From Cymbomonas tetramitiformis (taxonomy: Eukaryota > Chlorophyta > Pyramimonadophyceae > Pyramimonadales > Pyramimonadaceae): DNA of 64,000 nt. This document shows, piece after piece, positions 1 to 64,000 of this stretch; positions within the stretch are counted from its first letter, which is position 1; each line of letters opens with the position of its first letter. The notes beneath the pieces are model-generated. The model saw nothing but the letters and a program-made list of their open reading frames with translations. It was not told the origin of the DNA and made no database searches. Position numbers and translations under genes: made by a program. The stretch is taken from contig LGRX02027640.1 of NCBI GenBank assembly GCA_001247695.2, positions 1 through 64,000 of the forward strand, in the 5' to 3' direction.

Positions 1-2
1 GG

Positions 3-2557
3 GCGACATGTTTTCCTGCCGGAAGTTGCCACGTGCGATGGCACGGTGGGAGGTGCTGTAGTGGCAGGCATAGGTGCACTCCTCGCCTTAGTGTTACGCG
101 CAGCCAGCCCAAGGCAAGGTGGGACTGCCTGCAATGAGGCCACGTTCCGATGCCAGCCAGGGGTATCCTTTGGGAACAGGTGGCAACTGCACCGACACGC
201 GAACGTGGGCCGTGAACAATTCCAGTTGTGGGTGATGACGGAAGCCACAAGCTTCGCCAATTCCATGCCGGGAAAGCTAAGCTGGTGTAAGAGTTCACTG
301 GTTAGGTAACCGTTGGCGTCGAACATAGGCTGCCTGACGGGTGTCGTCCGCCGTCTTCGCACCGCCGCCTTCCGCTTTCTATCCGCCTGCCGCCGGAGCT
401 GGGCAGCTGGAGACCGGTTGCGTGAATATGGTTTATTGGGCGGCTTCTTAGGCTGCTCACCACCGCCAACAGCGGGTGTGTGGCCAAGCAGCACCGCATG
501 CTCGTCAGCGCGAGCAGCAGCCGGAGCTGCTGCTCCTTCATCCGTCGCCACCATGCTGGGTTTGGCTGCAGTTCGATGTACAGACACGCAAAGCGCCTTG
601 ATCACTGACTGCATCGTGGGGCAAGACACTTGCATCTTCTGGAAGAGCGGGTGTTCATGGAACCCCTGCACCGTTGACGCTTGCACAACAACCTGCCCCT
701 CCCCATACTGCAGGGGGGGTCCCGCGCATTGCTCCGCGCTTGGTGCCTCTGCCGGAGGCAGGTTCCATTTCACATCCCCGAGGGAGGCGCGCTCTTCAGG
801 TGAGAGGTCGGCACTCGGACCGAAGGCGAGCAGAATCTGGCGCGCACCCATGGCCACGTCTGCAAAGTTGACAACCGCGCGCGCACGTGCCTCCGCCGGT
901 TCCAGCGCCTGAAAGTCCTGCAACGTGGCGGCATATCCCCGGTGCCTCTCGTGGACCATTAGCGGTGGCCTTATTCCCCTCTCATTCCGGAAGTCAAAGC
1001 ACTTGCCGCACATCACGTGCCCCACTTGCGTCAGATCTGTACCCTCGTGAAGGGGGTGTATGCAAGCCTTACAGGCGTGCACCCTTGGCAGGAGATCGTA
1101 CCCGCCCTTGAACTGGATGGCATCACCGCATGCTATGCACACCATTCGTATAGGCATGCCGTACATCTCCGTGAACCCGTGTGAGGCGATGTGCACCGCG
1201 TTGTCCAGGTCGATGACACCCTTCTCCAGGTACGAGAACGCATGGTACACGCAAAGGGACAGGGACCTCTGCCTGAATAATCCTTCCAGCCCAGGCACGG
1301 CCTGACCAGGGCACTTTCCCTGGTGTGCGGTGAGCGTGGCCGGCCACACGGTCATCCAACCGGGCCCTCCTCCCACGCGCGCCTGCTGGAAAGGGGAGGC
1401 GGTGGGGAAGCCCTGGAAAGCCGCGGGCAGCTGCATGACACCATCCTCGTTCTCCGGCCAGTACTTCGTCTCAACCGTTTCAGGCAAGACCTCAGTGTAA
1501 CCCTGCTCATCCAGGCACATCAGGGCGGAGTAGGTACGGATTCCAGGCTCACCATACACCCGATCCAGCCCAAGCAGTTCCTCCATGGAATGCGCATGAA
1601 CGTCCGTGTGCTTGACCTGACTGGGGCTGTCAACGCAACGACCGAGTACAGCAGGCGCCGGCAGGAATACTTTTGTGTCCGGCGTCCTCTCCCCCAAATG
1701 GCGATAGATACAGTCTCCCCGCCGCACCATCTCATCTCGCATGTACCACCACACTCTACGAAACACTCGCTGCGGTTGGCCGCCATGCGCGTCACCAGCC
1801 TCCCATAGGCAATTGACCTGCGCCCGGCCGTGCGGGGATATCAACGGTGGGGTTTTATACTTCGCCACCGCACTCGAAAACAGTCCACCCACCTCGAAGA
1901 ACGGTAGTAGACTTTTCGAACTCGGATTCAGCGTCTCCTCATATTCATGACGAACCAGTTCCTGGGTGCTAACGGCCAAATCCCACCAGGCACGAAGCCG
2001 AACACAGAAATCTTGGAGGTCCTCCACCCCCATCCTCATGAACTCCGGGGTCAGGGGGGGCTCGCCGAAAGCTTCGCGTGCAAGCTTCCAACTTTTGGTG
2101 TTGATCGTAATGTTACCGTGCAGCTTTTTCCGGAGCTCGGTAATAGTCAAGCCCGTTTCAATTAATTGCCGGTTACTCCCCCTAGGGAGGGGCTCGTCAG
2201 GAGGTAATGCGCGCTGCGCCTTCCGAAGCGTCTCTTCCTCGCTGCTGTATTCCTCAAGTAACCGCAACAATCTACACAGCTCCTTGCTGATCCAATCTAT
2301 CCATTTCAGGATGACCTCTATGTCTGCCAACTGGGCCGTGTAGACGGCGAGCGCCGCTCCTCCTCGGAACTCCTTGATGGCATTCAACTGGTCGTCATCT
2401 GCCGAACATCCCGCACTGATGTGGTAATCCAACAGGACGTCTACGTTCGCCGGATACTTTTGGGTGTGCACGGAATGGGCGTCCGCTCCTGGGAACAATC
2501 TTAGCCATGGCTTGTCCCCGTACTCCTGCCCCCCCTGGCCCACACAACCCCCCTGTA
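3..2557 (-). CDS. Uncharacterised cysteine-pair protein, 3' end beyond window
   Basis: A single minus-strand frame (codon low coordinate divisible by 3) has no stop from about 2820 to the left edge of the window, giving more than 840 residues. I recognise no family. Visible features: a tryptophan- and charge-rich N-terminal half; a Cys cluster (CIACGDAIQF, CKACIHPLH, CGKCFDF) encoded near 970-1160 that could bind zinc; then an Ala-rich stretch and an Arg/Lys-rich basic patch near 340-400 (RRQADRKRKAAVRRRR), possibly nuclear or nucleic-acid binding. The first ~260 bases of the open frame (2560-2820) are minisatellite, so I place the coding 5' boundary at a good splice acceptor near 2552-2557; an upstream exon was not found. 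The gene lies last in a co-oriented minus-strand block with the MYND and kinase genes. That it is a gene follows from the long open frame and its protein-like composition; the function is unknown. Confidence 0.6.
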
Positions 2558-2559
2558 CT

Positions 2560-2800
2560 GTAAGGTCGCGTATTAGAGGAGCTGTCCTCACACCGCACCG
2601 AACATGGGCATAGGTTGCAATACACTTATGTGGCCCAACCCACATGCGCCCACGGTCCACCGCACCGACCCGAAACAGCCTCTTACATCCTACCGGCCAC
2701 ACCCCCTTATTATGGTCGCGTGTCGGAGGAGCTGTCCTCACACCGCACCATACGTATTCAGTGTGCCCTGTACGCGCATCGCACCACCTGAGAGACGACA
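2560..2800. repeat. Two stray copies of the ~135-bp minisatellite
   Basis: The block with GGTCGCGT..GAGGAGCTGTCCTCACACCG occurs at about 2565 and 2714, separated by the same 'CCCACGGTCCACCGCACCGACC' type of spacer seen in the large array at 6.95-8.48 kb. The copies sit at the 5' edge of the minus-strand cysteine-pair gene, as the large array does relative to the last kinase exon. Confidence 0.8.
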
Positions 2801-2987
2801 TACGCTCATTCAACAAGACGTTCTAAAATTTATTTCAAAAGTTGCTTACATCTAGGGGGCTGCGCCACGCCCTTCCCTAGCGCACTCGCTACTATCCATG
2901 CAGACTGCTTATTTTGGGCATTGGTACTCCGCTTACATGAGTTCACCGCAGACCACCACTATCTCAGCCACTATCGGGGTTCACAGT

Positions 2988-4202
2988 TCACATTGTCCCA
3001 CTGCTGACACGAGGTCGCGAAGCTCGGGTATCTGATGCAAAAAACGGCCCAATATTACCCCGCGTGATCATACGGGCAGCGCAGCGTACGCTCAAATTCT
3101 TGAACACATAACCGCCATATTCCCATAGCCCCGCCATATTCCTCCATTCCGACACAGCGATGGCCTTGCATTCGTGTCGGTGTGTCCGCTGCCAGTCTCC
3201 GCGCTGACACTCAGGTGAACAATACACACGCAAAAGGCACCCTCCGCATTGACGGACGCCTTTCCCAATCAGGACACGGCGACATACGGAACAAGGCTCT
3301 TGTCTCTTCGGCAGGGAGCTCGGGGGAATCGGTTGACAGTATTCCGCAAAGTGCGCATGGATGTAGATTATTGTTCTCCAACACTCGTGGCCGTGGGAGC
3401 ACTGGTGCGGAAAACTGGTGGATTCGCTTTGCCCGCGGTTTTGAAAAGATGAAGCGTAGATACCTTCCGCTGCACGTATGCATACCACACGATTGGCATA
3501 GTCAGGTCTGCCGTATTTGGGATTTTTTTTAGTGGTACGCATCTGCCGAAATATGCACTCCGGCGCGAACTGTGATACATTGTATCCAGTGCATTTTATG
3601 AGAGGTTCGATGGGATTCTCAGGACACCATGCCTCCACCATGATATCTCCACGCGCAGGATCCCCTGTCGCGGCATACTTGTCTTGCACATACACGAACG
3701 CCATCCACGTCTCGCCCGGCCGGCCAGTGGTCACCCAGCTTTTCCTCCACCATCCGCGACGCAACTGACCTTCCACGACAACATTGCCTGATTGGAGCGA
3801 CTCCACCCGCCATTGGACGACACGGTGGAACATGGTTCGCACGGCGGTAACCACCAGCGCCAAGAAAAGGGCACGCGAAGAAAACGGTCGTGGATCATAG
3901 CGCAGTTCCGGGCACTTTAGCGAACCGAACATCGCACATGCATCGCTTTCGGGCTCCCATTGCCTTCGTGCAGTTTCCGGCACATCCAGGAGAAACATCT
4001 CTGCATTCCCTTGGGGACGTGCACCCTCCAACAGCGAGCCCCATGATGCATCCGGGCCGTACAGGCAATGCCCGTGAAACTTGAACTCAAAGGAGTACGA
4101 TTCGGCTCCCTCCACATTTTGACGCATGCGGCGGACATAGCAGAACGCCCGACATCGGTACCGCAAAAATTCAGTCATGTCCACCCAAGAGTCAAGCGTC
4201 AT
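2988..4202 (-). CDS. MYND zinc-finger protein (404 aa)
   Basis: Begins at an ATG and is open for 404 residues. Residues ~304-345 form a MYND zinc finger: CSVC, then CGGC, YCSPECQ, W, H and HEC in the usual C6HC order. MYND fingers are protein-interaction modules (peptide ligands such as PxLxP) in chromatin and signalling proteins. The first 300 residues are unlike SET-domain methyltransferases; they are rich in Trp, Tyr and Arg and match no domain I know. Spacing is 333 bp from the next MYND gene upstream and ~430 bp from the exon boundary of the gene downstream, all on one strand. No frameshift or stop is seen. Partner and pathway are unknown; the zinc finger is certain by motif. Confidence 0.8.
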   Translation of the reverse strand: MTLDSWVDMTEFLRYRCRAFCYVRRMRQNVEGAESYSFEFKFHGHCLYGPDASWGSLLEGARPQGNAEMFLLDVPETARRQWEPESDACAMFGSLKCPELRYDPRPFSSRALFLALVVTAVRTMFHRVVQWRVESLQSGNVVVEGQLRRGWWRKSWVTTGRPGETWMAFVYVQDKYAATGDPARGDIMVEAWCPENPIEPLIKCTGYNVSQFAPECIFRQMRTTKKNPKYGRPDYANRVVCIRAAEGIYASSFQNRGQSESTSFPHQCSHGHECWRTIIYIHAHFAEYCQPIPPSSLPKRQEPCSVCRRVLIGKGVRQCGGCLLRVYCSPECQRGDWQRTHRHECKAIAVSEWRNMAGLWEYGGYVFKNLSVRCAARMITRGNIGPFFASDTRASRPRVSSGTM

Positions 4203-4534
4203 GTACGCATTCGCACACGCGGATCGCAGCGGTTCGTGACCCAGACCGGTTAACGTGCCTGCAACCTAAAACACCGCACAATCGATGTTCAATACACTTT
4301 AATGCCAAAAGTATTACTCATCTGGAAGTTTTAGGTGCCTCCATAATGTACCGTTAATAATTGGAGCATTAAAACGGACAAGTGGTGCGCGCTCACGTGA
4401 GGTCTACAAGTGTACCGGCGGGCACGGGCGGAATCCACTCAACGACAATGCCGTATTTCGCGAGTACAAACAATACACCAATTCCCAAAGAAGCTCATTT
4501 TGGCTTTACACATAACAAGTGTATAGAAATTGTA
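4203..4534. other. Intergenic spacer between two MYND genes
   Basis: The spacer is AT-richer than the flanking genes. I see no ORF of substance and no repeat. It must hold the 3' end of the upstream MYND gene and the 5' leader of the downstream one if they are transcribed separately. Confidence 0.5.
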
Positions 4535-5615
4535 TTACATATCTTGTTCTCCCTCACTATTCAAGAGTGTTATTAGCTGTTGCCAATGAGCTGTTGCCTC
4601 GTTATTAACACTATCACTATTCCATGTTGTCATAAAAGCTAGATGATCCTCAATGGTCCACCTCCACGGTGCCGGCGGTTTGCGGGCCGTGCACTCCATC
4701 CTATGCCCAAACGGCACCAACCTCCAATGCGCACGCTGACAGACTATGTCGCAATAGCGTACTTGCCGGCATGGGCACCGCCTCCTGGTTCCACGAGGCA
4801 GCCTGGTCTTGCACAATGAGCATCGGCCAATCCGAAGTGCGGTGGCACGCCAAGCTGAGAACGCCGCACACTTGGCGTTCACTGCATCCACTTGAACGCC
4901 AAGCTCCGCGTAGGTCAAGAGACGGCTGACAGGAAGGAGAGGGGAGTCTTCTGAAATGGAGGGGGCATCTGTAAGGTCTCGGTGAAGCTGCGTCCCAAAA
5001 AACGATTGGAAGACGTTGGTGAAGTGTAACCGAGGGTGACCCCACGGACCGTGAACAAGCACAACCTCCCCCCACCAACCATGGCAACCGCTGCCGTCGA
5101 GGGGCGTGGCATATACACGAAGTCGCAGCAGGCCCCGTAGGCCGTAGGGATGTCCCAATTGGGGCACAGACCAGCCGCTCCGCGGCCACCCTGCAAACTC
5201 GAAAAAGTTGGCGGAGGGGGTCAGCGGACAGTCCCCGGCCTTCACGAATATAGCGTGATGAAGATGTTGATCACCAAAGACGTCCAGCAGCAAGCTTTGC
5301 GCGTGCAACGCAAAGGAGTCCGCCGAGCTCTCAGGCCATAACCCACCAGCAAGACGGCGTTGCTCCAGCGTCCAGATTTTCAATAGAGACCACCGCTCCA
5401 AGCCAACCTGGCTGCAATACGCGTGACGAGGTGTGGATGTTACCTGCAGCAAAAGGCATGGTACGTCGGTTTTCAGAAGTAAAAAAACCAACCATCTCCA
5501 TCCAACTGGCTGGATCGCTGTGATTTATCGCATGCCAGGAAGGCAGCTTTGCAGCCGCAATGCAGGCATCAGGCGGGAACATATGAACATCATCCAATAC
5601 CCAATACGAGGACAT
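4535..5615 (-). CDS. MYND zinc-finger protein with one-base frameshift
   Basis: The main frame covers 4535-5491 and has no ATG near its start. A second frame begins at an ATG (5615) and runs into the first at a T7 run (5481-5487 on the plus strand); removing one T joins them into about 359 residues. The C-terminal MYND finger (CSLC, CPC, YCDIVCQ, H, MEC) ends ~50 residues before the stop. It resembles the neighbouring 404-residue MYND protein in layout (long Trp-rich N-terminal part, C-terminal finger), so a tandem paralogue pair is likely. The ATG lies only 23 bp downstream of the kinase stop codon. The indel at a homopolymer could be an assembly error or a real lesion; I cannot decide from one copy. 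Confidence 0.65.
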
Positions 5616-5638
5616 CGGCGACAAACCTACCTCTTAGG

Positions 5639-8600
5639 TTAGCATCCAATGGCGCTTATTGGTTTCCCAGACATCACTAACTTGCCATCGGTAGCCGCCT
5701 TGGAGGCCACAAAAAGACGGGCAAGGCTAGCGGCGGATGGCCGTTTCGCGGGCTCGCGGTGCACGCAGTCCATAACTGGGTCCAGATTGCACGGCTGACA
5801 TAGGTATTGCTCGACCGCTTCCCCAGGATGTCATGCACAGTCGCGCTGGTGGCATCATCATTAACTCTCTTAAGGGCGTCACGTGAATCTCGAATCAAGA
5901 TGCGCACGAGGATCGGGGCAATCGCCCACATGTCGGTTGCAGGTGTCGGTCCTCCATTACTGTACTCCGGCGCATACACGGATCCAGGCTTGTGATGTGC
6001 ATCGTCAGGCGTTCCGGAGGTCCATCGGTGCCTTCGGTAGTGGTCTTCAGGCAGCCCTTCCCTATGCTGCCGCCTTGATAGCCCGAAGTCGATGATGACC
6101 AAGCTGTCGGGCCTCGTCGGGGAAAGCACCATGTTTGTTGCCCTGACGTCCCCGTGGGAGATACCGGCTTTATGCAGCGCAGCAAAGCCTGTCAAGATTC
6201 TGGCGCACAGGTCTCTCTTGAAGGTCATGGTAACAGCCACGGGCGGTTGTGCCAGGAAGGCGTCCAGGGAGATGCCGTGGTCCATGGAAAGTAAGAACGG
6301 TGCACATGCGGGACGTTCTCGTTCGCCAAGCTGCCGCAAACCGAAGTGGAGTATGGGCGACACGTACTGCGGAGCTGAATTCGCGGCGAGGGTCGTCATG
6401 TATAGTTCCCGAGCAAACTCGGAAAAGCGGGTTGACGCGCTTGGCCAGTGCTTTAGACTGAACTCTTTGTACACCAAAGGAACTGTGCCGTTGAGGGTGC
6501 AACCGACTCTGGTTGACGCGAAACCGCCGTCGCACTTTTTCGCCGGACCTAAAGGATTTGAGAACGTGACCATATTGTAGGAGACTTCACCCAAGTTGCA
6601 GTTCTGCGCCAGAGTGCGCGCGACATCCGGGCCGTAACGCCAGGCGGTTGTGCGTGGGTCTCGTGAGCTGGGACGACGGTTCACGGACGTGAGTTGGGAG
6701 TAGTACTCCGAGCAACCACCCACGAATATGGGAAGCGGTGCTTGTGGAAGGGGTTTCTTCTCCTCGACAGAAGCTTCAAGTGCACTATTTGCCCTTTCCA
6801 ACTTCACTAGTTTTTTCTTAAGACGCTTGGACTTGTTGTTACGGCTGCGGGTTTTGCGTTTCTTGGTCTTGCAAAAGGTGCAGCAACCGCCCTCCTCTAT
6901 CAGACCTAGTATTACATTTAATGATGTTACACACATACGACACGCCACAACGCACATGCGCCCACGGTCCGCCGTACCGGCCCGAAACAACCACATAACT
7001 CCTACCGGCCACACCCCCTGAATATGGTCGCGTGTCAGAGGAGCTGTCCTCACACCACACCAAATATATCCCGTGTGCCCTACCCACATGCGCCCACGGT
7101 CCACCGCACCAACTCGACACAACCACATACATCCTACCGCTCACACCCCCTTGTTATGGTCGCGTGTCAGAGGAGCTGTCCTCACACCGCACCAAATATA
7201 TTCCGTGTCCCCAACCCACATGCGCCCACGGTCCACCGCACCGACCCAAAACACACACACATACATGCTACCGGCCACACCCCCTTAATATGGTCGCGTG
7301 TCAGAGGATTTGTCCTCACACCGCACCATAGATATTCGGTGTGCCCAACCCACATGCGCCCACGGTCCACCGCACCGACCCGAAACAAACACACACTTCT
7401 ACATCCTACCGGCCACACCCCCTTGTTATGGTCGCGTGTCAGAGGATTTGTCCTCACACCGCACCATAGATATTCGGTGTGCCCAACCACATGCGCCCAC
7501 GGTCCACCGCACCGACCCAAAACAAACACACACTTCTACATCCTACCGGCCACACCCCCTTGTTATGGTCGCGTGTCAGAGGATTTGTCCTCACACCGCA
7601 CCATAGATATTCGGTGTGCCCAACCACATGCGCCCACGGTCCACCGCACCGACCCAAAACAAACACACACATCTACATCCTACCGGCCACACCCCCTTGT
7701 TATGGTCGCGTGTCAGAGGATTTGTCCTCACACCGCACCATAGATATTCGGTGTGCCCAACCACATGCGCCCACGGTCCACCGCACCGACCCAAAACAAA
7801 CACACACATCTACATCCTACCGGCCACACCCCCTTGTTATGGTCGCGTGTCAGAGGATTTGTCCTCACACCGCACCATAGATATTCGGTGTGCCCAACCC
7901 ACATGCGCCCACGGTCCACCGCACCGACCCGAAACAAACACATACATCCTACCGGCCACACCCCCTTAATATGGTCGCGTGCCAGAGGAGCTGTCCTCAC
8001 ACCGCACCATAGATATTCGGTGTGCCCAACCCAAATGCGCCCACGGTCCACCGCACCGACCCAAAACAAACACACCCATCAACATCCTACCGGCCACACC
8101 CCCTTGTTATGGTCGCGTGTCGGAGGATTTGTCCTCACACCGCACCATAGATATTCGGTGTGCCCAACCCACATGCGCCCACGGTCCACCGCACCGACCC
8201 GAAACAAACGCATACATCCTACCGGCCACACCCCCTTAATATGGTCGCGTGTCAGAGGAGCTGTCCTCACACCGCACCATATATATACGATTTGCCCAAC
8301 CCACATGCGCCCACGGTCTGCCGCACCCACCCAAAACAAACACATACACCCTACCGGCCACACCCCCTTAATATGGTCGCGTGTCAGAGGAGTTGTCCTC
8401 ACACCGCACCATACGTATTCAATGTGCCCTACCCATTTACGCCCACGGTCTGCCGCACCAACCCGAAACATCCTCGAAAATTCCAGCTACCACACCCCGT
8501 TTCAACCGAGCCACGGGTCCGGGGGCGCGCCTCGAGCCTTGCAAAACAAGGACACGCGCACGCCTCTCCTAACCCACCGGCTGGGATCCTCACCTACCCC

Positions 8601-9222
8601 GACCGAAAATGCAATGTAGCCACGGGTACAGGGGGCGCGCAGCGAGCCTTGAATCAGGCCACGCGCACGCCGCTCCCGACCCACCGGCACATCATCGGGG
8701 AAAAGAAAAACAACCATTTGTCATGTAACCTTACCGGCCGGTCGAAGCAGTACCCTCCCGAGCTGACCACCATGCAGACACCAACACAAGTGGAACACGC
8801 TTGTTGTACGCACGTCTCTTTTTAAGCAACCTCTGACGGCGGAACGTGTGACATTAATTAGGTTCAAGATATGCAAACGGTTTCAGGAAACGCAGAAAAC
8901 TCACCGGCGGTTCTGCAGGCTCTTCAGGCGCGCCGCCTTCTTCACCCGCGGGCGCCTCGTTGACGTCCTCATTGAGGTCCAACGCGGCTGCTGCACCGGC
9001 TTGGCCAGCTTGGCCCACAACCTGCACACCCGATAACCCGACTGTGTGGGGGGAAAAAACAAACGCAAAACGTCGGTCTAAGACCATGATGTTTCATAAA
9101 ATTTAAACTGAAGCTCGCACCGGTGGATCTCCCCCGTTCCCGCCGTTGGAGCGTCCCGCCGCAGCAAGGAGTCTTGCTGCGCGATTGCTACCAGACGTAC
9201 GTGCGGGAGGAGAAGACGCCAT
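5639..9222 (-). CDS. Four-exon protein kinase, C-terminal frameshift
   Basis: Exons fit by phase: 9222-9121 (ATG, 34 codons), 9041-8905, 8832-8735 and 6905-5639, all with GT donors and AG acceptors. The first three give a Ser/Ala-rich then strongly basic leader. Exon 4 adds CTFCKTKKRK, a Lys-rich coiled segment, then a kinase domain: VYKEF (subdomain II lysine), HGDVRATN (catalytic loop, Gly in place of the usual Arg of HRD), IIDFGLS, YAPEY and DMWAI. HGD kinases are non-RD kinases. At the C4 run 5821-5824 the frame slips; adding one base restores a normal subdomain XI with CVHREPAKRPSA and a stop at 5639. Total about 534 residues. Intron 3 (6906-8734) contains the minisatellite array. Substrate is unknown; a Ser/Thr kinase is likely but I cannot exclude a pseudokinase. 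Confidence 0.65.
6950..8480. repeat. Minisatellite of ~135-bp units, about 11 copies
   Basis: The anchor ATGGTCGCGTGTCAGAGGA recurs near 7023, 7157, 7291, 7429, 7566, 7703, 7840, 7972 (GCCAGAGG variant), 8109, 8241 and 8374, spacing 132-138 bp. Length varies mainly through an ACACAC-rich segment. Both strands read as long spurious ORFs. The array lies wholly within intron 3 of the minus-strand kinase gene. Confidence 0.9.
8509..8690. repeat. Direct repeat, two ~70-bp copies 109 bp apart
   Basis: Copies begin at about 8509 and 8618 with GCCACGGGT.C.GGGGGCGCGC and end with CCCACCGGC. They are diverged by several substitutions, and lie in kinase intron 3 next to the minisatellite. Confidence 0.75.
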
Positions 9223-11047
9223 GTTTATTATATATTCAAACTTCAAAATTACTACAAGGGCGGAAAGGGAAGGTGGTCAAAAAACCTTCTCTTTCGAAAG
9301 AACGAATAAGCCCCGCCCGCCGCAGTTTAAACCCTCGCCTGATTTGAAATCGAGTGTTCCAAGTATTTATTATTTTAAAGTATATATGTCACATGCGTGG
9401 GTATGATGACGATCGCGATTTTGATTGGACTACACCACTTACAGGCTTTCCCCATTCACGACATTCCCTGACATATTTATAGTGCACGCGAGCCTTCGCG
9501 AATCAGGTTGCCACAACCTTTTATACCTCGACTGATTCAGTGTGTATAATTACTCATCGTCGACTGCAAGACAAATCTTTGGCCTTTTACAAACCCAGCC
9601 TCTTCGAGTCATATCTCCTGGCATCGCGCCAGTCATTCTGGGGCTCTCGCGTGAACCCTGGGGCATCCTGAAGCGGGCTTGGTGACATTCCTATGTCATC
9701 GGGTGTATAATTCTACCGATTTATACCGACTTAAGCAAACTTAAGCAAACTTAAGTAAACTTAAGAAAACTTAAGCAAACTTAAGCAAACTTAAGCAAAA
9801 ACCTTGTTCTAGTGTTAGGGTTTCCCCCGCTAGAGGGCCATTTGCTCCAGAAATCTGCACGGAGATGCAAGTGCTTGATATTTTATTTGTTCAAATATGT
9901 TTTATGGCAAACTACATTATAACATAGCACGTGACGGGTCCATTAGCAAGAACCTTTACATATGTTACCCGCCCTTTGTGAATACGCGTGTGATAAAGCA
10001 TAGGGTTTGAGGGGGTTTTGGCAAAATTGTGCTGAAATCGATGAAAATATCAAACATACGATAAACAGGTACATATTTTTCCCTTTTTACTTCCATTTTA
10101 TAACCTTTAATCTCGATCTAATACCATATGTGGATTTTTGGAACACTCCTCAATATGCCTAAGAGTCACGCGTAAGAATTCTGAAAACCCCGCCTCATAC
10201 GATGAGAAAAACTTCCAAAATTATAACCACCCTATTTTTTGGGCATGATATGTTTAAAATAATGTAAAAAACATCAAAACAATGACCTTCAAAAAATCTT
10301 CCAATTTAGAGCGCATCTTCCAATTAAGAGCGATCGTCGTTGTTTCAAGGTATCCGAAGTTTACGTTACGGATTATTTGCGCTTGCCGTCGACGCTTTGC
10401 GCGAACGATGATCGACGTTTTAACGAACGATACTCGGCCTTATATACATATTGCACCCAACCCTTCCTCCCCTCTTTCAGTTACTCCAGAGGATCATAGG
10501 CGGCAACGGGGAGCCCGATTTTGGGGCTTGTATTTAATGCAAGCGGAGGAGGCCCTGCTTACGAGATATCGGAGGGATTTTATAAGCCCACTTTAAACCC
10601 TCACCCGTCTGCCAAACTCCTTTTTCGGTCCGGTACGCGCGCTTTGACGAACATCTATCGCGATGAGTGAGAATGGATTCGCCACGTACTAATGTGAAAT
10701 TTCTTTAGTCATGTTTGTCAAGCACAACTTAGGATCACAACTCCGTCTACCTCAGTCATGTTCCCGGTAACTTTGGTTGACTGGCCACGAATCCGATGAC
10801 AAACCACGGATTTGGCTAAAGTAGCATATAGCAGTTTTTATTATCCACAGATATGATATCTCGCATGTGTGCGTATCTGTGCAAGGGTATGATTTTGAAC
10901 AAGGCTCACTACACCTTTAGCAAGGAAGGATCAGTTTCCCGCTTCTATGCAACATAATGATAAAACATTAAGAGCAAGTTTATATAGATGATCGACATGT
11001 ATTAGTATATATTACAAGAAGTAAGGGCATAAGGCTTAATATAATGT
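9223..11047. other. AT-rich intergenic region
   Basis: No gene is supported here. It must contain the promoter of the minus-strand kinase gene near 9223-9400 and flanking sequence of the gypsy element near 10.9-11.05 kb. A 104-codon plus-strand ORF (10282-10596) has no recognisable domain or splice context. Confidence 0.5.
9727..9800. repeat. Tandem 10-bp repeat (AAACTTAAGC)n
   Basis: Seven or eight copies of a 10-mer containing the palindrome CTTAAG, with two single-base variants (GTAAACTTAAG, GAAAACTTAAG). Confidence 0.9.
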
Positions 11048-14000
11048 TTAGCCTTCATAGGCAGCTATAATGTCTGCTGCATTGGTCAACTCTGTGGCTT
11101 TGACCCAGGTGTCATGCTCAGGTCCGTAGCCTGCATATCGCACTAAATAGTATTTGACACCTCTAGTGAACTTATCCGAGAGTATATGTGATATCTCAAA
11201 CAGTGGTTGCCCTTCTTCGGTGATCATCTGTGGCAGAGGCAAAGGTGCTTGGATCGAGTCATTGTACAGCTCTAATCTGGATACAGGCTGTACTGGATGA
11301 ATACGGATATCGAGGTTTCCGAAATCTAACTCGTATGCACGTCCATGGCTAAGCACTTTGGAAATGGTGAACGGCCCAATATATGGCTGCTTAAAGTGTC
11401 TGCCTGCCTCTGTCAAACCAGTCCATTGAATAAACTCGGTCCGTAAAAGAACTTTCGGCCCAACTGCAAACTGCTTAGGCATGTGAGTCTTATTGAATCT
11501 GGCTTGGCTAATTTCTGCTGCTCGGGAAATGTTGTCTACCGCGTTGGCATGAACAGCCGAGTACTGGTCAAAATGATCTCGAATAGCTCTTTGTATTGGA
11601 ACAGGAGCTTCTGGCGGAATAGTGATAACCAGGTCATGAGGCGAAAGTGGTTGCGCCATCGAGTCGAGATAAAATGGTGAATAACCAGTTGATGCAGAAA
11701 CGGTATTGTTAATTGCAAACTCCACCAGAGGCAACTTGTCCTCCCACGAATTGGCTGAAGTATCATTGCAACAACACCTGAAGATGAAAAATACTACTTA
11801 ATCAGTTTATAAACCAGAGGATGGTGAAATCAAATCATGAATCAACAATTTGAAAATTACCTGAGGATGTCCTCAATGAAGGCATGGCTCCTCTCATTGG
11901 CAGCATTCGATTGTGGATGGTGTGACGACGTCATGGACAATCTCGTACCAGTAGATTTCCACAGTGTCTGCCAGAATGTAGAGGTGAATCTGGGGTCTCG
12001 ATCTGAGATGATATTCCTCGGAAGACCATGGAGCTTGAAGATATGCTGCATATAGATAGAAGCAGTATGCTGAGCTGTCCAGGTCATGCTGAAAGGAATG
12101 AGATGACAACGATGAGAGAATTGGCACATTACCACAAATATACTGTCGTGCCCATTAGTGGTGATAGGCAGGTCAGTGATCCAATCAAGAGATACATCTA
12201 GCCATTTTGTCTTAGGCACGGAATATCGTATATGTGCCTGACCATAAGGCTTGTGTCGCCTCGTTTTCTGGCGCTGACAAACGGGGCACTCCCGAATGTA
12301 CTTGATGGCTGCCGTTGTCATTCCTGGCCAATAATACCGGCTACGCAGAAGATGAAGCATGCGATTTTTGCCTACATGACCAGAAATAGTGGCTGAGTGG
12401 CACTCATGAAGGAGAATGTGGCGAAGCTGTGTGATCTCACCGTCATCTGTGGGGACTTTAGCTGTTGGTGGAATGTACAGCTGTCTGCCATATATGGTCT
12501 TACGATAGATCAACCCCTGAATGAGCTCGAAGCTGAAGCTGCTGACTGACTGTGATGAAGTCGATGATGTCAGCTTAGCCAAAATAGTCTGTGCAAATGT
12601 GTCACGATCATATTCGGATATAATGATGTCGTGCAGCTGATGAGCTGATGAAGAAGATATAAGAGCAATGAATGTAGAATCTGTGGGTGGTATGTCAATG
12701 AGTGGAACCTCGGTGATGTCTGTATGTTTCAGACAATCAGTGAGTTCAAAGAGTGTAGAGATACGCGTGAGTGCGTCTGCAACCTTATTCTTCTCGCCAG
12801 CAATGTGCTCTATACGGAAGTTGTACTCGGAGAGCTCATCCAACCACCGTGCCTGTTTGGGGCTCAGTGTGGATTTGGTCTGGAAATAAACCAGTGGCTG
12901 ATGATCTGAGCGTACAATGGTCTCAGGAGCTCCCAACAAGATGTGGCAAAATAATCGGAAGCCTTCCACAATGGCAAATAGCTCGATCTCAGGAATAGGC
13001 CAACGTCTCTGTGTATCGGATAGAGTGACGCTGTGATAACCACATGGTTTCATACCTTTTCCTTGATCCTGGAGTATTACTTGACCAACGTGTGTGCCTG
13101 ATCCATCGACCTCCATAATAGATGGCAGTTTCTGATCTGGGAGCTGTAATACTGGAGCGTTACAGATGGCACTTTTGAGGTTATCAAATGCCTGCTGCTG
13201 CTCAGATTCCCAGACAAACTCTGCATTATCTTTGAGGAGACGATTGAGCGGCTCGGCAACTTTGGAGAACTTTGGTATGAATCTCCTAAATTGACCGACC
13301 ATGCCCAAGAATGACCGAAGGGATGACTTGCCATCTTTAGCCATACGGCGTAGAGGCTGCTTTCCAACGGTGGGACCATAAGACACTGGAGGCTGAATTG
13401 CCATGACTGCTCGGATTCTGTCTTCGATGATGGATAGGCCTGCTTCAGAGATGTGATGTCCGATAAAGTCTATAGATCTGACGAACAACTCCACCTTGGA
13501 AGGCCTGATGAAGAACTGATGATCTCTGCAACGCTGGAGGAACTGTCGAACATGCTTCACATGGCTGTCAAAGTCTGGACTGTATACGATAGTGTCGTCC
13601 ATGAATATGACAAGAAACTGGTCGATGAAGTCAAAGAATGCCCGGTTTCCTACACGAAGTGCCGTTGCAGGAGCATTGGTCAATCCGAAAGGCATGACTG
13701 TCCATTCATAAGAACCGTATCTGGTGCGAATAGCAGTTTTATGAATGTCGTCTGGATGAATGGGGATCTGGTGGAAGAACTGGTTGAAATCAAATCTGCT
13801 GAACCAGCGTGCTCCCTTCAGCTGCTCAAGTAGGGTGTCGTGTGGTGGCAGTGGATACGTGTCCTTTATGGTGATGTTATTCAGGGCACGATAATCACAA
13901 CACATCCTCCACTTCCCCCCTGGCTTGGGAGCGAAAATGATTGGGCACCCATATGGTGATGATGATGGACGAGGGATACCCAACTCGACATATTTAATGA

Positions 14001-14853
14001 TTTGCCGTTTGAGCTCCTCCATCATGGGTACTGGGATGGTACGCACTGGCTGGGATGGTGGCTTATGTCCAGGTTCGATGTTGATTCTATGATATCCACC
14101 TTCAAACCGTTCTGGCCTATGACCAGCTGGAAGATCCTCCTGGAATATGTCTGAAAAGTCTTCTCTCACTTGATCACGTGCTGCTGTGACCTCGGGGTCT
14201 TCCATAGTGGTGTCTGAGTCTGCTGCTGCAAAGACCAGTTCACCATCGACCACGGAGAGGAAAAAGAGATATGCTACGGCTTCTTCAGCCGAACCACTGG
14301 ATCGAATGCGACGGAGATGCTTTCTCATAGTGGTGGCGCTGACCAATTCCATTTCAGGAAGGCCATCTGAGTCTGAGTCTGGAGTCTGCTCAACTCTGGA
14401 TAGAATTGTACGAACATTGGAACCTGATGAGTGTGTCTTGGTGATCGTCATGTTCTTCGACTGAAAGTCTATGTGTGGGTTCCTTCTCTCCAACCAATCC
14501 TGTCCCAGGATGACTGTGAAGGGCCTCATATCAATAACATAGAGGTCTACTGAATCCTTATACTTACCCAGCGTGAATGTAGCATTGGGAAGATAGGATG
14601 TACAGGGTAATTGGCTTCCTCCAGCCAACCCCACTGAGAATGATGATGAGTCTGATGGTGATATACCAAGCTGAGAAGCAAATTGTCTGTCGATGAAAGA
14701 TGATGTGGCTCCTGGATCTACCAAAATGTGAGTATTCTGTCCAAATACTTTCCCTTTGTACAACAGCAGCTTCTTTTGTGATTTCAGCTGTGCTGTTTGA
14801 GACTGCATCTGTGCGATGTGCTCTGAGGGATTATCTATTTGCTGGAACTGCAA
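11048..14853 (-). CDS. pol: Gypsy polyprotein with one intron in integrase
   Basis: Exon 1 (14853-11861) encodes a retropepsin (LVDPGATSSFI; Pro replaces the usual Ser/Thr of D-S/T-G), RT with the catalytic FMDD box (VIFMDDTIVYS), RNase H (EVDGSG, HQPLVYF, ADALTR), the integrase HHCC finger (CPVCQRQK) and most of the integrase core (DWITDLP, SDRDPRF, NAANERS). A GT donor at 11860 and AG acceptor at 11778 remove 83 bp and rejoin the frame as ILR-CCCND. Exon 2 (11777-11048) finishes the integrase (FAINNTVSASTGYSP) and ends in a chromodomain (YYLVRYAGYGPEHDTW). It copies and inserts its own RNA, and the chromodomain would direct insertion to marked chromatin. Aside from the missing gag, coding is intact. 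Start is a TTG with no upstream ATG, so the true N-terminus is uncertain. Confidence 0.9.
11778..11860 (-). other. 83-bp spliceosomal intron inside the gypsy integrase
   Basis: The flanking frames are different but are joined exactly by removing a GTAATTTT...CTTCAG segment; the resulting protein continues the integrase core without loss. Introns in retroelements are rare because they pass through RNA. Confidence 0.75.
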
Positions 14854-15070
14854 TGTCAGACTGGACAGAACCTCTTCTGATATACTCTCAACCTGGCCAC
14901 TTGCTTCAGTGGCATCTGCAGGCTGATCTATCCCCTCTGGGGTGCTCTGAACAATGGTACCTGTGCAGTACCCTGAGAGTTTCCCTGAGGAGCTGGAGCT
15001 GAAGCTGGAGATGGAGATGGAGTTGCAACTGCTGCATTGATGCTGTGCTGACTCTTCATTTCATTAACCA

Positions 15071-15705
15071 ATGCGCGTCATGGACGGGTTAAACGATGAC
15101 AGTGGTCGCCGCCCAAAGGCGGGGGACCTGTATATCATTTTCTCCAGTGCCAGTTGCCCGCGCGGTCGGCCTGTTCCTCGCATCCTTAATGCAGCCCGGA
15201 AGGAGATCCGTGCAAAGGGGAAGGCATGCTAGGTAGAATCCTGGACTCCGCGAGCCAGTGGTTGCTCTTACATTAAACACTATTTGTCTGGAACTACCGC
15301 TAAACCTCGGACTGAATTTTCAGTATTTTATCATAATAAGTGTTCCTATATACAATATATTACCATCGTGCCGAAGGTCTTCTGTGATTATGGAAGATAA
15401 ATGAATGAAATACTCCAAGTCAATCTGTTACCGTCATCCACGATCTTCCAGTTCCTTTCCATATATCATGACAAATGCCGATACGAATTCATGCTTCGTG
15501 TGGTCATAGCCATTCTGTTATATGTTCTGAGTAGTGTATGTTCTCGTGGTTGGTACAGACTCCGGATCCGGTTAGTTGCCTGGTTTCGCAATTGCAAAAA
15601 TGACGCACGAAACCGAAGTTCGAATACACTGACAACCAACCATGGATCTGCACGATTAGTGTAGGCGAGGAGGTTGTGCGTTCTGGTCCGCGTCAAAACA
15701 AAAAA
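15071..15705. other. Intergenic region
   Basis: No supported gene. It is the junction between the minus-strand gypsy element and the plus-strand exonuclease gene. Phrases near 15420-15440 (ATCTGTTACCGTCATC) faintly resemble the shared block found upstream of the next two ORFs. Confidence 0.4.
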
Positions 15706-16371
15706 ATGGCGAAACAGGAAGCAGCCTCCCGGTTTTTGCAAGCCCATCCCGGCTATGTGGCAGCGCCGCCGAGTCCGTCCCGAGAACACTCGTGGGACAC
15801 GTTGCTTCAGCACCACGGGGTCCACCATCTCGCAACCAAGTGTTCGTCCTCCTTTGAGGAAGGGGACCTAGCTGAAGTCCGACTATGTCCTATGGTTCCC
15901 GTGGATTGCGAGGGCGTTATATGTCCAAGTACTCGCCAGGTGTCGTTAGCGGTGCTCTCGTTGTATGCCGGGGAACGTGCCTGGGTGCTTTCCACGTCTG
16001 GAACAGCTGAAGTTGAAAAGGCCCTTCTACGCCACCTGCTTGCTGCCGAGGTGCCCAAAGTCTTCTGCGATTTTGGCAGCGACAAGCACATGCTGGACCC
16101 TTTTCTGGAAGATTGCACCTTCCGTCATGTTGCGGACATCCAGCCCATGGCGGATTCGGTGTATGGTCGATCGCCACGGGGACATAAACGGTCTCTTGTT
16201 GACATCTACCAACGCGTCACTGGTGCTGAAGGATGGTTTAAACCCGCGGACCTGACTTGCTCCCCATGGGGGGGGGATTCGTTTTCGAAAAAACAGCTCA
16301 GCTATGCCATTGCCGACGTGTTCGCCACCGGATGGTGTTATGAGCGCATGCTGCCACATGCGTCTAGCTGA
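15706..16371 (+). CDS. DEDDy 3'-5' exonuclease (WRN/RNase D-like)
   Basis: ATG at 15706, 221 residues. The three exonuclease motifs are in order: ExoI DxE in PVDCEG (~66), ExoII Asp in CDFGSDKHML (~121) and ExoIII YxxxD in LSYAIADV (~199). All four acidic residues and the tyrosine of the DEDDy class are present, along with the family's VLSTSG and VADIQPM segments. It should remove 3' nucleotides from DNA or RNA using two metal ions; substrate cannot be told. It is a stand-alone exonuclease domain, shorter than WRN or RNase D, which carry further domains. It lies in a trio of plus-strand ORFs of unknown origin, possibly a mobile element or a recent gene cluster. Confidence 0.7.
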   Translation: MAKQEAASRFLQAHPGYVAAPPSPSREHSWDTLLQHHGVHHLATKCSSSFEEGDLAEVRLCPMVPVDCEGVICPSTRQVSLAVLSLYAGERAWVLSTSGTAEVEKALLRHLLAAEVPKVFCDFGSDKHMLDPFLEDCTFRHVADIQPMADSVYGRSPRGHKRSLVDIYQRVTGAEGWFKPADLTCSPWGGDSFSKKQLSYAIADVFATGWCYERMLPHASS

Positions 16372-16494
16372 AATCCCGACGAGTAGGTTGAACAGTAGGT
16401 TCGTTGCATGGACCCCGGATTCAAAAGATGTAATAATAAACAATATATTAATAATATACGACATTATTGTTGTACATAAATAATTTTACGTTCC

Positions 16495-16580
16495 TTAATT
16501 TTGCAGTATCTCGATATATAAGTTCGTAATTGTGTCCATTCCCTGCTGCCAAGAATTCTGTATATTACCGTCATTACTAT
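16495..16580 (+). promoter_or_regulatory. Shared upstream block, copy A
   Basis: Contains GTATCTCGATA, then AAGTTCGTAATTGTGTCCATT and CTGCCA.GAATTCTGT. A diverged copy with the same order occurs at 17266-17350. Copy A precedes the OTU-like ORF, copy B the ORF at 17359. Its position suggests a shared promoter or leader, or a duplicated cassette end; that is inference. Confidence 0.5.
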
Positions 16581-16791
16581 CTATTACTGTCTATTACATG
16601 TGTACCGTTGTATACATGGGATTTGGGCATGGATACGTATTTTCTGCTGCTAGGAGATTCCGTGCTGATGCGGTTTTCTTTCTTTATGTCAAGATGTCAT
16701 GATGTCATGGGTGCGTATATCAGTGACCTGAGTCGTGTTCAGGTGAACGTGATTGTAGGGGCGCTCTCTCCGAGGATGGCTGGTTGCAGAA

Positions 16792-17184
16792 GTGCCGAGA
16801 GATGGCAAGTGTTTCATATGGTCGCTGGCGGCGGCCACTGCCGGCACTTGCCGTGAGGAGGCGCTGAAGGGAATCGTGGCCAATGCTGTGGAATGGTGTT
16901 CTACCCAGACGGGCATTACTCCTCAACAAAAACGCTACTTGTGTCACCAACACCGGTGTCACTGGGGCTACTTGGTGGACAGTACCCTGACAATCTACTC
17001 CGAACGCGTTCACAGCACGGTTCTCGTGTTGAGACTTTCGCCTCGGGGAAATCATGTAGACCTGTATAGGCGAAGGGGGAGTCCGTGCTGCCTGTACAGG
17101 CTTGTAGACATGGAAGGTTATTATGACATTCTAGTGGAGTTTATTCCTCCCGTGCCGGCCGGTACATTCGTTGACCTCACGTGA
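16792..17184 (+). CDS. Possible OTU-like cysteine protease fragment
   Basis: 131 codons, beginning at GTG or, more likely, as an exon after the acceptor near 16789 (GGTTGCAG). The N-terminal VPRDGKCFIWSLAAAT resembles the OTU signature D-G-x-C-L/F followed by a helix, and the C-terminal MEGYYDILVEF occupies the place of the catalytic His motif (usually HYxxL), but the His is Tyr here. OTU enzymes cleave ubiquitin chains. With the His replaced it may be inactive, or the resemblance may be superficial. No ATG lies near the start, so an upstream exon is expected. Confidence 0.35.
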   Translation: MPRDGKCFIWSLAAATAGTCREEALKGIVANAVEWCSTQTGITPQQKRYLCHQHRCHWGYLVDSTLTIYSERVHSTVLVLRLSPRGNHVDLYRRRGSPCCLYRLVDMEGYYDILVEFIPPVPAGTFVDLT

Positions 17185-17265
17185 GGCCTTGGCCCACGCG
17201 TGATAATACATTCGCCTATACATATATTCAGTATATGTATATATATATATATATAATTTGACGTC

Positions 17266-17350
17266 CGATAATGTTGCCGTATCTCGATAATTATACAAGT
17301 TCGTAATTGTGTCCATTACCCTCTGCCACTAATTCTGTCTTTTGTCGTCA
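17266..17350 (+). promoter_or_regulatory. Shared upstream block, copy B
   Basis: Shares CGTATCTCGATA, AAGTTCGTAATTGTGTCCATT and CTGCCA.TAATTCTGT with the copy at 16495. It ends only a few bases before the ATG at 17359 (GTCGTCAGCCAGTACATG) and lies just after a (TA)n tract. Confidence 0.5.
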
Positions 17351-17358
17351 GCCAGTAC

Positions 17359-17967
17359 ATGTGTAGCGTATGCTTGCGGGCTGAGTTGCCCCGGCATGTG
17401 TTCTCACAGGCGTGTTCGGATGCCTTCACGTTCGAGGAGACTCGTCCGACACAGGTCCTAAACACCGAGAATCTGGAACTTTATATGCGCCGCCATGTCC
17501 TCTCTATTCCTCCGGCCTGCACGGACCAGGCACTGCAAGTAGCACTCAGACGTGTCCAAACGTTGGCACGGCTGTCTGTCTTGAAAGCCCTGGTAAAGGC
17601 GTGGACGGAGAAGTTGGCGCGTTTAAACTCCAAGGTCGAAGGCGATGATGAGGCAGCACGTTACAGAGACATGTTCTCGCTTCGGGAGGATGAACCGTTG
17701 CTGGAAACCGCCGACATGCACCAGCACGTGGCCGTCGGTAAACGGATCGCCGAAATCCGTTTACAGGAGATCGCTGATGAGGTAGAAGTCGTGCAAAAAG
17801 GTATAATCCATGCTTCGGACGTACAGTTGGGTGATTTTTGCCATCGCTTGGTGGATGTCAATTTTCTGACGATGGGTACTTTATTCCAGAAAGGTGACGC
17901 CGAGACATCGACCATATATGACAGTGTTCGACCTCCGACGCGAGTTTGCAGTCTCCCGAGAAATTGA
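17359..17967 (+). CDS. Hypothetical helical protein, 202 aa
   Basis: ATG start directly after the shared upstream block. The protein starts with CSVC and, later, a Cys, then is dominated by charged helical segments (LARLSVLKALVKAWTEKLAR; IAEIRLQEIADEVEVVQKG), likely coiled coil. I recognise no family. It is the third ORF of the plus-strand trio with the exonuclease and OTU-like ORFs. Codon composition is similar to the exonuclease ORF. Function unknown. Confidence 0.5.
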   Translation: MCSVCLRAELPRHVFSQACSDAFTFEETRPTQVLNTENLELYMRRHVLSIPPACTDQALQVALRRVQTLARLSVLKALVKAWTEKLARLNSKVEGDDEAARYRDMFSLREDEPLLETADMHQHVAVGKRIAEIRLQEIADEVEVVQKGIIHASDVQLGDFCHRLVDVNFLTMGTLFQKGDAETSTIYDSVRPPTRVCSLPRN

Positions 17968-18085
17968 AATGGCCGTCACAGTCACAGAGTAGCTACTCTG
18001 GAACCCGAGTCTCCGGACCGAAATAGCGCGAATATTACTCAGGGTTTGTAAAGCAGATTGAGCTTATGGGCTTCGTCCGGAGAGT

Positions 18086-19369
18086 TCAGACGAGCTCCAC
18101 AATCGTCAAGTAACGCAGCCCTCGAATCGAATCGCGGGTAGCCGCGCAAAGCGCGGCTCGTCTAAAGGGGACGAGAGTATGATACAGGGATACAGCGCCC
18201 TGCATTTCTTTCTTAAGGACGTCACGATTAGTCCCAACAACCCACCCCATAGGTGCAGTATCATCGACGTAATGCTGGCAAGCCACTTTAGGGGTTATCT
18301 GAACACAATATAACTCGCCTTCCGCTGGAGCCTCACGAACCGAGCCCCCAAGTATAATCGTGCCTGGACAATCGACACGACGACAGCACAGTCGTGCCCA
18401 CCAGTCTGGGGCTTTACGATTTTTTCTCGCACCAGGGGTGGATACCATCTTTCGTAAATTCAACTTGGCCACCATCGGATCAAGAATTTCGTGGTTGGCG
18501 GAACGTGCCTGTTGCACAATCTCGAATATCCGATGTGCACAATAATATTGCGACTTGGACACATTCTCAGCTTGTCCACTGTGACTCTGGATAGGCTGTG
18601 TCTGAAACTTGGGATTCGTCGCGCTGAAGTGAATGAGAGATTCTGCTAGAGACTTGCTGATGTGAATATCTGTCGGTGGGTGAAGAGTGTACACAACTTT
18701 TGCTTGCGACGATATGCTTCCCTTCAGAGATGATGTCGTTGATGGAGGCACCAACATATGAGAAAACGAATCAGGCACACGTGGAGAAGCCTGGTGCTTA
18801 CGAGGCGATCTTCGAGCAATCTGAGGGCCCTGAGGTGCTCCCGATGTCTCAGCAATGTCCTTAGGTTGATGTCCTACTACATGCAAAGCGGTTGCCAAAA
18901 TATGCTTGCAGAGTTCGCTACGCGTCATGGCGTCTTGGCAGTTGCAACGCAATTTTTTTAGGACGCCAGTCGAGTCTACACAAAAGCTGCATACATACTC
19001 GTTGTTACCTCCTTGAACAACGGAATTGTAGTAGTACTCAGTCCGATCTGTCTGCGGCTCTTGCACATTCAGCTTAGAAACTAAAATTGCCGACTGCGCT
19101 TTCCCAAACCAGACGGCTTCCGCTTGGGACTTGATGCGCTCGAAAGAAAAACTCTCTGGGCACGCATGGCCCCCATTACCTTCGGACATTTCGAGTGGAT
19201 ACGGAGACCAAAAGTAAGTATGAAGAATTGTTCCAAGTAATTGACAATAGCGCACTAGGTTAAGATCAACTTGTGCTGTGCTGACGTGAAACCATACACG
19301 GTATGAGTCTCTCAACTCTTGCACTTGCTTGTTTACAGCGAACCGGATTGTGTCCACTCGAATATGCAA
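18086..19369 (-). CDS. SWIM zinc-finger protein
   Basis: Open for 427 codons from a TTG; the first in-frame ATG is near residue 60, so either translation starts there or a 5' exon is missing. A SWIM finger is seen at ~120-150: a Cys-x-Cys pair (RCNCQDAM) followed by CKH (SELCKHI), the CxCx(n)CxH pattern. SWIM fingers bind DNA or protein and are common in Mutator-like transposases and in some ubiquitin ligases. A Ser/Pro-rich linker follows, then a C-terminal region with several Cys (LCCRRVDCPG, CVQITPKVACQH) that could be a second metal site. It sits 160 bp outside the inverted end of the neighbouring DNA transposon and on the opposite strand, so a link to that element is possible but unproven. 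Confidence 0.6.
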   Translation of the reverse strand: MHIRVDTIRFAVNKQVQELRDSYRVWFHVSTAQVDLNLVRYCQLLGTILHTYFWSPYPLEMSEGNGGHACPESFSFERIKSQAEAVWFGKAQSAILVSKLNVQEPQTDRTEYYYNSVVQGGNNEYVCSFCVDSTGVLKKLRCNCQDAMTRSELCKHILATALHVVGHQPKDIAETSGAPQGPQIARRSPRKHQASPRVPDSFSHMLVPPSTTSSLKGSISSQAKVVYTLHPPTDIHISKSLAESLIHFSATNPKFQTQPIQSHSGQAENVSKSQYYCAHRIFEIVQQARSANHEILDPMVAKLNLRKMVSTPGARKNRKAPDWWARLCCRRVDCPGTIILGGSVREAPAEGELYCVQITPKVACQHYVDDTAPMGWVVGTNRDVLKKEMQGAVSLYHTLVPFRRAALCAATRDSIRGLRYLTIVELV

Positions 19370-19867
19370 GATTGGAAGTACAGTTGATTTACTGAATATG
19401 GGTTTATAATTTCTTCTGGAGAGATTTGTTTACACGCACGTTTACATTACGTTTATATTATTATCTCATCATTCACATCGAGTCCAGGAGAACTGGTCGA
19501 CGACACGAGCTCGACAGAGGCGTGTCACGAGTTTAAGGGTAGGGTGCAGTGAGGTTTCATTTTCGATGTTCTGTGACAAAACCGAATAACTGTCGCAAAT
19601 CAGAATTTATTGTGAAGCATATGGCATACTTTGATGCTAATTTACGTATTCTTATTGGATATATTACCCCTACAAGTGCTATATCCCTGTGTAGGTCTGC
19701 TCGAGGAGCGTCCAACGGTGTCGCGATATTCGGTCAACGGAGATCGAGACGAAAAGTTTGAGCAGTCACACGCGTGCCATCACAGAGTTGCCAACACCAA
19801 CATCTAAGTTGGGGGCTGCCCTCTGAAAAAAAAGGTATGTTTCTTCGCTTATGGCCTGTTAGTTTCC

Positions 19868-20368
19868 ATGCAGGATAGAAAGCGTAAAAGCACGGATGAT
19901 ATATTGATAGAATTTCCTCAGCCAGAGGATATCATAGACCCCATAGACCTCCTGGTAGCTTACGCCAAACTCTGTCCTATCGAGGACAAACCGACCCGCA
20001 GCGATGTTCAAGAGCTCGTTGATGATGTTAACGGCCGCGAGTTGGCTGCAGATGAGGGTGACTGGAGCAGACGCAACATTTTCTACAAGCAGATTCCTCA
20101 CTGGAGACAAGTGGTAAGTGTTTCTTTTCTTACTTCGTTTGTTTCATGCACTATCTTTCAGCTACTGTGGTATTCCTGTTCGTTCTTGATTCAACCCTAG
20201 GAACCTCCCTGAAAGGATGGATGTTCGTTGGGTTTTCCGTCGTTTTTCCCGCAGAGGGGCAAAAAGAATCGGGCTCCACATCCACCTTGGGTGGAGAACG
20301 CTGTGCGCACGCTATGGCCAGGCATTGACCCAAAGAAGGGCGCTTACTGTGGGTTCCAAAATAAGTAG
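19868..20368 (+). CDS. Small two-exon accessory gene of the TTAA transposon (119 aa)
   Basis: ATG at 19868. Exon 1 runs to 20113 (82 codons, donor GTAAGTG), exon 2 from the acceptor CCCGCAG at 20254 to the TAG at 20366-20368 (37 codons). The phases match. The protein is acidic in exon 1 (PQPEDIIDPIDLLVAYAKLC) and basic in exon 2 (RGKKNRAPHPP). No family recognised. It lies inside the transposon and upstream of the transposase on the same strand; a role in transposition (for example DNA binding) is inference. An alternative acceptor at 20200 gives an immediate stop and is less likely. Confidence 0.45.
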
Positions 20369-20397
20369 CGTCTGCGTTATTTCTTACCTCAAACAAC

Positions 20398-22620
20398 ATG
20401 CCACGAAACAAGAAACGAGCTTCCGATCAGGACAGGATGCGCGCTCTGAATGAGGCGAGGCTTAGAGGCAGCGATAACACGAATGTCCCTGCTGGAATAC
20501 CCGACGTGCAGTCGGTTCACACGGCTGCTTCAGATGCAGCAGAAGCCTTCACCCCTACGCTTGCTGATGCCATGCCAGGTCCATCTTCGCCTGTTCGACA
20601 AATTTCTGATGCCCTGGCAGATGCAGCACCGGCAGTTGCCGAACCGACGTCTCCTGTGCCAACACCGTTAGCCCCACCCATAGCAACGAAAGTTGCTAGC
20701 GGCAGGCTGCGTCGTTGTTTCAACGCGGTCAAGAGGTTCTTGCCTACAGGAAATGTAAGGTTTTTTCTTTCACTCATTATAGTATTCTTCTCGCCTGTCT
20801 TTCTCGTTCCGTTTGTCTAATTGTCTTCGTTCGTTTACACAGGTGCGAGCAGCAAAGGTGCCAAGGCGGTATGAAGACTCTTTATTTAGAGAGCTTGGAT
20901 GGCCGACGTGTAGTCATGGACCTAGGATGCTTGCTTCAACTTTTGAAACATGATGTCACTTGCTCATCTTGTTTGAAAGGTAACTTTCCAGCATTTCATA
21001 TAACAGTCGTATGTCTTATGTCCTTTTTAAGCCTATAGCTATGTTGCCTCTCCGATACCGTTGAGCTTTTATTCCGATATTCCGATACCGTTCCGATGTT
21101 CCGATACCGTTATTTAACTTCACACTCCTATCCCACCAGGCCGATTGGTCCCAAGCATCTTGGATGGTGAGCCAAACATCACCGTGGCTGGACTCGCCAG
21201 CAACATACACCTGGTGTGCAGTGTGCGCTGCGAACGCGTCACACTTCCGACTTCTAGAAGGATGGGTGACAACAAAACGTTCGAAGTGAACATGCTGCAC
21301 GCCCTGGGCGAGCAGAATGCTGGTTTGGCACCTGCAAAGATGGAGAAGTTCTTCACCTCTTTGGGTATCGAGTACCAGTTGCATCGGACTCGGCACGCCA
21401 ACCTCCAGAAACGTGTGGGGAAGGAGGTGCACGATATGGCCATAGCCTCCTGTGAGAAGGCCTTGGAGGAAGAGGCCACTATCGCGGAGGTGAAGGGTGA
21501 CATCGCGAACGGTGTTGTGCAACTCTCGACCACTGGAGACTGTGCGTGGCCGAATCGTGGCTCTGGTCGATCTTATGCCAGCTTCGGTGGAATGTTTGTG
21601 CTTGTGCGCGCATTCACAAAAAAGATATTATCTACCTCTATCTTTGACAAAATGTGCTCAACTTGTGAGTGTGCGGAGAAGAAACCCCTTGATGATGAAG
21701 GCCACCGCCCTCCTCCCCCTCCACATGACTGCTGGAGAGGTGCTCGAGGCATCAACTGTGAGTCCAACCCGGCGTGGCGCGGTGCATCGAAGGCCATGGA
21801 AGCAGCTGGGGCGGTATCATGTGTGAAGTCCATCGGAGCGTACAAATCCGATGACATCCCTGCCGTGCGTGTCGCGAAGTTCACGGCGGATGAGGACTCC
21901 AACATGATCGCGGCCATCAACGACCCCAAAGGTGAAGTTCCTGGTGATCTACAACCTGTGGAGAAGTTGTCTGACCCTAACCACTTGCAGAAGCTCTTGT
22001 ACAAAGCCTTGGAGGAGTTACGGAAGGAGAGGAAATGGAGTGGTGCTACACTTTCCAAGAACGTCATTGATTACTTTAACAAGCTTTATCGTTACGTTGT
22101 CAAGTCTGTGGCGGTGATTGAGGATCTCCCTGGGTTCGAGACCGAGGATGAGAAGGCCGAGTGGGTCAGTGGTGCTTTGCTGAACATCGTGGACCACGCC
22201 TTTGACATCGACCCCACGCATGCCGGATGTCACCACCATCGTGCTCCTCGTCCCGATGGCTCTTTTTACCCTTGGTGTGGCGTGGAGTCCGCCCGGCCGG
22301 ATTGGAAGATTCACTTGCCCCATGGCAAGTTTCTTTCACGCGATGAGCCACCTGGGTACTACGCGGCCGTCCGCGACGTGTTCGAGAAGTTCGCCCGCAA
22401 GGAGACCATCTTGAAGCAGCTTCACGACACCGACACCAACACGAATGAGAGCATCAACGGCATGGTGGTGAAGGGGTACCTTCCCGGCGGCAAGGCTCAG
22501 CAGAATGGACAGTCTGGTGTCTATGGTTGGGCCTGCTGCCACACGATCGTGTCGAAGAACGAGGGCCACCGGTACCGCCAGGAGCTGTGCCGCAGGTTGC
22601 TTGGGGATCGAGCCTCCTAG
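20398..22620 (+). CDS. Mutator-like transposase, three exons (~655 aa)
   Basis: Exon 1 20398-20754 (ATG, Ala/Pro-rich N-terminus, then RRCFNAVKRF), exon 2 from about 20850 to 20979, exon 3 21140-22620; phases join as TGN-QQRC and LK-GRLVP. Exons 2-3 match the layout of the Mutator-like transposase domain of invertebrate and algal elements: a VVMDLGCLLQLL..CSSC lead, CSVRC, then TGDCAWPNRGSGRSY (first Asp, DDE), CSTC, the HDCWRG..NCE.NPAWRGAS..ME segment, ADEDSN (second Asp), and a late TNESINGM (Glu). Such enzymes cut at inverted ends and paste. Exact DDE assignment is by position and should be taken as tentative. No stop or frameshift in any exon. The start is a well-placed ATG with ~28 bp between it and the end of the accessory gene. 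Confidence 0.75.
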
Positions 22621-23658
22621 CACCATGGGCCCATTGGATGCCGTGATGGACACTAGGAGGCAGGACAGGGCAGCCGCCCGACGGTCCTATTTGGGCAAGT
22701 CCCGCAGGCCGCTGCAGACTAGGCTAGAGAAGCCGAGTAGGAATGACGCGCCCGGTAAGGTCCAAGGGACCTATGCGGGTGGGAGTGACTTAGCAAATGA
22801 TAGATATGGTAATACTATTTGATTGTTACATATTGAGTGTTTGCATGAAGTGTCTAGGACATATCAAGGTCAAGCTATATATAATTTAATGAAAAAAATA
22901 TAGTGTAACCCTAAAAAACGGGTTTGGGTATGGTGTGATAGTGAACAATTAAGCCTAAAAGTCGGTAAGGGAGGGTTTGAGGGGTCCCATGTAGTGAGTA
23001 TTAAGCCTAAAAGTCGGTTACATATCATGTGAGGACCAAGGTTCCCTATTTGGGGGATAGTGTGCCTATTAATTAATTTGAAGATTATAACAAATTCATG
23101 TGAGCCATTTTCGAGATTTAGATTTTTTTCACAAATGACCAGTAAATTTTGACCTCTTCGGCACTCAAACATGAAAAACTAAAAAATGGCTCACATGAAT
23201 TTGTTCCTAATTTTTTTCTAGCTTCACAACACATCCCTTGTGGCTGCCAATAGAATGGGTTGCAAAGTTTTAGCTCCTAACGTAGTGATTTGGCCACATA
23301 ACAAGGGAATTCCCGACTGCAGTTCGGGTGTTACCAGGACACCTAATACTGCAATTGTAACAACCCTGATGTGTTGTTTTGAGTATCGTGAATTTTTTGC
23401 GTGAAAATACACCTCTTAAGGAACAATCTCAGCAAAAAAATCCGCATAACTCAAAAAATTCTATTTATGGCGAATTGTTGAAATTAAATAAAAAAAAAGC
23501 TATTTTTTCAGTGCACCCTACCCTTAATAAGGAACCGGTTTAGAGAACTGGTCGAGACCTTGACGAGTACGGAGAGTGCTCACAAGATCGAGTCCACTCG
23601 ACTGTCCTTCTTTTAAAAGTTGTTAATTGTGTTAGAAGAAAGTGCTGTGCTCATTATT
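22621..23658. other. Non-coding 3' tail of the transposon and flank
   Basis: AT-rich and without ORFs. It holds a duplicated TTAAGCCTAAAAGTCGGT (22950 and 23008), a 21-bp perfect inverted repeat (23091-23111 with 23183-23203, arms CAAATTCATGTGAGCCATTTT) and the right transposon end at 23509-23527. Outside the element, GAGAACTGGTCGA occurs at 19488-19500 and again at 23543-23555. Confidence 0.6.
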
Positions 23659-26600
23659 ATGCAGGTTGCGGTGGGATTTAATGTGCTCGCCAGCGCGCGG
23701 GCATCGCTTAAATGCGATCGCTCCAAGAACGGTTGCAATGGGAATCACAAAGCAACCCCGCCACGCGGGACCACTCAGCGTTCCGCGATGCTCAACAACC
23801 GCTTTCAACAGGGGAACGCTCGTATTGCACTCAGCAAGGGCGTTTCAAGATCCTGTGGGACGGTGAGATCATCAAACCCCCAAACGTGTGCGAGCCAAGC
23901 TATCCCTGAAAGTGGCTCTAAGGTACTTGTTATCGGCGCGACTGGTGGCGTCGGGCAACTCGTCACGGCGAAGCTTCTGGAGGTGCGGGGAACTTTCTCT
24001 CTACTCTCTCTCTCTCTGTATCCTAAACTCTAAACAGGCCACTGCACAGCTAGATATCAGTGGACAGAGACATGGGTATGGTGTTTCACCCGTGCCATGC
24101 GATACCCGACCCTATGGTAGGGGTCACTATCTGAAAGAAATCGTTTGTACCTCCGTTCGTATATCATTGTCTGCTTGTGAAACGAGAGAGTGCGCGAGGA
24201 TCAGGCCTCCGCGTCTCAACCTTATGTCTTCTGCGGCTTGTGCACAGCGTGGCTACAAGGTAAAGGCGTTCGTCAGAGACGCAACAAAGGTAGCCGGACA
24301 CCGCCAGTCTTGCCCTCATTATCGCTGCGAATTTCCGGCGCTTCACGATGTATTGAGGACTGCATATCCTGGTCATTAACTATCCCGTTTTCCTCCTGCG
24401 AGCGAGCGAGCACGCAGCTTTTTCACAATTTGCGTTAACGCGTAGACTTCTTGGTTCCACCTCTGAACCATCTGTCACGGGTGACCTGTTTCCACTTCTG
24501 TGTTCACTTCTTGCAGGCAGAGAACGTTCTTGGCACCGCAGAGGGTCTTGAGGTGGGATGACCTCCCATTTTTCAAGATTTCATTCTTCAAGTACATTGA
24601 TAGCGAAAAACTTTCTACTGTCGTCGTGTCGGGGTAGTCTTGAGTCTACTCAATATCCGCGGCAGGGCAGGACATCTTTTAGGGTTGTGGCTGCTGGAAC
24701 CCCACACGCGTAGAGCTTCAACCCCCTTGAAAACCACATCGAGCGAAGTCGTCTACCGTCCTTATCCCAAACTTTGATTTGTCTGTGACACGCCCGCCCT
24801 CACATAAGTTTTCAACCTTGGCCTTCCAAGACCAACCTATTGAGGCCGGTATGCCTGGGCTAGTGGACTGCCACTCACGCCACCGTCGCCCTACCCCTTT
24901 GGTGACGCTTACTACGGGGCTGCGCGTGAGGATTCCTCAAGTGCTTCGTAGTTCATGAAAGCTCAGAAACGTGGCGAAAAAGCGAAATCTTTACGCGGCG
25001 GCGACTGCGGGCGTAGTTCGTCTGCTTGTCGGAGTCGGAACTGTTGTTTTAGACCAGGGCGCGGCATCTCTGCGCCCTCCTCTCCGGAATCGCTCAATCT
25101 TCCCTCAAGAGTCGCACTTTTTGCTCTTTGCTCGGCTCACGCGCCAACCACGGTCGTTCCCCGCCGCGCGCGCACCTAGCAATCCACACTAACTGGGGAC
25201 TCTGTACAGCTCGTAACAGGGGAAGCCAAAAATACGGAGTCCTTGGTCGACGTGGCGACAGGAGTGGAAGCGGTGAGCCCCCGTATCTCCTATGGTTGTG
25301 AACGCCCGGGTTAGTGAGCTTCTCCAATGCAGTGAGCCTCTCACTCAGTGCCTCTCCTCTTCCTGGCTCATACGAGCATCAGGCTGCATCAATGCCACGT
25401 GGGATGAGCCTCTGCCACCCTCGCGGACTCATGCGGTGACAAGCCCCTCCCCCCTTGATGAGGCTCAATGCTCGCTCGGGTGCGTGATCGTGGCACTTCT
25501 CCCTCTTTTTCTTTTTCTTTTTCTTTATTGTGGCACTTCTCCCAGGTGATATGTTGCACGGGAACCACCGCGTTCCCCTCTGCGCGTTGGGAGGGCAACA
25601 ACGGACCGAGAAACACGGATTTCGTGGTGCGTTTATCTGGCCTTGGAAACCATGAGCTGCCCGGGCACTCCCTACAATTTGAGCCACTTGGAGCCGGGGA
25701 AGCGCGGGGGTGGTAGCTAAGGGGGCGGCGGGAAAGGGAGCAGAGAGGATTTCGATGATTTGCACAATAATGATTCGGGCATAGGCAGGGGACGGGCACG
25801 ATGCACATGCCGTATGGGTGAGTGGCACGATGGAGACCTAGCAAATAGAGGGGCATTCTCGTGCATATCAGGCAACTCGTCATCTTCTTCACGGAGAAAA
25901 CCGGCTCTGAATCGGTATCTGCTTCTTAAGTCTGAGTCTGGTAACGAATCTGAGTCGGGAGTCCAGTTCTGAATCAGCTTCGGAGTCCGGTGCCGATTCT
26001 GGGTTCCGATTCTTAGTCGAAGATTGGCTCCGGGTCTAAGTCGAAGTCCGGTTCCGAATCTGCTTCAGAGTCCGGTTCCGAATCTGCGCTGAAATGCGGC
26101 TCCGAAACGGTGTCGGATATGATCCCCACGATTTCTGAAGGCGAGCTATTGCCATACACGTGAAAGGCGCCTTGCTGAGACAATGTCAACTCAGAGATAT
26201 GTGTTTTCAGTTATACTATCAAAAGCTTCCCAACTGTATCTAGAAAGCATCCGAGCAAGACTCACAGGCCCACCATGCAGGAAAGCGTTTTGATACGATG
26301 GCCGACTTCTGTGCCGTGGTTCGATGCCATTGCGAAAAACGGACGGTTCCGAGCAACCTAATACGTCCCTGTGACTTTTCTATACATTAAGAATAGCCTG
26401 CCACTGCGAAATATGGTTTGCGTTGTTTGCCGCACGATTTTCGCATACGCCAGCATCTTTACTGAAGAAGAAGCATGCCTCGATGTAATCAGCCTCTTCA
26501 CTGAAGAAGTTGCACGCTTTGAGGAAAACACTGAAGAGGTGTTCTGTTTGCGCGATTGCTTGGTCACCTCTTATGTTCATTCTGGGGACTGGATTTTGCC

Positions 26601-29600
26601 TCCGTGCCTGCATCCTTACACTTCTCGCAGGCAGTGACGAACGTCGTCGAAGCCGTTCAAGCCAGCAACCCCAATTTGAAACGCTTTGTGCTGGTGTCAT
26701 CCATCGGGTACTTGCCTTCTCAGCAACCCCCAGGCAGCCACTTCGTACTGGTATCATACATCGGGCTTGAAGGCTTTGAAGGGAGTTGCATTTGAGCATC
26801 TTGGCGATGTTTCCAGCCGTTGCAAGCTGTATACGTACTGACTGCACCCTCTTGCGTGTTGGAGGCTGGGGCATTGTCCTGATGGACACGACTGGGGTGG
26901 GTAGTGGATAGCGGCGCGTAATGATGCCCGGAGATGGGCGGCAAGGAGTCGACTGACGTTGTTTATCCTCTGCCAAATATATCAGAGTCACGAGGACCAA
27001 CGTCATGCCGTTTCTGTTGTTGAACGCCTTTGGAGTTCTGCACTACAAAGGATTGGCAGAGGACGTTCTGAAGGTAGGGCTTATAGAGTGCCTCCGGAGC
27101 GCCCCCAACTAAACCCTAACTGTCCCCCATTAAACCCTAATTATGAAACTCCCACGGTCGCACGCCAGAGGGGTCAGGCACTCGGGCTTCCGCGGTGCAG
27201 CGTTGTATGTGTAGTAGAGTAGGGGAGCGGAGAGACGCGCTCCATCGAACGTCCATCATCACCCGAACCGCAATCACTCTCCGATCAAACTGCTATCAAA
27301 CCTCGAACTGCAATATCTTTCGATCGAACGCCAATTATAAACCGAACTTAAATCGCTCTCAATCGAACGCCGATCATGGTCCAAACTCGAATATCCCTCT
27401 ATCGGGGTATTGAAGTCCCTGGGGGTGGCTGCTCCACTTGATGGCGGAGTACAGGATACTGGAATACCATATACAATCCTGCGCCCCGGGAGGCTGACGG
27501 ACGGGCCATACACATCCTACGATCTCAATACTTTGCTGAAGGTGCTCTCAAGCTCGTGTTCTTTGAGGGCCAATGAGCATGCGGCCTCGAAAGTGCTTGC
27601 TGATATCCTGCGATGACTTGCACCAATTGTGTGGAGAAGATGCACCTCGGGTGTGGTGCTGGCAACACCTGGCGCCCAACGATCCACTCAGAGCACACCG
27701 CGTCCAAACCATAATCGCTGCACGATGTACATAGTGTAGATCGATGTAGATCGACTCCAACAACGTGCGAGGGTAGACATCCGTGTGTCGAGCTTGTTGA
27801 CCGCGCTCAGGCTGTGGCGGTGAATGCTGGTGCAAGGGCTGCGGATAGGCTGTGGTGGGCATGCAAGGTGTGTAAGGGCAGGCTGGGAGTGACAGGCGCG
27901 CAGGCGCGGCCAGGGGCGGGCAGATATGCAACCAGACAGTGACAGGCGAGGAGGTTTGGGCGATTACCAGGCAAGCATGCAGTGGCAGGCGAGGAGGTTT
28001 GGGCGATTACCAGGCAAGCATGCAGTGGCAGGCGAGGAGGTTTGGGCGATTACCAGGCAAGCATGCAGTGACAGGCGAGGTTTGGGCGATTACCAGGCAA
28101 GCATGCAGTGGCAGGCGCAGGAGGTTTGGGCGATTACCAGGCAAGCATGCAGTGGCAGGCGAGGAGGGGGCGATTACCAGGCAAGCATGCAGTGACAGGC
28201 GAGGAGGTTTAGGCGATTACCAGGCAAGCATGCAGTGGCAGTCGAGGAGGGGTGCGATTACCAGGCAAGCATGCAGTGGCAGGCGAGGAGGGGGCGATTA
28301 CCAGGCAAGCATGCAGTGGCAGGCGAGGACGGGGGCGATTACCAGGCAAGCATGCAGTGACAGGCGAGGACGGGGGCGATTACCAGGCAACCAGCGGGAC
28401 AAAGCGGGATGTACAGCTCGGCTGCGGTGACGTGCTGCTGCCGGAGGCCACTAGTCGGATTGTGTGTGCTGAGGCATGCGTGCAGGTAAAGCTGCGCTTG
28501 GCATGCCCTTCTTGTGTGCGTTGGGGGGTGGGAACCTTAGTTTGGCCCCACTCTGTGACTATATATTGATTCTTGTTTTGGGGTGATGATGGGGCAAAGC
28601 GCTGGTTTGGATGCCGCATCTTGTTTTGGGGTGATGATGGGGCAAAGCATTGGTTTTGATGCCGCCTGGCACTTAGTGTGTTCATGCTTTGCCGTGCGCT
28701 GGCTTTAAGGCCCTCGATGCCCGAGATTGCGAACCGTCAATAATAGCCGTCGTGGCTGCATGTTGTACCCAAGTCGGGGACGCCTCATGCAACTCGTGTG
28801 CATATGCTTAGCCTTACGCTAATTTACAGACCCTCAATAAACAGGATATCATGCCGTCCGAAAATGGGTGTTTGTGTTAATGGGTTTGGAGATCCTTCGG
28901 TGACGAATCTCAAACAAGGCGGATGCACGCGCACATGGCTCTGCTGTCGGGTGCGGTGGGAACCGCAGCGGGGACCCGCGGCGTGTGGGCTGTATCTTGT
29001 CACAAGTTGTCCAGCTGAAGATTGATTTATGACATATACATCTTGGGGCGGTGGTTGACCTCGAGCAGTGCCTCTTGTATGCTTGCCTTTGCGCCGAAGT
29101 CCAGACACTCAATACCATAGATGTCAGACTGGCCAAGAAATTCTATCGAGCTGCTCGATGTGTACGAGCTCTTTTTCAAAAGAAATCGTGATCCAACGGC
29201 ACTACTCCATCTTGGACCGCTTAATGGAAGAATGGCAATCTGTCGACGTTCCCAATGAATCAGGCATAGTCGAAACGAGTTGTTCGGGTTGTTTGAATCG
29301 ATTACTCGCAGATTGCCATTTGTCCATTAAACGGTTCAAAATGATTGAGTGACTTTGGGTCACAATTCTTCTGAGAAGGAGCTCGTACAAGTATGTGTGT
29401 GATGCGCAGAACCGCAAGAAGCTTGTGTTCTCTCGATGCACGCTTTTGCTTTTGCTTAGGTTGCACTCTTCTTCTTTTCGCTATTGTATACTCGTTCACA
29501 ATTGTATCGCTCAGGTCACACTGCTCTTCCGTTCACTATATGTTGCCAGCTCCAGGTTGTTGAATCGACTGCGGCTGATGTCCCAACACAATGTCATGTG

Positions 29601-29777
29601 ATCAAACGTTACTTCTACTTCACTGAGCCTGGACATTATGATCAGGTTTTGGGCTTGGAGGATACTGCTGGGGAGGCCTTTGAAATAGGCAGTGTAGAAG
29701 GAGACGGACCAGAGGAGAATGCGGATCAATGGGCTGAGCTGTTTGCAAAAGCAAAGGCTGACTTTCAGATGTCCTGA
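23659..29777 (+). CDS. Plastid-type NAD(P)-binding Rossmann-fold protein, ten exons
   Basis: Exons: 23659-23982, 24248-24289, 24517-24552, 25210-25272, 25546-25626, 26631-26707, 26986-27073, 27455-27555, 28395-28485, 29646-29777; all GT-AG and in phase, 344 residues. The first ~85 residues are Ser/Asn/Arg-rich like a chloroplast transit peptide. Then VLVIGATGGVGQLV (dinucleotide-binding Gly motif), RGYKVKAFVRDATK, VICCTGTTAFPSARW, KRFVLVSSIG, LLLNAFGVLHYKGLAED, GIPYTILRPGRLTDGPYT, RIVCAEACVQ and FEIGSVEGDGP. This order is that of the atypical short-chain dehydrogenases of plant plastids (the Arabidopsis At4g31530-like group, identified from memory). Enzyme activity is not established; a redox-sensing or NADP(H)-binding role is likely. 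The introns carry minisatellites and foldback elements. Complete, no break. Confidence 0.85.
25900..26110 (+). repeat. Degenerate Ser/Glu-type minisatellite in intron 5
   Basis: Repeated TCCGGTTCCGAATCTGCTTC-like units (about 24 bp) with variants such as GAGTCTGG and GAGTCGGGAGTCC. It lies within the intron between exons 5 and 6 of the Rossmann gene. It would read as Ser-Glu repeats on the plus strand but no splice signals include it. Confidence 0.6.
27930..28394 (+). repeat. Minisatellite of 37-45-bp units, about 11 copies, ending at a splice acceptor
   Basis: Units share GCGATTACCAGGCAAGCATG and GACAGGCGAGGAGG. The array fills the 3' half of intron 8 of the Rossmann gene. The last unit is truncated to GCGATTACCAGGCAACCAG, and its final AG is the acceptor of exon 9. 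Confidence 0.85.
28571..28665 (+). repeat. 49-bp direct repeat
   Basis: TTGTTTTGGGGTGATGATGG followed by GGCAAAGC and TGGTTT.GATGCCGC occurs twice, starting near 28572 and 28621, within the last intron of the Rossmann gene. Confidence 0.8.
29168..29395. repeat. Foldback element (imperfect inverted repeat) in the last intron
   Basis: Arms pair from both sides: TGTACGAGCTC (29171) with GAGCTCGTAC (29380), ATCGTGATCCAA with the complement of GGGTCACAATT, and ACCGCTTAATGGAAGAATGG with the complement near 29310-29340. Size ~228 bp; looks like a MITE in the last intron of the Rossmann gene. Confidence 0.65.
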
Positions 29778-32274
29778 ATTCGGCATCGCCCACACAACAC
29801 TGACACACTATTCCAGATGCGCTGCACGTAACTTCGCAACATCCATTAGGGGCTTTGCGAACCTCCCTAGGAGGGATACTGTAGTAACTTGTCATCGCAT
29901 GAGTATGACTGGTGTTATTTGGCTGCTACATCGTTTTTTAGCAATGACGTTACCGAAGTTTCGCTGGATGGAACGACTTTATTGGGACATTTATTGGGCA
30001 CATCCCAAAAGGCTTTAGTGCAGCATGATCCGAATACTGAAGTTTCGATCGAAAGGAGTTAATCGTCCTTTGGGAGATTTCAAAAGAATGCGCCTTAAGG
30101 AGTCTGCTGAAAACGATGTACAGTGTAACCGGAAACCCAAACTGCCACTTTATCTATTATTACGACATGACCCAAGTTCGTGTGCTACACATTCTTCTGT
30201 CAAAACCATCAACCCAATATCAACGCCGAATGTAAACGAGTTGGCTAGCTCCAAAGCCCAACTCGGGAAGTATACGCATTATATTCTCAGCAAAGTATTA
30301 GCTTACTGGTTAGTCATCAGTGCAACTTGCGTGAAGACTGTTTGCGTTTCCGATGTACATAGTGCGATAGTGGGCGAACTGTTGCCAATGATTACGCACG
30401 AGTGCTTTTTAAGGGTGCGCATCGTTATCCAAGAGACGACCTGAGTGTACGCACGTGTGCATTGCACGATATTTGTTATCATACGTGAATCATATCTTAC
30501 TTGATATTAATATTTTAATGGTAATGATGACGCGTTTCGTAATGTAAACCTTTGTAAATTCGTGTAGGCACCGCTCACGCCGAGACACGCGTCGTAATTA
30601 ACACGATTTGATTTAATTCTCGGATGCATTTGTTTCTTGGTACAAATCGCATAATGCGTGGTGGTATGCCAGCGTGAATAAAAACCCAGTGATGTATCCG
30701 TTTGGTATATATCACTATATGAGACAAGTCAGAATAGCTGTGAAAAGATAAGTCAATAAACTCTGCCGCGCGAACGACTAGAACGCTAGATAACGATATG
30801 GTTTAGGGTTCTGCGGTGTCGGTGATAGCAGTGACTACTACGGCAGATGACACCCGGAACCAACCCAGTCAATCTATCTGGAGGCGTTAAGGTATCCTCT
30901 CCCCGCACAATGAATTAAGAATATGCATGAAGCGGCGGGCAGTCTCGGTCTTCTAGGGGCTCCATCTCTTGCAAACTATCTACGTAGTTATGCAAAACCA
31001 TAGCATGCCATTTCGAGCAATTGTCCCCGGGTACTATCTACGATGTCCTCACGAAATTCTACCACGGATGCATATAAGAATACCGCATCAAGCTGAAGAG
31101 TGAATATATATATATATATAACAACCCGGAGTTACAATATCGAATATGCAACCACGTCTGAGAGGCAGTTCTTACTTCCTCTCTGTATGTATCACTCGGA
31201 TATTCACATACTATTTCCCCCACTCGTTCGTGCACCTGAATGTTCGATCCCTACGATTATTCCCTAATCGTTCACATCTGAATACCGATACTCTCACTTG
31301 TTGATTTCACATGAATTCAGACCCTCCCCTTCACAGGGTATCCCGGATCTGTCGTGCCTCCTGGCACAACAATGTTGGTTGTAGCGTCTATTTTGATTCA
31401 AGTGTCTTCTACACGCATTTCAATAGCACGACTCCACCCAAGTAGGGTTTCCAGGCCTCATCGATGATAGAAGTGTTCCTATTGAAGATCCTCCACCAAA
31501 AATTTCGCAACACGTTCCCAGGTTGGGCCTTGTTAGTTGCCTGTCCGATTTTCGGATCGGTCACTGGGATCTCATTGGTCGCGACAAAATTGCAGAATCG
31601 AAAATTGATTGCGGAATGCTTTCGATTGAAGAAAGAAAGATTATTGCGATCCCGCTTGCCGTGTATGCCCTATGTCGCATGCCGTTTGCCACACCGATGA
31701 TATCTCTGGGCCATGCTCTACCCCCATCTCCCAACCGATGTTCCGACGAAATTCCCCCAACACAAATGCTTGCAGGATTTCCAGTCCGGCTCTGGACAAC
31801 CCGCCTTTAGGGTTTTGAAATTCTTTTACGTTATTTTAAAAACAGCGGAGAAAAGAGCGAAGATACCAAGGTATTTTTGCTTTTATTTCTACCGCGATAC
31901 TCTTTTGACGCCTTAAACAAGCCTGTCAGCCTTATGGACTTCCCAGAGCCATAGGCAGTGAAAGCGAATATGAGAACGAAAAAAGATTGAAAGACCCCAC
32001 ATAACAGGCAGCCTGTGGCGCCTGGTGGGGTCTGCTTGAATTAATTTCTAGCTTGCTTTTTCTTTAACTTTACTTTGGAAAGTGTGAAGGTAACGTTTGG
32101 CTTCTAACGCTTGCTTATATGAGCTCAACGCTTTGCATCTAGAAGTGGAAGAGAGTTTCTTTACCCATAAGACTTGTTGCATCTATGTGTTTTCAGCGCG
32201 CCATAGGAGAGCGCATCACAACAAAGAAGATCAACATACTGGTAAGAAAATCTCTCTTACTTGTGCCCACAGGT
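29778..32274. other. Intergenic region
   Basis: No gene supported. A 139-codon plus-strand ORF (30025-30444) has no domain, and AT-rich sequence dominates from 30450 on. A (TA)n microsatellite lies at about 31107-31122. A possible untranslated or first exon of the gene at 32.3 kb may lie at 32.1-32.24 kb (donor CTGGTAAGAAAA near 32240). Confidence 0.5.
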
Positions 32275-32964
32275 ATGGCGTCTCCTACGACACGAGTTGA
32301 GTACTCCGATTTTGCAAAGACGCAGAAGGCAGTGCAAAAGCTGAGAGCTTTCGTTGATAAAAAAGGAACGAAACACGCTGCTTGGGGAGCCTACGTCGGA
32401 AAACTTTTGGCTGAGCTGGCCACGCACTGCTCAGGAATTCGCCAAGAGCGGTTCGTAGGAACTTTGGCTTCTGGTGAAGCATCGGCTCTTTTTCCTCAGC
32501 TGGACGATTTTGGAAGGTATGTTACGCTCTTTACTTTGGGATATGCAACTCACAGTTACCCAGCTGAGATCACGCACACCGCTTTTAAGAAACTTTAGTC
32601 TAACCAACGCGCGCGTTGGTTACATTTTCTTTAACAAGAGTGCTCCAATATGGTAGGTAACAGCTTTCAATTCAGAGCGTTTTCGCTCTCATCAGAGAGC
32701 GAACCAGGGGGGACACATAGAGCGAACATTCTTAGGAGCTCCGTGTTTTTTGCATTAACAAAAGCGAGGCTGGTACTGGTAAGCTGTCTGCTGTTGGCAG
32801 GTATGGGACGCGTGAATTACGTAGCTGGAAACCTTTTTCCTCAGGAAGACGACAAGAGCACGCTGATGAATTACTTCGCGCAACCAGAACACTCTGGTGA
32901 GCCCTCTACTGTTGGCGCCCTCTCTATGTTCATACACACACGGTTAGAATTGACAGGGAAATAA
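32275..32964 (+). CDS. Small two-exon gene of unknown function (176 aa)
   Basis: ATG at 32275 directly after a splice acceptor (TTGTGCCCACAG), so a 5' exon probably exists. Exon 1 ends at 32516 (AG/GTATGT), exon 2 runs 32676-32964 after TTCAATTCAG; removal of 159 bp keeps phase. The first exon encodes a helical, charged domain (KAVQKLRAFVDKKGTKHAAW, LLAELATH) and the second a segment with one hydrophobic stretch (ARLVLVSCLLLAGM) that might be a short membrane helix. No family recognised. The stop lies ~120 bp before the first unit of the 312-bp satellite. Confidence 0.4.
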
Positions 32965-33086
32965 GAACGAAACGCGTTTTCATCGAACTCGTAATCGCAC
33001 GGAAAGTCACACACGTAATACGCACAGCATCCCTCACGAACGAAGAGTCTAGAATTGCGAGAGAGAGACGCACGATCCGAGACTCT

Positions 33087-35780
33087 TTGGAGCTGAAAAT
33101 TCACGCACGCGATACTTCGATTGAAAAGAGAGCTGCTCACGTAATTGAGAGGCACAAACGAAGCAGTATGCATCCTAACGTACTGTCTTTCCCACGTAAC
33201 CACGGCAGACACGCACACGACCGCATACACGTTAAGCCGCAAGCATTTCAGTTGAATTATAAAGTAGTTTGGGGATTTGGACTAACGGGAATTCACAGTT
33301 ACATCGTCACTGAAACAACGGAAAACAATCCGCTGGAACATTCTCAGGGAACTGAATTGATAAACCCAAAAGTGAGATCTAACGCGGGGCCTTTCATTTT
33401 GACTGTTAGATACAGACCTTTCACACTGCCACAAACGAGTCATAGAGTGACTAAAAAGCCCGCCGTTCACACGAGCAGTATGCATTCCTACGTTCCGTCC
33501 CTCTCACGAAACCACTGCAGATATGCACACGACAGCATACACGATAACCCACAAGCATCTCAGTTTGATTATAACGTTGTCTGGGGATTAAAATTAATAA
33601 CGAAAAACCACAGTAACATTGCCACTGAAACAACGGGAAACAACCTGTTGGAACATCCACAGAGAATTGAAACGATTAACCCTAAAGTGGAATCTAACGC
33701 GGGGCTGCTCATTTTGACTGATAGATATAAACATCTCACACCACCACAGACGAGTCATCGTGTGACTAAAAAGCCTGTCTTTCACACGAGCAGTATGCAT
33801 CTCTCTGTCTCGTCCCTCTCACGAAACCACGGCAGATATGCACACGACTGCATACACGATTACCCGCGAGCATCACAGTTGGATTATAACGTTGTCTGGG
33901 GTATAAGATTAACGGAAAATCACAGCAACATCGCCACTGAAACATTGGGAAACAACCTGTTGGAACATTCATAGAGAATTGAAACGATAAACCCTAAAGT
34001 GAGATCTAACGCGGGGCTTTTTATTCCGACTGTAAGTAAACCTTTCACATTGTCACAAACGAGTCATCGTGTGACTAAAAAGCCTACCTTTCACACGAGT
34101 AGTATGCATCTCTCCGTTCCGTCCCTCTCACGAAACCACGGCAGATATGCACACGATTGCATACACGATAACCCACAAGCATCACAGTTGATTATAACGT
34201 TGTTTGGGGATTAAGATTAACGGAAAATCACAGTAACAGCCACTGAAACATCGGAAACAACCTGTTGGAACATCCACAGAGAATTGAAACGATTAACCCT
34301 AAAGTGGAATCTAACGCGGGGCTGCTCATTTTGACTGATAGATATAAACATCTCACACCACCACAGACGAGTCATCGTGTGACTAAAAAGCCTGTCTTTC
34401 ACACGAGCAGTATGCATCTCTCTGTCTCGTCCCTCTCACGAAACCACGGCAGATATGCACACGACTGCATACACGATTACCCGCGAGCATCACAGTTGGA
34501 TTATAACGTTGTCTGGGGTATAAGATTAACGGAAAATCACAGCAACATCGCCACTGAAACATTGGGAAACAACCTGTTGGAACATTCATAGAGAATTGAA
34601 ACGATAAACCCTAAAGTGAGATCTAACGCGGGGCTTTTTATTCCGACTGTAAGTAATAAATCTTTCACATTGTCACAAACGAGTCATCGTGTGACTAAAA
34701 AGCCTACCTTTCACACGAGTAGTATGCATCTCTCCGTTCCGTCCCTCTCACGAAACCACGGCAGATATGCACACGATTGCATACACGATAACCCACAAGC
34801 ATCACAGTTGGGTTATAACGTTGTTTGGGGATTAAGATTAACGGAAAATCACAGCAACACCGCCACTGAAACATCGGAAAACAACCTGTTGGAACATCCA
34901 CAGAGAATTGAAACGATTAACCCTAAAGTGAGATCTAACGCGGGGCTGCTCATTTTGACTGTTAGATATAAACATCTCACACCACCACAGACGAGTCATC
35001 GTGTGACTAAAAAGCCTGTCTTTCACACGAGCAGTATGCATCCCCTCCGTCTCGTCCCTCTCACGAAACCACGGCAGATATGCACACGACTGCATACACG
35101 ATTACCCGCGAGCATCACAGTTGGATTATAACGTTGTCTGGGGTATAAGATTAACGGAAAATCACAGTAACATCACCACTGAAACATTGGGAAAGAACCT
35201 GTTGGAACATCCATAGAGAATTGAAACGATAAACCCTAAAGCGAGATCTAACGCGGGGCTTTTTATTCCGACTGTAAGTAATAAACCTTTCACATTGTCA
35301 CAAACGAGTCATCGTGTGACTAAAAAGCCTACCTTTCACACGAGTAGTATGCATCTCTCCGTTCCGTCCCTCTCACGAAACCACGGCAGATATGCACACG
35401 ATTGCATACACGATAACCCACAAGCATCACAGTTGGGTTATAACGTTGTTTGGGGATTAAGATTAACGGAAAATCACAGCAACACCGCCACTGAAACATC
35501 GGAAAACAACCTGTTGGAACACTCACAGAGAATTGAAACGATTAACCCTAAAGTGAGATCTAACGCGGGGCTGCTCATTTTGACTGTTAGATATATTTCT
35601 TTCACACCGCCACAAACGAGTCATTGTGTGACTAAAAAGCCTGCCTTTCACACGAGCAGTATGCATCCCCTCCGTCTCGTCCCTCTCACGAAACCACGGC
35701 AGATATACACATGACCGCATACACGATCATTTGCAAGCATTTCAGTTGGACTATAACGGTGTCTGGGGATTAACGGAAAA
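33087..35780 (+). repeat. ~312-bp satellite array, nine units, coding-like
   Basis: The anchor (CACGAG)CAGTATGCAT recurs with ATG at 33168, 33480, 33795, 34104, 34412, 34724, 35036, 35349 and 35661; spacing 312, 315, 309, 308, 312, 312, 313, 312. Units 4, 6 and 8 (AGTAGTATGCATCTCTCCG) differ from units 3, 5 and 7 (GCAGTATGCATC.CTC.GTCTCG), so the array is built of ~620-bp dimers. In the plus strand each unit reads as a 104-residue repeat (HTSSMHLSVPSLSRNHGRYA, IETINPKVRSNAGLL, HRVTKKP). The first three units form one open frame of 296 codons; later ones carry stops or one-base indels. The array ends abruptly at 35780 in the middle of a unit, where the giant gypsy element begins. Confidence 0.85.
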
Positions 35781-35931
35781 CATGTGCCCGGAGGCACAGC
35801 GTGAGCCGATATGCCTATGCGTCTGTATGTGTGTCATCGGGAGTAATCTGGGATTGGCACAATGACAGTGAAATTGGGCTTGAAATCACGATGAGAATGA
35901 GTACCAGGGCGCTCCGAGCGGGGCCTCACTT

Positions 35932-37137
35932 TTGGTGCGCCACCTCCCAGCGGTGACAGCTGATCCAGAGGCCCGCAGGCGTCGACGCTCACGAAGGGAG
36001 TCCTCGGGCCCGGCAACGCATGGCAGGCATATCCCGAGCCTGAGCCGCTCGCCAGAGCACTCCGACCCCGAGTCTGGGACGGACGCCAGCCGCACCAGTA
36101 CGGGGTCCAGGGGGAGCCGGGGCACACTTGCGCGGGCAGAGCGCAGGCGGAGAGCCGCTCGCAGATCCGGGTCTGATTCGGACGCGAGCAACCGGAGTGA
36201 GCATATCCGCAGGGAGGTCCTTGCGGCAGTGCAAGCCCTGAACCTCTCTGCGGTGCTCTCAAGAGAGCTCGCCCCGTCAGGCGCAGCGATATCTGCAGAA
36301 AACCCCCCATCAGACGACCCCCAGAGCGGTGCACAGGGAGCCCTGACGGCGGATCGGCCCCTCGAGGCGGACGCTGCAGACAGCGAGACCCCTCCAGAGT
36401 CTCTGACTGTCGCTGGAGCAGCCCCTATTGAGCCTCCCACTCAGGCCCCCCTAAACATGATGGTGGCTCGCCGACGCCAATCGATGGAGTCGGTGGTACA
36501 TGGCGGTGGTGACCCTGATTCAGAGAGCAGAGTCCCCAGCCCCAGGAACTCGCCCCCAAGTCCCCCTGATGATCCACCCCCAGACCCTTCTGGTGATCCC
36601 GATCGGGGACCCGGTCCCTCTTACCCCCATTATCCAGAGGTCCGGGCCCTCTTCATTACCCACGACGGCGGATCTCTGTGGGTACATCAGTCAGCGGGGG
36701 TGCGAGGCGCAGCGACCGTCTCTTTACCACGAGATGAACGTCGCAGGGCTGGAGTACAAGGCGACACCATCCTCTTCACCATCATGCACCTGCTGGGAGC
36801 CCCATTGACAGCCTATGCACGCATGGGAGGTCGCCTTCATCACACTCCGCTGCTCCTTACCAGCCCTCGTGTGGAGACCTGGGTCCTCATGGTCGACCGC
36901 GAGGTCATGGATATGGCTATGGGGGACCCAGCCGCAGCCAATGTGCGGTCTACGAGCATGGGACAGCCAGTGTGGGAATGGATTCCTGCCACTGCGCGGG
37001 AGTCCGAGATGCAGCACTTCGACCAGGACGGGCTCGCCGCGTGGTCTGAAGTCAGCAACTCCGACTGGTACCGAAGCATGAGCGTGGTGGCCGCACAACC
37101 ACCCACCCCCATGCCCTTCCACACGCCTCTTGACTGA
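35932..37137 (+). CDS. ORF A of the giant gypsy element, gag-related
   Basis: Open from 35884 with no ATG before 36457; the N-terminal part is Arg/Ser-rich (RRRRSRRESSG) and Pro-rich (PRNSPPSPPDDPPPDPSGDP). The C-terminal ~150 residues resemble the middle of the downstream gag: SLWVHQSAGVRGAATVS against SFWLRNHLSSSSAVTVS, then PLLLTSPRVETWVLMVDREV against PVRLTEIEDSDAFTLEV, and the AARESEM..FDQDGLAAW..VSNSDWYRSM tail against ALESEL..FDPLGLQIWAAFSSSEAYLFRGM. This looks like an internal duplication of a gag domain. It has no zinc knuckle. Translation start is unclear (ATG at 36457 would keep only the conserved half). Possibly a second structural protein or regulator of the element. Confidence 0.55.
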   Translation: MVRHLPAVTADPEARRRRRSRRESSGPATHGRHIPSLSRSPEHSDPESGTDASRTSTGSRGSRGTLARAERRRRAARRSGSDSDASNRSEHIRREVLAAVQALNLSAVLSRELAPSGAAISAENPPSDDPQSGAQGALTADRPLEADAADSETPPESLTVAGAAPIEPPTQAPLNMMVARRRQSMESVVHGGGDPDSESRVPSPRNSPPSPPDDPPPDPSGDPDRGPGPSYPHYPEVRALFITHDGGSLWVHQSAGVRGAATVSLPRDERRRAGVQGDTILFTIMHLLGAPLTAYARMGGRLHHTPLLLTSPRVETWVLMVDREVMDMAMGDPAAANVRSTSMGQPVWEWIPATARESEMQHFDQDGLAAWSEVSNSDWYRSMSVVAAQPPTPMPFHTPLD

Positions 37138-37890
37138 CCCTTGAGCTTTGGCAGTCACGTGCTCAAGAAGTCTGCACTTGGAAGTGGTATTGCTCTGCGC
37201 CCTTTTGCCCCCTGACTTTCACCCTGCATGCAAACAGGCGATTTTCCAAGACTGTTATGCTGCAAAATGATCAGAAAAGGGGGAAAAGAGGTCGCCAGCA
37301 ACTTAAATTTACCGGGATTAACAGCCAGATTGACCCGAACGGAGAGTGGAAAGTGCACAAGTGGTCAGATTGAGAATTGAGGACCTCGGAGACAGTTTTA
37401 ACGTGGACACAAAAATTCCAGACGTTTCTTGATAGTTTTTTGTCGTTTGGAACCTGGCCCCGACACCTGGGTCCTCATAGATCGCTACATTTTAAATTGG
37501 GATGGCCGATCAGCACGACAGAGCCAAATTAGACAATTTTGAGCCCATCGGACTACATAGGGGGAAACGAGAGCCCAGAAGGAGAATTTTCTATTTTTTT
37601 ATATTCTTTGAAAGAAAAGAATAGTCTCCAACACTGGGACCTGGTCAATTTGTCTGGATTGCTCCGGGATGGCCGCCAAGAAATTAGCCAAACTGCCGAT
37701 TAACACTCAATTTTTGAAATTTGACCACCAAAAACCGCATTTCACTCTGGAAAGCATATTTCTTCGTTCACCCCGACTTCCACTGCTAAGATGAATTGTT
37801 TTTCTGAGTGTTCTGGGGGAATTTGCCCAAATTGGACAGATTTGACTTCCCCAACGGTCAGATTTACACTTTTCCACTCCTAATTTCGAC
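37138..37890 (+). other. Non-coding leader between ORF A and gag
   Basis: 753 bp with no ORF of note. The GC content falls relative to the flanking ORFs. It includes phrases such as GGGATGGCCG (37500, 37666) and short purine runs; no hairpin or repeat of clear significance was seen. It could hold an internal promoter or 5' leader of gag. Confidence 0.4.
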
Positions 37891-40800
37891 ATGATGCAGA
37901 ACGCCAACACTGGACGCTCCCCTCCAACGTCGCCCACGTCGACTCCCAGGCGTACAAGGGGACGGCAGGCCAGTCAGCGCAGTACGAGAGGTGCTGCAGC
38001 CACTGGAACCACTGGCAAGGGGGCGAAGGGCACCTACAAGGCGCCCTCTCCGGGTCAGCCGCCGCAGGCTGCGACAGCAGCAGGTGCGCCAAGCTTCCAG
38101 ATACCCAAGAAGAAGTCGACCCTGTCAGCTGATGCTCCTGAGTTTAACAGCGTGACTCCTCTGGCTCTGGATTCTGGAACAGCTTGTGTGACACCTCCCC
38201 TGGAGGAGGCTGTAACGGTACCTAAACAGCACCCTAATCCGCCTCTGCGTCCTGCAAGAGCGGCGTCACCACGGGTGCTGACTGTTGACACCCCTGGTGC
38301 AGGGCGAAACATGAGAGCGACTCCCCAGCGGTATGTCAACTCAACCTCTCCTTTCCCTGGCATCCTGCGACTGTCCGGAAGCCGCGACCTGAGCCCTCCA
38401 GCTCCGCGCCAGCGAAGCCCGCCTCGGACTCGAGACCGGACCCCGCCACCGCCGCGCTGCAGGAGCCCACCGCGGACGCGCGACATGAGTCCTCCAGATC
38501 CAAGACCGCGAAGCCCTTTGACATCCTACAGGACTCCACACACTTGGTCTGGAGCTACGGTGATGACCTCCCCGCACGGCCAGCTGCCCACGCCATTCAT
38601 CGAGAACGCGCTTCAGGCTGAGTCCGCGGGAGCAGCCTTTGCGGGACCATCTCTACCTGCTGACCGACCACCTCGCGACCCGATCGCTGCGCGCGAAATG
38701 ACCGAGGTCAACATTGCAGCATGTGAGCAGGACATGCAGAATGAGGCGAATGAGCAGAGACCAGGACTTCGCCAATTTCCCTCCCGCTCCGATGTGGCCA
38801 ACTGGCGAAAGCGCCAGCAGCCGGGTGAGAATCTCGCCTGGACTCCGCGCCCTAACCAAGGGGGTGTGGGGGCAGCGGGGAGGTCAGAAGACACGCACCA
38901 AAGCATTGCTGGCGAACCCATGGCACACTCAATGCATCCAACTCCCTCCTCAACAAGCAACGGGGAGGTGGGGGCAGCGGGGAGGACAGGTGGCTCCGGC
39001 TTGACAGGTGGCCCACGCCACATAAGCATAGCATGTTCTGGGCATTCGCTGACATCGCCGCTTATTACGGAGAAGGTGAACGGTGACTCTCTGACCTCAC
39101 CGATTACCGATACCGTTACGGAACCTAAGGTGATCGGTGACTCTATGGCAAGGTTGTCGGTGACTTTCGAGTCCGAGAAAGACAGCGAGGCAACTTCATT
39201 GACGCCTTCACTGACTCAGGCGACTACGGAGGCAGCTACGGTTACGGATATGCTCGAGTCCCTGTTGAACAGCGAGTCCAGACCTTTGACTACCTCGCTG
39301 ACCTCAACAACTACGGATATGCCCGAGTCCCTGTTGAACCGCGAGTCCAGACCTTTGACTACCTCGCTGACCTCAACAACTACGGAGCAGCCAGTCAGCA
39401 CAGTCAGCTCAGTCAGTTACGCCGACCTCGCACTCAGGCGTGGCGTTGGACTCGCAGCCTACCAGCCGCCTCCTCTTCCAGTCATCGAACCCCCTTCTCA
39501 AGCAGATGTCCTCAGCAGAATTCCAGTCAGAAACTTACCTCTGAACCAAGACTCAGTGAACCAGCTTTCTCGCCGGGAGAGGCGCCATCAGCGATGGGAA
39601 CAGAATCAGCAGCGCCTGGCAGAACAGCGCAGAGCACTCTTCTCTGACCCCGCCTCAGCCAGAACGCCCTCAGATGCCTCGGTCCCCGCGCTGAACCATC
39701 AGCATCAATCCCTAATGCAGAATCAGATGATGTTAGAAGTATCAGAGTACATGCAAAATCTACATCAGCAAGTGCTCCAACACTATCCTCATCTGACTTC
39801 GGTTCTACCAGCGGTGGGCGCTCCACCTATGACGCCCTACCAGCACACCTTAGGATGGGCGAGCGGTTTACCAGGTGCACCGGCGCCAGCTGCTGGATCA
39901 GGTCCTTGGCTGGTACCAGCACCGGCTCAACTAGTTCCCGCACCGGCTCAACCGGCTCCAGCACCGGCTCAACCGGCTCCAGCACCGGCTCAACCGGCGC
40001 CGGCACCATTTCAGCCATATCCACCGGCTACCGGTGCATCGCCTTCTGACTCCGCTGAGCCTGATCATCCGTCACCAGGAAACTCGCCCCCGCCTTCAGA
40101 CAATGGTGAACCACGACACAGGCGTCTAGATGTGTTGCTATGGACTTTAGAAGGAGCCTCCTTCTGGTTGAGAAATCACCTGTCCTCTTCCTCCGCAGTG
40201 ACTGTCAGCCACGGCGCTGAGGCACAATATTCTTACCGACTGCCAACCATGCCTGGAAGCGCCAGTCACTTCATAACCGATACAAATCGGATTTGGATGA
40301 CTATGCGACACATCGGAGTGGACATCCAAGACCTGGCGCAGCATGGGTCAGTGCATACTCCTGTGCGCCTGACTGAGATTGAGGACAGTGACGCTTTCAC
40401 TCTGGAAGTGGAGAAAACGCAAGTGGATGAAGCGCGGCGTTGCGCGGAAAGCCGTACTGGAACTCAGCAGAGACGCCTGCCATTGTACTCCTGGGTGACC
40501 ATCGCGGAAAATGCCTTAGAGTCCGAGTTGACAGAATTTGACCCCCTGGGACTCCAAATTTGGGCAGCATTTTCATCCTCCGAGGCGTACTTGTTTCGAG
40601 GAATGGCGGCTGGCAACCAACCAACTCCCGCCACAGTACCGGCTAGACTGGGCGTCAACCGGTTTCCCTCTGGTGTTCCCAGCGCAGAAGAGTACAGATC
40701 GCCTGGAAATTCCTTGCCAGCGGCCCCGGGACTCCTGCCAGTGGACCAGCGCCTTTCTCAATTCCCAGGGCACCACGATCTTATGGGAGCGGCTTCTCCA

Positions 40801-41952
40801 GGTGATGTCTACCGAGAATCCAAGACAGTGGCTGATGTGCTCAAGCTGATCAGAGACATTCCTATGTACCCCTCCTCCGCTGAACTAATCACCACTGACG
40901 CTGACATTGCCGCGCTTCCACCTTTTTCTGAAGCGCTGGTCAATTTTCTGTCAATGGGCGTAGTCACCTTCGCCCTGGGTCGCATGAGTGCTTATCGCCT
41001 AGACCTGACCATGATCACCATGCCGGAGATCTTGAAGGAAGTGGCGCAACGCAAACTGCAGCCGCGATCCCTTACTTTTCTCAAGCAAGGTGGTATGTTG
41101 AACTCGGAGGCCTGGAACCGGCGTTACGCCACTTTGGCGCCTTTCCTGGCCGACGTAGCCAGGAGCGTACTGGATGACATCGCGCTGGTAGGACTAGCGG
41201 GGACCGTGATGCGCATGGCGCAGCGACGAGAAGAGACTGCGCGTTTGTTCGCCACTCGTCTGGTATCCTGGCACGAGGTAGTGCAGTTATTGGCAGACGC
41301 CATGCCCAACTGCCACGCCATCAGCCAGCAGCAGCTATTATATCAGTTCTGGTCTGGACTGCGACTGAAGCAAGCTGTGATGGATCGCCTCATTGAGGAT
41401 CGGTTGGATCTGCAAAGTCCAGCGGATTGGGAGAGCAATCATCCCGGATCCACCGCGCTGCAGCATATCATCACTGTGGCCACCAAATTGGAGCGCAGTG
41501 AAGCTCTGACCGCAGCGCGAACCTCTCCCGCCTCGGCACCTGCGAACCGAAGTCCTGCCTGGAGGAATGGTCGCTCGTCCTCCAGACTTAACGCCGTGCA
41601 GGACGCTGGGGAGGAAGACACTACTGACCTCGACCCCGCCGACCTCAGGGTGCAGCACGCCGTGCCGCCCAGCCCGGCGGGATTGACCAGGCCGCCACGC
41701 CGATGCTACGTCTGCAACTCTGACTCCCATTTATGGGCTAACTGCCCCGACGAGGCCAAGAAACGAGCCTGGATTGCTGACGCCCCAGCTCGTTTGGCAC
41801 GCCGCCGCGCTGCAAATGAATCTCATATCGCAGCGCTGGAGACAGAATGGGAGGATTTGGAAGATGAAGCGGAAGCGCTGGAGTATTTTCAGAACGAGGA
41901 ATCGGCCGCAGCGTCCTCCTCGGGTCAGCAATCTGCGGAGGAGGAGGACTGA
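37891..41952 (+). CDS. gag: Gag polyprotein, 1353 aa, CCHC zinc knuckle
   Basis: ATG (ATGATGCAG) and open to TGA at 41950. N-terminal half is disordered: RS/RP repeats (RSPPRTRDRTPPPP), Thr/Ser tandem repeats (a 60-bp unit with PESLLN.ESRPLTTSLTSTTT twice near 39250-39390) and a PAPAQ repeat near 39.93-40.0 kb. The middle contains the conserved segment shared with ORF A. The C-terminal third has the helical capsid-like region (LFATRLVSWHEVVQLL, YQFWSGLRLKQAVMDRLIED) typical of gypsy Gag, and a CX2CX4HX4C knuckle (CYVCNSDSHLWANC) at ~1271-1284 that binds element RNA. The length is two to three times that of usual gypsy Gag. Ends with an acidic tail. The frame after the TGA stays open to 42321. 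Confidence 0.85.
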   Translation: MMQNANTGRSPPTSPTSTPRRTRGRQASQRSTRGAAATGTTGKGAKGTYKAPSPGQPPQAATAAGAPSFQIPKKKSTLSADAPEFNSVTPLALDSGTACVTPPLEEAVTVPKQHPNPPLRPARAASPRVLTVDTPGAGRNMRATPQRYVNSTSPFPGILRLSGSRDLSPPAPRQRSPPRTRDRTPPPPRCRSPPRTRDMSPPDPRPRSPLTSYRTPHTWSGATVMTSPHGQLPTPFIENALQAESAGAAFAGPSLPADRPPRDPIAAREMTEVNIAACEQDMQNEANEQRPGLRQFPSRSDVANWRKRQQPGENLAWTPRPNQGGVGAAGRSEDTHQSIAGEPMAHSMHPTPSSTSNGEVGAAGRTGGSGLTGGPRHISIACSGHSLTSPLITEKVNGDSLTSPITDTVTEPKVIGDSMARLSVTFESEKDSEATSLTPSLTQATTEAATVTDMLESLLNSESRPLTTSLTSTTTDMPESLLNRESRPLTTSLTSTTTEQPVSTVSSVSYADLALRRGVGLAAYQPPPLPVIEPPSQADVLSRIPVRNLPLNQDSVNQLSRRERRHQRWEQNQQRLAEQRRALFSDPASARTPSDASVPALNHQHQSLMQNQMMLEVSEYMQNLHQQVLQHYPHLTSVLPAVGAPPMTPYQHTLGWASGLPGAPAPAAGSGPWLVPAPAQLVPAPAQPAPAPAQPAPAPAQPAPAPFQPYPPATGASPSDSAEPDHPSPGNSPPPSDNGEPRHRRLDVLLWTLEGASFWLRNHLSSSSAVTVSHGAEAQYSYRLPTMPGSASHFITDTNRIWMTMRHIGVDIQDLAQHGSVHTPVRLTEIEDSDAFTLEVEKTQVDEARRCAESRTGTQQRRLPLYSWVTIAENALESELTEFDPLGLQIWAAFSSSEAYLFRGMAAGNQPTPATVPARLGVNRFPSGVPSAEEYRSPGNSLPAAPGLLPVDQRLSQFPGHHDLMGAASPGDVYRESKTVADVLKLIRDIPMYPSSAELITTDADIAALPPFSEALVNFLSMGVVTFALGRMSAYRLDLTMITMPEILKEVAQRKLQPRSLTFLKQGGMLNSEAWNRRYATLAPFLADVARSVLDDIALVGLAGTVMRMAQRREETARLFATRLVSWHEVVQLLADAMPNCHAISQQQLLYQFWSGLRLKQAVMDRLIEDRLDLQSPADWESNHPGSTALQHIITVATKLERSEALTAARTSPASAPANRSPAWRNGRSSSRLNAVQDAGEEDTTDLDPADLRVQHAVPPSPAGLTRPPRRCYVCNSDSHLWANCPDEAKKRAWIADAPARLARRRAANESHIAALETEWEDLEDEAEALEYFQNEESAAASSSGQQSAEEED

Positions 41953-42411
41953 GTGTCCTCCCGCCGGCGGGACGCCGGCGACAGGGCGGTATGGGTAACC
42001 GCCCCTGGGCAAGGAGTACAGCCTTCGCCCACAACCGAGGGAATATCCAGAAGGATCCTCCGCCACCCCCCAACCCTCTGGCCGCTCGAGGATATGGATT
42101 CACCTGGTCTGCCGATCAGAGGCGACAACGCCATCTCGACAGAACCAGAACCCTACGGGATGAACCCTCGTTGTCCAGTACCGCTGTTTACACAGCAAAC
42201 CTTTCCACTGAGCAGAGCCGGCGAGAACATCACTTGGTTTCCCGGCGCCATCAGCGGTCGCCACGAAGGTCACCCACTTCGTCGCCTGAGCGCTCCAAGC
42301 CTCCCGTTATGTTCAGTGTAGATCGCTCCCTTGGAACTGGTGATCGCTATCCAGCTCCACGACGCGAGCGTGGCGAAACGCCCCGCGTTGACCCCACAGA
42401 CCTTGGGGATA

Positions 42412-42445
42412 CCCTAACCCTAACCCTAACCCTAACCCTAACCCT
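42412..42445 (+). repeat. Telomere-type tract (CCCTAA)n inside the element
   Basis: 34 bp of uninterrupted CCCTAA, five and two-thirds copies. In the protease frame it encodes Asn-Pro repeats, in the alternative frame Leu-Thr repeats. It lies between the gag stop and the protease ORF. Confidence 0.95.
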
Positions 42446-42571
42446 GAGACATCAGTACTGGCAGCACTGGATGAGGATGATGGTCAGGAAGAGGAGACCC
42501 AGTGGACCTTCAACCCACTCAACACCCCCTGGCGGAACACTCCTCGACAGCGAGTACCGAGGAAAGCTCCG

Positions 42572-44383
42572 GTGGAGCGGATGCGAGCCTTGAGGCAGCG
42601 GATCCAGGATGTAACGCTACCCGCTGTTTCACACCCTCTGGACGACAGTGGGGAGGAAGGGGGTGGAACTTCAAAAACTGGCCCAGCTTCCGAACCCCCA
42701 CCTTTTAAACTTCGACCTGAGGTGTTTCCTTCGACGTCTCGACCAGCAGCGTGTCCAACCTGGGCAGAGAGGGCGTCAACCCCAAGCGCAGAGCGCCCTA
42801 CGAGCGCAGCGCGCAAGCGCACTGGAAAACCTCGCAGCAGAACTCCGAAGACTGTACGAGACCGACTGCAGCATGAGGCAGAGGTTACGAGGTTGGGAGA
42901 TGAACCCCCAGGACTTCGAGCGGAGTCACTGGCGGATCGCACGCGCGCTTGGAGAGAGATGACGCACCCGGAGCACATGGCCGCGGCGGCGCTGGTAAAG
43001 GAGAATGAGAAATGGAGAGATGCATGGGTACCCGAAGGGTGGCGCAGATATCGCCACCGCTGGTACAGATGGCATGGGAAGGTCACCCCTGACCTGACGA
43101 TAACCGAAGGAGCAGTTCAGCTATCTCTGGAGACCGAGTGCAGTACTATCCCAGGTTCTGGTGGAGATGTAGGAATTCCAGACGCCTGGTGCAGTCTATA
43201 CCGGGTGCACCAATGGAACCAGCGAGAAAGGGAAGCTGCGGAAGAGGCTGCTCACCTGGCCCTACCATCAACAGCAAGTGATTCATTCTCCCTGGACTCA
43301 GCGGAACCATCAGAGGCGAATCCAGCGACAACTCTGGATTTGACCTTATCTCCATCCAGTTCTCAGCCCGCAACTTCTGGGGACATTTCAGACCTCGAGG
43401 ACTCCCAGCGGTCGCTCAACTTCACGCAACAGTTGATGGAGCGACAGCTGGCCACCGCCAGATCGGAGAACAATCCAAGTGTGCTGACAACGGTGACAGA
43501 AGGAGTGGAGCCGACTCCCCTGAAAACCATCCAGGAGGAAACCCACCTGGAACTGCTACTAACCATTCAGAAACAGCAACGCCATCGTCTGCGGCCGATC
43601 CTGGAAGGTAATGAAGCAGTGGCAGCACCAGCGAACGTCACCGACGCTCAGGCGGCACCGCGGGAAGAAGAAACCCCCTCTTTCACTCCAAAGTCCGAAC
43701 CAGAAGATAGCTCTGGGGAGGAAGAGGAGGAAGAGATTTCCATCCAACCTCTTCGCTCTTACCCTCTGGAAAGCCGCACGCAGAGCCGCGCCAGACGACG
43801 CGCTCAAGGACAGGAGCGACGCGCCAAGGAGCGACAGCTACAAGCAGATCGCGAACTGGAAGGTGGATGGTACTTTGGTCCGGATCATCGTTCTCAGCCT
43901 GCACCACCGCGCACAAGACCTATCCGGTCTAAGCAGCGCGTACCTTTGCATCACCCAGTGCGAGCAGCCATCTGTGCACATCTGCGACGCGATGGTCAAG
44001 TAATGTGGAACCAGGACAGTCAGCTAACTGCGATTCGGGACAAAGAGGGAACGCTGCTATTGGTGTTCTGGGCCTTGCTGAAGGGACAGCGAGTGCGCGT
44101 GCTGGTGGATTCTGGGGCCTCGGATGAATTCATCTCCAGTGAGTGCGTCAAGAGATTGAACCTCACAGTTCGCGCTAATGGAATGCCGCTGAACGTTACC
44201 CTGGCGGATGGGTCAGTGCAGACCTCTGCGCAAGTCGCTTACGGCAAGCTGACCGCCGAGACTTCAGAGGGGACTTACTCCGAGGTCATCAAGATGCGAG
44301 TACTTTCCTCTGGGCATCAAGGTGGACATTGTACTCGGAGGAAGGTGGTTGAGACACCTCTCGCCGGTCACGCTGGACTATGA
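42572..44383 (+). CDS. pro: Protease ORF of the giant gypsy element
   Basis: The open frame extends upstream to about 42390 (through the Asn-Pro telomere-type tract) but has no ATG near its start; the listed start is a GTG. The first ~480 residues are acidic or Arg/Gln-rich and unfamiliar (EEEEEISIQPL, RARRRAQGQERRAKERQLQA). The retropepsin active site LVDSGASDEFIS is at ~512, with a normal D-S-G-A. The last residues of this frame are out of phase: the flap and C-terminal DIVLGGRWL are encoded in the pol frame. The CTTT at 44303-44306 is the junction; one fewer T or a +1 slip at CTT-T gives VLPLGIKVDIVLGG. How ribosomes reach this frame from gag is unclear. Confidence 0.7.
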   Translation: MERMRALRQRIQDVTLPAVSHPLDDSGEEGGGTSKTGPASEPPPFKLRPEVFPSTSRPAACPTWAERASTPSAERPTSAARKRTGKPRSRTPKTVRDRLQHEAEVTRLGDEPPGLRAESLADRTRAWREMTHPEHMAAAALVKENEKWRDAWVPEGWRRYRHRWYRWHGKVTPDLTITEGAVQLSLETECSTIPGSGGDVGIPDAWCSLYRVHQWNQREREAAEEAAHLALPSTASDSFSLDSAEPSEANPATTLDLTLSPSSSQPATSGDISDLEDSQRSLNFTQQLMERQLATARSENNPSVLTTVTEGVEPTPLKTIQEETHLELLLTIQKQQRHRLRPILEGNEAVAAPANVTDAQAAPREEETPSFTPKSEPEDSSGEEEEEEISIQPLRSYPLESRTQSRARRRAQGQERRAKERQLQADRELEGGWYFGPDHRSQPAPPRTRPIRSKQRVPLHHPVRAAICAHLRRDGQVMWNQDSQLTAIRDKEGTLLLVFWALLKGQRVRVLVDSGASDEFISSECVKRLNLTVRANGMPLNVTLADGSVQTSAQVAYGKLTAETSEGTYSEVIKMRVLSSGHQGGHCTRRKVVETPLAGHAGL

Positions 44384-47300
44384 TGGGTGGGGATCAGTCA
44401 AGTTTCGCCATCATGGCAAATCTGTGCGGATACAGGGATGTTCGCCGGGGCGTAGCTCCACGCGCAAAGGCGAGAGAACCGCGATGGCTCTGGAACCGAT
44501 GGTAATATTATCTGCGGCCCAAGCGACCAAGGAGATCAAAGCCTATCGGCGCAGATATGCGGGAATGGACAGTGCCGCGACACCCCACGACATCTTAGTG
44601 GCCTATGCGACACCTTTGGTAGGGACTTCGATGTTATCAGCGATGGCCACCAGCGAGAATTTGGAGGACCCTTCAATCTCCCCCGAGTGGAGAAAGAAGT
44701 TTCAAAAGCTGATCGAGTCCTTTTCACCTCGAGTAATTCGCGAAGCGCTGCCCAACTTTGACGCCCTGCGAAAAGATGAAGTGGCCCATGTGAGACTGCA
44801 AGAGGGATGGAATGGTATCGCGCCCGCTAAGAGGCCCTATAAGATGTCCATGGTGGAGCTGACTCAACTGCGAGAACGCCTGGATGAACTCCTGAGCAAG
44901 GGCTACATCAGGCCTTCCTCAAGTCCGTTCGCTGCACCAGTGCTGATGGTTCCCAAGCCTGGGAAACCTGAAGTACTCAGAATGGTCTGCGACTTCCGAG
45001 CCATCAACAGCCTGACCGTCAAGGACAAATATCCACTTCCCGACATTCAGCAGTTGTTCGACTCCATGCATGGGGCCAAGTACTTCTCCTCCTTCGATGC
45101 GGTCGATGGATTCTGGCAGATGGCTATGGCGTCTGAGGATGTGGAAAAGACGGCGTTCACTTCTCCCTATGGCTCGTATGAGTGGTTGGTGATGCCCATG
45201 GGGTTGACCAACAGTCCTTCCTGCTATCAGAGACGCATGCAGCGCGCTCTGGGACATCTTCCTTTTGTAAGAATATTCCTGGACGATTGTATCCTCTTCA
45301 GCAACACCTTGGAGGAGCATCTTTCCCATCTCCAGCAATTTCTCGAAGTCTGTGAGAACCAGGGTATCTACCTCAAGGAGTCTAAGTGTCAACTACTGCA
45401 GACCCAGATACGCTTTCTGGGGCACGTTATCTCACGGGAAGGAAGTCAACCTCAACATGACAAGTTGGCCGCCATCAGGGACTGGCCCGCTCTGGAAAAC
45501 GCCACGCATGTGCGCCAATTTTTGGGGTTGGCTGGGTACTACCGGCGGTACATGCTGGGCTTCTCTGAAGTAGCACAACCCTTGACTCAGCTCACCAAAG
45601 GGGATGTCGCTTGGCTATGGGGACCCATGCAGCGTTGGGCCTTCGAGGAGATTAAGAAGGCGCTATGTTCTTCACCCACTCTGGCGCTACCCGATATGAA
45701 AGCGGCGGCCGAAGGACGGCATCCTTTCGTGGTACAAACTGACGCCAGTGGAGTGGCGCTGGGGGGAGTACTGATGCAAGACGTAGGAAATGGATTGCAA
45801 CCTATCGCCTTTGAGAGCAGACAGTTTAATGGAGCCGAGCAGAACTACCATGCTGGCGAAAGAGAACTCTGCGCTCTCCATCACTGCACTACGCAAACTT
45901 GGCGACACTACCTCATCTGGACCGAGTTCCAATTGCAGGGTGACCATACGCCCCTAGTCTGGTTAATGGCACCCGGACAACCTCTCAGCCGACGCCAAGC
46001 CCGATGGTACATGGATCTAGTGGAGGTAGGGGTACCCGAGATGGAGTACATTCCTGGGGCGCTACTCTGGGTTCCAGACGCTCTGTCCAGGCGACCCGAC
46101 TACAAGGAAATTTCCGCGAGAGAAGGACTGGTAGAAGCTGGCTTTGTGCACCCGGTTACTGGGAAACCGCAGCGACCTCCTTCAGCCGCAGACACTGCCA
46201 ACAAGTTTCGACCTGCCGCTGGTAAAGAGTCTCGCCAAGGACGTGCGCCCCTGGGAGTGGTAGATCCCAACAAGTTGAAGGAGCGCAAGTCCAACAGCGC
46301 CAAGACCAAAGATCCTGAACCAGTTCTCGCGTACAGTGGGACTCTCACCTGGATGGACTCCCCTCAACTCTGGATGGACGCCTTACATACCCTGCAGCTG
46401 GCCGAAACCGGGTACGAGGAAGCAACCCTGGCAGTTCAGACGCGCTCTGGCAAACTGACAGCATCCTCGCCTCCTTCTCCCAGGAAGACCCCTGTTGACT
46501 ACTCAGCAACGCCGAAGTGCAGCGAGGCCTCAACCAGACTCCTGGAGCCCAGCGACCGACAGGACTGGAAGTTCCGTGCGGACATGTTCGACTTCTTGAG
46601 TCAAGAATATGGACCTTTCGAGGTGGACGCCTGTTGCGACTTGGGAGGAAAGAATCGTCAGGTCAACCGCTACTGGACGGACTGCTTGAAGGAAAACTGG
46701 CGAGGGTTGAACGTCTGGTGCAATCCTCCCTTCTCCTCCAACCATTTGACCATCGAGGCCGTACTGAGGAGATATGTGGAAGAATGGCGTCTGGACCCTG
46801 AGAATACTTCAGCTCTCTTTGTCCTTCCTGACTTTCAGTCTCGCATGCCACAGTGGCGGCAGTTGTTCAGATCTGCGGGAATGAGAGTGGAGTACATTAT
46901 TCCTACCCATGACGCTCAAGGAGAACCTGTGCAGATGTTCGCTGCCCCGGATGGAGCCCTTCTGGATCTCCCTTGGCCCCTGCTAGTGGTGTACGCCCCG
47001 CCAGCTCGACAGCGTGTCAAGCGGGAAAGGAAGACGAGTTCCCCTCCTCCTATCGTGCGTACTGGAGAAGCGGCCAGCGTTCGAGACCTTCGTCAGCAGA
47101 TATCAGGAGGTCAGTTTCTCAAAGCGCTGCAATTGGAATATGGGCGACCTGGCCCCCTACAGACGTTAATGAAAGAAATCCAAGAAGCTCCGCATCAACG
47201 CACTCGTGACTTCTGCGTGGTGGGAAATGTGTTGTGGTGGGTGAGCGCTGGACGCTATCAGTTGGTACTGGGAGAAGATTCACCACTCCGTGAGGTGGTG

Positions 47301-49565
47301 CTGCAAGAGGCGCACGCCTCTGTTTCAGCTGGACACGCGGGCAGGGACAAAACTCTGGAACGAGTCCTGCGACGCTTCTGGTGGAAAGGGGCAGCAGAAG
47401 ATGTGGGACGCTGGGTTTCATCTTGCGCTATCTGTCAAGCGGTGCGACCGAGAAATTCTTACCCGGATGGATTGCTGAACCCACACACTATTCCTACGCG
47501 ACTATGGCAAGTGGTCAGTGTGGACTTTGTTACTGGACTGCCAGTCACGGCGCGGAATCACGATGCCTTTGCTACTTTCACGTGTAAGCTCAGCAAAATG
47601 GTTCACATCATCCCGTTGAACTTCCAGGACAGCTCCGCTGAGGTTATAGCTCGAATCTACTTCGACCACATCTGGAAACTACATGGCACCCCTATGAAGA
47701 TTGTCTCTGACCGCGACCCTCGTTTTCAGGATGCTATGTGGAAGGAATTGATGAGACTTATGGGAACCAAAGTGGCCTCCACTACGCCTTATAACCCTCG
47801 TTCGGACGGACAAGCTGAACATACCAACCGCGTGGTAGAAGACATGCTGAGGTCCTTCGTAGGCAGCAATCCAGAGGACTGGGATTTGTGGTGTGCCAAC
47901 GTGGAGTTCGCCATAAACGATACGCGGAGCGATGTAACCGGCTTTACCCCTTTTGAGTTGGTCTTGGGGCACTCGCCTATGTCGCAACTGGACTTGTTCC
48001 TGCAAGCCGCTGCTGGACAACACTCCAGGCGCAAGGGTGGAGAAGGTACTGCCCACGAGATGGCTAGTAAATTCGCGGCTCAACTAGAGGACGCCCGCAC
48101 TAAGCTAGAACTGGCACAGCAACGCCAGCGACATCAGTTTGACCAGCGTCACACCGCCAAATCCTTTCAGTTGGGAGACTTGGTCTGGGTAGATGCCAAG
48201 CATCTCACGGAAAATATCATGAACCGCGAATCCTTCAGGAAGCTGGGACCTCGCTGGCACGGGCCCTTACCCATCACCGAGAGGTTCTTCAGTGACCAGC
48301 AGCGAGAGCTACCCGAAATTGACAGAGGTGCTCCGGTGGCTTATCGGCTCAAGTTACCCCCTAAATGGCGTATCCACGATGTTTTTGCGCAGCATCGCCT
48401 CAAGGAATACCGCACTGCGGATGAAGCTTTTGCGCTGCGTCAGCAAACACCTACTCCTGCCAAGGTTCTCGTGGATGGACAATCCCAGACACATGTGTCT
48501 AAGATTCTGGCTCGAAGAGTGAAACCTACGAGAGGAGGTAAGGAAGTAGAAGAATTTCTGGTTCGCTGGACTGGGTACTCTAATGCTCATGACTCCTGGA
48601 AGACTCGCGAGTCGTTGAACTACGGGGGTGAACTCGAACAGCTCACAGAGTTTGAACAACTGAGACTATCCCGAGAAGGACAAGCCCGCGAAAAAGCCTT
48701 ACAGGAGGTCAGAATGCAGCGGAAGCAAAGGCGGGAACGCGCCAGAGCTCTAACCTTCCTGGACACCGCTGATAAAGGGGAACCTCTTTCTCTGGACAAC
48801 TGCCTACCTTGGGAACAATACTGTCGCTCCTCTGACGCCTTTGTGACGCATCTGGCTCTTCTGGACTCTGTGGTCTCGACACGCGAGTTGCGACTACTAG
48901 TACTTTTCAGTGGTACAGGTAGTGTGGAGAGAAGTTTCCTGTCATGTTATCCGAAGAGTACCGTGGTCACCGTAGATCATGATCCTCCGCATGATCCTCG
49001 CTGGCAACCTACCTACGCTGAGAAGGTTCAGGACTGGGACTTCAAGCGTTACGCGCCTGGTTACTTTGACGTCATCTGGGCTAGCCCACCGTGCACTGAA
49101 TACAGTCAGGCTAAGACCACAGGGGTGCGACAACTGCGACAGGCTGATGCATGTGTACGCCGTACGCTCCAAATCTTCGACTTCCTCAAACCCAAGCATT
49201 GGTTTATGGAAAATCCGATGGGCAGGTTTCCCTTTGCGCTGCGATTTCGACCTGTAGTTCGCCGGTTACCTACTCCGTTGTATTGCTCTTACTGTATGTA
49301 TGGCACTGGCTACCGCAAGCCTACTTGCATCTGGACACAGTCGCCTCCTCCAGTGGACCTGCGGTACTGTACGATGGATACTCCTTGCCTTCACCAACAG
49401 ACGCTGGGATCACATCCGGAAACTGCTCAACTGGGGCCTCACCCTGGGCAACAAGGAGCGGGAGTCTCCGCTGCTGTATACCCTCTGCCCTCTGGATTGC
49501 TTCGCCAACTCTTCGAGCACCTGTTCGATCAGAAAAGCATGTCACGCATCCATAAGCATGGCTGA
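44322..49565 (+). CDS. pol: Pol: RT-RNase H-Dam MTase-integrase-chromodomain-C5 MTase
   Basis: 1747 codons, uninterrupted. Order by residue: end of protease (1-40); RT (~190-370; SPFAAPVLMVPKPG, active site FLDDCILFS at ~317, LDD for the usual YxDD); RNase H (~465-590; QTDASGVALGG, HTPLVWL, VPDALSRRP); an inserted Dam-like adenine methyltransferase (~745-895; DWKFRADMFDFLSQEYGPFE, VDACCD, WCNPPFSS, FVLPDF); integrase finger and core (~985-1180; HASVSAGHAGRDK, CAICQA, VDFVTGLP, SDRDPRF, DGQAEHTNRVVE); chromodomain (~1390-1430; FLVRWTGYSNAHDSW); C5-cytosine methyltransferase (~1520-1745; LVLFSGTGSVERSF, ASPPCTEYS, WFMENPMG). No stop or shift. The start is a GTG in mid-protein, so it is made as a fusion with the protease ORF or by frameshift. 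All key motifs look intact, so the enzymes may be active. Confidence 0.9.
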   Translation: MDIVLGGRWLRHLSPVTLDYDGWGSVKFRHHGKSVRIQGCSPGRSSTRKGERTAMALEPMVILSAAQATKEIKAYRRRYAGMDSAATPHDILVAYATPLVGTSMLSAMATSENLEDPSISPEWRKKFQKLIESFSPRVIREALPNFDALRKDEVAHVRLQEGWNGIAPAKRPYKMSMVELTQLRERLDELLSKGYIRPSSSPFAAPVLMVPKPGKPEVLRMVCDFRAINSLTVKDKYPLPDIQQLFDSMHGAKYFSSFDAVDGFWQMAMASEDVEKTAFTSPYGSYEWLVMPMGLTNSPSCYQRRMQRALGHLPFVRIFLDDCILFSNTLEEHLSHLQQFLEVCENQGIYLKESKCQLLQTQIRFLGHVISREGSQPQHDKLAAIRDWPALENATHVRQFLGLAGYYRRYMLGFSEVAQPLTQLTKGDVAWLWGPMQRWAFEEIKKALCSSPTLALPDMKAAAEGRHPFVVQTDASGVALGGVLMQDVGNGLQPIAFESRQFNGAEQNYHAGERELCALHHCTTQTWRHYLIWTEFQLQGDHTPLVWLMAPGQPLSRRQARWYMDLVEVGVPEMEYIPGALLWVPDALSRRPDYKEISAREGLVEAGFVHPVTGKPQRPPSAADTANKFRPAAGKESRQGRAPLGVVDPNKLKERKSNSAKTKDPEPVLAYSGTLTWMDSPQLWMDALHTLQLAETGYEEATLAVQTRSGKLTASSPPSPRKTPVDYSATPKCSEASTRLLEPSDRQDWKFRADMFDFLSQEYGPFEVDACCDLGGKNRQVNRYWTDCLKENWRGLNVWCNPPFSSNHLTIEAVLRRYVEEWRLDPENTSALFVLPDFQSRMPQWRQLFRSAGMRVEYIIPTHDAQGEPVQMFAAPDGALLDLPWPLLVVYAPPARQRVKRERKTSSPPPIVRTGEAASVRDLRQQISGGQFLKALQLEYGRPGPLQTLMKEIQEAPHQRTRDFCVVGNVLWWVSAGRYQLVLGEDSPLREVVLQEAHASVSAGHAGRDKTLERVLRRFWWKGAAEDVGRWVSSCAICQAVRPRNSYPDGLLNPHTIPTRLWQVVSVDFVTGLPVTARNHDAFATFTCKLSKMVHIIPLNFQDSSAEVIARIYFDHIWKLHGTPMKIVSDRDPRFQDAMWKELMRLMGTKVASTTPYNPRSDGQAEHTNRVVEDMLRSFVGSNPEDWDLWCANVEFAINDTRSDVTGFTPFELVLGHSPMSQLDLFLQAAAGQHSRRKGGEGTAHEMASKFAAQLEDARTKLELAQQRQRHQFDQRHTAKSFQLGDLVWVDAKHLTENIMNRESFRKLGPRWHGPLPITERFFSDQQRELPEIDRGAPVAYRLKLPPKWRIHDVFAQHRLKEYRTADEAFALRQQTPTPAKVLVDGQSQTHVSKILARRVKPTRGGKEVEEFLVRWTGYSNAHDSWKTRESLNYGGELEQLTEFEQLRLSREGQAREKALQEVRMQRKQRRERARALTFLDTADKGEPLSLDNCLPWEQYCRSSDAFVTHLALLDSVVSTRELRLLVLFSGTGSVERSFLSCYPKSTVVTVDHDPPHDPRWQPTYAEKVQDWDFKRYAPGYFDVIWASPPCTEYSQAKTTGVRQLRQADACVRRTLQIFDFLKPKHWFMENPMGRFPFALRFRPVVRRLPTPLYCSYCMYGTGYRKPTCIWTQSPPPVDLRYCTMDTPCLHQQTLGSHPETAQLGPHPGQQGAGVSAAVYPLPSGLLRQLFEHLFDQKSMSRIHKHG

Positions 49566-49627
49566 TCTGTGTCTGGATCTTAGCTGCTGTACAAATGACT
49601 CTGAGTTATCATCTCTTTGTACTAACA

Positions 49628-49644
49628 AGCTAAGAGGGGAGGAG
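49628..49644 (+). promoter_or_regulatory. Polypurine tract
   Basis: AAGCTAAGAGGGGAGGAG sits just upstream of TTGTGCC, as expected for the plus-strand primer of a gypsy element and the start of its 3' LTR. It is ~60 bp after the end of pol. Confidence 0.6.
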
Positions 49645-49924
49645 TTGTGCCAGGGAACACTAGCCATGCCAAACTATTCGATTGGCATATTGTATTTACG
49701 CGTACTGGAGCAGTGAAATGGCAATGGGCTCGGAAGGGGACTCCCGAGCCATTGACTTCGTACTATGGGGAGCGAAAGCCTGGACTGGATTATAGCTGGC
49801 AGCATATTATCGTCCACCCTTCTGGTGCTCTACGCCGCTGGGAGCGTAATAGGGGCGGCGGCTGGTTTCTGGAAGACGCCACTCAGTTGAAGGCGCCGGT
49901 AGCGCCATTCTCATTACCGATCAG
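49643..49924 (+). repeat. 282-bp segment shared with the gene at 54.3 kb
   Basis: Matches 54394-54675 with two substitutions, in the same orientation. It begins at the polypurine-tract junction (AGTTGTGCCAGGG) and ends at CCGATCAG followed by GTTGCT. It is therefore either the 5' part of the 3' LTR or an exon-like fragment of the 54.3-kb gene. Confidence 0.9.
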
Positions 49925-49939
49925 GTTGCTGAGATTTCG

Positions 49940-50140
49940 GTTTGGCTAAGATCAACGCAGGTTTTCCAAGGCAATTCCCTCTGCCACAAGAGCCAGCGCC
50001 TGCTCGATTATTTGTCTGCTTTTGTGCGCAACGCACGTGGAAACCGCGCTTGCATTGGAAGCAAGTTTGCGTGGAATACAACCCGCAAAATAGGCAGTTG
50101 TCGCGAGCGTCCTTTCCACAATTCTTGCAGGTAGCATAAT
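49940..50140 (-). pseudogene. Transposase-tail-like zinc-finger remnant
   Basis: On the minus strand a short frame reads CKNCGKDARDNCLFCGLYST, then CFQCKRGFHVRC: a CxxC..CxxC..CxxC..FHxxC array like the Cys-rich tails of piggyBac-type transposases. No larger coding region adjoins it. It is a remnant at best; the function is not certain. Confidence 0.3.
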
Positions 50141-50464
50141 GATTTAGGAATAGAAAAGTGCAAAATGGGGAATAGAAATTTCGATCTGTTTTTGGGGAAT
50201 ATAGATTATGTCACATGCCATCGAGCCATGCCATCTATCGTTTCGGTTTGTACTACAATATGAACTATCACTCGCGTCGGTACCCCGGAGGTACAAGCGC
50301 AAGCGGTTCAGCGTGTGCAATATTTTGCGTCTGGCACACCCCCTTCTTCTAACCAATTTTTCGCATGTAGCATGAAGCATAATTTTTTCCACCATTCGAT
50401 TCTAAAGCGTTTGTATTCATTAGGTGAATACCTTTCGTTTGAGCTATCGATTGGCCCCATCCGC

Positions 50465-51640
50465 AACCGCATCAGCTTAGCCTTCGCGACTGCAAGCTAA
50501 GTTGGTGCGGTGTGAGATGGTTTCAACCACTTGCGGCTTTGCATAATAGGGGTTTTCGTGAGAATCTTCTCACGAAACTTGGCAGTGATATTGTTCATAT
50601 CAATATCAGTGCACCCTCAAGAGCATATGGCAAGCCGTTGAGTATATTAAAGACGGCCGCGTGCTGGCATGATGCCTTTTGGGTTTGAAACCCAAACCCA
50701 AACATGCCAAACAGCGAAGGGCTTCCCGTGAGTTCCAGCGCACGTAACTTTGCAAAATACATTGATAAGATGCATATATTTCACTTTCCTGAAGTGCAAG
50801 TTTTGCGATAGCTTGTGCGCGAAGTTAACATATTATTTCTTGGACCCAGATTTATGAGTTTGTATATCACGCTAAAATCTGTGTCAAAGAAATAGTAATA
50901 CCATTTTGCGCACAGACTTTCTTAGACCTTGTGCTTCGAATACATCAAAGATAAATATCTTGGCAATATTTCTACGCAGTTACGTGCGCTAGAACGCACG
51001 GGAAGCCCTTCGCTGTTTAGCATGTATTGGGTTTGGAAACATTCGAACCCAAGCCCAATAGATCTGCCAAAGAAATAAATTGATGGTTTTGCCAACAAGT
51101 TATCTCAAACCTTGCTTGCTTCTGAGAACTGAAAGATATGTGTCTTGTAAATATGTGTGCATAGTTTCGCGCGCTATAACGCACGGGAATTGCTTTTCAG
51201 TTTGGCATGTATTGGGTTTGGGTAAACTCGAACACAAACCCAATAAATCTCCAAAGAAATAAATTGATGGCTTCGTGCACAAGGCTTTTGAGGCCTTAGG
51301 CCTTTGGCAACTAAAAGATATATATCTTAGTGATACTTTTGCAAAGTTACGTGCGCTGGAACTCACGGGAAGCCCTTTGCTGTTTGGCATGTTTGGGTTT
51401 GGGTTTGCGGTTTACCCAAACCCATGATGTGCAGCACGCGTTTTGCGCATAGCTTACATCAGAGGTTGTGCGTTTGAGGGTGCACCAATATTGCTGTTAG
51501 CAATATTGGTGCCAAGTATTGTGCGCTAGAACGCACGAGAACCCCTCCGCTGTTTGAGTTTTGATGCGATGTGCATGAAACTTATAAGGTCCTATCAGCT
51601 TAGCTCGCAGTCGCGACTGCAAACTGAGCTGATGCGGCCA
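50465..51640. repeat. ~1.17-kb nested foldback element with internal tandem repeat
   Basis: Outer arms: ATCAGCTTAGCCTTCGCGAC (50470) against the complement near 51600-51640. Inner arms: AATATCAGTGCACCCTCAA (50603) with the complement at 51472-51500, and the CAAACATGCCAAACAGCGAAGGGCTTCCCGTGAG block (50699-50733) with 51362-51395. Between them a ~185-bp unit (GCGCTAGAACGCACGGGAAG, TTGGGTTTGG, AATAAATTGATGG) is repeated two to three times. No coding capacity. Confidence 0.7.
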
Positions 51641-51893
51641 CGGATCGGCTCAATCAAGAGCTCAAAAACTTCCTAGGAGTCTAAATGATATATCTATGTG
51701 CGTGCGAACGTTAGAAAATGTTTTCCTAATCTAATTTACTCGCAAACAGTGTGGGGTAGACGTGCAGTGAAGCCTTAATTTGATATTCACGGCCGCGAAT
51801 TTAATATTCACGGCCGTGAATTCCAGATTCGGGAGGGCGTAAACCGTGTCACGTAACTTATGTGAGAACTGAAGTCGGCTTGGTTGCAAAGAC

Positions 51894-52104
51894 CTGTCTG
51901 GTATTTTCTCCAAGTATTTTCAGACGTGTTCCCAAAGTGACCAAAAACCGTTCGATTGCCAATCGAACGGTTTTTGGTCACTTTGGGAGTGAGATCGTGA
52001 GTTTAGGCTTGGTGACAACACGCGAGACAACACTGGCGATCGAACGGTTTTTGGTCACTTTGGTAACACGTCTGAAAATACTTAGAGAAAATACTTACTG
52101 TCTG
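51894..52104. repeat. MITE with ~55-bp terminal inverted repeats
   Basis: Arms GTATTTTCTCCAAGTATTTT / CAGACGTGTTCCCAAAGTGA and CCAAAAACCGTTCGAT match the inverted sequence near 52037-52097. CTGTCTG flanks both sides (51894-51900 and 52098-52104), a possible 7-bp target-site duplication. Confidence 0.75.
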
Positions 52105-52375
52105 ATTTGTTAAATATGCAATTTTAACTAAAGGCGGACGGCTTTCTCTCCGGGAGTGTGCCCCTGTCCAGCGAAATAAAGATCTCTAAGATTGTATACT
52201 AATCTGAGTAATCTTTTGCTTCAAAATATTATCACATATTCCTACTTAGTATGATGTGGGTACCCGTTTCGCAAAGAAGATGAAAACCCATAGCGCAACT
52301 ATTGCGGGTTTCAAATTCCTTAAATTCCACCCGCTTCCGCCAAATGAACGCGTCATCCCACAACGAGATGTGTGG

Positions 52376-52575
52376 TTGACCGTTCAGTTTGTGCAATTTG
52401 TTTAGGGAAAACAACGCATACGAAATACTATTTTTGCTAACGCTTCCCTCATCCGTTGCCCAGGCTCTCTTGCAAACGAGCGCGCGAATGAGGGAAGAAA
52501 CGCCTAGCGGAAACGTGGACGCGGTTGACATCCGCGTTTCCGCTAGAGGTGAAATTGCACTGCCAAACGGTCAGT
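52376..52575. repeat. Second small inverted-repeat element
   Basis: TTGACCGTTCAGTTTGTGCAATTT at 52377 pairs with the complement near 52550-52575 (TTGCACTGCCAAACGGTCA). An inner hairpin TAGCGGAAACG...CGTTTCCGCTA lies at 52505-52547, with GCTTCCCTCAT...ATGAGGGAAG around it. Confidence 0.55.
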
Positions 52576-52799
52576 ATGTGTTTATTATGCTTATATGATA
52601 TGCGTGATATGTTCATGCTGTGCAGGATGCGTCCCTGTTGGGCGTGAGTCGAGTTGGCTGGCTCGAATCACGCCCATGATTACCCCCCTCACAAGAACCG
52701 TCAAGCATCCTAGATTCCGAACGGATCTTGCTTCCAACCCTTTCTAATTTGAGCAGAATTGCCTGCACACTCGGTATCGTGGTCAGGAACTCGCGTAGA

Positions 52800-52945
52800 A
52801 TTACGTATCCGGTTCACTGAAAGCCCCATATCTGGTTCAACGAAAGCCACGTATCTGGTTCAACGAAAGCCCTGTATCTAGTTCAATGAAAGCCCCGTAC
52901 CTGGTTCAACGAAAGCCCCGTATCTGGTTCAATGAAAGCCCCGTA
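52800..52945. repeat. 25-bp minisatellite, six units
   Basis: Units of TATCTGGTTCAACGAAAGCC followed by CCG, with single-base variants (ACTGAAAG, AATGAAAG, TAGTTC, CCTGG). Confidence 0.85.
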
Positions 52946-53055
52946 ATCTTGCTTGCGCAAACAAAGTTGTTCCTAACACTTATTATGTAGTCAACTGTAC
53001 AAGGGAACCGTGGAAAGCAAGGGCAACGCACCTTTCATTTTTGATGGAGAATCTT

Positions 53056-53571
53056 TTACCCTGTCCTCTTTCTTGAATAGAGGACAATAAAATGCATACC
53101 ATCAGTGTGTTCAACAGTACAACGATACCCGCCGTTGTCGCAAGAAAGGCACACCCTGCCGTACTTTTTCGGAGGCTTCCTCATGTTTGCAATAACCAAG
53201 TGAACCGAGGTGGGGTGGGGGCAAAATAATTCAAACGGTGATATTAGACGCATGTGCATGTGTCACAAACATATTCTCCAAAAACAGATCGAAATTTCTA
53301 TTCCCCATTTTGCACTTATCTATTCCTCGATAACCTTTTTTCCATTCTGGCACTCGTTCGGATACAGCGAGGGCGGGTGCGCGTTACAACTGTGGTGATA
53401 AAAATTGCTACACAGTTTGCACCTCAAGGCGGCTAACCAGGGATTCTTGCAGGCGCTACAAGGTCCGGCCTTTCCTTGCTTGGCCATTGCTTTCAGCCCG
53501 TGGTGCGCGATACTTTCTTTTCGAGTGCTCGACATGTCACTTTTAAAGAGAGATCTGCAAGCCTTGGACAT
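53056..53571 (-). pseudogene. Cysteine-rich transposase-tail-like remnants
   Basis: Two short minus-strand frames: 53571-53320 ends in PCSACKNPWL, LRCKLCSNFYHHSCNAHPPS and then a stop, and 53184-53056 reads MRKPPKKYGRVCLSCDNGGY with RCTVEHTDGMHF. The CxxC/FYHHSC pattern resembles C-terminal zinc tails of DNA transposases. Neither has an upstream catalytic domain. They lie at the right inverted arm of the 3.2-kb region. Confidence 0.3.
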
Positions 53572-53597
53572 GTATGTCGTGCCTATAAGTTTAGCAT

Positions 53598-53672
53598 AAA
53601 GCAGTTAACATTTAGCGGGTCCATCGACATCGTGAAGTCGACGGACCCGCTAAACTGCTTTGTGTGAGGATC
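53598..53672. repeat. Hairpin
   Basis: AAAGCAGTT..TTTAGCGGGTCC is followed after a short GACATCGTGAAGTC loop by GGACCCGCTAAACTGCTTT. The stem is nearly perfect. Confidence 0.75.
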
Positions 53673-53719
53673 ATGGGCTCTTGTGTGTCGATCGGGGTGA
53701 AAATCCATTCGCTCCTGAA

Positions 53720-54175
53720 CAACTGTGCGCGTTCGTCGATTATATCGGATCCTATAAGATCGACGCACTTCCAAAAACAATAGGTGTTTATGTCTGATAT
53801 CGGACTTTCATAAAATGTGCGCATGCGTCGATCTGATCGGGTGATAAAAGATCGACGCACCCAAACAAATTCTTGCACTGGAATCCCAAACGAATAAGGC
53901 CACGTACGCTCATGCACATTTGTGCGGATTCGTCGATTAATCAGAATAATAGATCATCGACGCACGCGCACAAATGATTCGGGTATTGTTGTCGGTTGAG
54001 GACTTATGAAGTTCGTACGCTTTGCGCATGCGTCGATTAGATCGGGTGGCGGAAGATCGACGCACCCGAAACAATTGCCTCACTATAATCCCCGATGAAT
54101 CGTGCCACACACGCACATGCACATCTGTGCGCGTGCGTCGATTAATCTAAATGTTGGATGATCAATGCACGCGCT
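53720..54175. repeat. Array of five palindromic hairpins, ~102-bp period
   Basis: Each unit is an imperfect palindrome TGCGTCGAT...ATCGACGCAC (centres near 53745, 53840, 53942, 54045, 54150); spacers alternate in type, so the larger period is ~205 bp. The array ends ~105 bp before the ATG of the acidic-protein gene. Confidence 0.75.
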
Positions 54176-54280
54176 CAACCGTTGGACCATCCGGTGTCGC
54201 CTGTGGGCATGCTCATAATTGCTATGTTATTCACACCCTAGCTAACTTAGGGAAGTTCAAATATTCTGAAAGTAAGCAAC

Positions 54281-55445
54281 ATGGCACCGCGTAAGGCGCT
54301 TGAGGAAATTTTGCCATACCTTATTGCGATAGGAACCTTAGCGGAATGTATTCCTCAGGATAAATGGCCGCTTCCACCAGAATGCAACGCTGAAGTTGTG
54401 CCAGGGAACACTAGCCATGCCAAACTATTCGATTGGCATATTGTATTTACGCGTACTGGAGCAGTGAAATGGCAATGGGCTCGGAAGGGGACTCCCGAGC
54501 CATTGACTTCGTACTATGGGGAGCGAAAGCCTGGACTGGATTATAGCTGGCAGCATATTATCGTCCACCCTTCGGATGCTCTACGCCGCTGGGAGCGTAA
54601 TAGGGGCGGCGGCTGGTTTCTGGAAGACGCCACTCAGTTGAAGGCGCCGGTAGCGCCATTCTCATTACCGATCAGCAGCATTGGGCGCGGGAATCCGACG
54701 ATTGTGATTGACGATGACGAATATCGTGGAATTCCCTACACGGGGCGTAAGCCTGTACACTCAGAGCCTACAGACAGTGACGATTCGGTTACAGGCGCTG
54801 TGTCCTGGAGTAAAGAGAAGTTACCGGATTCTGATGACAATGATGACGCGGGTGTCACTAACAGTAAGGAGAAGCTACCAGGTTCGGATGACAACGATGA
54901 CGCGGGTGTCACATATGACATGGACACTGCCAGTCCGAAATGGGAGCCAACCTCGCCCGAATATGATGACACCGAGGATGACGTCAGCGAGTTCGATGAC
55001 TTGGTAGCTGACGATGCTGAAGAACAAGCTGAAGCTCGAAGGTTGAAGAGACTGGGACTGCAATTGATCATGGATGAGAAGGGTGAACTTATCTGGGTGC
55101 CAAACAAAGGGCACTTCCCCGACCTCACCTGTTCAGCCAGAGGATCCGCCTATCACCGAGCAGGAGTCTGAGGCCATATCTGAGGATGCCCCAGCCTCTG
55201 TGGTGGAGACTGTTCATGCACCACCGAAGAAACCTTATGGGTCAGATACTGGATTGACTTCAATGGGTGAGAATAAGGCTGGGGTGTCTGAAGAGACGAA
55301 GAGGCAACCTAGGAAATATCCGAGATGTTGGACACATGAGTATATAACTCAATTGAAGTATTCCATAAGAAGTGACAGTGATGAAGAAGAAGTGCTTGAC
55401 GTGGCTCCTCGTAGGAAGAAAGCAAAGATCAGCAAGGGACAATGA
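54281..55445 (+). CDS. Acidic repeat protein, frameshifted, shares 282 bp with gypsy 3' end
   Basis: ATG at 54281 (MAPRKALEEILPYLIAIGTL); 296 codons in the first frame, then the sequence moves to a second frame at or near the C4 run 55117-55120 and ends at 55445 with a basic tail (RRKKAKISKGQ), ~385 residues in all. Residues ~38-131 are the 282-bp shared segment (LFDWHIVFTRTGAVKWQW, RWERNRGGGWFLEDA). After this come two tandem copies of SKEKLP.SDDNDDAGVT, then acidic segments and PPKKPYGSD. Low-complexity acid and a Lys/Arg tail suggest a nuclear protein; no domain recognised. The frameshift could be a homopolymer error. The hairpin array just upstream may act in its promoter or be unrelated. 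Confidence 0.5.
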
Positions 55446-55517
55446 AATCAACTGTCTTGATTAGGATTGTCCAAATGCAGATTCTCTGATTAGGATTTGT
55501 ATAGGTGGCAGATGATG

Positions 55518-55793
55518 ATATCAAGGTAAGGTTTGCGCGGAGTCCAAAAATGCAAAAACTTTTCAAAAATCTTTTATTTAATAAATAGGTTGCCCAGAGC
55601 ACCCTGTACATATTGCGCACTTCAGGTATCAAATTGATCACGTCAATGAAAAGTTATGGTCGATACCGCTCGGTCACCCCCCATACTTAACCATACTTAA
55701 GCGCAAACTTAAATCGCTCGTATCTCAAAATCTAGATTTTGAAAAGTTTTTGCATTTTTGGACTCCGCGCAAACCTTACCTTGATATGCCAGC
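55518..55793. repeat. MITE with ~55-bp inverted repeats
   Basis: TATCAAGGTAAGGTTTGCGC..GGAGTCCAAAAATGCAAAAA at 55519 pairs with the inverse near 55738-55793 (TTTTTGCATTTTTGGACTCC..GCGCAAACCTTACCTTGATA). The interior has CTTAAGC-type repeats like those at 9.7 kb. It lies just 3' of the acidic-protein gene. Confidence 0.8.
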
Positions 55794-56004
55794 CGACATG
55801 GGACAGATCGATTAGAGATATGAACTGCGCGACTTGAAAGTATAAGACTTGAATATTGCCCATTTGGAGGCTGTTCTAACTTGAAGTAACTATTTGGAGG
55901 AGCTGTTGCTCAACCTTTTAATTTACTGGTCAATCTTTCCTGCCATAAAGATATTGCAATTGCTTGAATTGTAGCCTTGTTCAGAAGTCGCAGAGCTGGA
56001 GGGC

Positions 56005-58810
56005 ATGCTTACGCATGTCACAAAGATATGGACGAGCACTAGCACACGCGAGGGCGGAACGGCTGATCAGGAAAAAGCGCAAACTGGTAGAGCTGCTGCT
56101 GGCAAAGGAAGCTTGGATCGCTTACATAGAGGAAATAGGCAGCACTGGTTGGGCCCTCTTGACAATCTCTTCTCGCGTCACCCCGAAAAGATTGCACCTA
56201 CTTTGAGCGAGTTCGTGTCCAAGCAGTCCCCGGATGTTCAGCGCGATGTTGTTCAAGAACTGTGCGGCACAAATGCCGGGTTTGGTATGCTATTGATAGA
56301 AAATGTAAAGGAGGGATTCACCTGGTTAGCGCGTAGCGCCTCCAAGCTTCACGTGAATATGTGCATGGCCACTGCTGCAATGATCTGCGGGGAGAATTTT
56401 CGCACGCACGGATTTTCTGTGACTTCCTCTGCGGAGCTGCTAGGAGTACACCGGCGTGTTGTGGAGAGTGCTTTACGAGGGCGCGAGGCCTTAAGTAATG
56501 GTTGTACGGTGGGCCTTCAACCTGATGAGAACTCGGTACCCGATCTGGTGCGTGGGACGCGGAACACTTCTGAAAGCAAGGAACAGGTGCAGAATCTGGT
56601 TCGCGAGTACTGGCTCTCAAACACGAGGGTCAGTCCTTGCAAAAAGGACGTCGTCCTTGCGCGCGACTCTGCTGGAAAGCTTCTGCAGCCTAATCAGTTC
56701 GTCTCCAAGCAATGGTTGGAATCTTCACAAGTTTCTCTGTTTATGCGGTTCCAAGCAAGACACCCGGAAATTAAAATGAAGCAGCGAACATTCGAGGGTC
56801 TCAAGCCCAAGAATGTGGTACGTCTTCGCAGGCAGGACAACATAACTTGCACGTGCAGGTACCACGAAGACTTTCGGATGGTGCTTGGGGGCTTCAATCG
56901 GACAAGGGAGACCTTGCATTCTGGCTGTGCATGCAAGGAGGAGTGCTGTCCGCGCATTCCTTGGAGCACCGACTCTACAAGGAAGGTCATAGAGGGGACC
57001 GAAGAGGTTTGCGACATTGTTAAGGTGGGAACGTCAACGAGCCAGTTCGCCGAGAGTTTGCTTTGTCCCCGACCGGGAGACTCGCATAGGATTGAATGCC
57101 TGAAGGGGGAGTGTCCGGATTGCGGGGGTCTTGCTAATTTGCAATTGTGTGCAACGGAACTCACGTCTCAACGGCTTGTGGAATGGAAGTGTTATGAAAA
57201 CCTAGCAACCGGTCACGTTACCGACGATGGGGAAGCGGTTAAGCGGTTGCAATTTGTGCACAAGAGAACTCCAGTAGGGGAACTGGTGTACAAGTTACAA
57301 CAACTATTACTTGGGCACGAACCTGGGAAGTCCAAGAACTGCGAATGCCGAGGGAGTTTTGTGCACAACACCGCGGTTGAAGGGAACCCGGGAACATGGG
57401 CGATTCGTGAACTTGATGGTTCCGGAACGTGCCCCTTCCTTCGCCCTTATGCCTACCATACTTTCATGGCGCTGCACCAACACCGGCACTATCGACAGTG
57501 TGTGGATAATCTACCGTTGGGGCATTGCTGTGTTGTCTTTGACTTTTCGGAGAATCACAAGTTGACCATTCCCCGCGCGGCACAAAGTATGCATTGGGTG
57601 CTAAAGCAGGCAACCATTTTGGTGTGTGTGCTATGGCGACACGCATCCTTGGAGGTTGATGGAGTGGAGAGCACCTCCGAAAATCCGGTGATAATCAAGG
57701 ACTGTCTTTACTTTTTGAGCGATGACCGTGCGTGTGCACGACCACCACTTTGTTCGGTACATGCGGAAAACGATTATCGAGGACTACTTTGTGGGCCGGG
57801 GTTTGGCGAAACCGGTGTTCTTGCACGAGTGGGTTGATGGTAGTGGGTGCCAAAATAAGTGTGCGGCGGGTTTCGCGGATGTTGGGAAGAGTAAGGCGGA
57901 GTGGTACTTGGGTGTCCCTTGTCAAAGGAACTTTTTTGAGACGGCACACGCAAAAGGGGAACAAGATGCGGCGGGTGCACATGTGAAACACGCGGCGGCC
58001 ACGGCCGTGATATCGGAGGGGGACGAGTTCTATGCAAACATAAATTGCGCGGGGGATTTGCACCGGTTCTGTGTTGCACGACTTTCCCGTCCGGCACCCA
58101 CTACTTATATGAAGAGCAAGGTCACTTTCAATGCGCGGCACTTCTATCTTGTACCCGAAAGTCCCCTACACGAGGAGCCCGGGGGAATGCGCGCGGTTGA
58201 CCGGACGGGTGAAGCGTATCAGTCGGTTGACGGCACGCTGCGTATGCACAGCGTTCGCGCGGGGGTTGGTGAAGGGCGCCTCCTATTTCGGGACCGCTCT
58301 TGCGATTGCGCCCATTGCTATGCTCAATGCACACACCCGGTGCCGGACTCCTCCCGGTGCTTGGAGAAAGCTCATGTCGACTCTTGGAGGGAGGTGGAGT
58401 TGCGTGCGGCGTCGGGAGCGGAAGCGAGACAAGTGCGCATGATGGTGGAGCGGTATGCGACGGAGGTGAGTTTGGAGGTGCGGCGGGGAAGCGTTTTTGC
58501 GGTGCGGGTCGAAGGGGACGCCGCACATTCCTACTACTTGGTCAAGGCCTTGGCCTCAAGCATGCAAGTAGATTGTGAAATGCAAGAGGATGACTATGGT
58601 GTCACACACGGTCCTGGCTCCTGGGTGATCTCCGGTCGATACTTTGAATGGAAGGATGAGGGGGGACGGGACGCATACGTTTTGGACACCTCCAAGAAAT
58701 GCCTCATTCCATGCGAGGCGGTGATAGCGACGGAGGTGCCCTTAATTCGGCAGGGTGCTGAATATTTCATATCGGATCGGACCCATCAGCGCCTGTTAGC
58801 GTTGGTATAG
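56005..58810 (+). pseudogene. DDE transposase, frame broken once
   Basis: Frame 1 runs 56005-57837 and frame 2 57722-58810. They join at 57728-57735, where CGTGCGTGTG contains a 4-bp duplication (or equivalent indel); the frame switch gives SDDR-VHDHHFVRYMRK. Frame 1 has a helical N-terminal domain, Cys clusters (CACKEECCPRIPW, CPDCGG, CECRG), then the catalytic start CVVFDFSENHKLTIP. Frame 2 carries HEWVDGSGCQNK and HAKGEQDAAGAHVKHA, which is the order D - DG - HGKG..DaaGG of a widespread algal/invertebrate DDE group. A late Cys-rich segment (CDCAHCYAQC) follows. Without the indel the protein would be ~930 residues. Terminal inverted repeats were not found. Confidence 0.65.
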
Positions 58811-59619
58811 ATATGGAAGTGATATAGACAAGATGTCCCCCTTATCGTTTGTATTATTGATATGTAGCAATAACCTCGGATTTGATTCAAACAATGTTTT
58901 GTATGTACCTTCATATGACATGAATTATTACACTCGCTTTCCCGAGTGCGCATATGCATTCTTGCACCTCTTTATCTCTTCAAGAGATCATAACCCACTC
59001 GGTTATTTCCATGTTGGAGAAATGTATATGATTCTTTGTAGAATTTGCATTATCATATTTGTATGGAATCCATATGCACATATAGCGATTTCATACATCC
59101 CCGACGCGGTTCACATTCGGAACATTCGGAGAACGTCCCGATACCTTTAGACTACCTCTAATGCTCACCCAAGTGCCCGAAATCTCAAAGTTGAAAAAAT
59201 AGTCAATTTGGAAATTAACGTTCTCAATGAGAATAACAAAAACGAATCGGTTTTCATAAATTATTGTCTACTTCACATTTAACGCGCATACGAAAGATTC
59301 GGAGAGACGTTTCCACCTCGGGTGGGCACCCAACTGCCCGAAATCTCAGAGTTGAAAAAATAGTCAATTTGGAATATGATATTGTCATACGAAATATGAA
59401 AAAATAAGTCATTATATATTCTTAAACCCTCTTTAGAAAAATTATGCGCCTCTGCATACTTAAGCTTACCAACTAATTTTGCAACCCATCATGATGGGGT
59501 AAGTATAATTAAGAATAATATCTGATATTTTCATATATGCGTATTATTAGTTAAGTCGTTTCTGAATTTTGAGTATAAATCTGTAGATTGATTCTGAATA
59601 TAATTATTTCGTGACGCAG
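58811..59619. repeat. AT-rich region with a 39-bp direct repeat
   Basis: GCCCGAAATCTCAAAGTTGA followed by AAAAATAGTCAATTTGGAA occurs at 59177-59215 and 59336-59374 with one mismatch. No gene is supported. Confidence 0.75.
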
Positions 59620-60622
59620 GTACACGAATAAAGACTCGAACGAGTCTCATTTCAGATTTTACAGCAAGGGAATATCTCTGGTGGCTTTGTTTGCTTCTTG
59701 GGCAAAATATAAATCGACGAGGAAGGATCGAAACCGTGAGAAGGTGAAGATTACTAAAAATGGATTTTTCCAAATGATCGATGCCTTTTATGACACTAAA
59801 TTAAGACCTCTTCCACTCGGAATGCCACGAATATTACAGTACATGATCGAGAGTGGTTTATACGTTCCAGCGAATAATTGGGTAACGCCGACTGGTGACC
59901 GTGGGATGCATGCTATGAAGGCCATGGCTTATCGACGCCTGTTTGAACATAACCATGGAGATCTCGCGCGGATCACCGACGTTATATTAGTCTTCTTCAA
60001 CACCGATGCAGCCTACGATGAACGTTACCAAGGCGATGACACGACGACAAGCGATTCTTCGGCGGAAGCCCCGACGCCATGAGGATCAGATGACGATGAC
60101 GATGACGATGGCTCATCATCCGACCACAGTCGTGTCGAGAAGCGTCGTATTCGTCGACATGTTGATAGACGAGTTCCGAATAAAAGGAAACGGGGGAGGC
60201 GAGCGACCACCGAAAAGACCAATCGTCGTCGTGAAGCTAGGCGAGCTCGTCGTGCCCGAGCTGGCCCGATACACGATGACGATCACTCCATTCGTCGTTG
60301 GGAGACTCCGAACGACAATATGGACGGTGTGTCATTTTCCGAGGCTGTGCGAATGGCCACAGAGACCCAAGTCGAGTATACTCGATTTACGGGTGTCCCG
60401 CCTCGTCGGATTTCAGACAACGGTCCCGATGAAGATGACGAAGGCAACTCGACCAGAACTTTTGGCACAGAAAATGAGACACGTGGCAACGATCCCGATC
60501 ATGGAGACGGTAAGTGTTGTGTTCCCGGTTGTGGGATGCCAGTGGATATAGCATGTGACAAGTGTCAAGAATTCGTTTGTTTCAGCCATACCGCTTACGA
60601 GTGTTGCCAACCGATAGATTAA
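59620..60622 (+). CDS. Unknown protein with one in-frame TGA
   Basis: Open from about 59615, likely an exon after the acceptor GTGACGCAG (59611-59619), to a TGA at 60080-60082; the same frame then stays open to TAA at 60620-60622. The first part reads KDRNREKVKITKNGFFQMID and GLYVPANNWVTPTGDRGMHA; the second has an Asp run, a long Arg-rich region and a C-terminal Cys/His cluster (KCCVPGCGMPVDIACDKC, CFSHTAYECC). The single TGA separates two parts that look like one protein. It may be a nonsense mutation, a readthrough site or an intron boundary. Family not recognised; the Cys-rich tail resembles those of DNA transposases. Confidence 0.4.
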
Positions 60623-61088
60623 GGCAGAGCCGCGGCCTTTGCCCTCGATTTTTGTGAACTAGCTCTAGTTTATTGGATTTGGATTTCGAGTCACAGCCCA
60701 CGTAAGGCGAACTGACAGTTCTGGGTTTATATCGAGTTTGTTCACAGTACCGTATTTGATTTTTAGTAAATATTTTTTATGATTTTAGCTTTGAATATAA
60801 ATTTTGAAAGATTCAGACGTTGCACAGACGCATAAGCAGTGTCACTCTGCTCGTGTGTCACAGGAAATGACTGTAAATGACGTACCACGCGGTACGCGTA
60901 CAGTACGCGGCCGCTTCGCGGCCTTCGTTATTGTATTAAATTAAGTTTCATGGACATAAGAAAATGTCTTTTACAATTTAATAATCATTAATAGAGGATC
61001 ACACCAAATTTACATAAACAAGGACCCCCAACACGCCTCTATCAGTAGACTGCACAAAGATTGCCTCACATTTTACACACCTCGTGTC
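60623..61088. other. Spacer before the LINE-like ORF
   Basis: 466 bp, no gene. A palindromic GC-rich patch lies near 60896-60928 (CGCGGTACGCG, GCGGCCGCTTCGCGGCC). The frame of the LINE-like ORF opens at 60960 after a TAA. Confidence 0.5.
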
Positions 61089-64000
61089 ATGCAGGAGGGA
61101 GGCCAAAGGGGGGGTGGCATGATCGACACTCTTGCCTCTCACGAGGTCGATTCTGATGCTCTGGCGGCCATGGCCGGAGACATCGCCTCTGGTAAGCTGA
61201 GCACGGATCTCCTCTCCGACTCGGATGAGAATGTGAAGATAGGAATTAAAGGAGGACCTTTCTCGCACTATGTCACGTACGACCGTGATGAAGACAAACA
61301 TCTAAACTGGTTTAAGTGTACCGCTCACATGACGGCTAAGGCGGGCTATGCAATTGACTCCAGAGATTGGCCTCAGAATGAGCATGGGGTGAATAATTTG
61401 ATAGCAGCACTGCCTACGGGTGTATACAACACCAGAGCGACAATGAATGCATTTCAGAAGTATGATTTAAAACAAACGGGTGCTTTTCTCTCGCCGTGTG
61501 GAGGAATCTTCAAATCCTGGACTGAACTCAAAATAGAACTTGGACTAGCAGGAAGGGATAAACCTGAATGGTTAAGGAACGTTGAGAAGGAGCTGACTAT
61601 TCACCACCAGGATCAAGACGCAGTAGATGTCAGGTATGTTAAACAGCAATACAGAGATGCCTGCGAGGGTCTGAGTGCAAACCGTTTCTACTGGAAAGGG
61701 ACGGGAGGTGGAAAGATGGTTGAACTTATATATGTCACAGATTTCGAGGGAACTACGACAAACATTAGATTCAGAAAATATCATACTAGTCCTGGATGCC
61801 CGTGGAAGTTTGATATTCAAGACTGTGAGCACACACTTACACTGGATGAAGACACGAATATTCTTTCAGATGAATGTGTACTGCTACCGGTCGGAAATCA
61901 GTTAGACTATGTGGAGAATGACGCTCTCCCCCAAGTAGCGAAGGTCAAAACGAATAGACCGCAGGAGTACATGGACTGTATACAAGCCAGATTGGAGGAG
62001 ATATCACATGAGAGGGCGAGGTTTAGAATGGCGAATGAGGATAGCGAATACAGCTGCCCGAGCGGTTCGGAGCAGGATATGACTGAAGACCGTCTACACA
62101 CACCAATACGTCCTACATATGACACTGGCAGTGATGGCTCACTTTTCGCTGGTAAGGGCACGGCGTGTAGTGGAGCTGCTTATGCTATCAGAGGGGAGGA
62201 TGGGATGGCACCGTTGATTAGAAAAGCGAATGTCCCGATCCACAAACCCTTCTGCTCTAATAGTGACGTTCTCATACGTTCGGACATTCAGCTTCCCAGC
62301 TCCACGACGGCTGAGATAGCGGGACTCCGACTTTTACTCAATGAACAAAAAGATTACATCCTGAGTTCCATGACGCCTACGGTGCATGCGATCGATTCCA
62401 TGGCCACCATCACGGCAGTGTCCAAAGATAAGCGGGGGATGAGCGTGCGTGAAAAACTGAGAGAACCTAACCGCACAGACATTCAGGCGGTTCGGCTAGT
62501 GCTGGAAGAGCTCGCTTTCTATGACGGTGAGGAAAATAGCAAAATTATTCTGAAATGGATTAGGGGGCACAATGATGACACACTGCATGCCAAAGTTGAT
62601 CGTGCAGCTAAAAGGGCTTCCTTCAGACACAGTGGACCTCCCCCTCGATTCGACTGCACGGATGAAATGGCCTACGCGCTTTTCTACAAAAGTGTGCCGG
62701 TGGTGGGGGACATCCGCACTCACGTGAGGAGCATACAGAAACTGAGCCGCTACCAACACTGGAAGAAAATGAGTACCCAAGGAAGGAATCTTCGAATGCT
62801 TGAACAGAACGAGGTGTGCCCGAACAGAGATCTCTCAAAAGTCACCCCTAAGCACTACACGGCGGGCAGAAACAGAGATCTGCTGGGACTGCAAGCCTCC
62901 CGCCCGGCTAGACTACATACGCTGGGGAAGGTGGCAATGCCAGGATGCCCGTACTGTGCGATGGGTACCGTGTGTACGTTTGAACACATACAGCTACGCT
63001 GCCCGGGTCCGAGCGGGGCTTTGGATAAATTAAGACAGGAACAGGACGAACATCTGAGAGGGATAATCAAGGGGAATCTCACGGGTGCACCTAAACTCAT
63101 TAATCTCGGGAAAGGAAACTCTACTGTGAACCTGGATATGCAGAGCATTTTCCCGATGGCTGATTTGAGAAACGATATGACTAAAGAACTCTATTTGTCG
63201 GCCCTGCCGGAAGCTGGCATGTATAGGCCTTCCAAGACGAAGTCGGGCGCCATAGCGGTTTCAGCAAAAGGGACGGCGGACAGTACGACCGATTCACTTG
63301 TCTATCCGGACCTGCAATATGTAAGAAGACAGGAGTTTTGGAAACTGATCGCGTGGCATCGTTTGTCTTCGAGGGATAAACCTCTCCGAATGGCTAAGTA
63401 TTCAGAAAGGGCACAGGATGTACACGCGGCGATTGAGGCATGCAAAAACGAGTCGGGTGACCCGAAGAATTGTTATGCGATCAGAAGGGACCTCCTCGAC
63501 ATCATCATAGACGACCGCCGATTGGATGAGAACGGCTGCGAACTTTTTAGTAACCCGTTGAATGCTCATCCTAGAATCTATTCAAGACGATGTATTCCTA
63601 CGAGGAAGATGAAAAAAGCTCTTATGCCTTTCTGTCGTAATGGAAGGATTAAGTTTGATGGACTTGCACTGGATGCGTATATCGATCCCACAACAGGACT
63701 CGGTAAGAATGTATATGGGAATCCCCCATTTGACGGGAAGGATAAAAACAGCGCCATGTCGGCGGTGATGACCACGCTGGCGCTTGGGGCGCGGGCGGCC
63801 CAAACCTCATCGGGTTTCACTGGGGTATGGATTTTACCATTGTCCCCTAAGAATCAGAAGAAGTGGATAGCGAAAGGATACGAGCTTGTTTTCAGGTTCC
63901 ACCGGGATACCATTCCTTTCATACCTCATGGATACTGGACAGGAGACGAGCCGTATAAGCTTCCGGGCAGCGGTGGCTATAAAGATAACTTTTCCGATGT
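61089..64000 (+). CDS. LINE-like ORF: RNase H, zinc knuckle, NPPF methyltransferase-like (partial)
   Basis: ATG at 61089; open to the window edge, at least 970 codons, no stop. RNase H catalytic residues in order: Asp in GSDGSLF (~348), Glu in TTAEIAGL (~407), Asp in AIDSMAT (~434), Asp in HAKVDRAAKRA (~503) after WIRGHN. The finger CPYCAMGTVCTFEHIQLRC (~618-637) is the C-terminal zinc knuckle typical of LINE-type reverse transcriptases. RT itself is not upstream in this ORF, so the copy is 5'-truncated or RT is in another ORF. Then ~240 residues of unknown type, followed by FDGLALDAYIDPTTGLGK, VYGNPPFDGK (NPPF at ~878) and GVWILPLSPKNQKKW, the arrangement of an amino-methyltransferase. The C-terminus lies outside the window. 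An RNase H in a LINE is well known; the methyltransferase part is inference from the motif. Confidence 0.65.
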   Translation, partial: MQEGGQRGGGMIDTLASHEVDSDALAAMAGDIASGKLSTDLLSDSDENVKIGIKGGPFSHYVTYDRDEDKHLNWFKCTAHMTAKAGYAIDSRDWPQNEHGVNNLIAALPTGVYNTRATMNAFQKYDLKQTGAFLSPCGGIFKSWTELKIELGLAGRDKPEWLRNVEKELTIHHQDQDAVDVRYVKQQYRDACEGLSANRFYWKGTGGGKMVELIYVTDFEGTTTNIRFRKYHTSPGCPWKFDIQDCEHTLTLDEDTNILSDECVLLPVGNQLDYVENDALPQVAKVKTNRPQEYMDCIQARLEEISHERARFRMANEDSEYSCPSGSEQDMTEDRLHTPIRPTYDTGSDGSLFAGKGTACSGAAYAIRGEDGMAPLIRKANVPIHKPFCSNSDVLIRSDIQLPSSTTAEIAGLRLLLNEQKDYILSSMTPTVHAIDSMATITAVSKDKRGMSVREKLREPNRTDIQAVRLVLEELAFYDGEENSKIILKWIRGHNDDTLHAKVDRAAKRASFRHSGPPPRFDCTDEMAYALFYKSVPVVGDIRTHVRSIQKLSRYQHWKKMSTQGRNLRMLEQNEVCPNRDLSKVTPKHYTAGRNRDLLGLQASRPARLHTLGKVAMPGCPYCAMGTVCTFEHIQLRCPGPSGALDKLRQEQDEHLRGIIKGNLTGAPKLINLGKGNSTVNLDMQSIFPMADLRNDMTKELYLSALPEAGMYRPSKTKSGAIAVSAKGTADSTTDSLVYPDLQYVRRQEFWKLIAWHRLSSRDKPLRMAKYSERAQDVHAAIEACKNESGDPKNCYAIRRDLLDIIIDDRRLDENGCELFSNPLNAHPRIYSRRCIPTRKMKKALMPFCRNGRIKFDGLALDAYIDPTTGLGKNVYGNPPFDGKDKNSAMSAVMTTLALGARAAQTSSGFTGVWILPLSPKNQKKWIAKGYELVFRFHRDTIPFIPHGYWTGDEPYKLPGSGGYKDNFSD

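Follow-up and report, generated by a model that had tools for sequence, protein, structure and literature searches.

A gypsy polyprotein with two putative methyltransferase domains

The window (the whole 64,000-nt stretch of DNA that was analysed) contains a large element that is, judged by its sequence, a Ty3/gypsy-type retrotransposon of Cymbomonas tetramitiformis. What is new here, measured against the open-access literature, is the presence of a Dam-family domain and a C5-cytosine methyltransferase (C5) domain together in one gypsy pol with a chromodomain. The initial annotation had described this pol as one uninterrupted frame of 1747 residues, and the pol ORF (44322..49565, forward strand) is indeed open throughout its 1747 codons, from 44322 to the stop codon at 49563-49565. 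That annotation placed an NPPF-type domain after RNase H, ahead of the integrase, and a C5-type domain after the chromodomain; both were recovered at these positions, the former as a PF05869 match with NPPF at 46722-46733 and the latter with its motifs in place, a match to phrog_757 and a modelled C5 fold.

The domain limits of the window copy were set with HMMs built from the window pol, and all domains lie on the forward strand. The reverse transcriptase (RT) core (44934..45458; Pfam RVT_1, E 5.1e-32) is followed by RNase H (45618..46025; RT_RNaseH, E 2.6e-27), to which two RNase H models match, and by the putative Dam-family PF05869 N6-adenine methyltransferase domain (46554..47006, residues 745-895). 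The integrase, comprising zinc-binding and core parts (47286..48116), matches Integrase_H2C2 at 67.1 bits (cut-off 25.5), and its rve core scores 26.2 bits in Pfam, under the cut-off of 32.6. A Tf2-type SH3 match lies between the integrase core and the chromodomain (48465..48665; Chromo PF00385, 30.1 bits, cut-off 25.1), behind which the putative C5 domain occupies 48882..49517 (residues 1521-1732). The Pfam matches run in the order protease, RT-RNase H, DDE-type integrase, as in Ty3/gypsy elements, and the chromodomain stands behind the integrase, as in chromoviruses. A DIRS identity was considered and rejected, as H2C2 and rve integrase matches are present and no PF00589 match was found in the protease and pol ORFs.

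Layout of the element in the window

Upstream of pol, a gag-like ORF (37891..41952, forward strand, 1353 aa) ends in a CCHC zinc knuckle (CYVCNSDSHLWANCP), and a protease ORF (42572..44383, forward strand, 603 aa) carries a terminal aspartyl protease (Pfam Asp_protease_2, 34.2 bits against a cut-off of 24.3). The protease ORF overlaps the pol ORF by 62 nt in a different frame, so that gag, protease and pol occupy three separate frames in the window copy; in the relatives P0002 and P0003 the protease frame runs into the pol frame to give one predicted protein each. The three-frame layout may reflect frameshifting, decay or an assembly error. The Cymbomonas protein P0049 joins gag and pol: its first 320 aa match the gag-like stretch 40303-41262 and its residues 306-1055 the window pol, each at 98% identity, so that the two are parts of a single element family. 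A telomere-like CCCTAA unit forms a run at 42408-42445, in the 5′ part of the element.

Downstream of pol, a polypurine-tract-like run (AAGAGGGGAGGAG; 49632..49644, forward strand) is followed by TG at 49646, a possible start of the 3′ LTR. A direct repeat of 282 nt (49643-49924) recurs at 54394-54675 with 99% identity, its second copy sitting within an ORF at 54281-55171. The first 20 nt of this repeat have no upstream copy within the window, so that it is no more than a candidate LTR; it may be an LTR, a captured gene fragment or an insertion with duplication. An initiator-tRNA-type PBS pattern gave 3 matches, below chance expectation.

Elsewhere in the window, tandem arrays lie at 33162-35780 (~312 bp unit), 6948-8501 (~137 bp) and 27928-28393 (~85 bp), and a second gypsy pol lies on the reverse strand at 14769-11069. 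When searched by tblastn with the pol, the latter matched in RT-RNase H (14514-12763) and integrase (12441-11854) at 29-35% identity and gave no Dam or C5 match; its RNase H and integrase are only ~320 bp apart, and it provides an internal contrast to the methyltransferase-bearing pol.

The Dam-family domain

The window Dam domain matches Pfam PF05869 with an E value of 3.2e-9 (37.1 bits, cut-off 28.1), the match covering just the first half of the domain (profile positions 7-78 of 169), and phrog_111, a PHROGs DNA methyltransferase family, matches pol residues 744-822 (9.3e-11). All 14 aligned Dam members match PF05869 at E<=0.1, with a best E of 4e-13. In the structural model, the nearest solved fold is PCIF1/CAPAM, an RNA cap adenosine methyltransferase; a sequence search of solved structures found no PF05869 structure, so that the fold ranking had no fair competitor. 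PCIF1 is thus the nearest fold yet an RNA enzyme, and the sequence favours PF05869. We assign the domain on its profile matches to PF05869, with a probable PCIF1-like fold and a predicted N6-adenine activity.

Motif counts were restricted to domains with at least 80% coverage (71 of 82 retained). Motif IV reads NPP[YFW] in 56/71 domains, including that of the window, and is broken in 15/71; the other core residues D769 and P836 are kept in 70/71 and 71/71, respectively. Mapped on the tree (48 rows, 36 with an intact motif), the motif state requires at least 8 changes. As far as these alignments tell, the Dam catalytic motif is repeatedly lost among relatives and the fold retained.

The C5 domain

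The expectation that both domains would pass their Pfam thresholds held for Dam and not for C5: the window C5 matches PF00145 (DNA_methylase) with E 0.0058 and 16.5 bits, below the cut-off of 22, and the C5 slice scanned alone reaches 20.0 and 20.5 bits, still below it. The assignment is nevertheless upheld by four observations. The PHROGs DNA methyltransferase family phrog_757 matches residues 1520-1688 (1.2e-15; E 1.1e-16 for the slice alone); 12/13 C5 alignment members match PF00145 at E<=0.1; three relatives exceed the cut-off (P0042, 26.2 bits; P0045, 26.1; P0023, 27.8); and the structural model of the window domain has a C5 fold. The motifs known as the SAM motif, PPC loop and ENx motif are all present in that fold, with SGTGS at 48909, PPCTEYS (overlapping SPPC) at 49086 and FMENP (containing ENP) at 49203.

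Among the 50 of 63 C5 domains retained at a coverage of at least 80%, GxGS, D1552, SPPC, ENP, K1666, T1668 and W1671 are invariant (50/50); at this coverage, loss of the C5 catalytic motifs is never seen in the aligned sequences. Motif VIII of C5 methyltransferases is QxRxR. This motif is absent from the aligned C5 domains, in which the position reads [RKM..]K-x-T-x-I-W. Four residues that follow D1552 in the window C5 are absent from P0018. By sequence, none of the 32 solved-structure matches with E<=0.1 is named DNMT3 and the top matches are DNMT2; by modelled fold, DNMT3A ranked first. By profile, the domain appears nearest to phage families and DNMT2.

The architecture is shared by a clade of relatives

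Relatives were collected in three protein searches, which gave 155 proteins (156 with the window's own). The Dam-region and C5-region searches admitted only proteins of 0.55-1.75 times the query length, which puts stand-alone enzymes outside their reach, and the third search contributed the best 120 of 5818. The initial annotation had asked whether other copies share both domains in a conserved architecture; with the HMMs built from the window pol, the exact order RT, RNase H, Dam, integrase, chromodomain, C5 was found in 47/156 proteins, the window's own included. Dam and C5 occur together in 59 of the 156, any Dam in 82, any C5 in 63 and neither in 70. Among the matches to the C5 query, for which only long proteins were admitted, 46/47 also carry an integrase.

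Among the matches listed, the nearest proteins are annotated as Cymbomonas tetramitiformis, a pyramimonadalean green alga: P0018 (CYMTET_48393) and P0049 (CYMTET_53375) are each 99.3% identical to the window in Dam and 100% in RT. The C5 match of P0018 is limited to the first 81 of 212 residues, beyond which its gene model matches window 49737-49922 and 54488-55442, passing through the 282-nt repeat into 54676-55442; half of C5 is hidden in this annotated copy because the gene model runs into other sequence. In a further Cymbomonas protein, P0048, ankyrin-type repeats are combined with part of a C5 of the element's family (111 bits), and neither RT nor integrase is present; this could be a capture by the host or a fusion made by the gene model.

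In an RT-RNase H tree of 77 rows, a 66-row clade (SH-aLRT 99) holds the Dam-bearing elements except P0045, and in an RT-RNase H-integrase tree of 54 rows the Dam clade comprises 49 rows with support of 100/100; both trees contain database matches only. Members with at least 300 residues beyond the integrase were taken as complete (48 of the 66 clade rows, 18 being left out). Dam and chromodomain are present in all 48 and C5 in 43, frequencies (48/48 and 43/48 for Dam and C5) that are biased, the relatives having been partly collected with Dam and C5 queries. The Dam motif is intact in 35 of these members, 34 of which also have C5, and the aligned motif is missing in 13/48, the window copy not being one of them. 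C5 is absent in 5/48 (P0134, P0139, P0140, P0142 and P0145) and is thus not essential to the lineage; its presence on the tree requires 3 changes. A PHD finger, a further chromatin reader, lies between Dam and integrase in P0016 (1137-1181) and P0154 (1244-1296).

Of 39 splits, 28 are shared between the trees of C5 and of RT/integrase (42 rows), compared with no more than 2 in any of 200 label shuffles, an agreement which indicates that the C5 domain descended together with the polymerase. For 40 elements with all six domains, median pair identity is 0.49 for RT, 0.56 for RNase H, 0.39 for Dam, 0.45 for integrase, 0.38 for the chromodomain and 0.49 for C5; with equal medians, C5 is conserved across the clade to the same degree as RT. 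In a close comparison (window vs P0003), identity is 92% in RNase H, 90% in integrase, 86% in RT, 83% in Dam, 73% in the chromodomain, 70% in C5 and 60% in the linker (132 of 171 residues alignable), and here C5 is conserved less than Dam, RT, RNase H and integrase. Taken together, the sequences define an old clade in which RNase H is followed by a Dam-family domain and, in most members, the integrase-chromodomain by a compact C5, and we regard this architecture of the pol family as very nearly certain.

A second arrangement and the origin of C5

In four proteins outside the Dam clade (P0042, P0045, P0046 and P0047), C5 precedes RT. The order in P0045 is C5, SLBP, Dam, RT, RNase H, integrase, Chromo (31.7 bits); its Dam scores 27.0 bits against PF05869, just under the cut-off of 28.1, and is matched in part (model positions 54-145 of 146, 39.7 bits). 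The SLBP of P0045 (residues 553-623) is a histone RNA hairpin-binding domain (81 bits, cut-off 27), and the C-terminus of P0042 (residues 1542-1592), a gypsy protein whose C5 is N-terminal, resembles a Tudor-like domain (PF21743, 22.4 bits, below the cut-off of 27.2).

Phage-type relatives of C5 were found in 14 phage records, the best with 31.3% identity over 90% of the query, and a further search gave 431 stretches, of which 80 loci were retained. Against 39 phage C5s, left from 79 domains after near-copy removal, 27 retroelement C5 rows, the four C5-first proteins included, form one branch (100/100). The simplest reading of this tree is that one retroelement C5 family may have moved between gypsy lineages. 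A host origin of C5 is possible, as the tree covers phage and retroelement C5s alone. None of 160 viral loci had both domains, and none had an RT or integrase match.

Relation to known elements

Gypsy and DIRS elements with C5, and DIRS elements with Dam, have been published before (PMC5890265, PMC3266345, PMC3783388). Retroelement C5 in dinoflagellates and Klebsormidium, cited in the initial annotation as precedent, is on record (PMC5890265), the Cymbomonas C5 being by profile nearer to phage and DNMT2. One close case, KnitGypsy-Dnmt3 of Klebsormidium nitens (de Mendoza et al. 2018, PMC5890265), is likewise a Ty3/gypsy element with C5 in Pol, and purifying selection was reported on its C5. 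It differs in its Dnmt3-class C5 and DIRS-like repeats, and the available text mentions no adenine methyltransferase; the Cymbomonas element has a Dam-family domain in addition, and its C5 resembles phage families and DNMT2 by profile. SymbioDIRS-Dnmt3 and SymbioLINE-Dnmt of dinoflagellates also bear a C5 methyltransferase, but they are integrase-free tyrosine-recombinase and LINE elements with no Dam reported in the available text (PMC5890265). The RT-RNaseH-MT pol of DIRS1-type elements has a PF05869 Dam-type domain directly after RNase H, as here, but these elements use a tyrosine recombinase and are without DDE integrase and protease, and C5 and chromodomain are not mentioned in the available parts of the two reports (PMC3266345, PMC3783388).

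According to Morozov et al., green algae are among the hosts of gypsy and DIRS elements that encode DAM and DCM, and the accessible part of their paper describes no element with both enzymes (PMC6338049). An Ectocarpus Sola element encodes a ParB-methyltransferase protein (PMC12477816). No element with both enzymes was found in the open-access literature, outside which most subscription papers lie; within that range, the suggestion that the combination was unreported is borne out.

In Cymbomonas itself, a long-read study mentions a chromoviral pol and, as far as its available main text goes, a methyltransferase nowhere (PMC10675990). Burns et al. 2015 noted three scaffolds, with coverage >10,000x, on which chromodomain, RNase H and cytosine methyltransferase sequences have homologues; a single polyprotein was not recognised, and an adenine methyltransferase is not mentioned in the available text (PMC5741210). 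These high-copy scaffolds very probably belong to the family of the window element. If they match it, the C5 half was glimpsed in 2015. The chromomethylases CMT3/ZMET2 also combine a chromodomain and a C5 methyltransferase in one protein; they are host genes with a differently placed chromodomain and no polymerase or integrase. The likeness of the Cymbomonas pol to them, chromodomain plus C5 in one protein, is a comparison of how the proteins may work only.

Possible roles of the two domains

The reading that we favour tentatively, giving it somewhat less than an even chance, is that the element marks itself, with C5 acting on its own cDNA or insertion and Dam earlier. After cleavage of the polyprotein, C5 would remain fused to integrase and chromodomain, and this unit would travel with the cDNA to chromatin carrying the mark read by the chromodomain. 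There C5 would place 5-methylcytosine on the cDNA or on the fresh insertion and its flanks, comparable to a plant chromomethylase, which links cytosine methylation to a histone mark. The new copy would arrive with the methylation of tolerated host repeats, escape recognition as foreign and spare the host. The Dam-family domain beside RNase H would act earlier, on the cDNA or the RNA template, and its catalysis would be useful yet dispensable, since several lineages lost the motif and kept the fold.

Self-marking is supported by the position of C5 directly behind integrase-chromodomain in 47/156 proteins, by C5 motifs kept in 50/50 domains, RT-like conservation and agreement of the trees, by the excess of Dam (83%) over the neighbouring linker (60%) in identity to P0003, and by the distant gypsy P0045, which combines C5, Dam and Chromo in a different order. 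Counting against it are the missing C5 in 5/48 complete members, the lower conservation of C5 in close comparisons, and the second gypsy pol in the window without a Dam or C5 match. Published work bears on both sides: SymbioDIRS Dnmt3 domains caused de novo CG methylation in yeast and cDNA self-methylation was proposed, DNA methylation was absent in yeast with SymbioLINE-Dnmt, and elements without methyltransferases persist in Symbiodinium (PMC5890265). Given the SymbioLINE-Dnmt result in yeast, DNA is not necessarily the substrate of a C5 domain carried by a retroelement. In prasinophytes, CG methylation is reported to be high (PMC12695648). A broader version, which we consider rather unlikely, is that the algal clade writes two marks from one polyprotein, N6-adenine on RNA or nascent cDNA and 5mC on the insertion, with an old retroelement-owned toolkit passed between gypsy lineages, so that the element and not the host would set the epigenetic state of the copy.

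Other explanations divide over the substrate of Dam and over whether catalysis matters. With PCIF1 as the best fold match, the Dam-family domain could act on RNA and modify the transcript of the element itself, with m6A or an m6Am-like mark near the cap that would aid stability, packaging or evasion, C5 acting on DNA; we judge this improbable, as the 14/14 aligned members match PF05869 Dam, phage DNA-methyltransferase families come next, the fold was ranked without a solved PF05869 competitor, and a common fold tells nothing of substrate. No likelier in our estimate is that catalysis is no longer needed and that Dam, possibly with C5, serves as a nucleic-acid-binding scaffold or is a passenger. 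A motif IV other than [ND]PP[FYW] in 15/71 Dam domains that all keep P836 (71/71), the changes of motif state on the tree (at least 8) and the 13/48 complete members without the aligned motif fit such a role, but the C5 catalytic motifs are kept in 50/50, and Dam has an intact motif in the window copy and its close kin and is better conserved than the linker.

More doubtful still is a protective role against nucleases or DNA viruses. The marks would shield the cDNA from the restriction-type endonucleases that giant or polinton-like viruses may bring, or else the enzymes would attack viral DNA for the host. An antiviral role was proposed by Morozov and colleagues for DAM- and DCM-bearing retrotransposons (PMC6338049), the Cymbomonas genome is reported to contain numerous polinton-like viruses as well as an integrated giant virus (PMC10675990), and two base specificities would suit a defence against several enzymes; that the Dam motif was lost repeatedly, however, speaks against a need for both marks. 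An assembly chimera or chance fusion in the window has a negligible probability. The host assembly is repeat-rich, with LTR elements at 15.3% of 914 Mb (PMC10675990), but the six-domain order recurs in proteins from separate contigs (the 47/156, window's own included) and the C5 and pol trees agree, which rules out a chance chimera.

Retroelements are usually viewed as targets of DNA methylation, and this clade carries its own putative methyltransferase domains beside a chromatin reader. Since the clade is conserved and high-copy, it is testable whether the element writes the epigenetic state of its own insertions. This raises the question of why an element would invite a silencing-linked mark, and what effect it may have on methylation of the host algal genome. 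With C5 catalytic motifs invariant and those of Dam repeatedly lost in one protein, the family may serve as a natural experiment on which mark matters.
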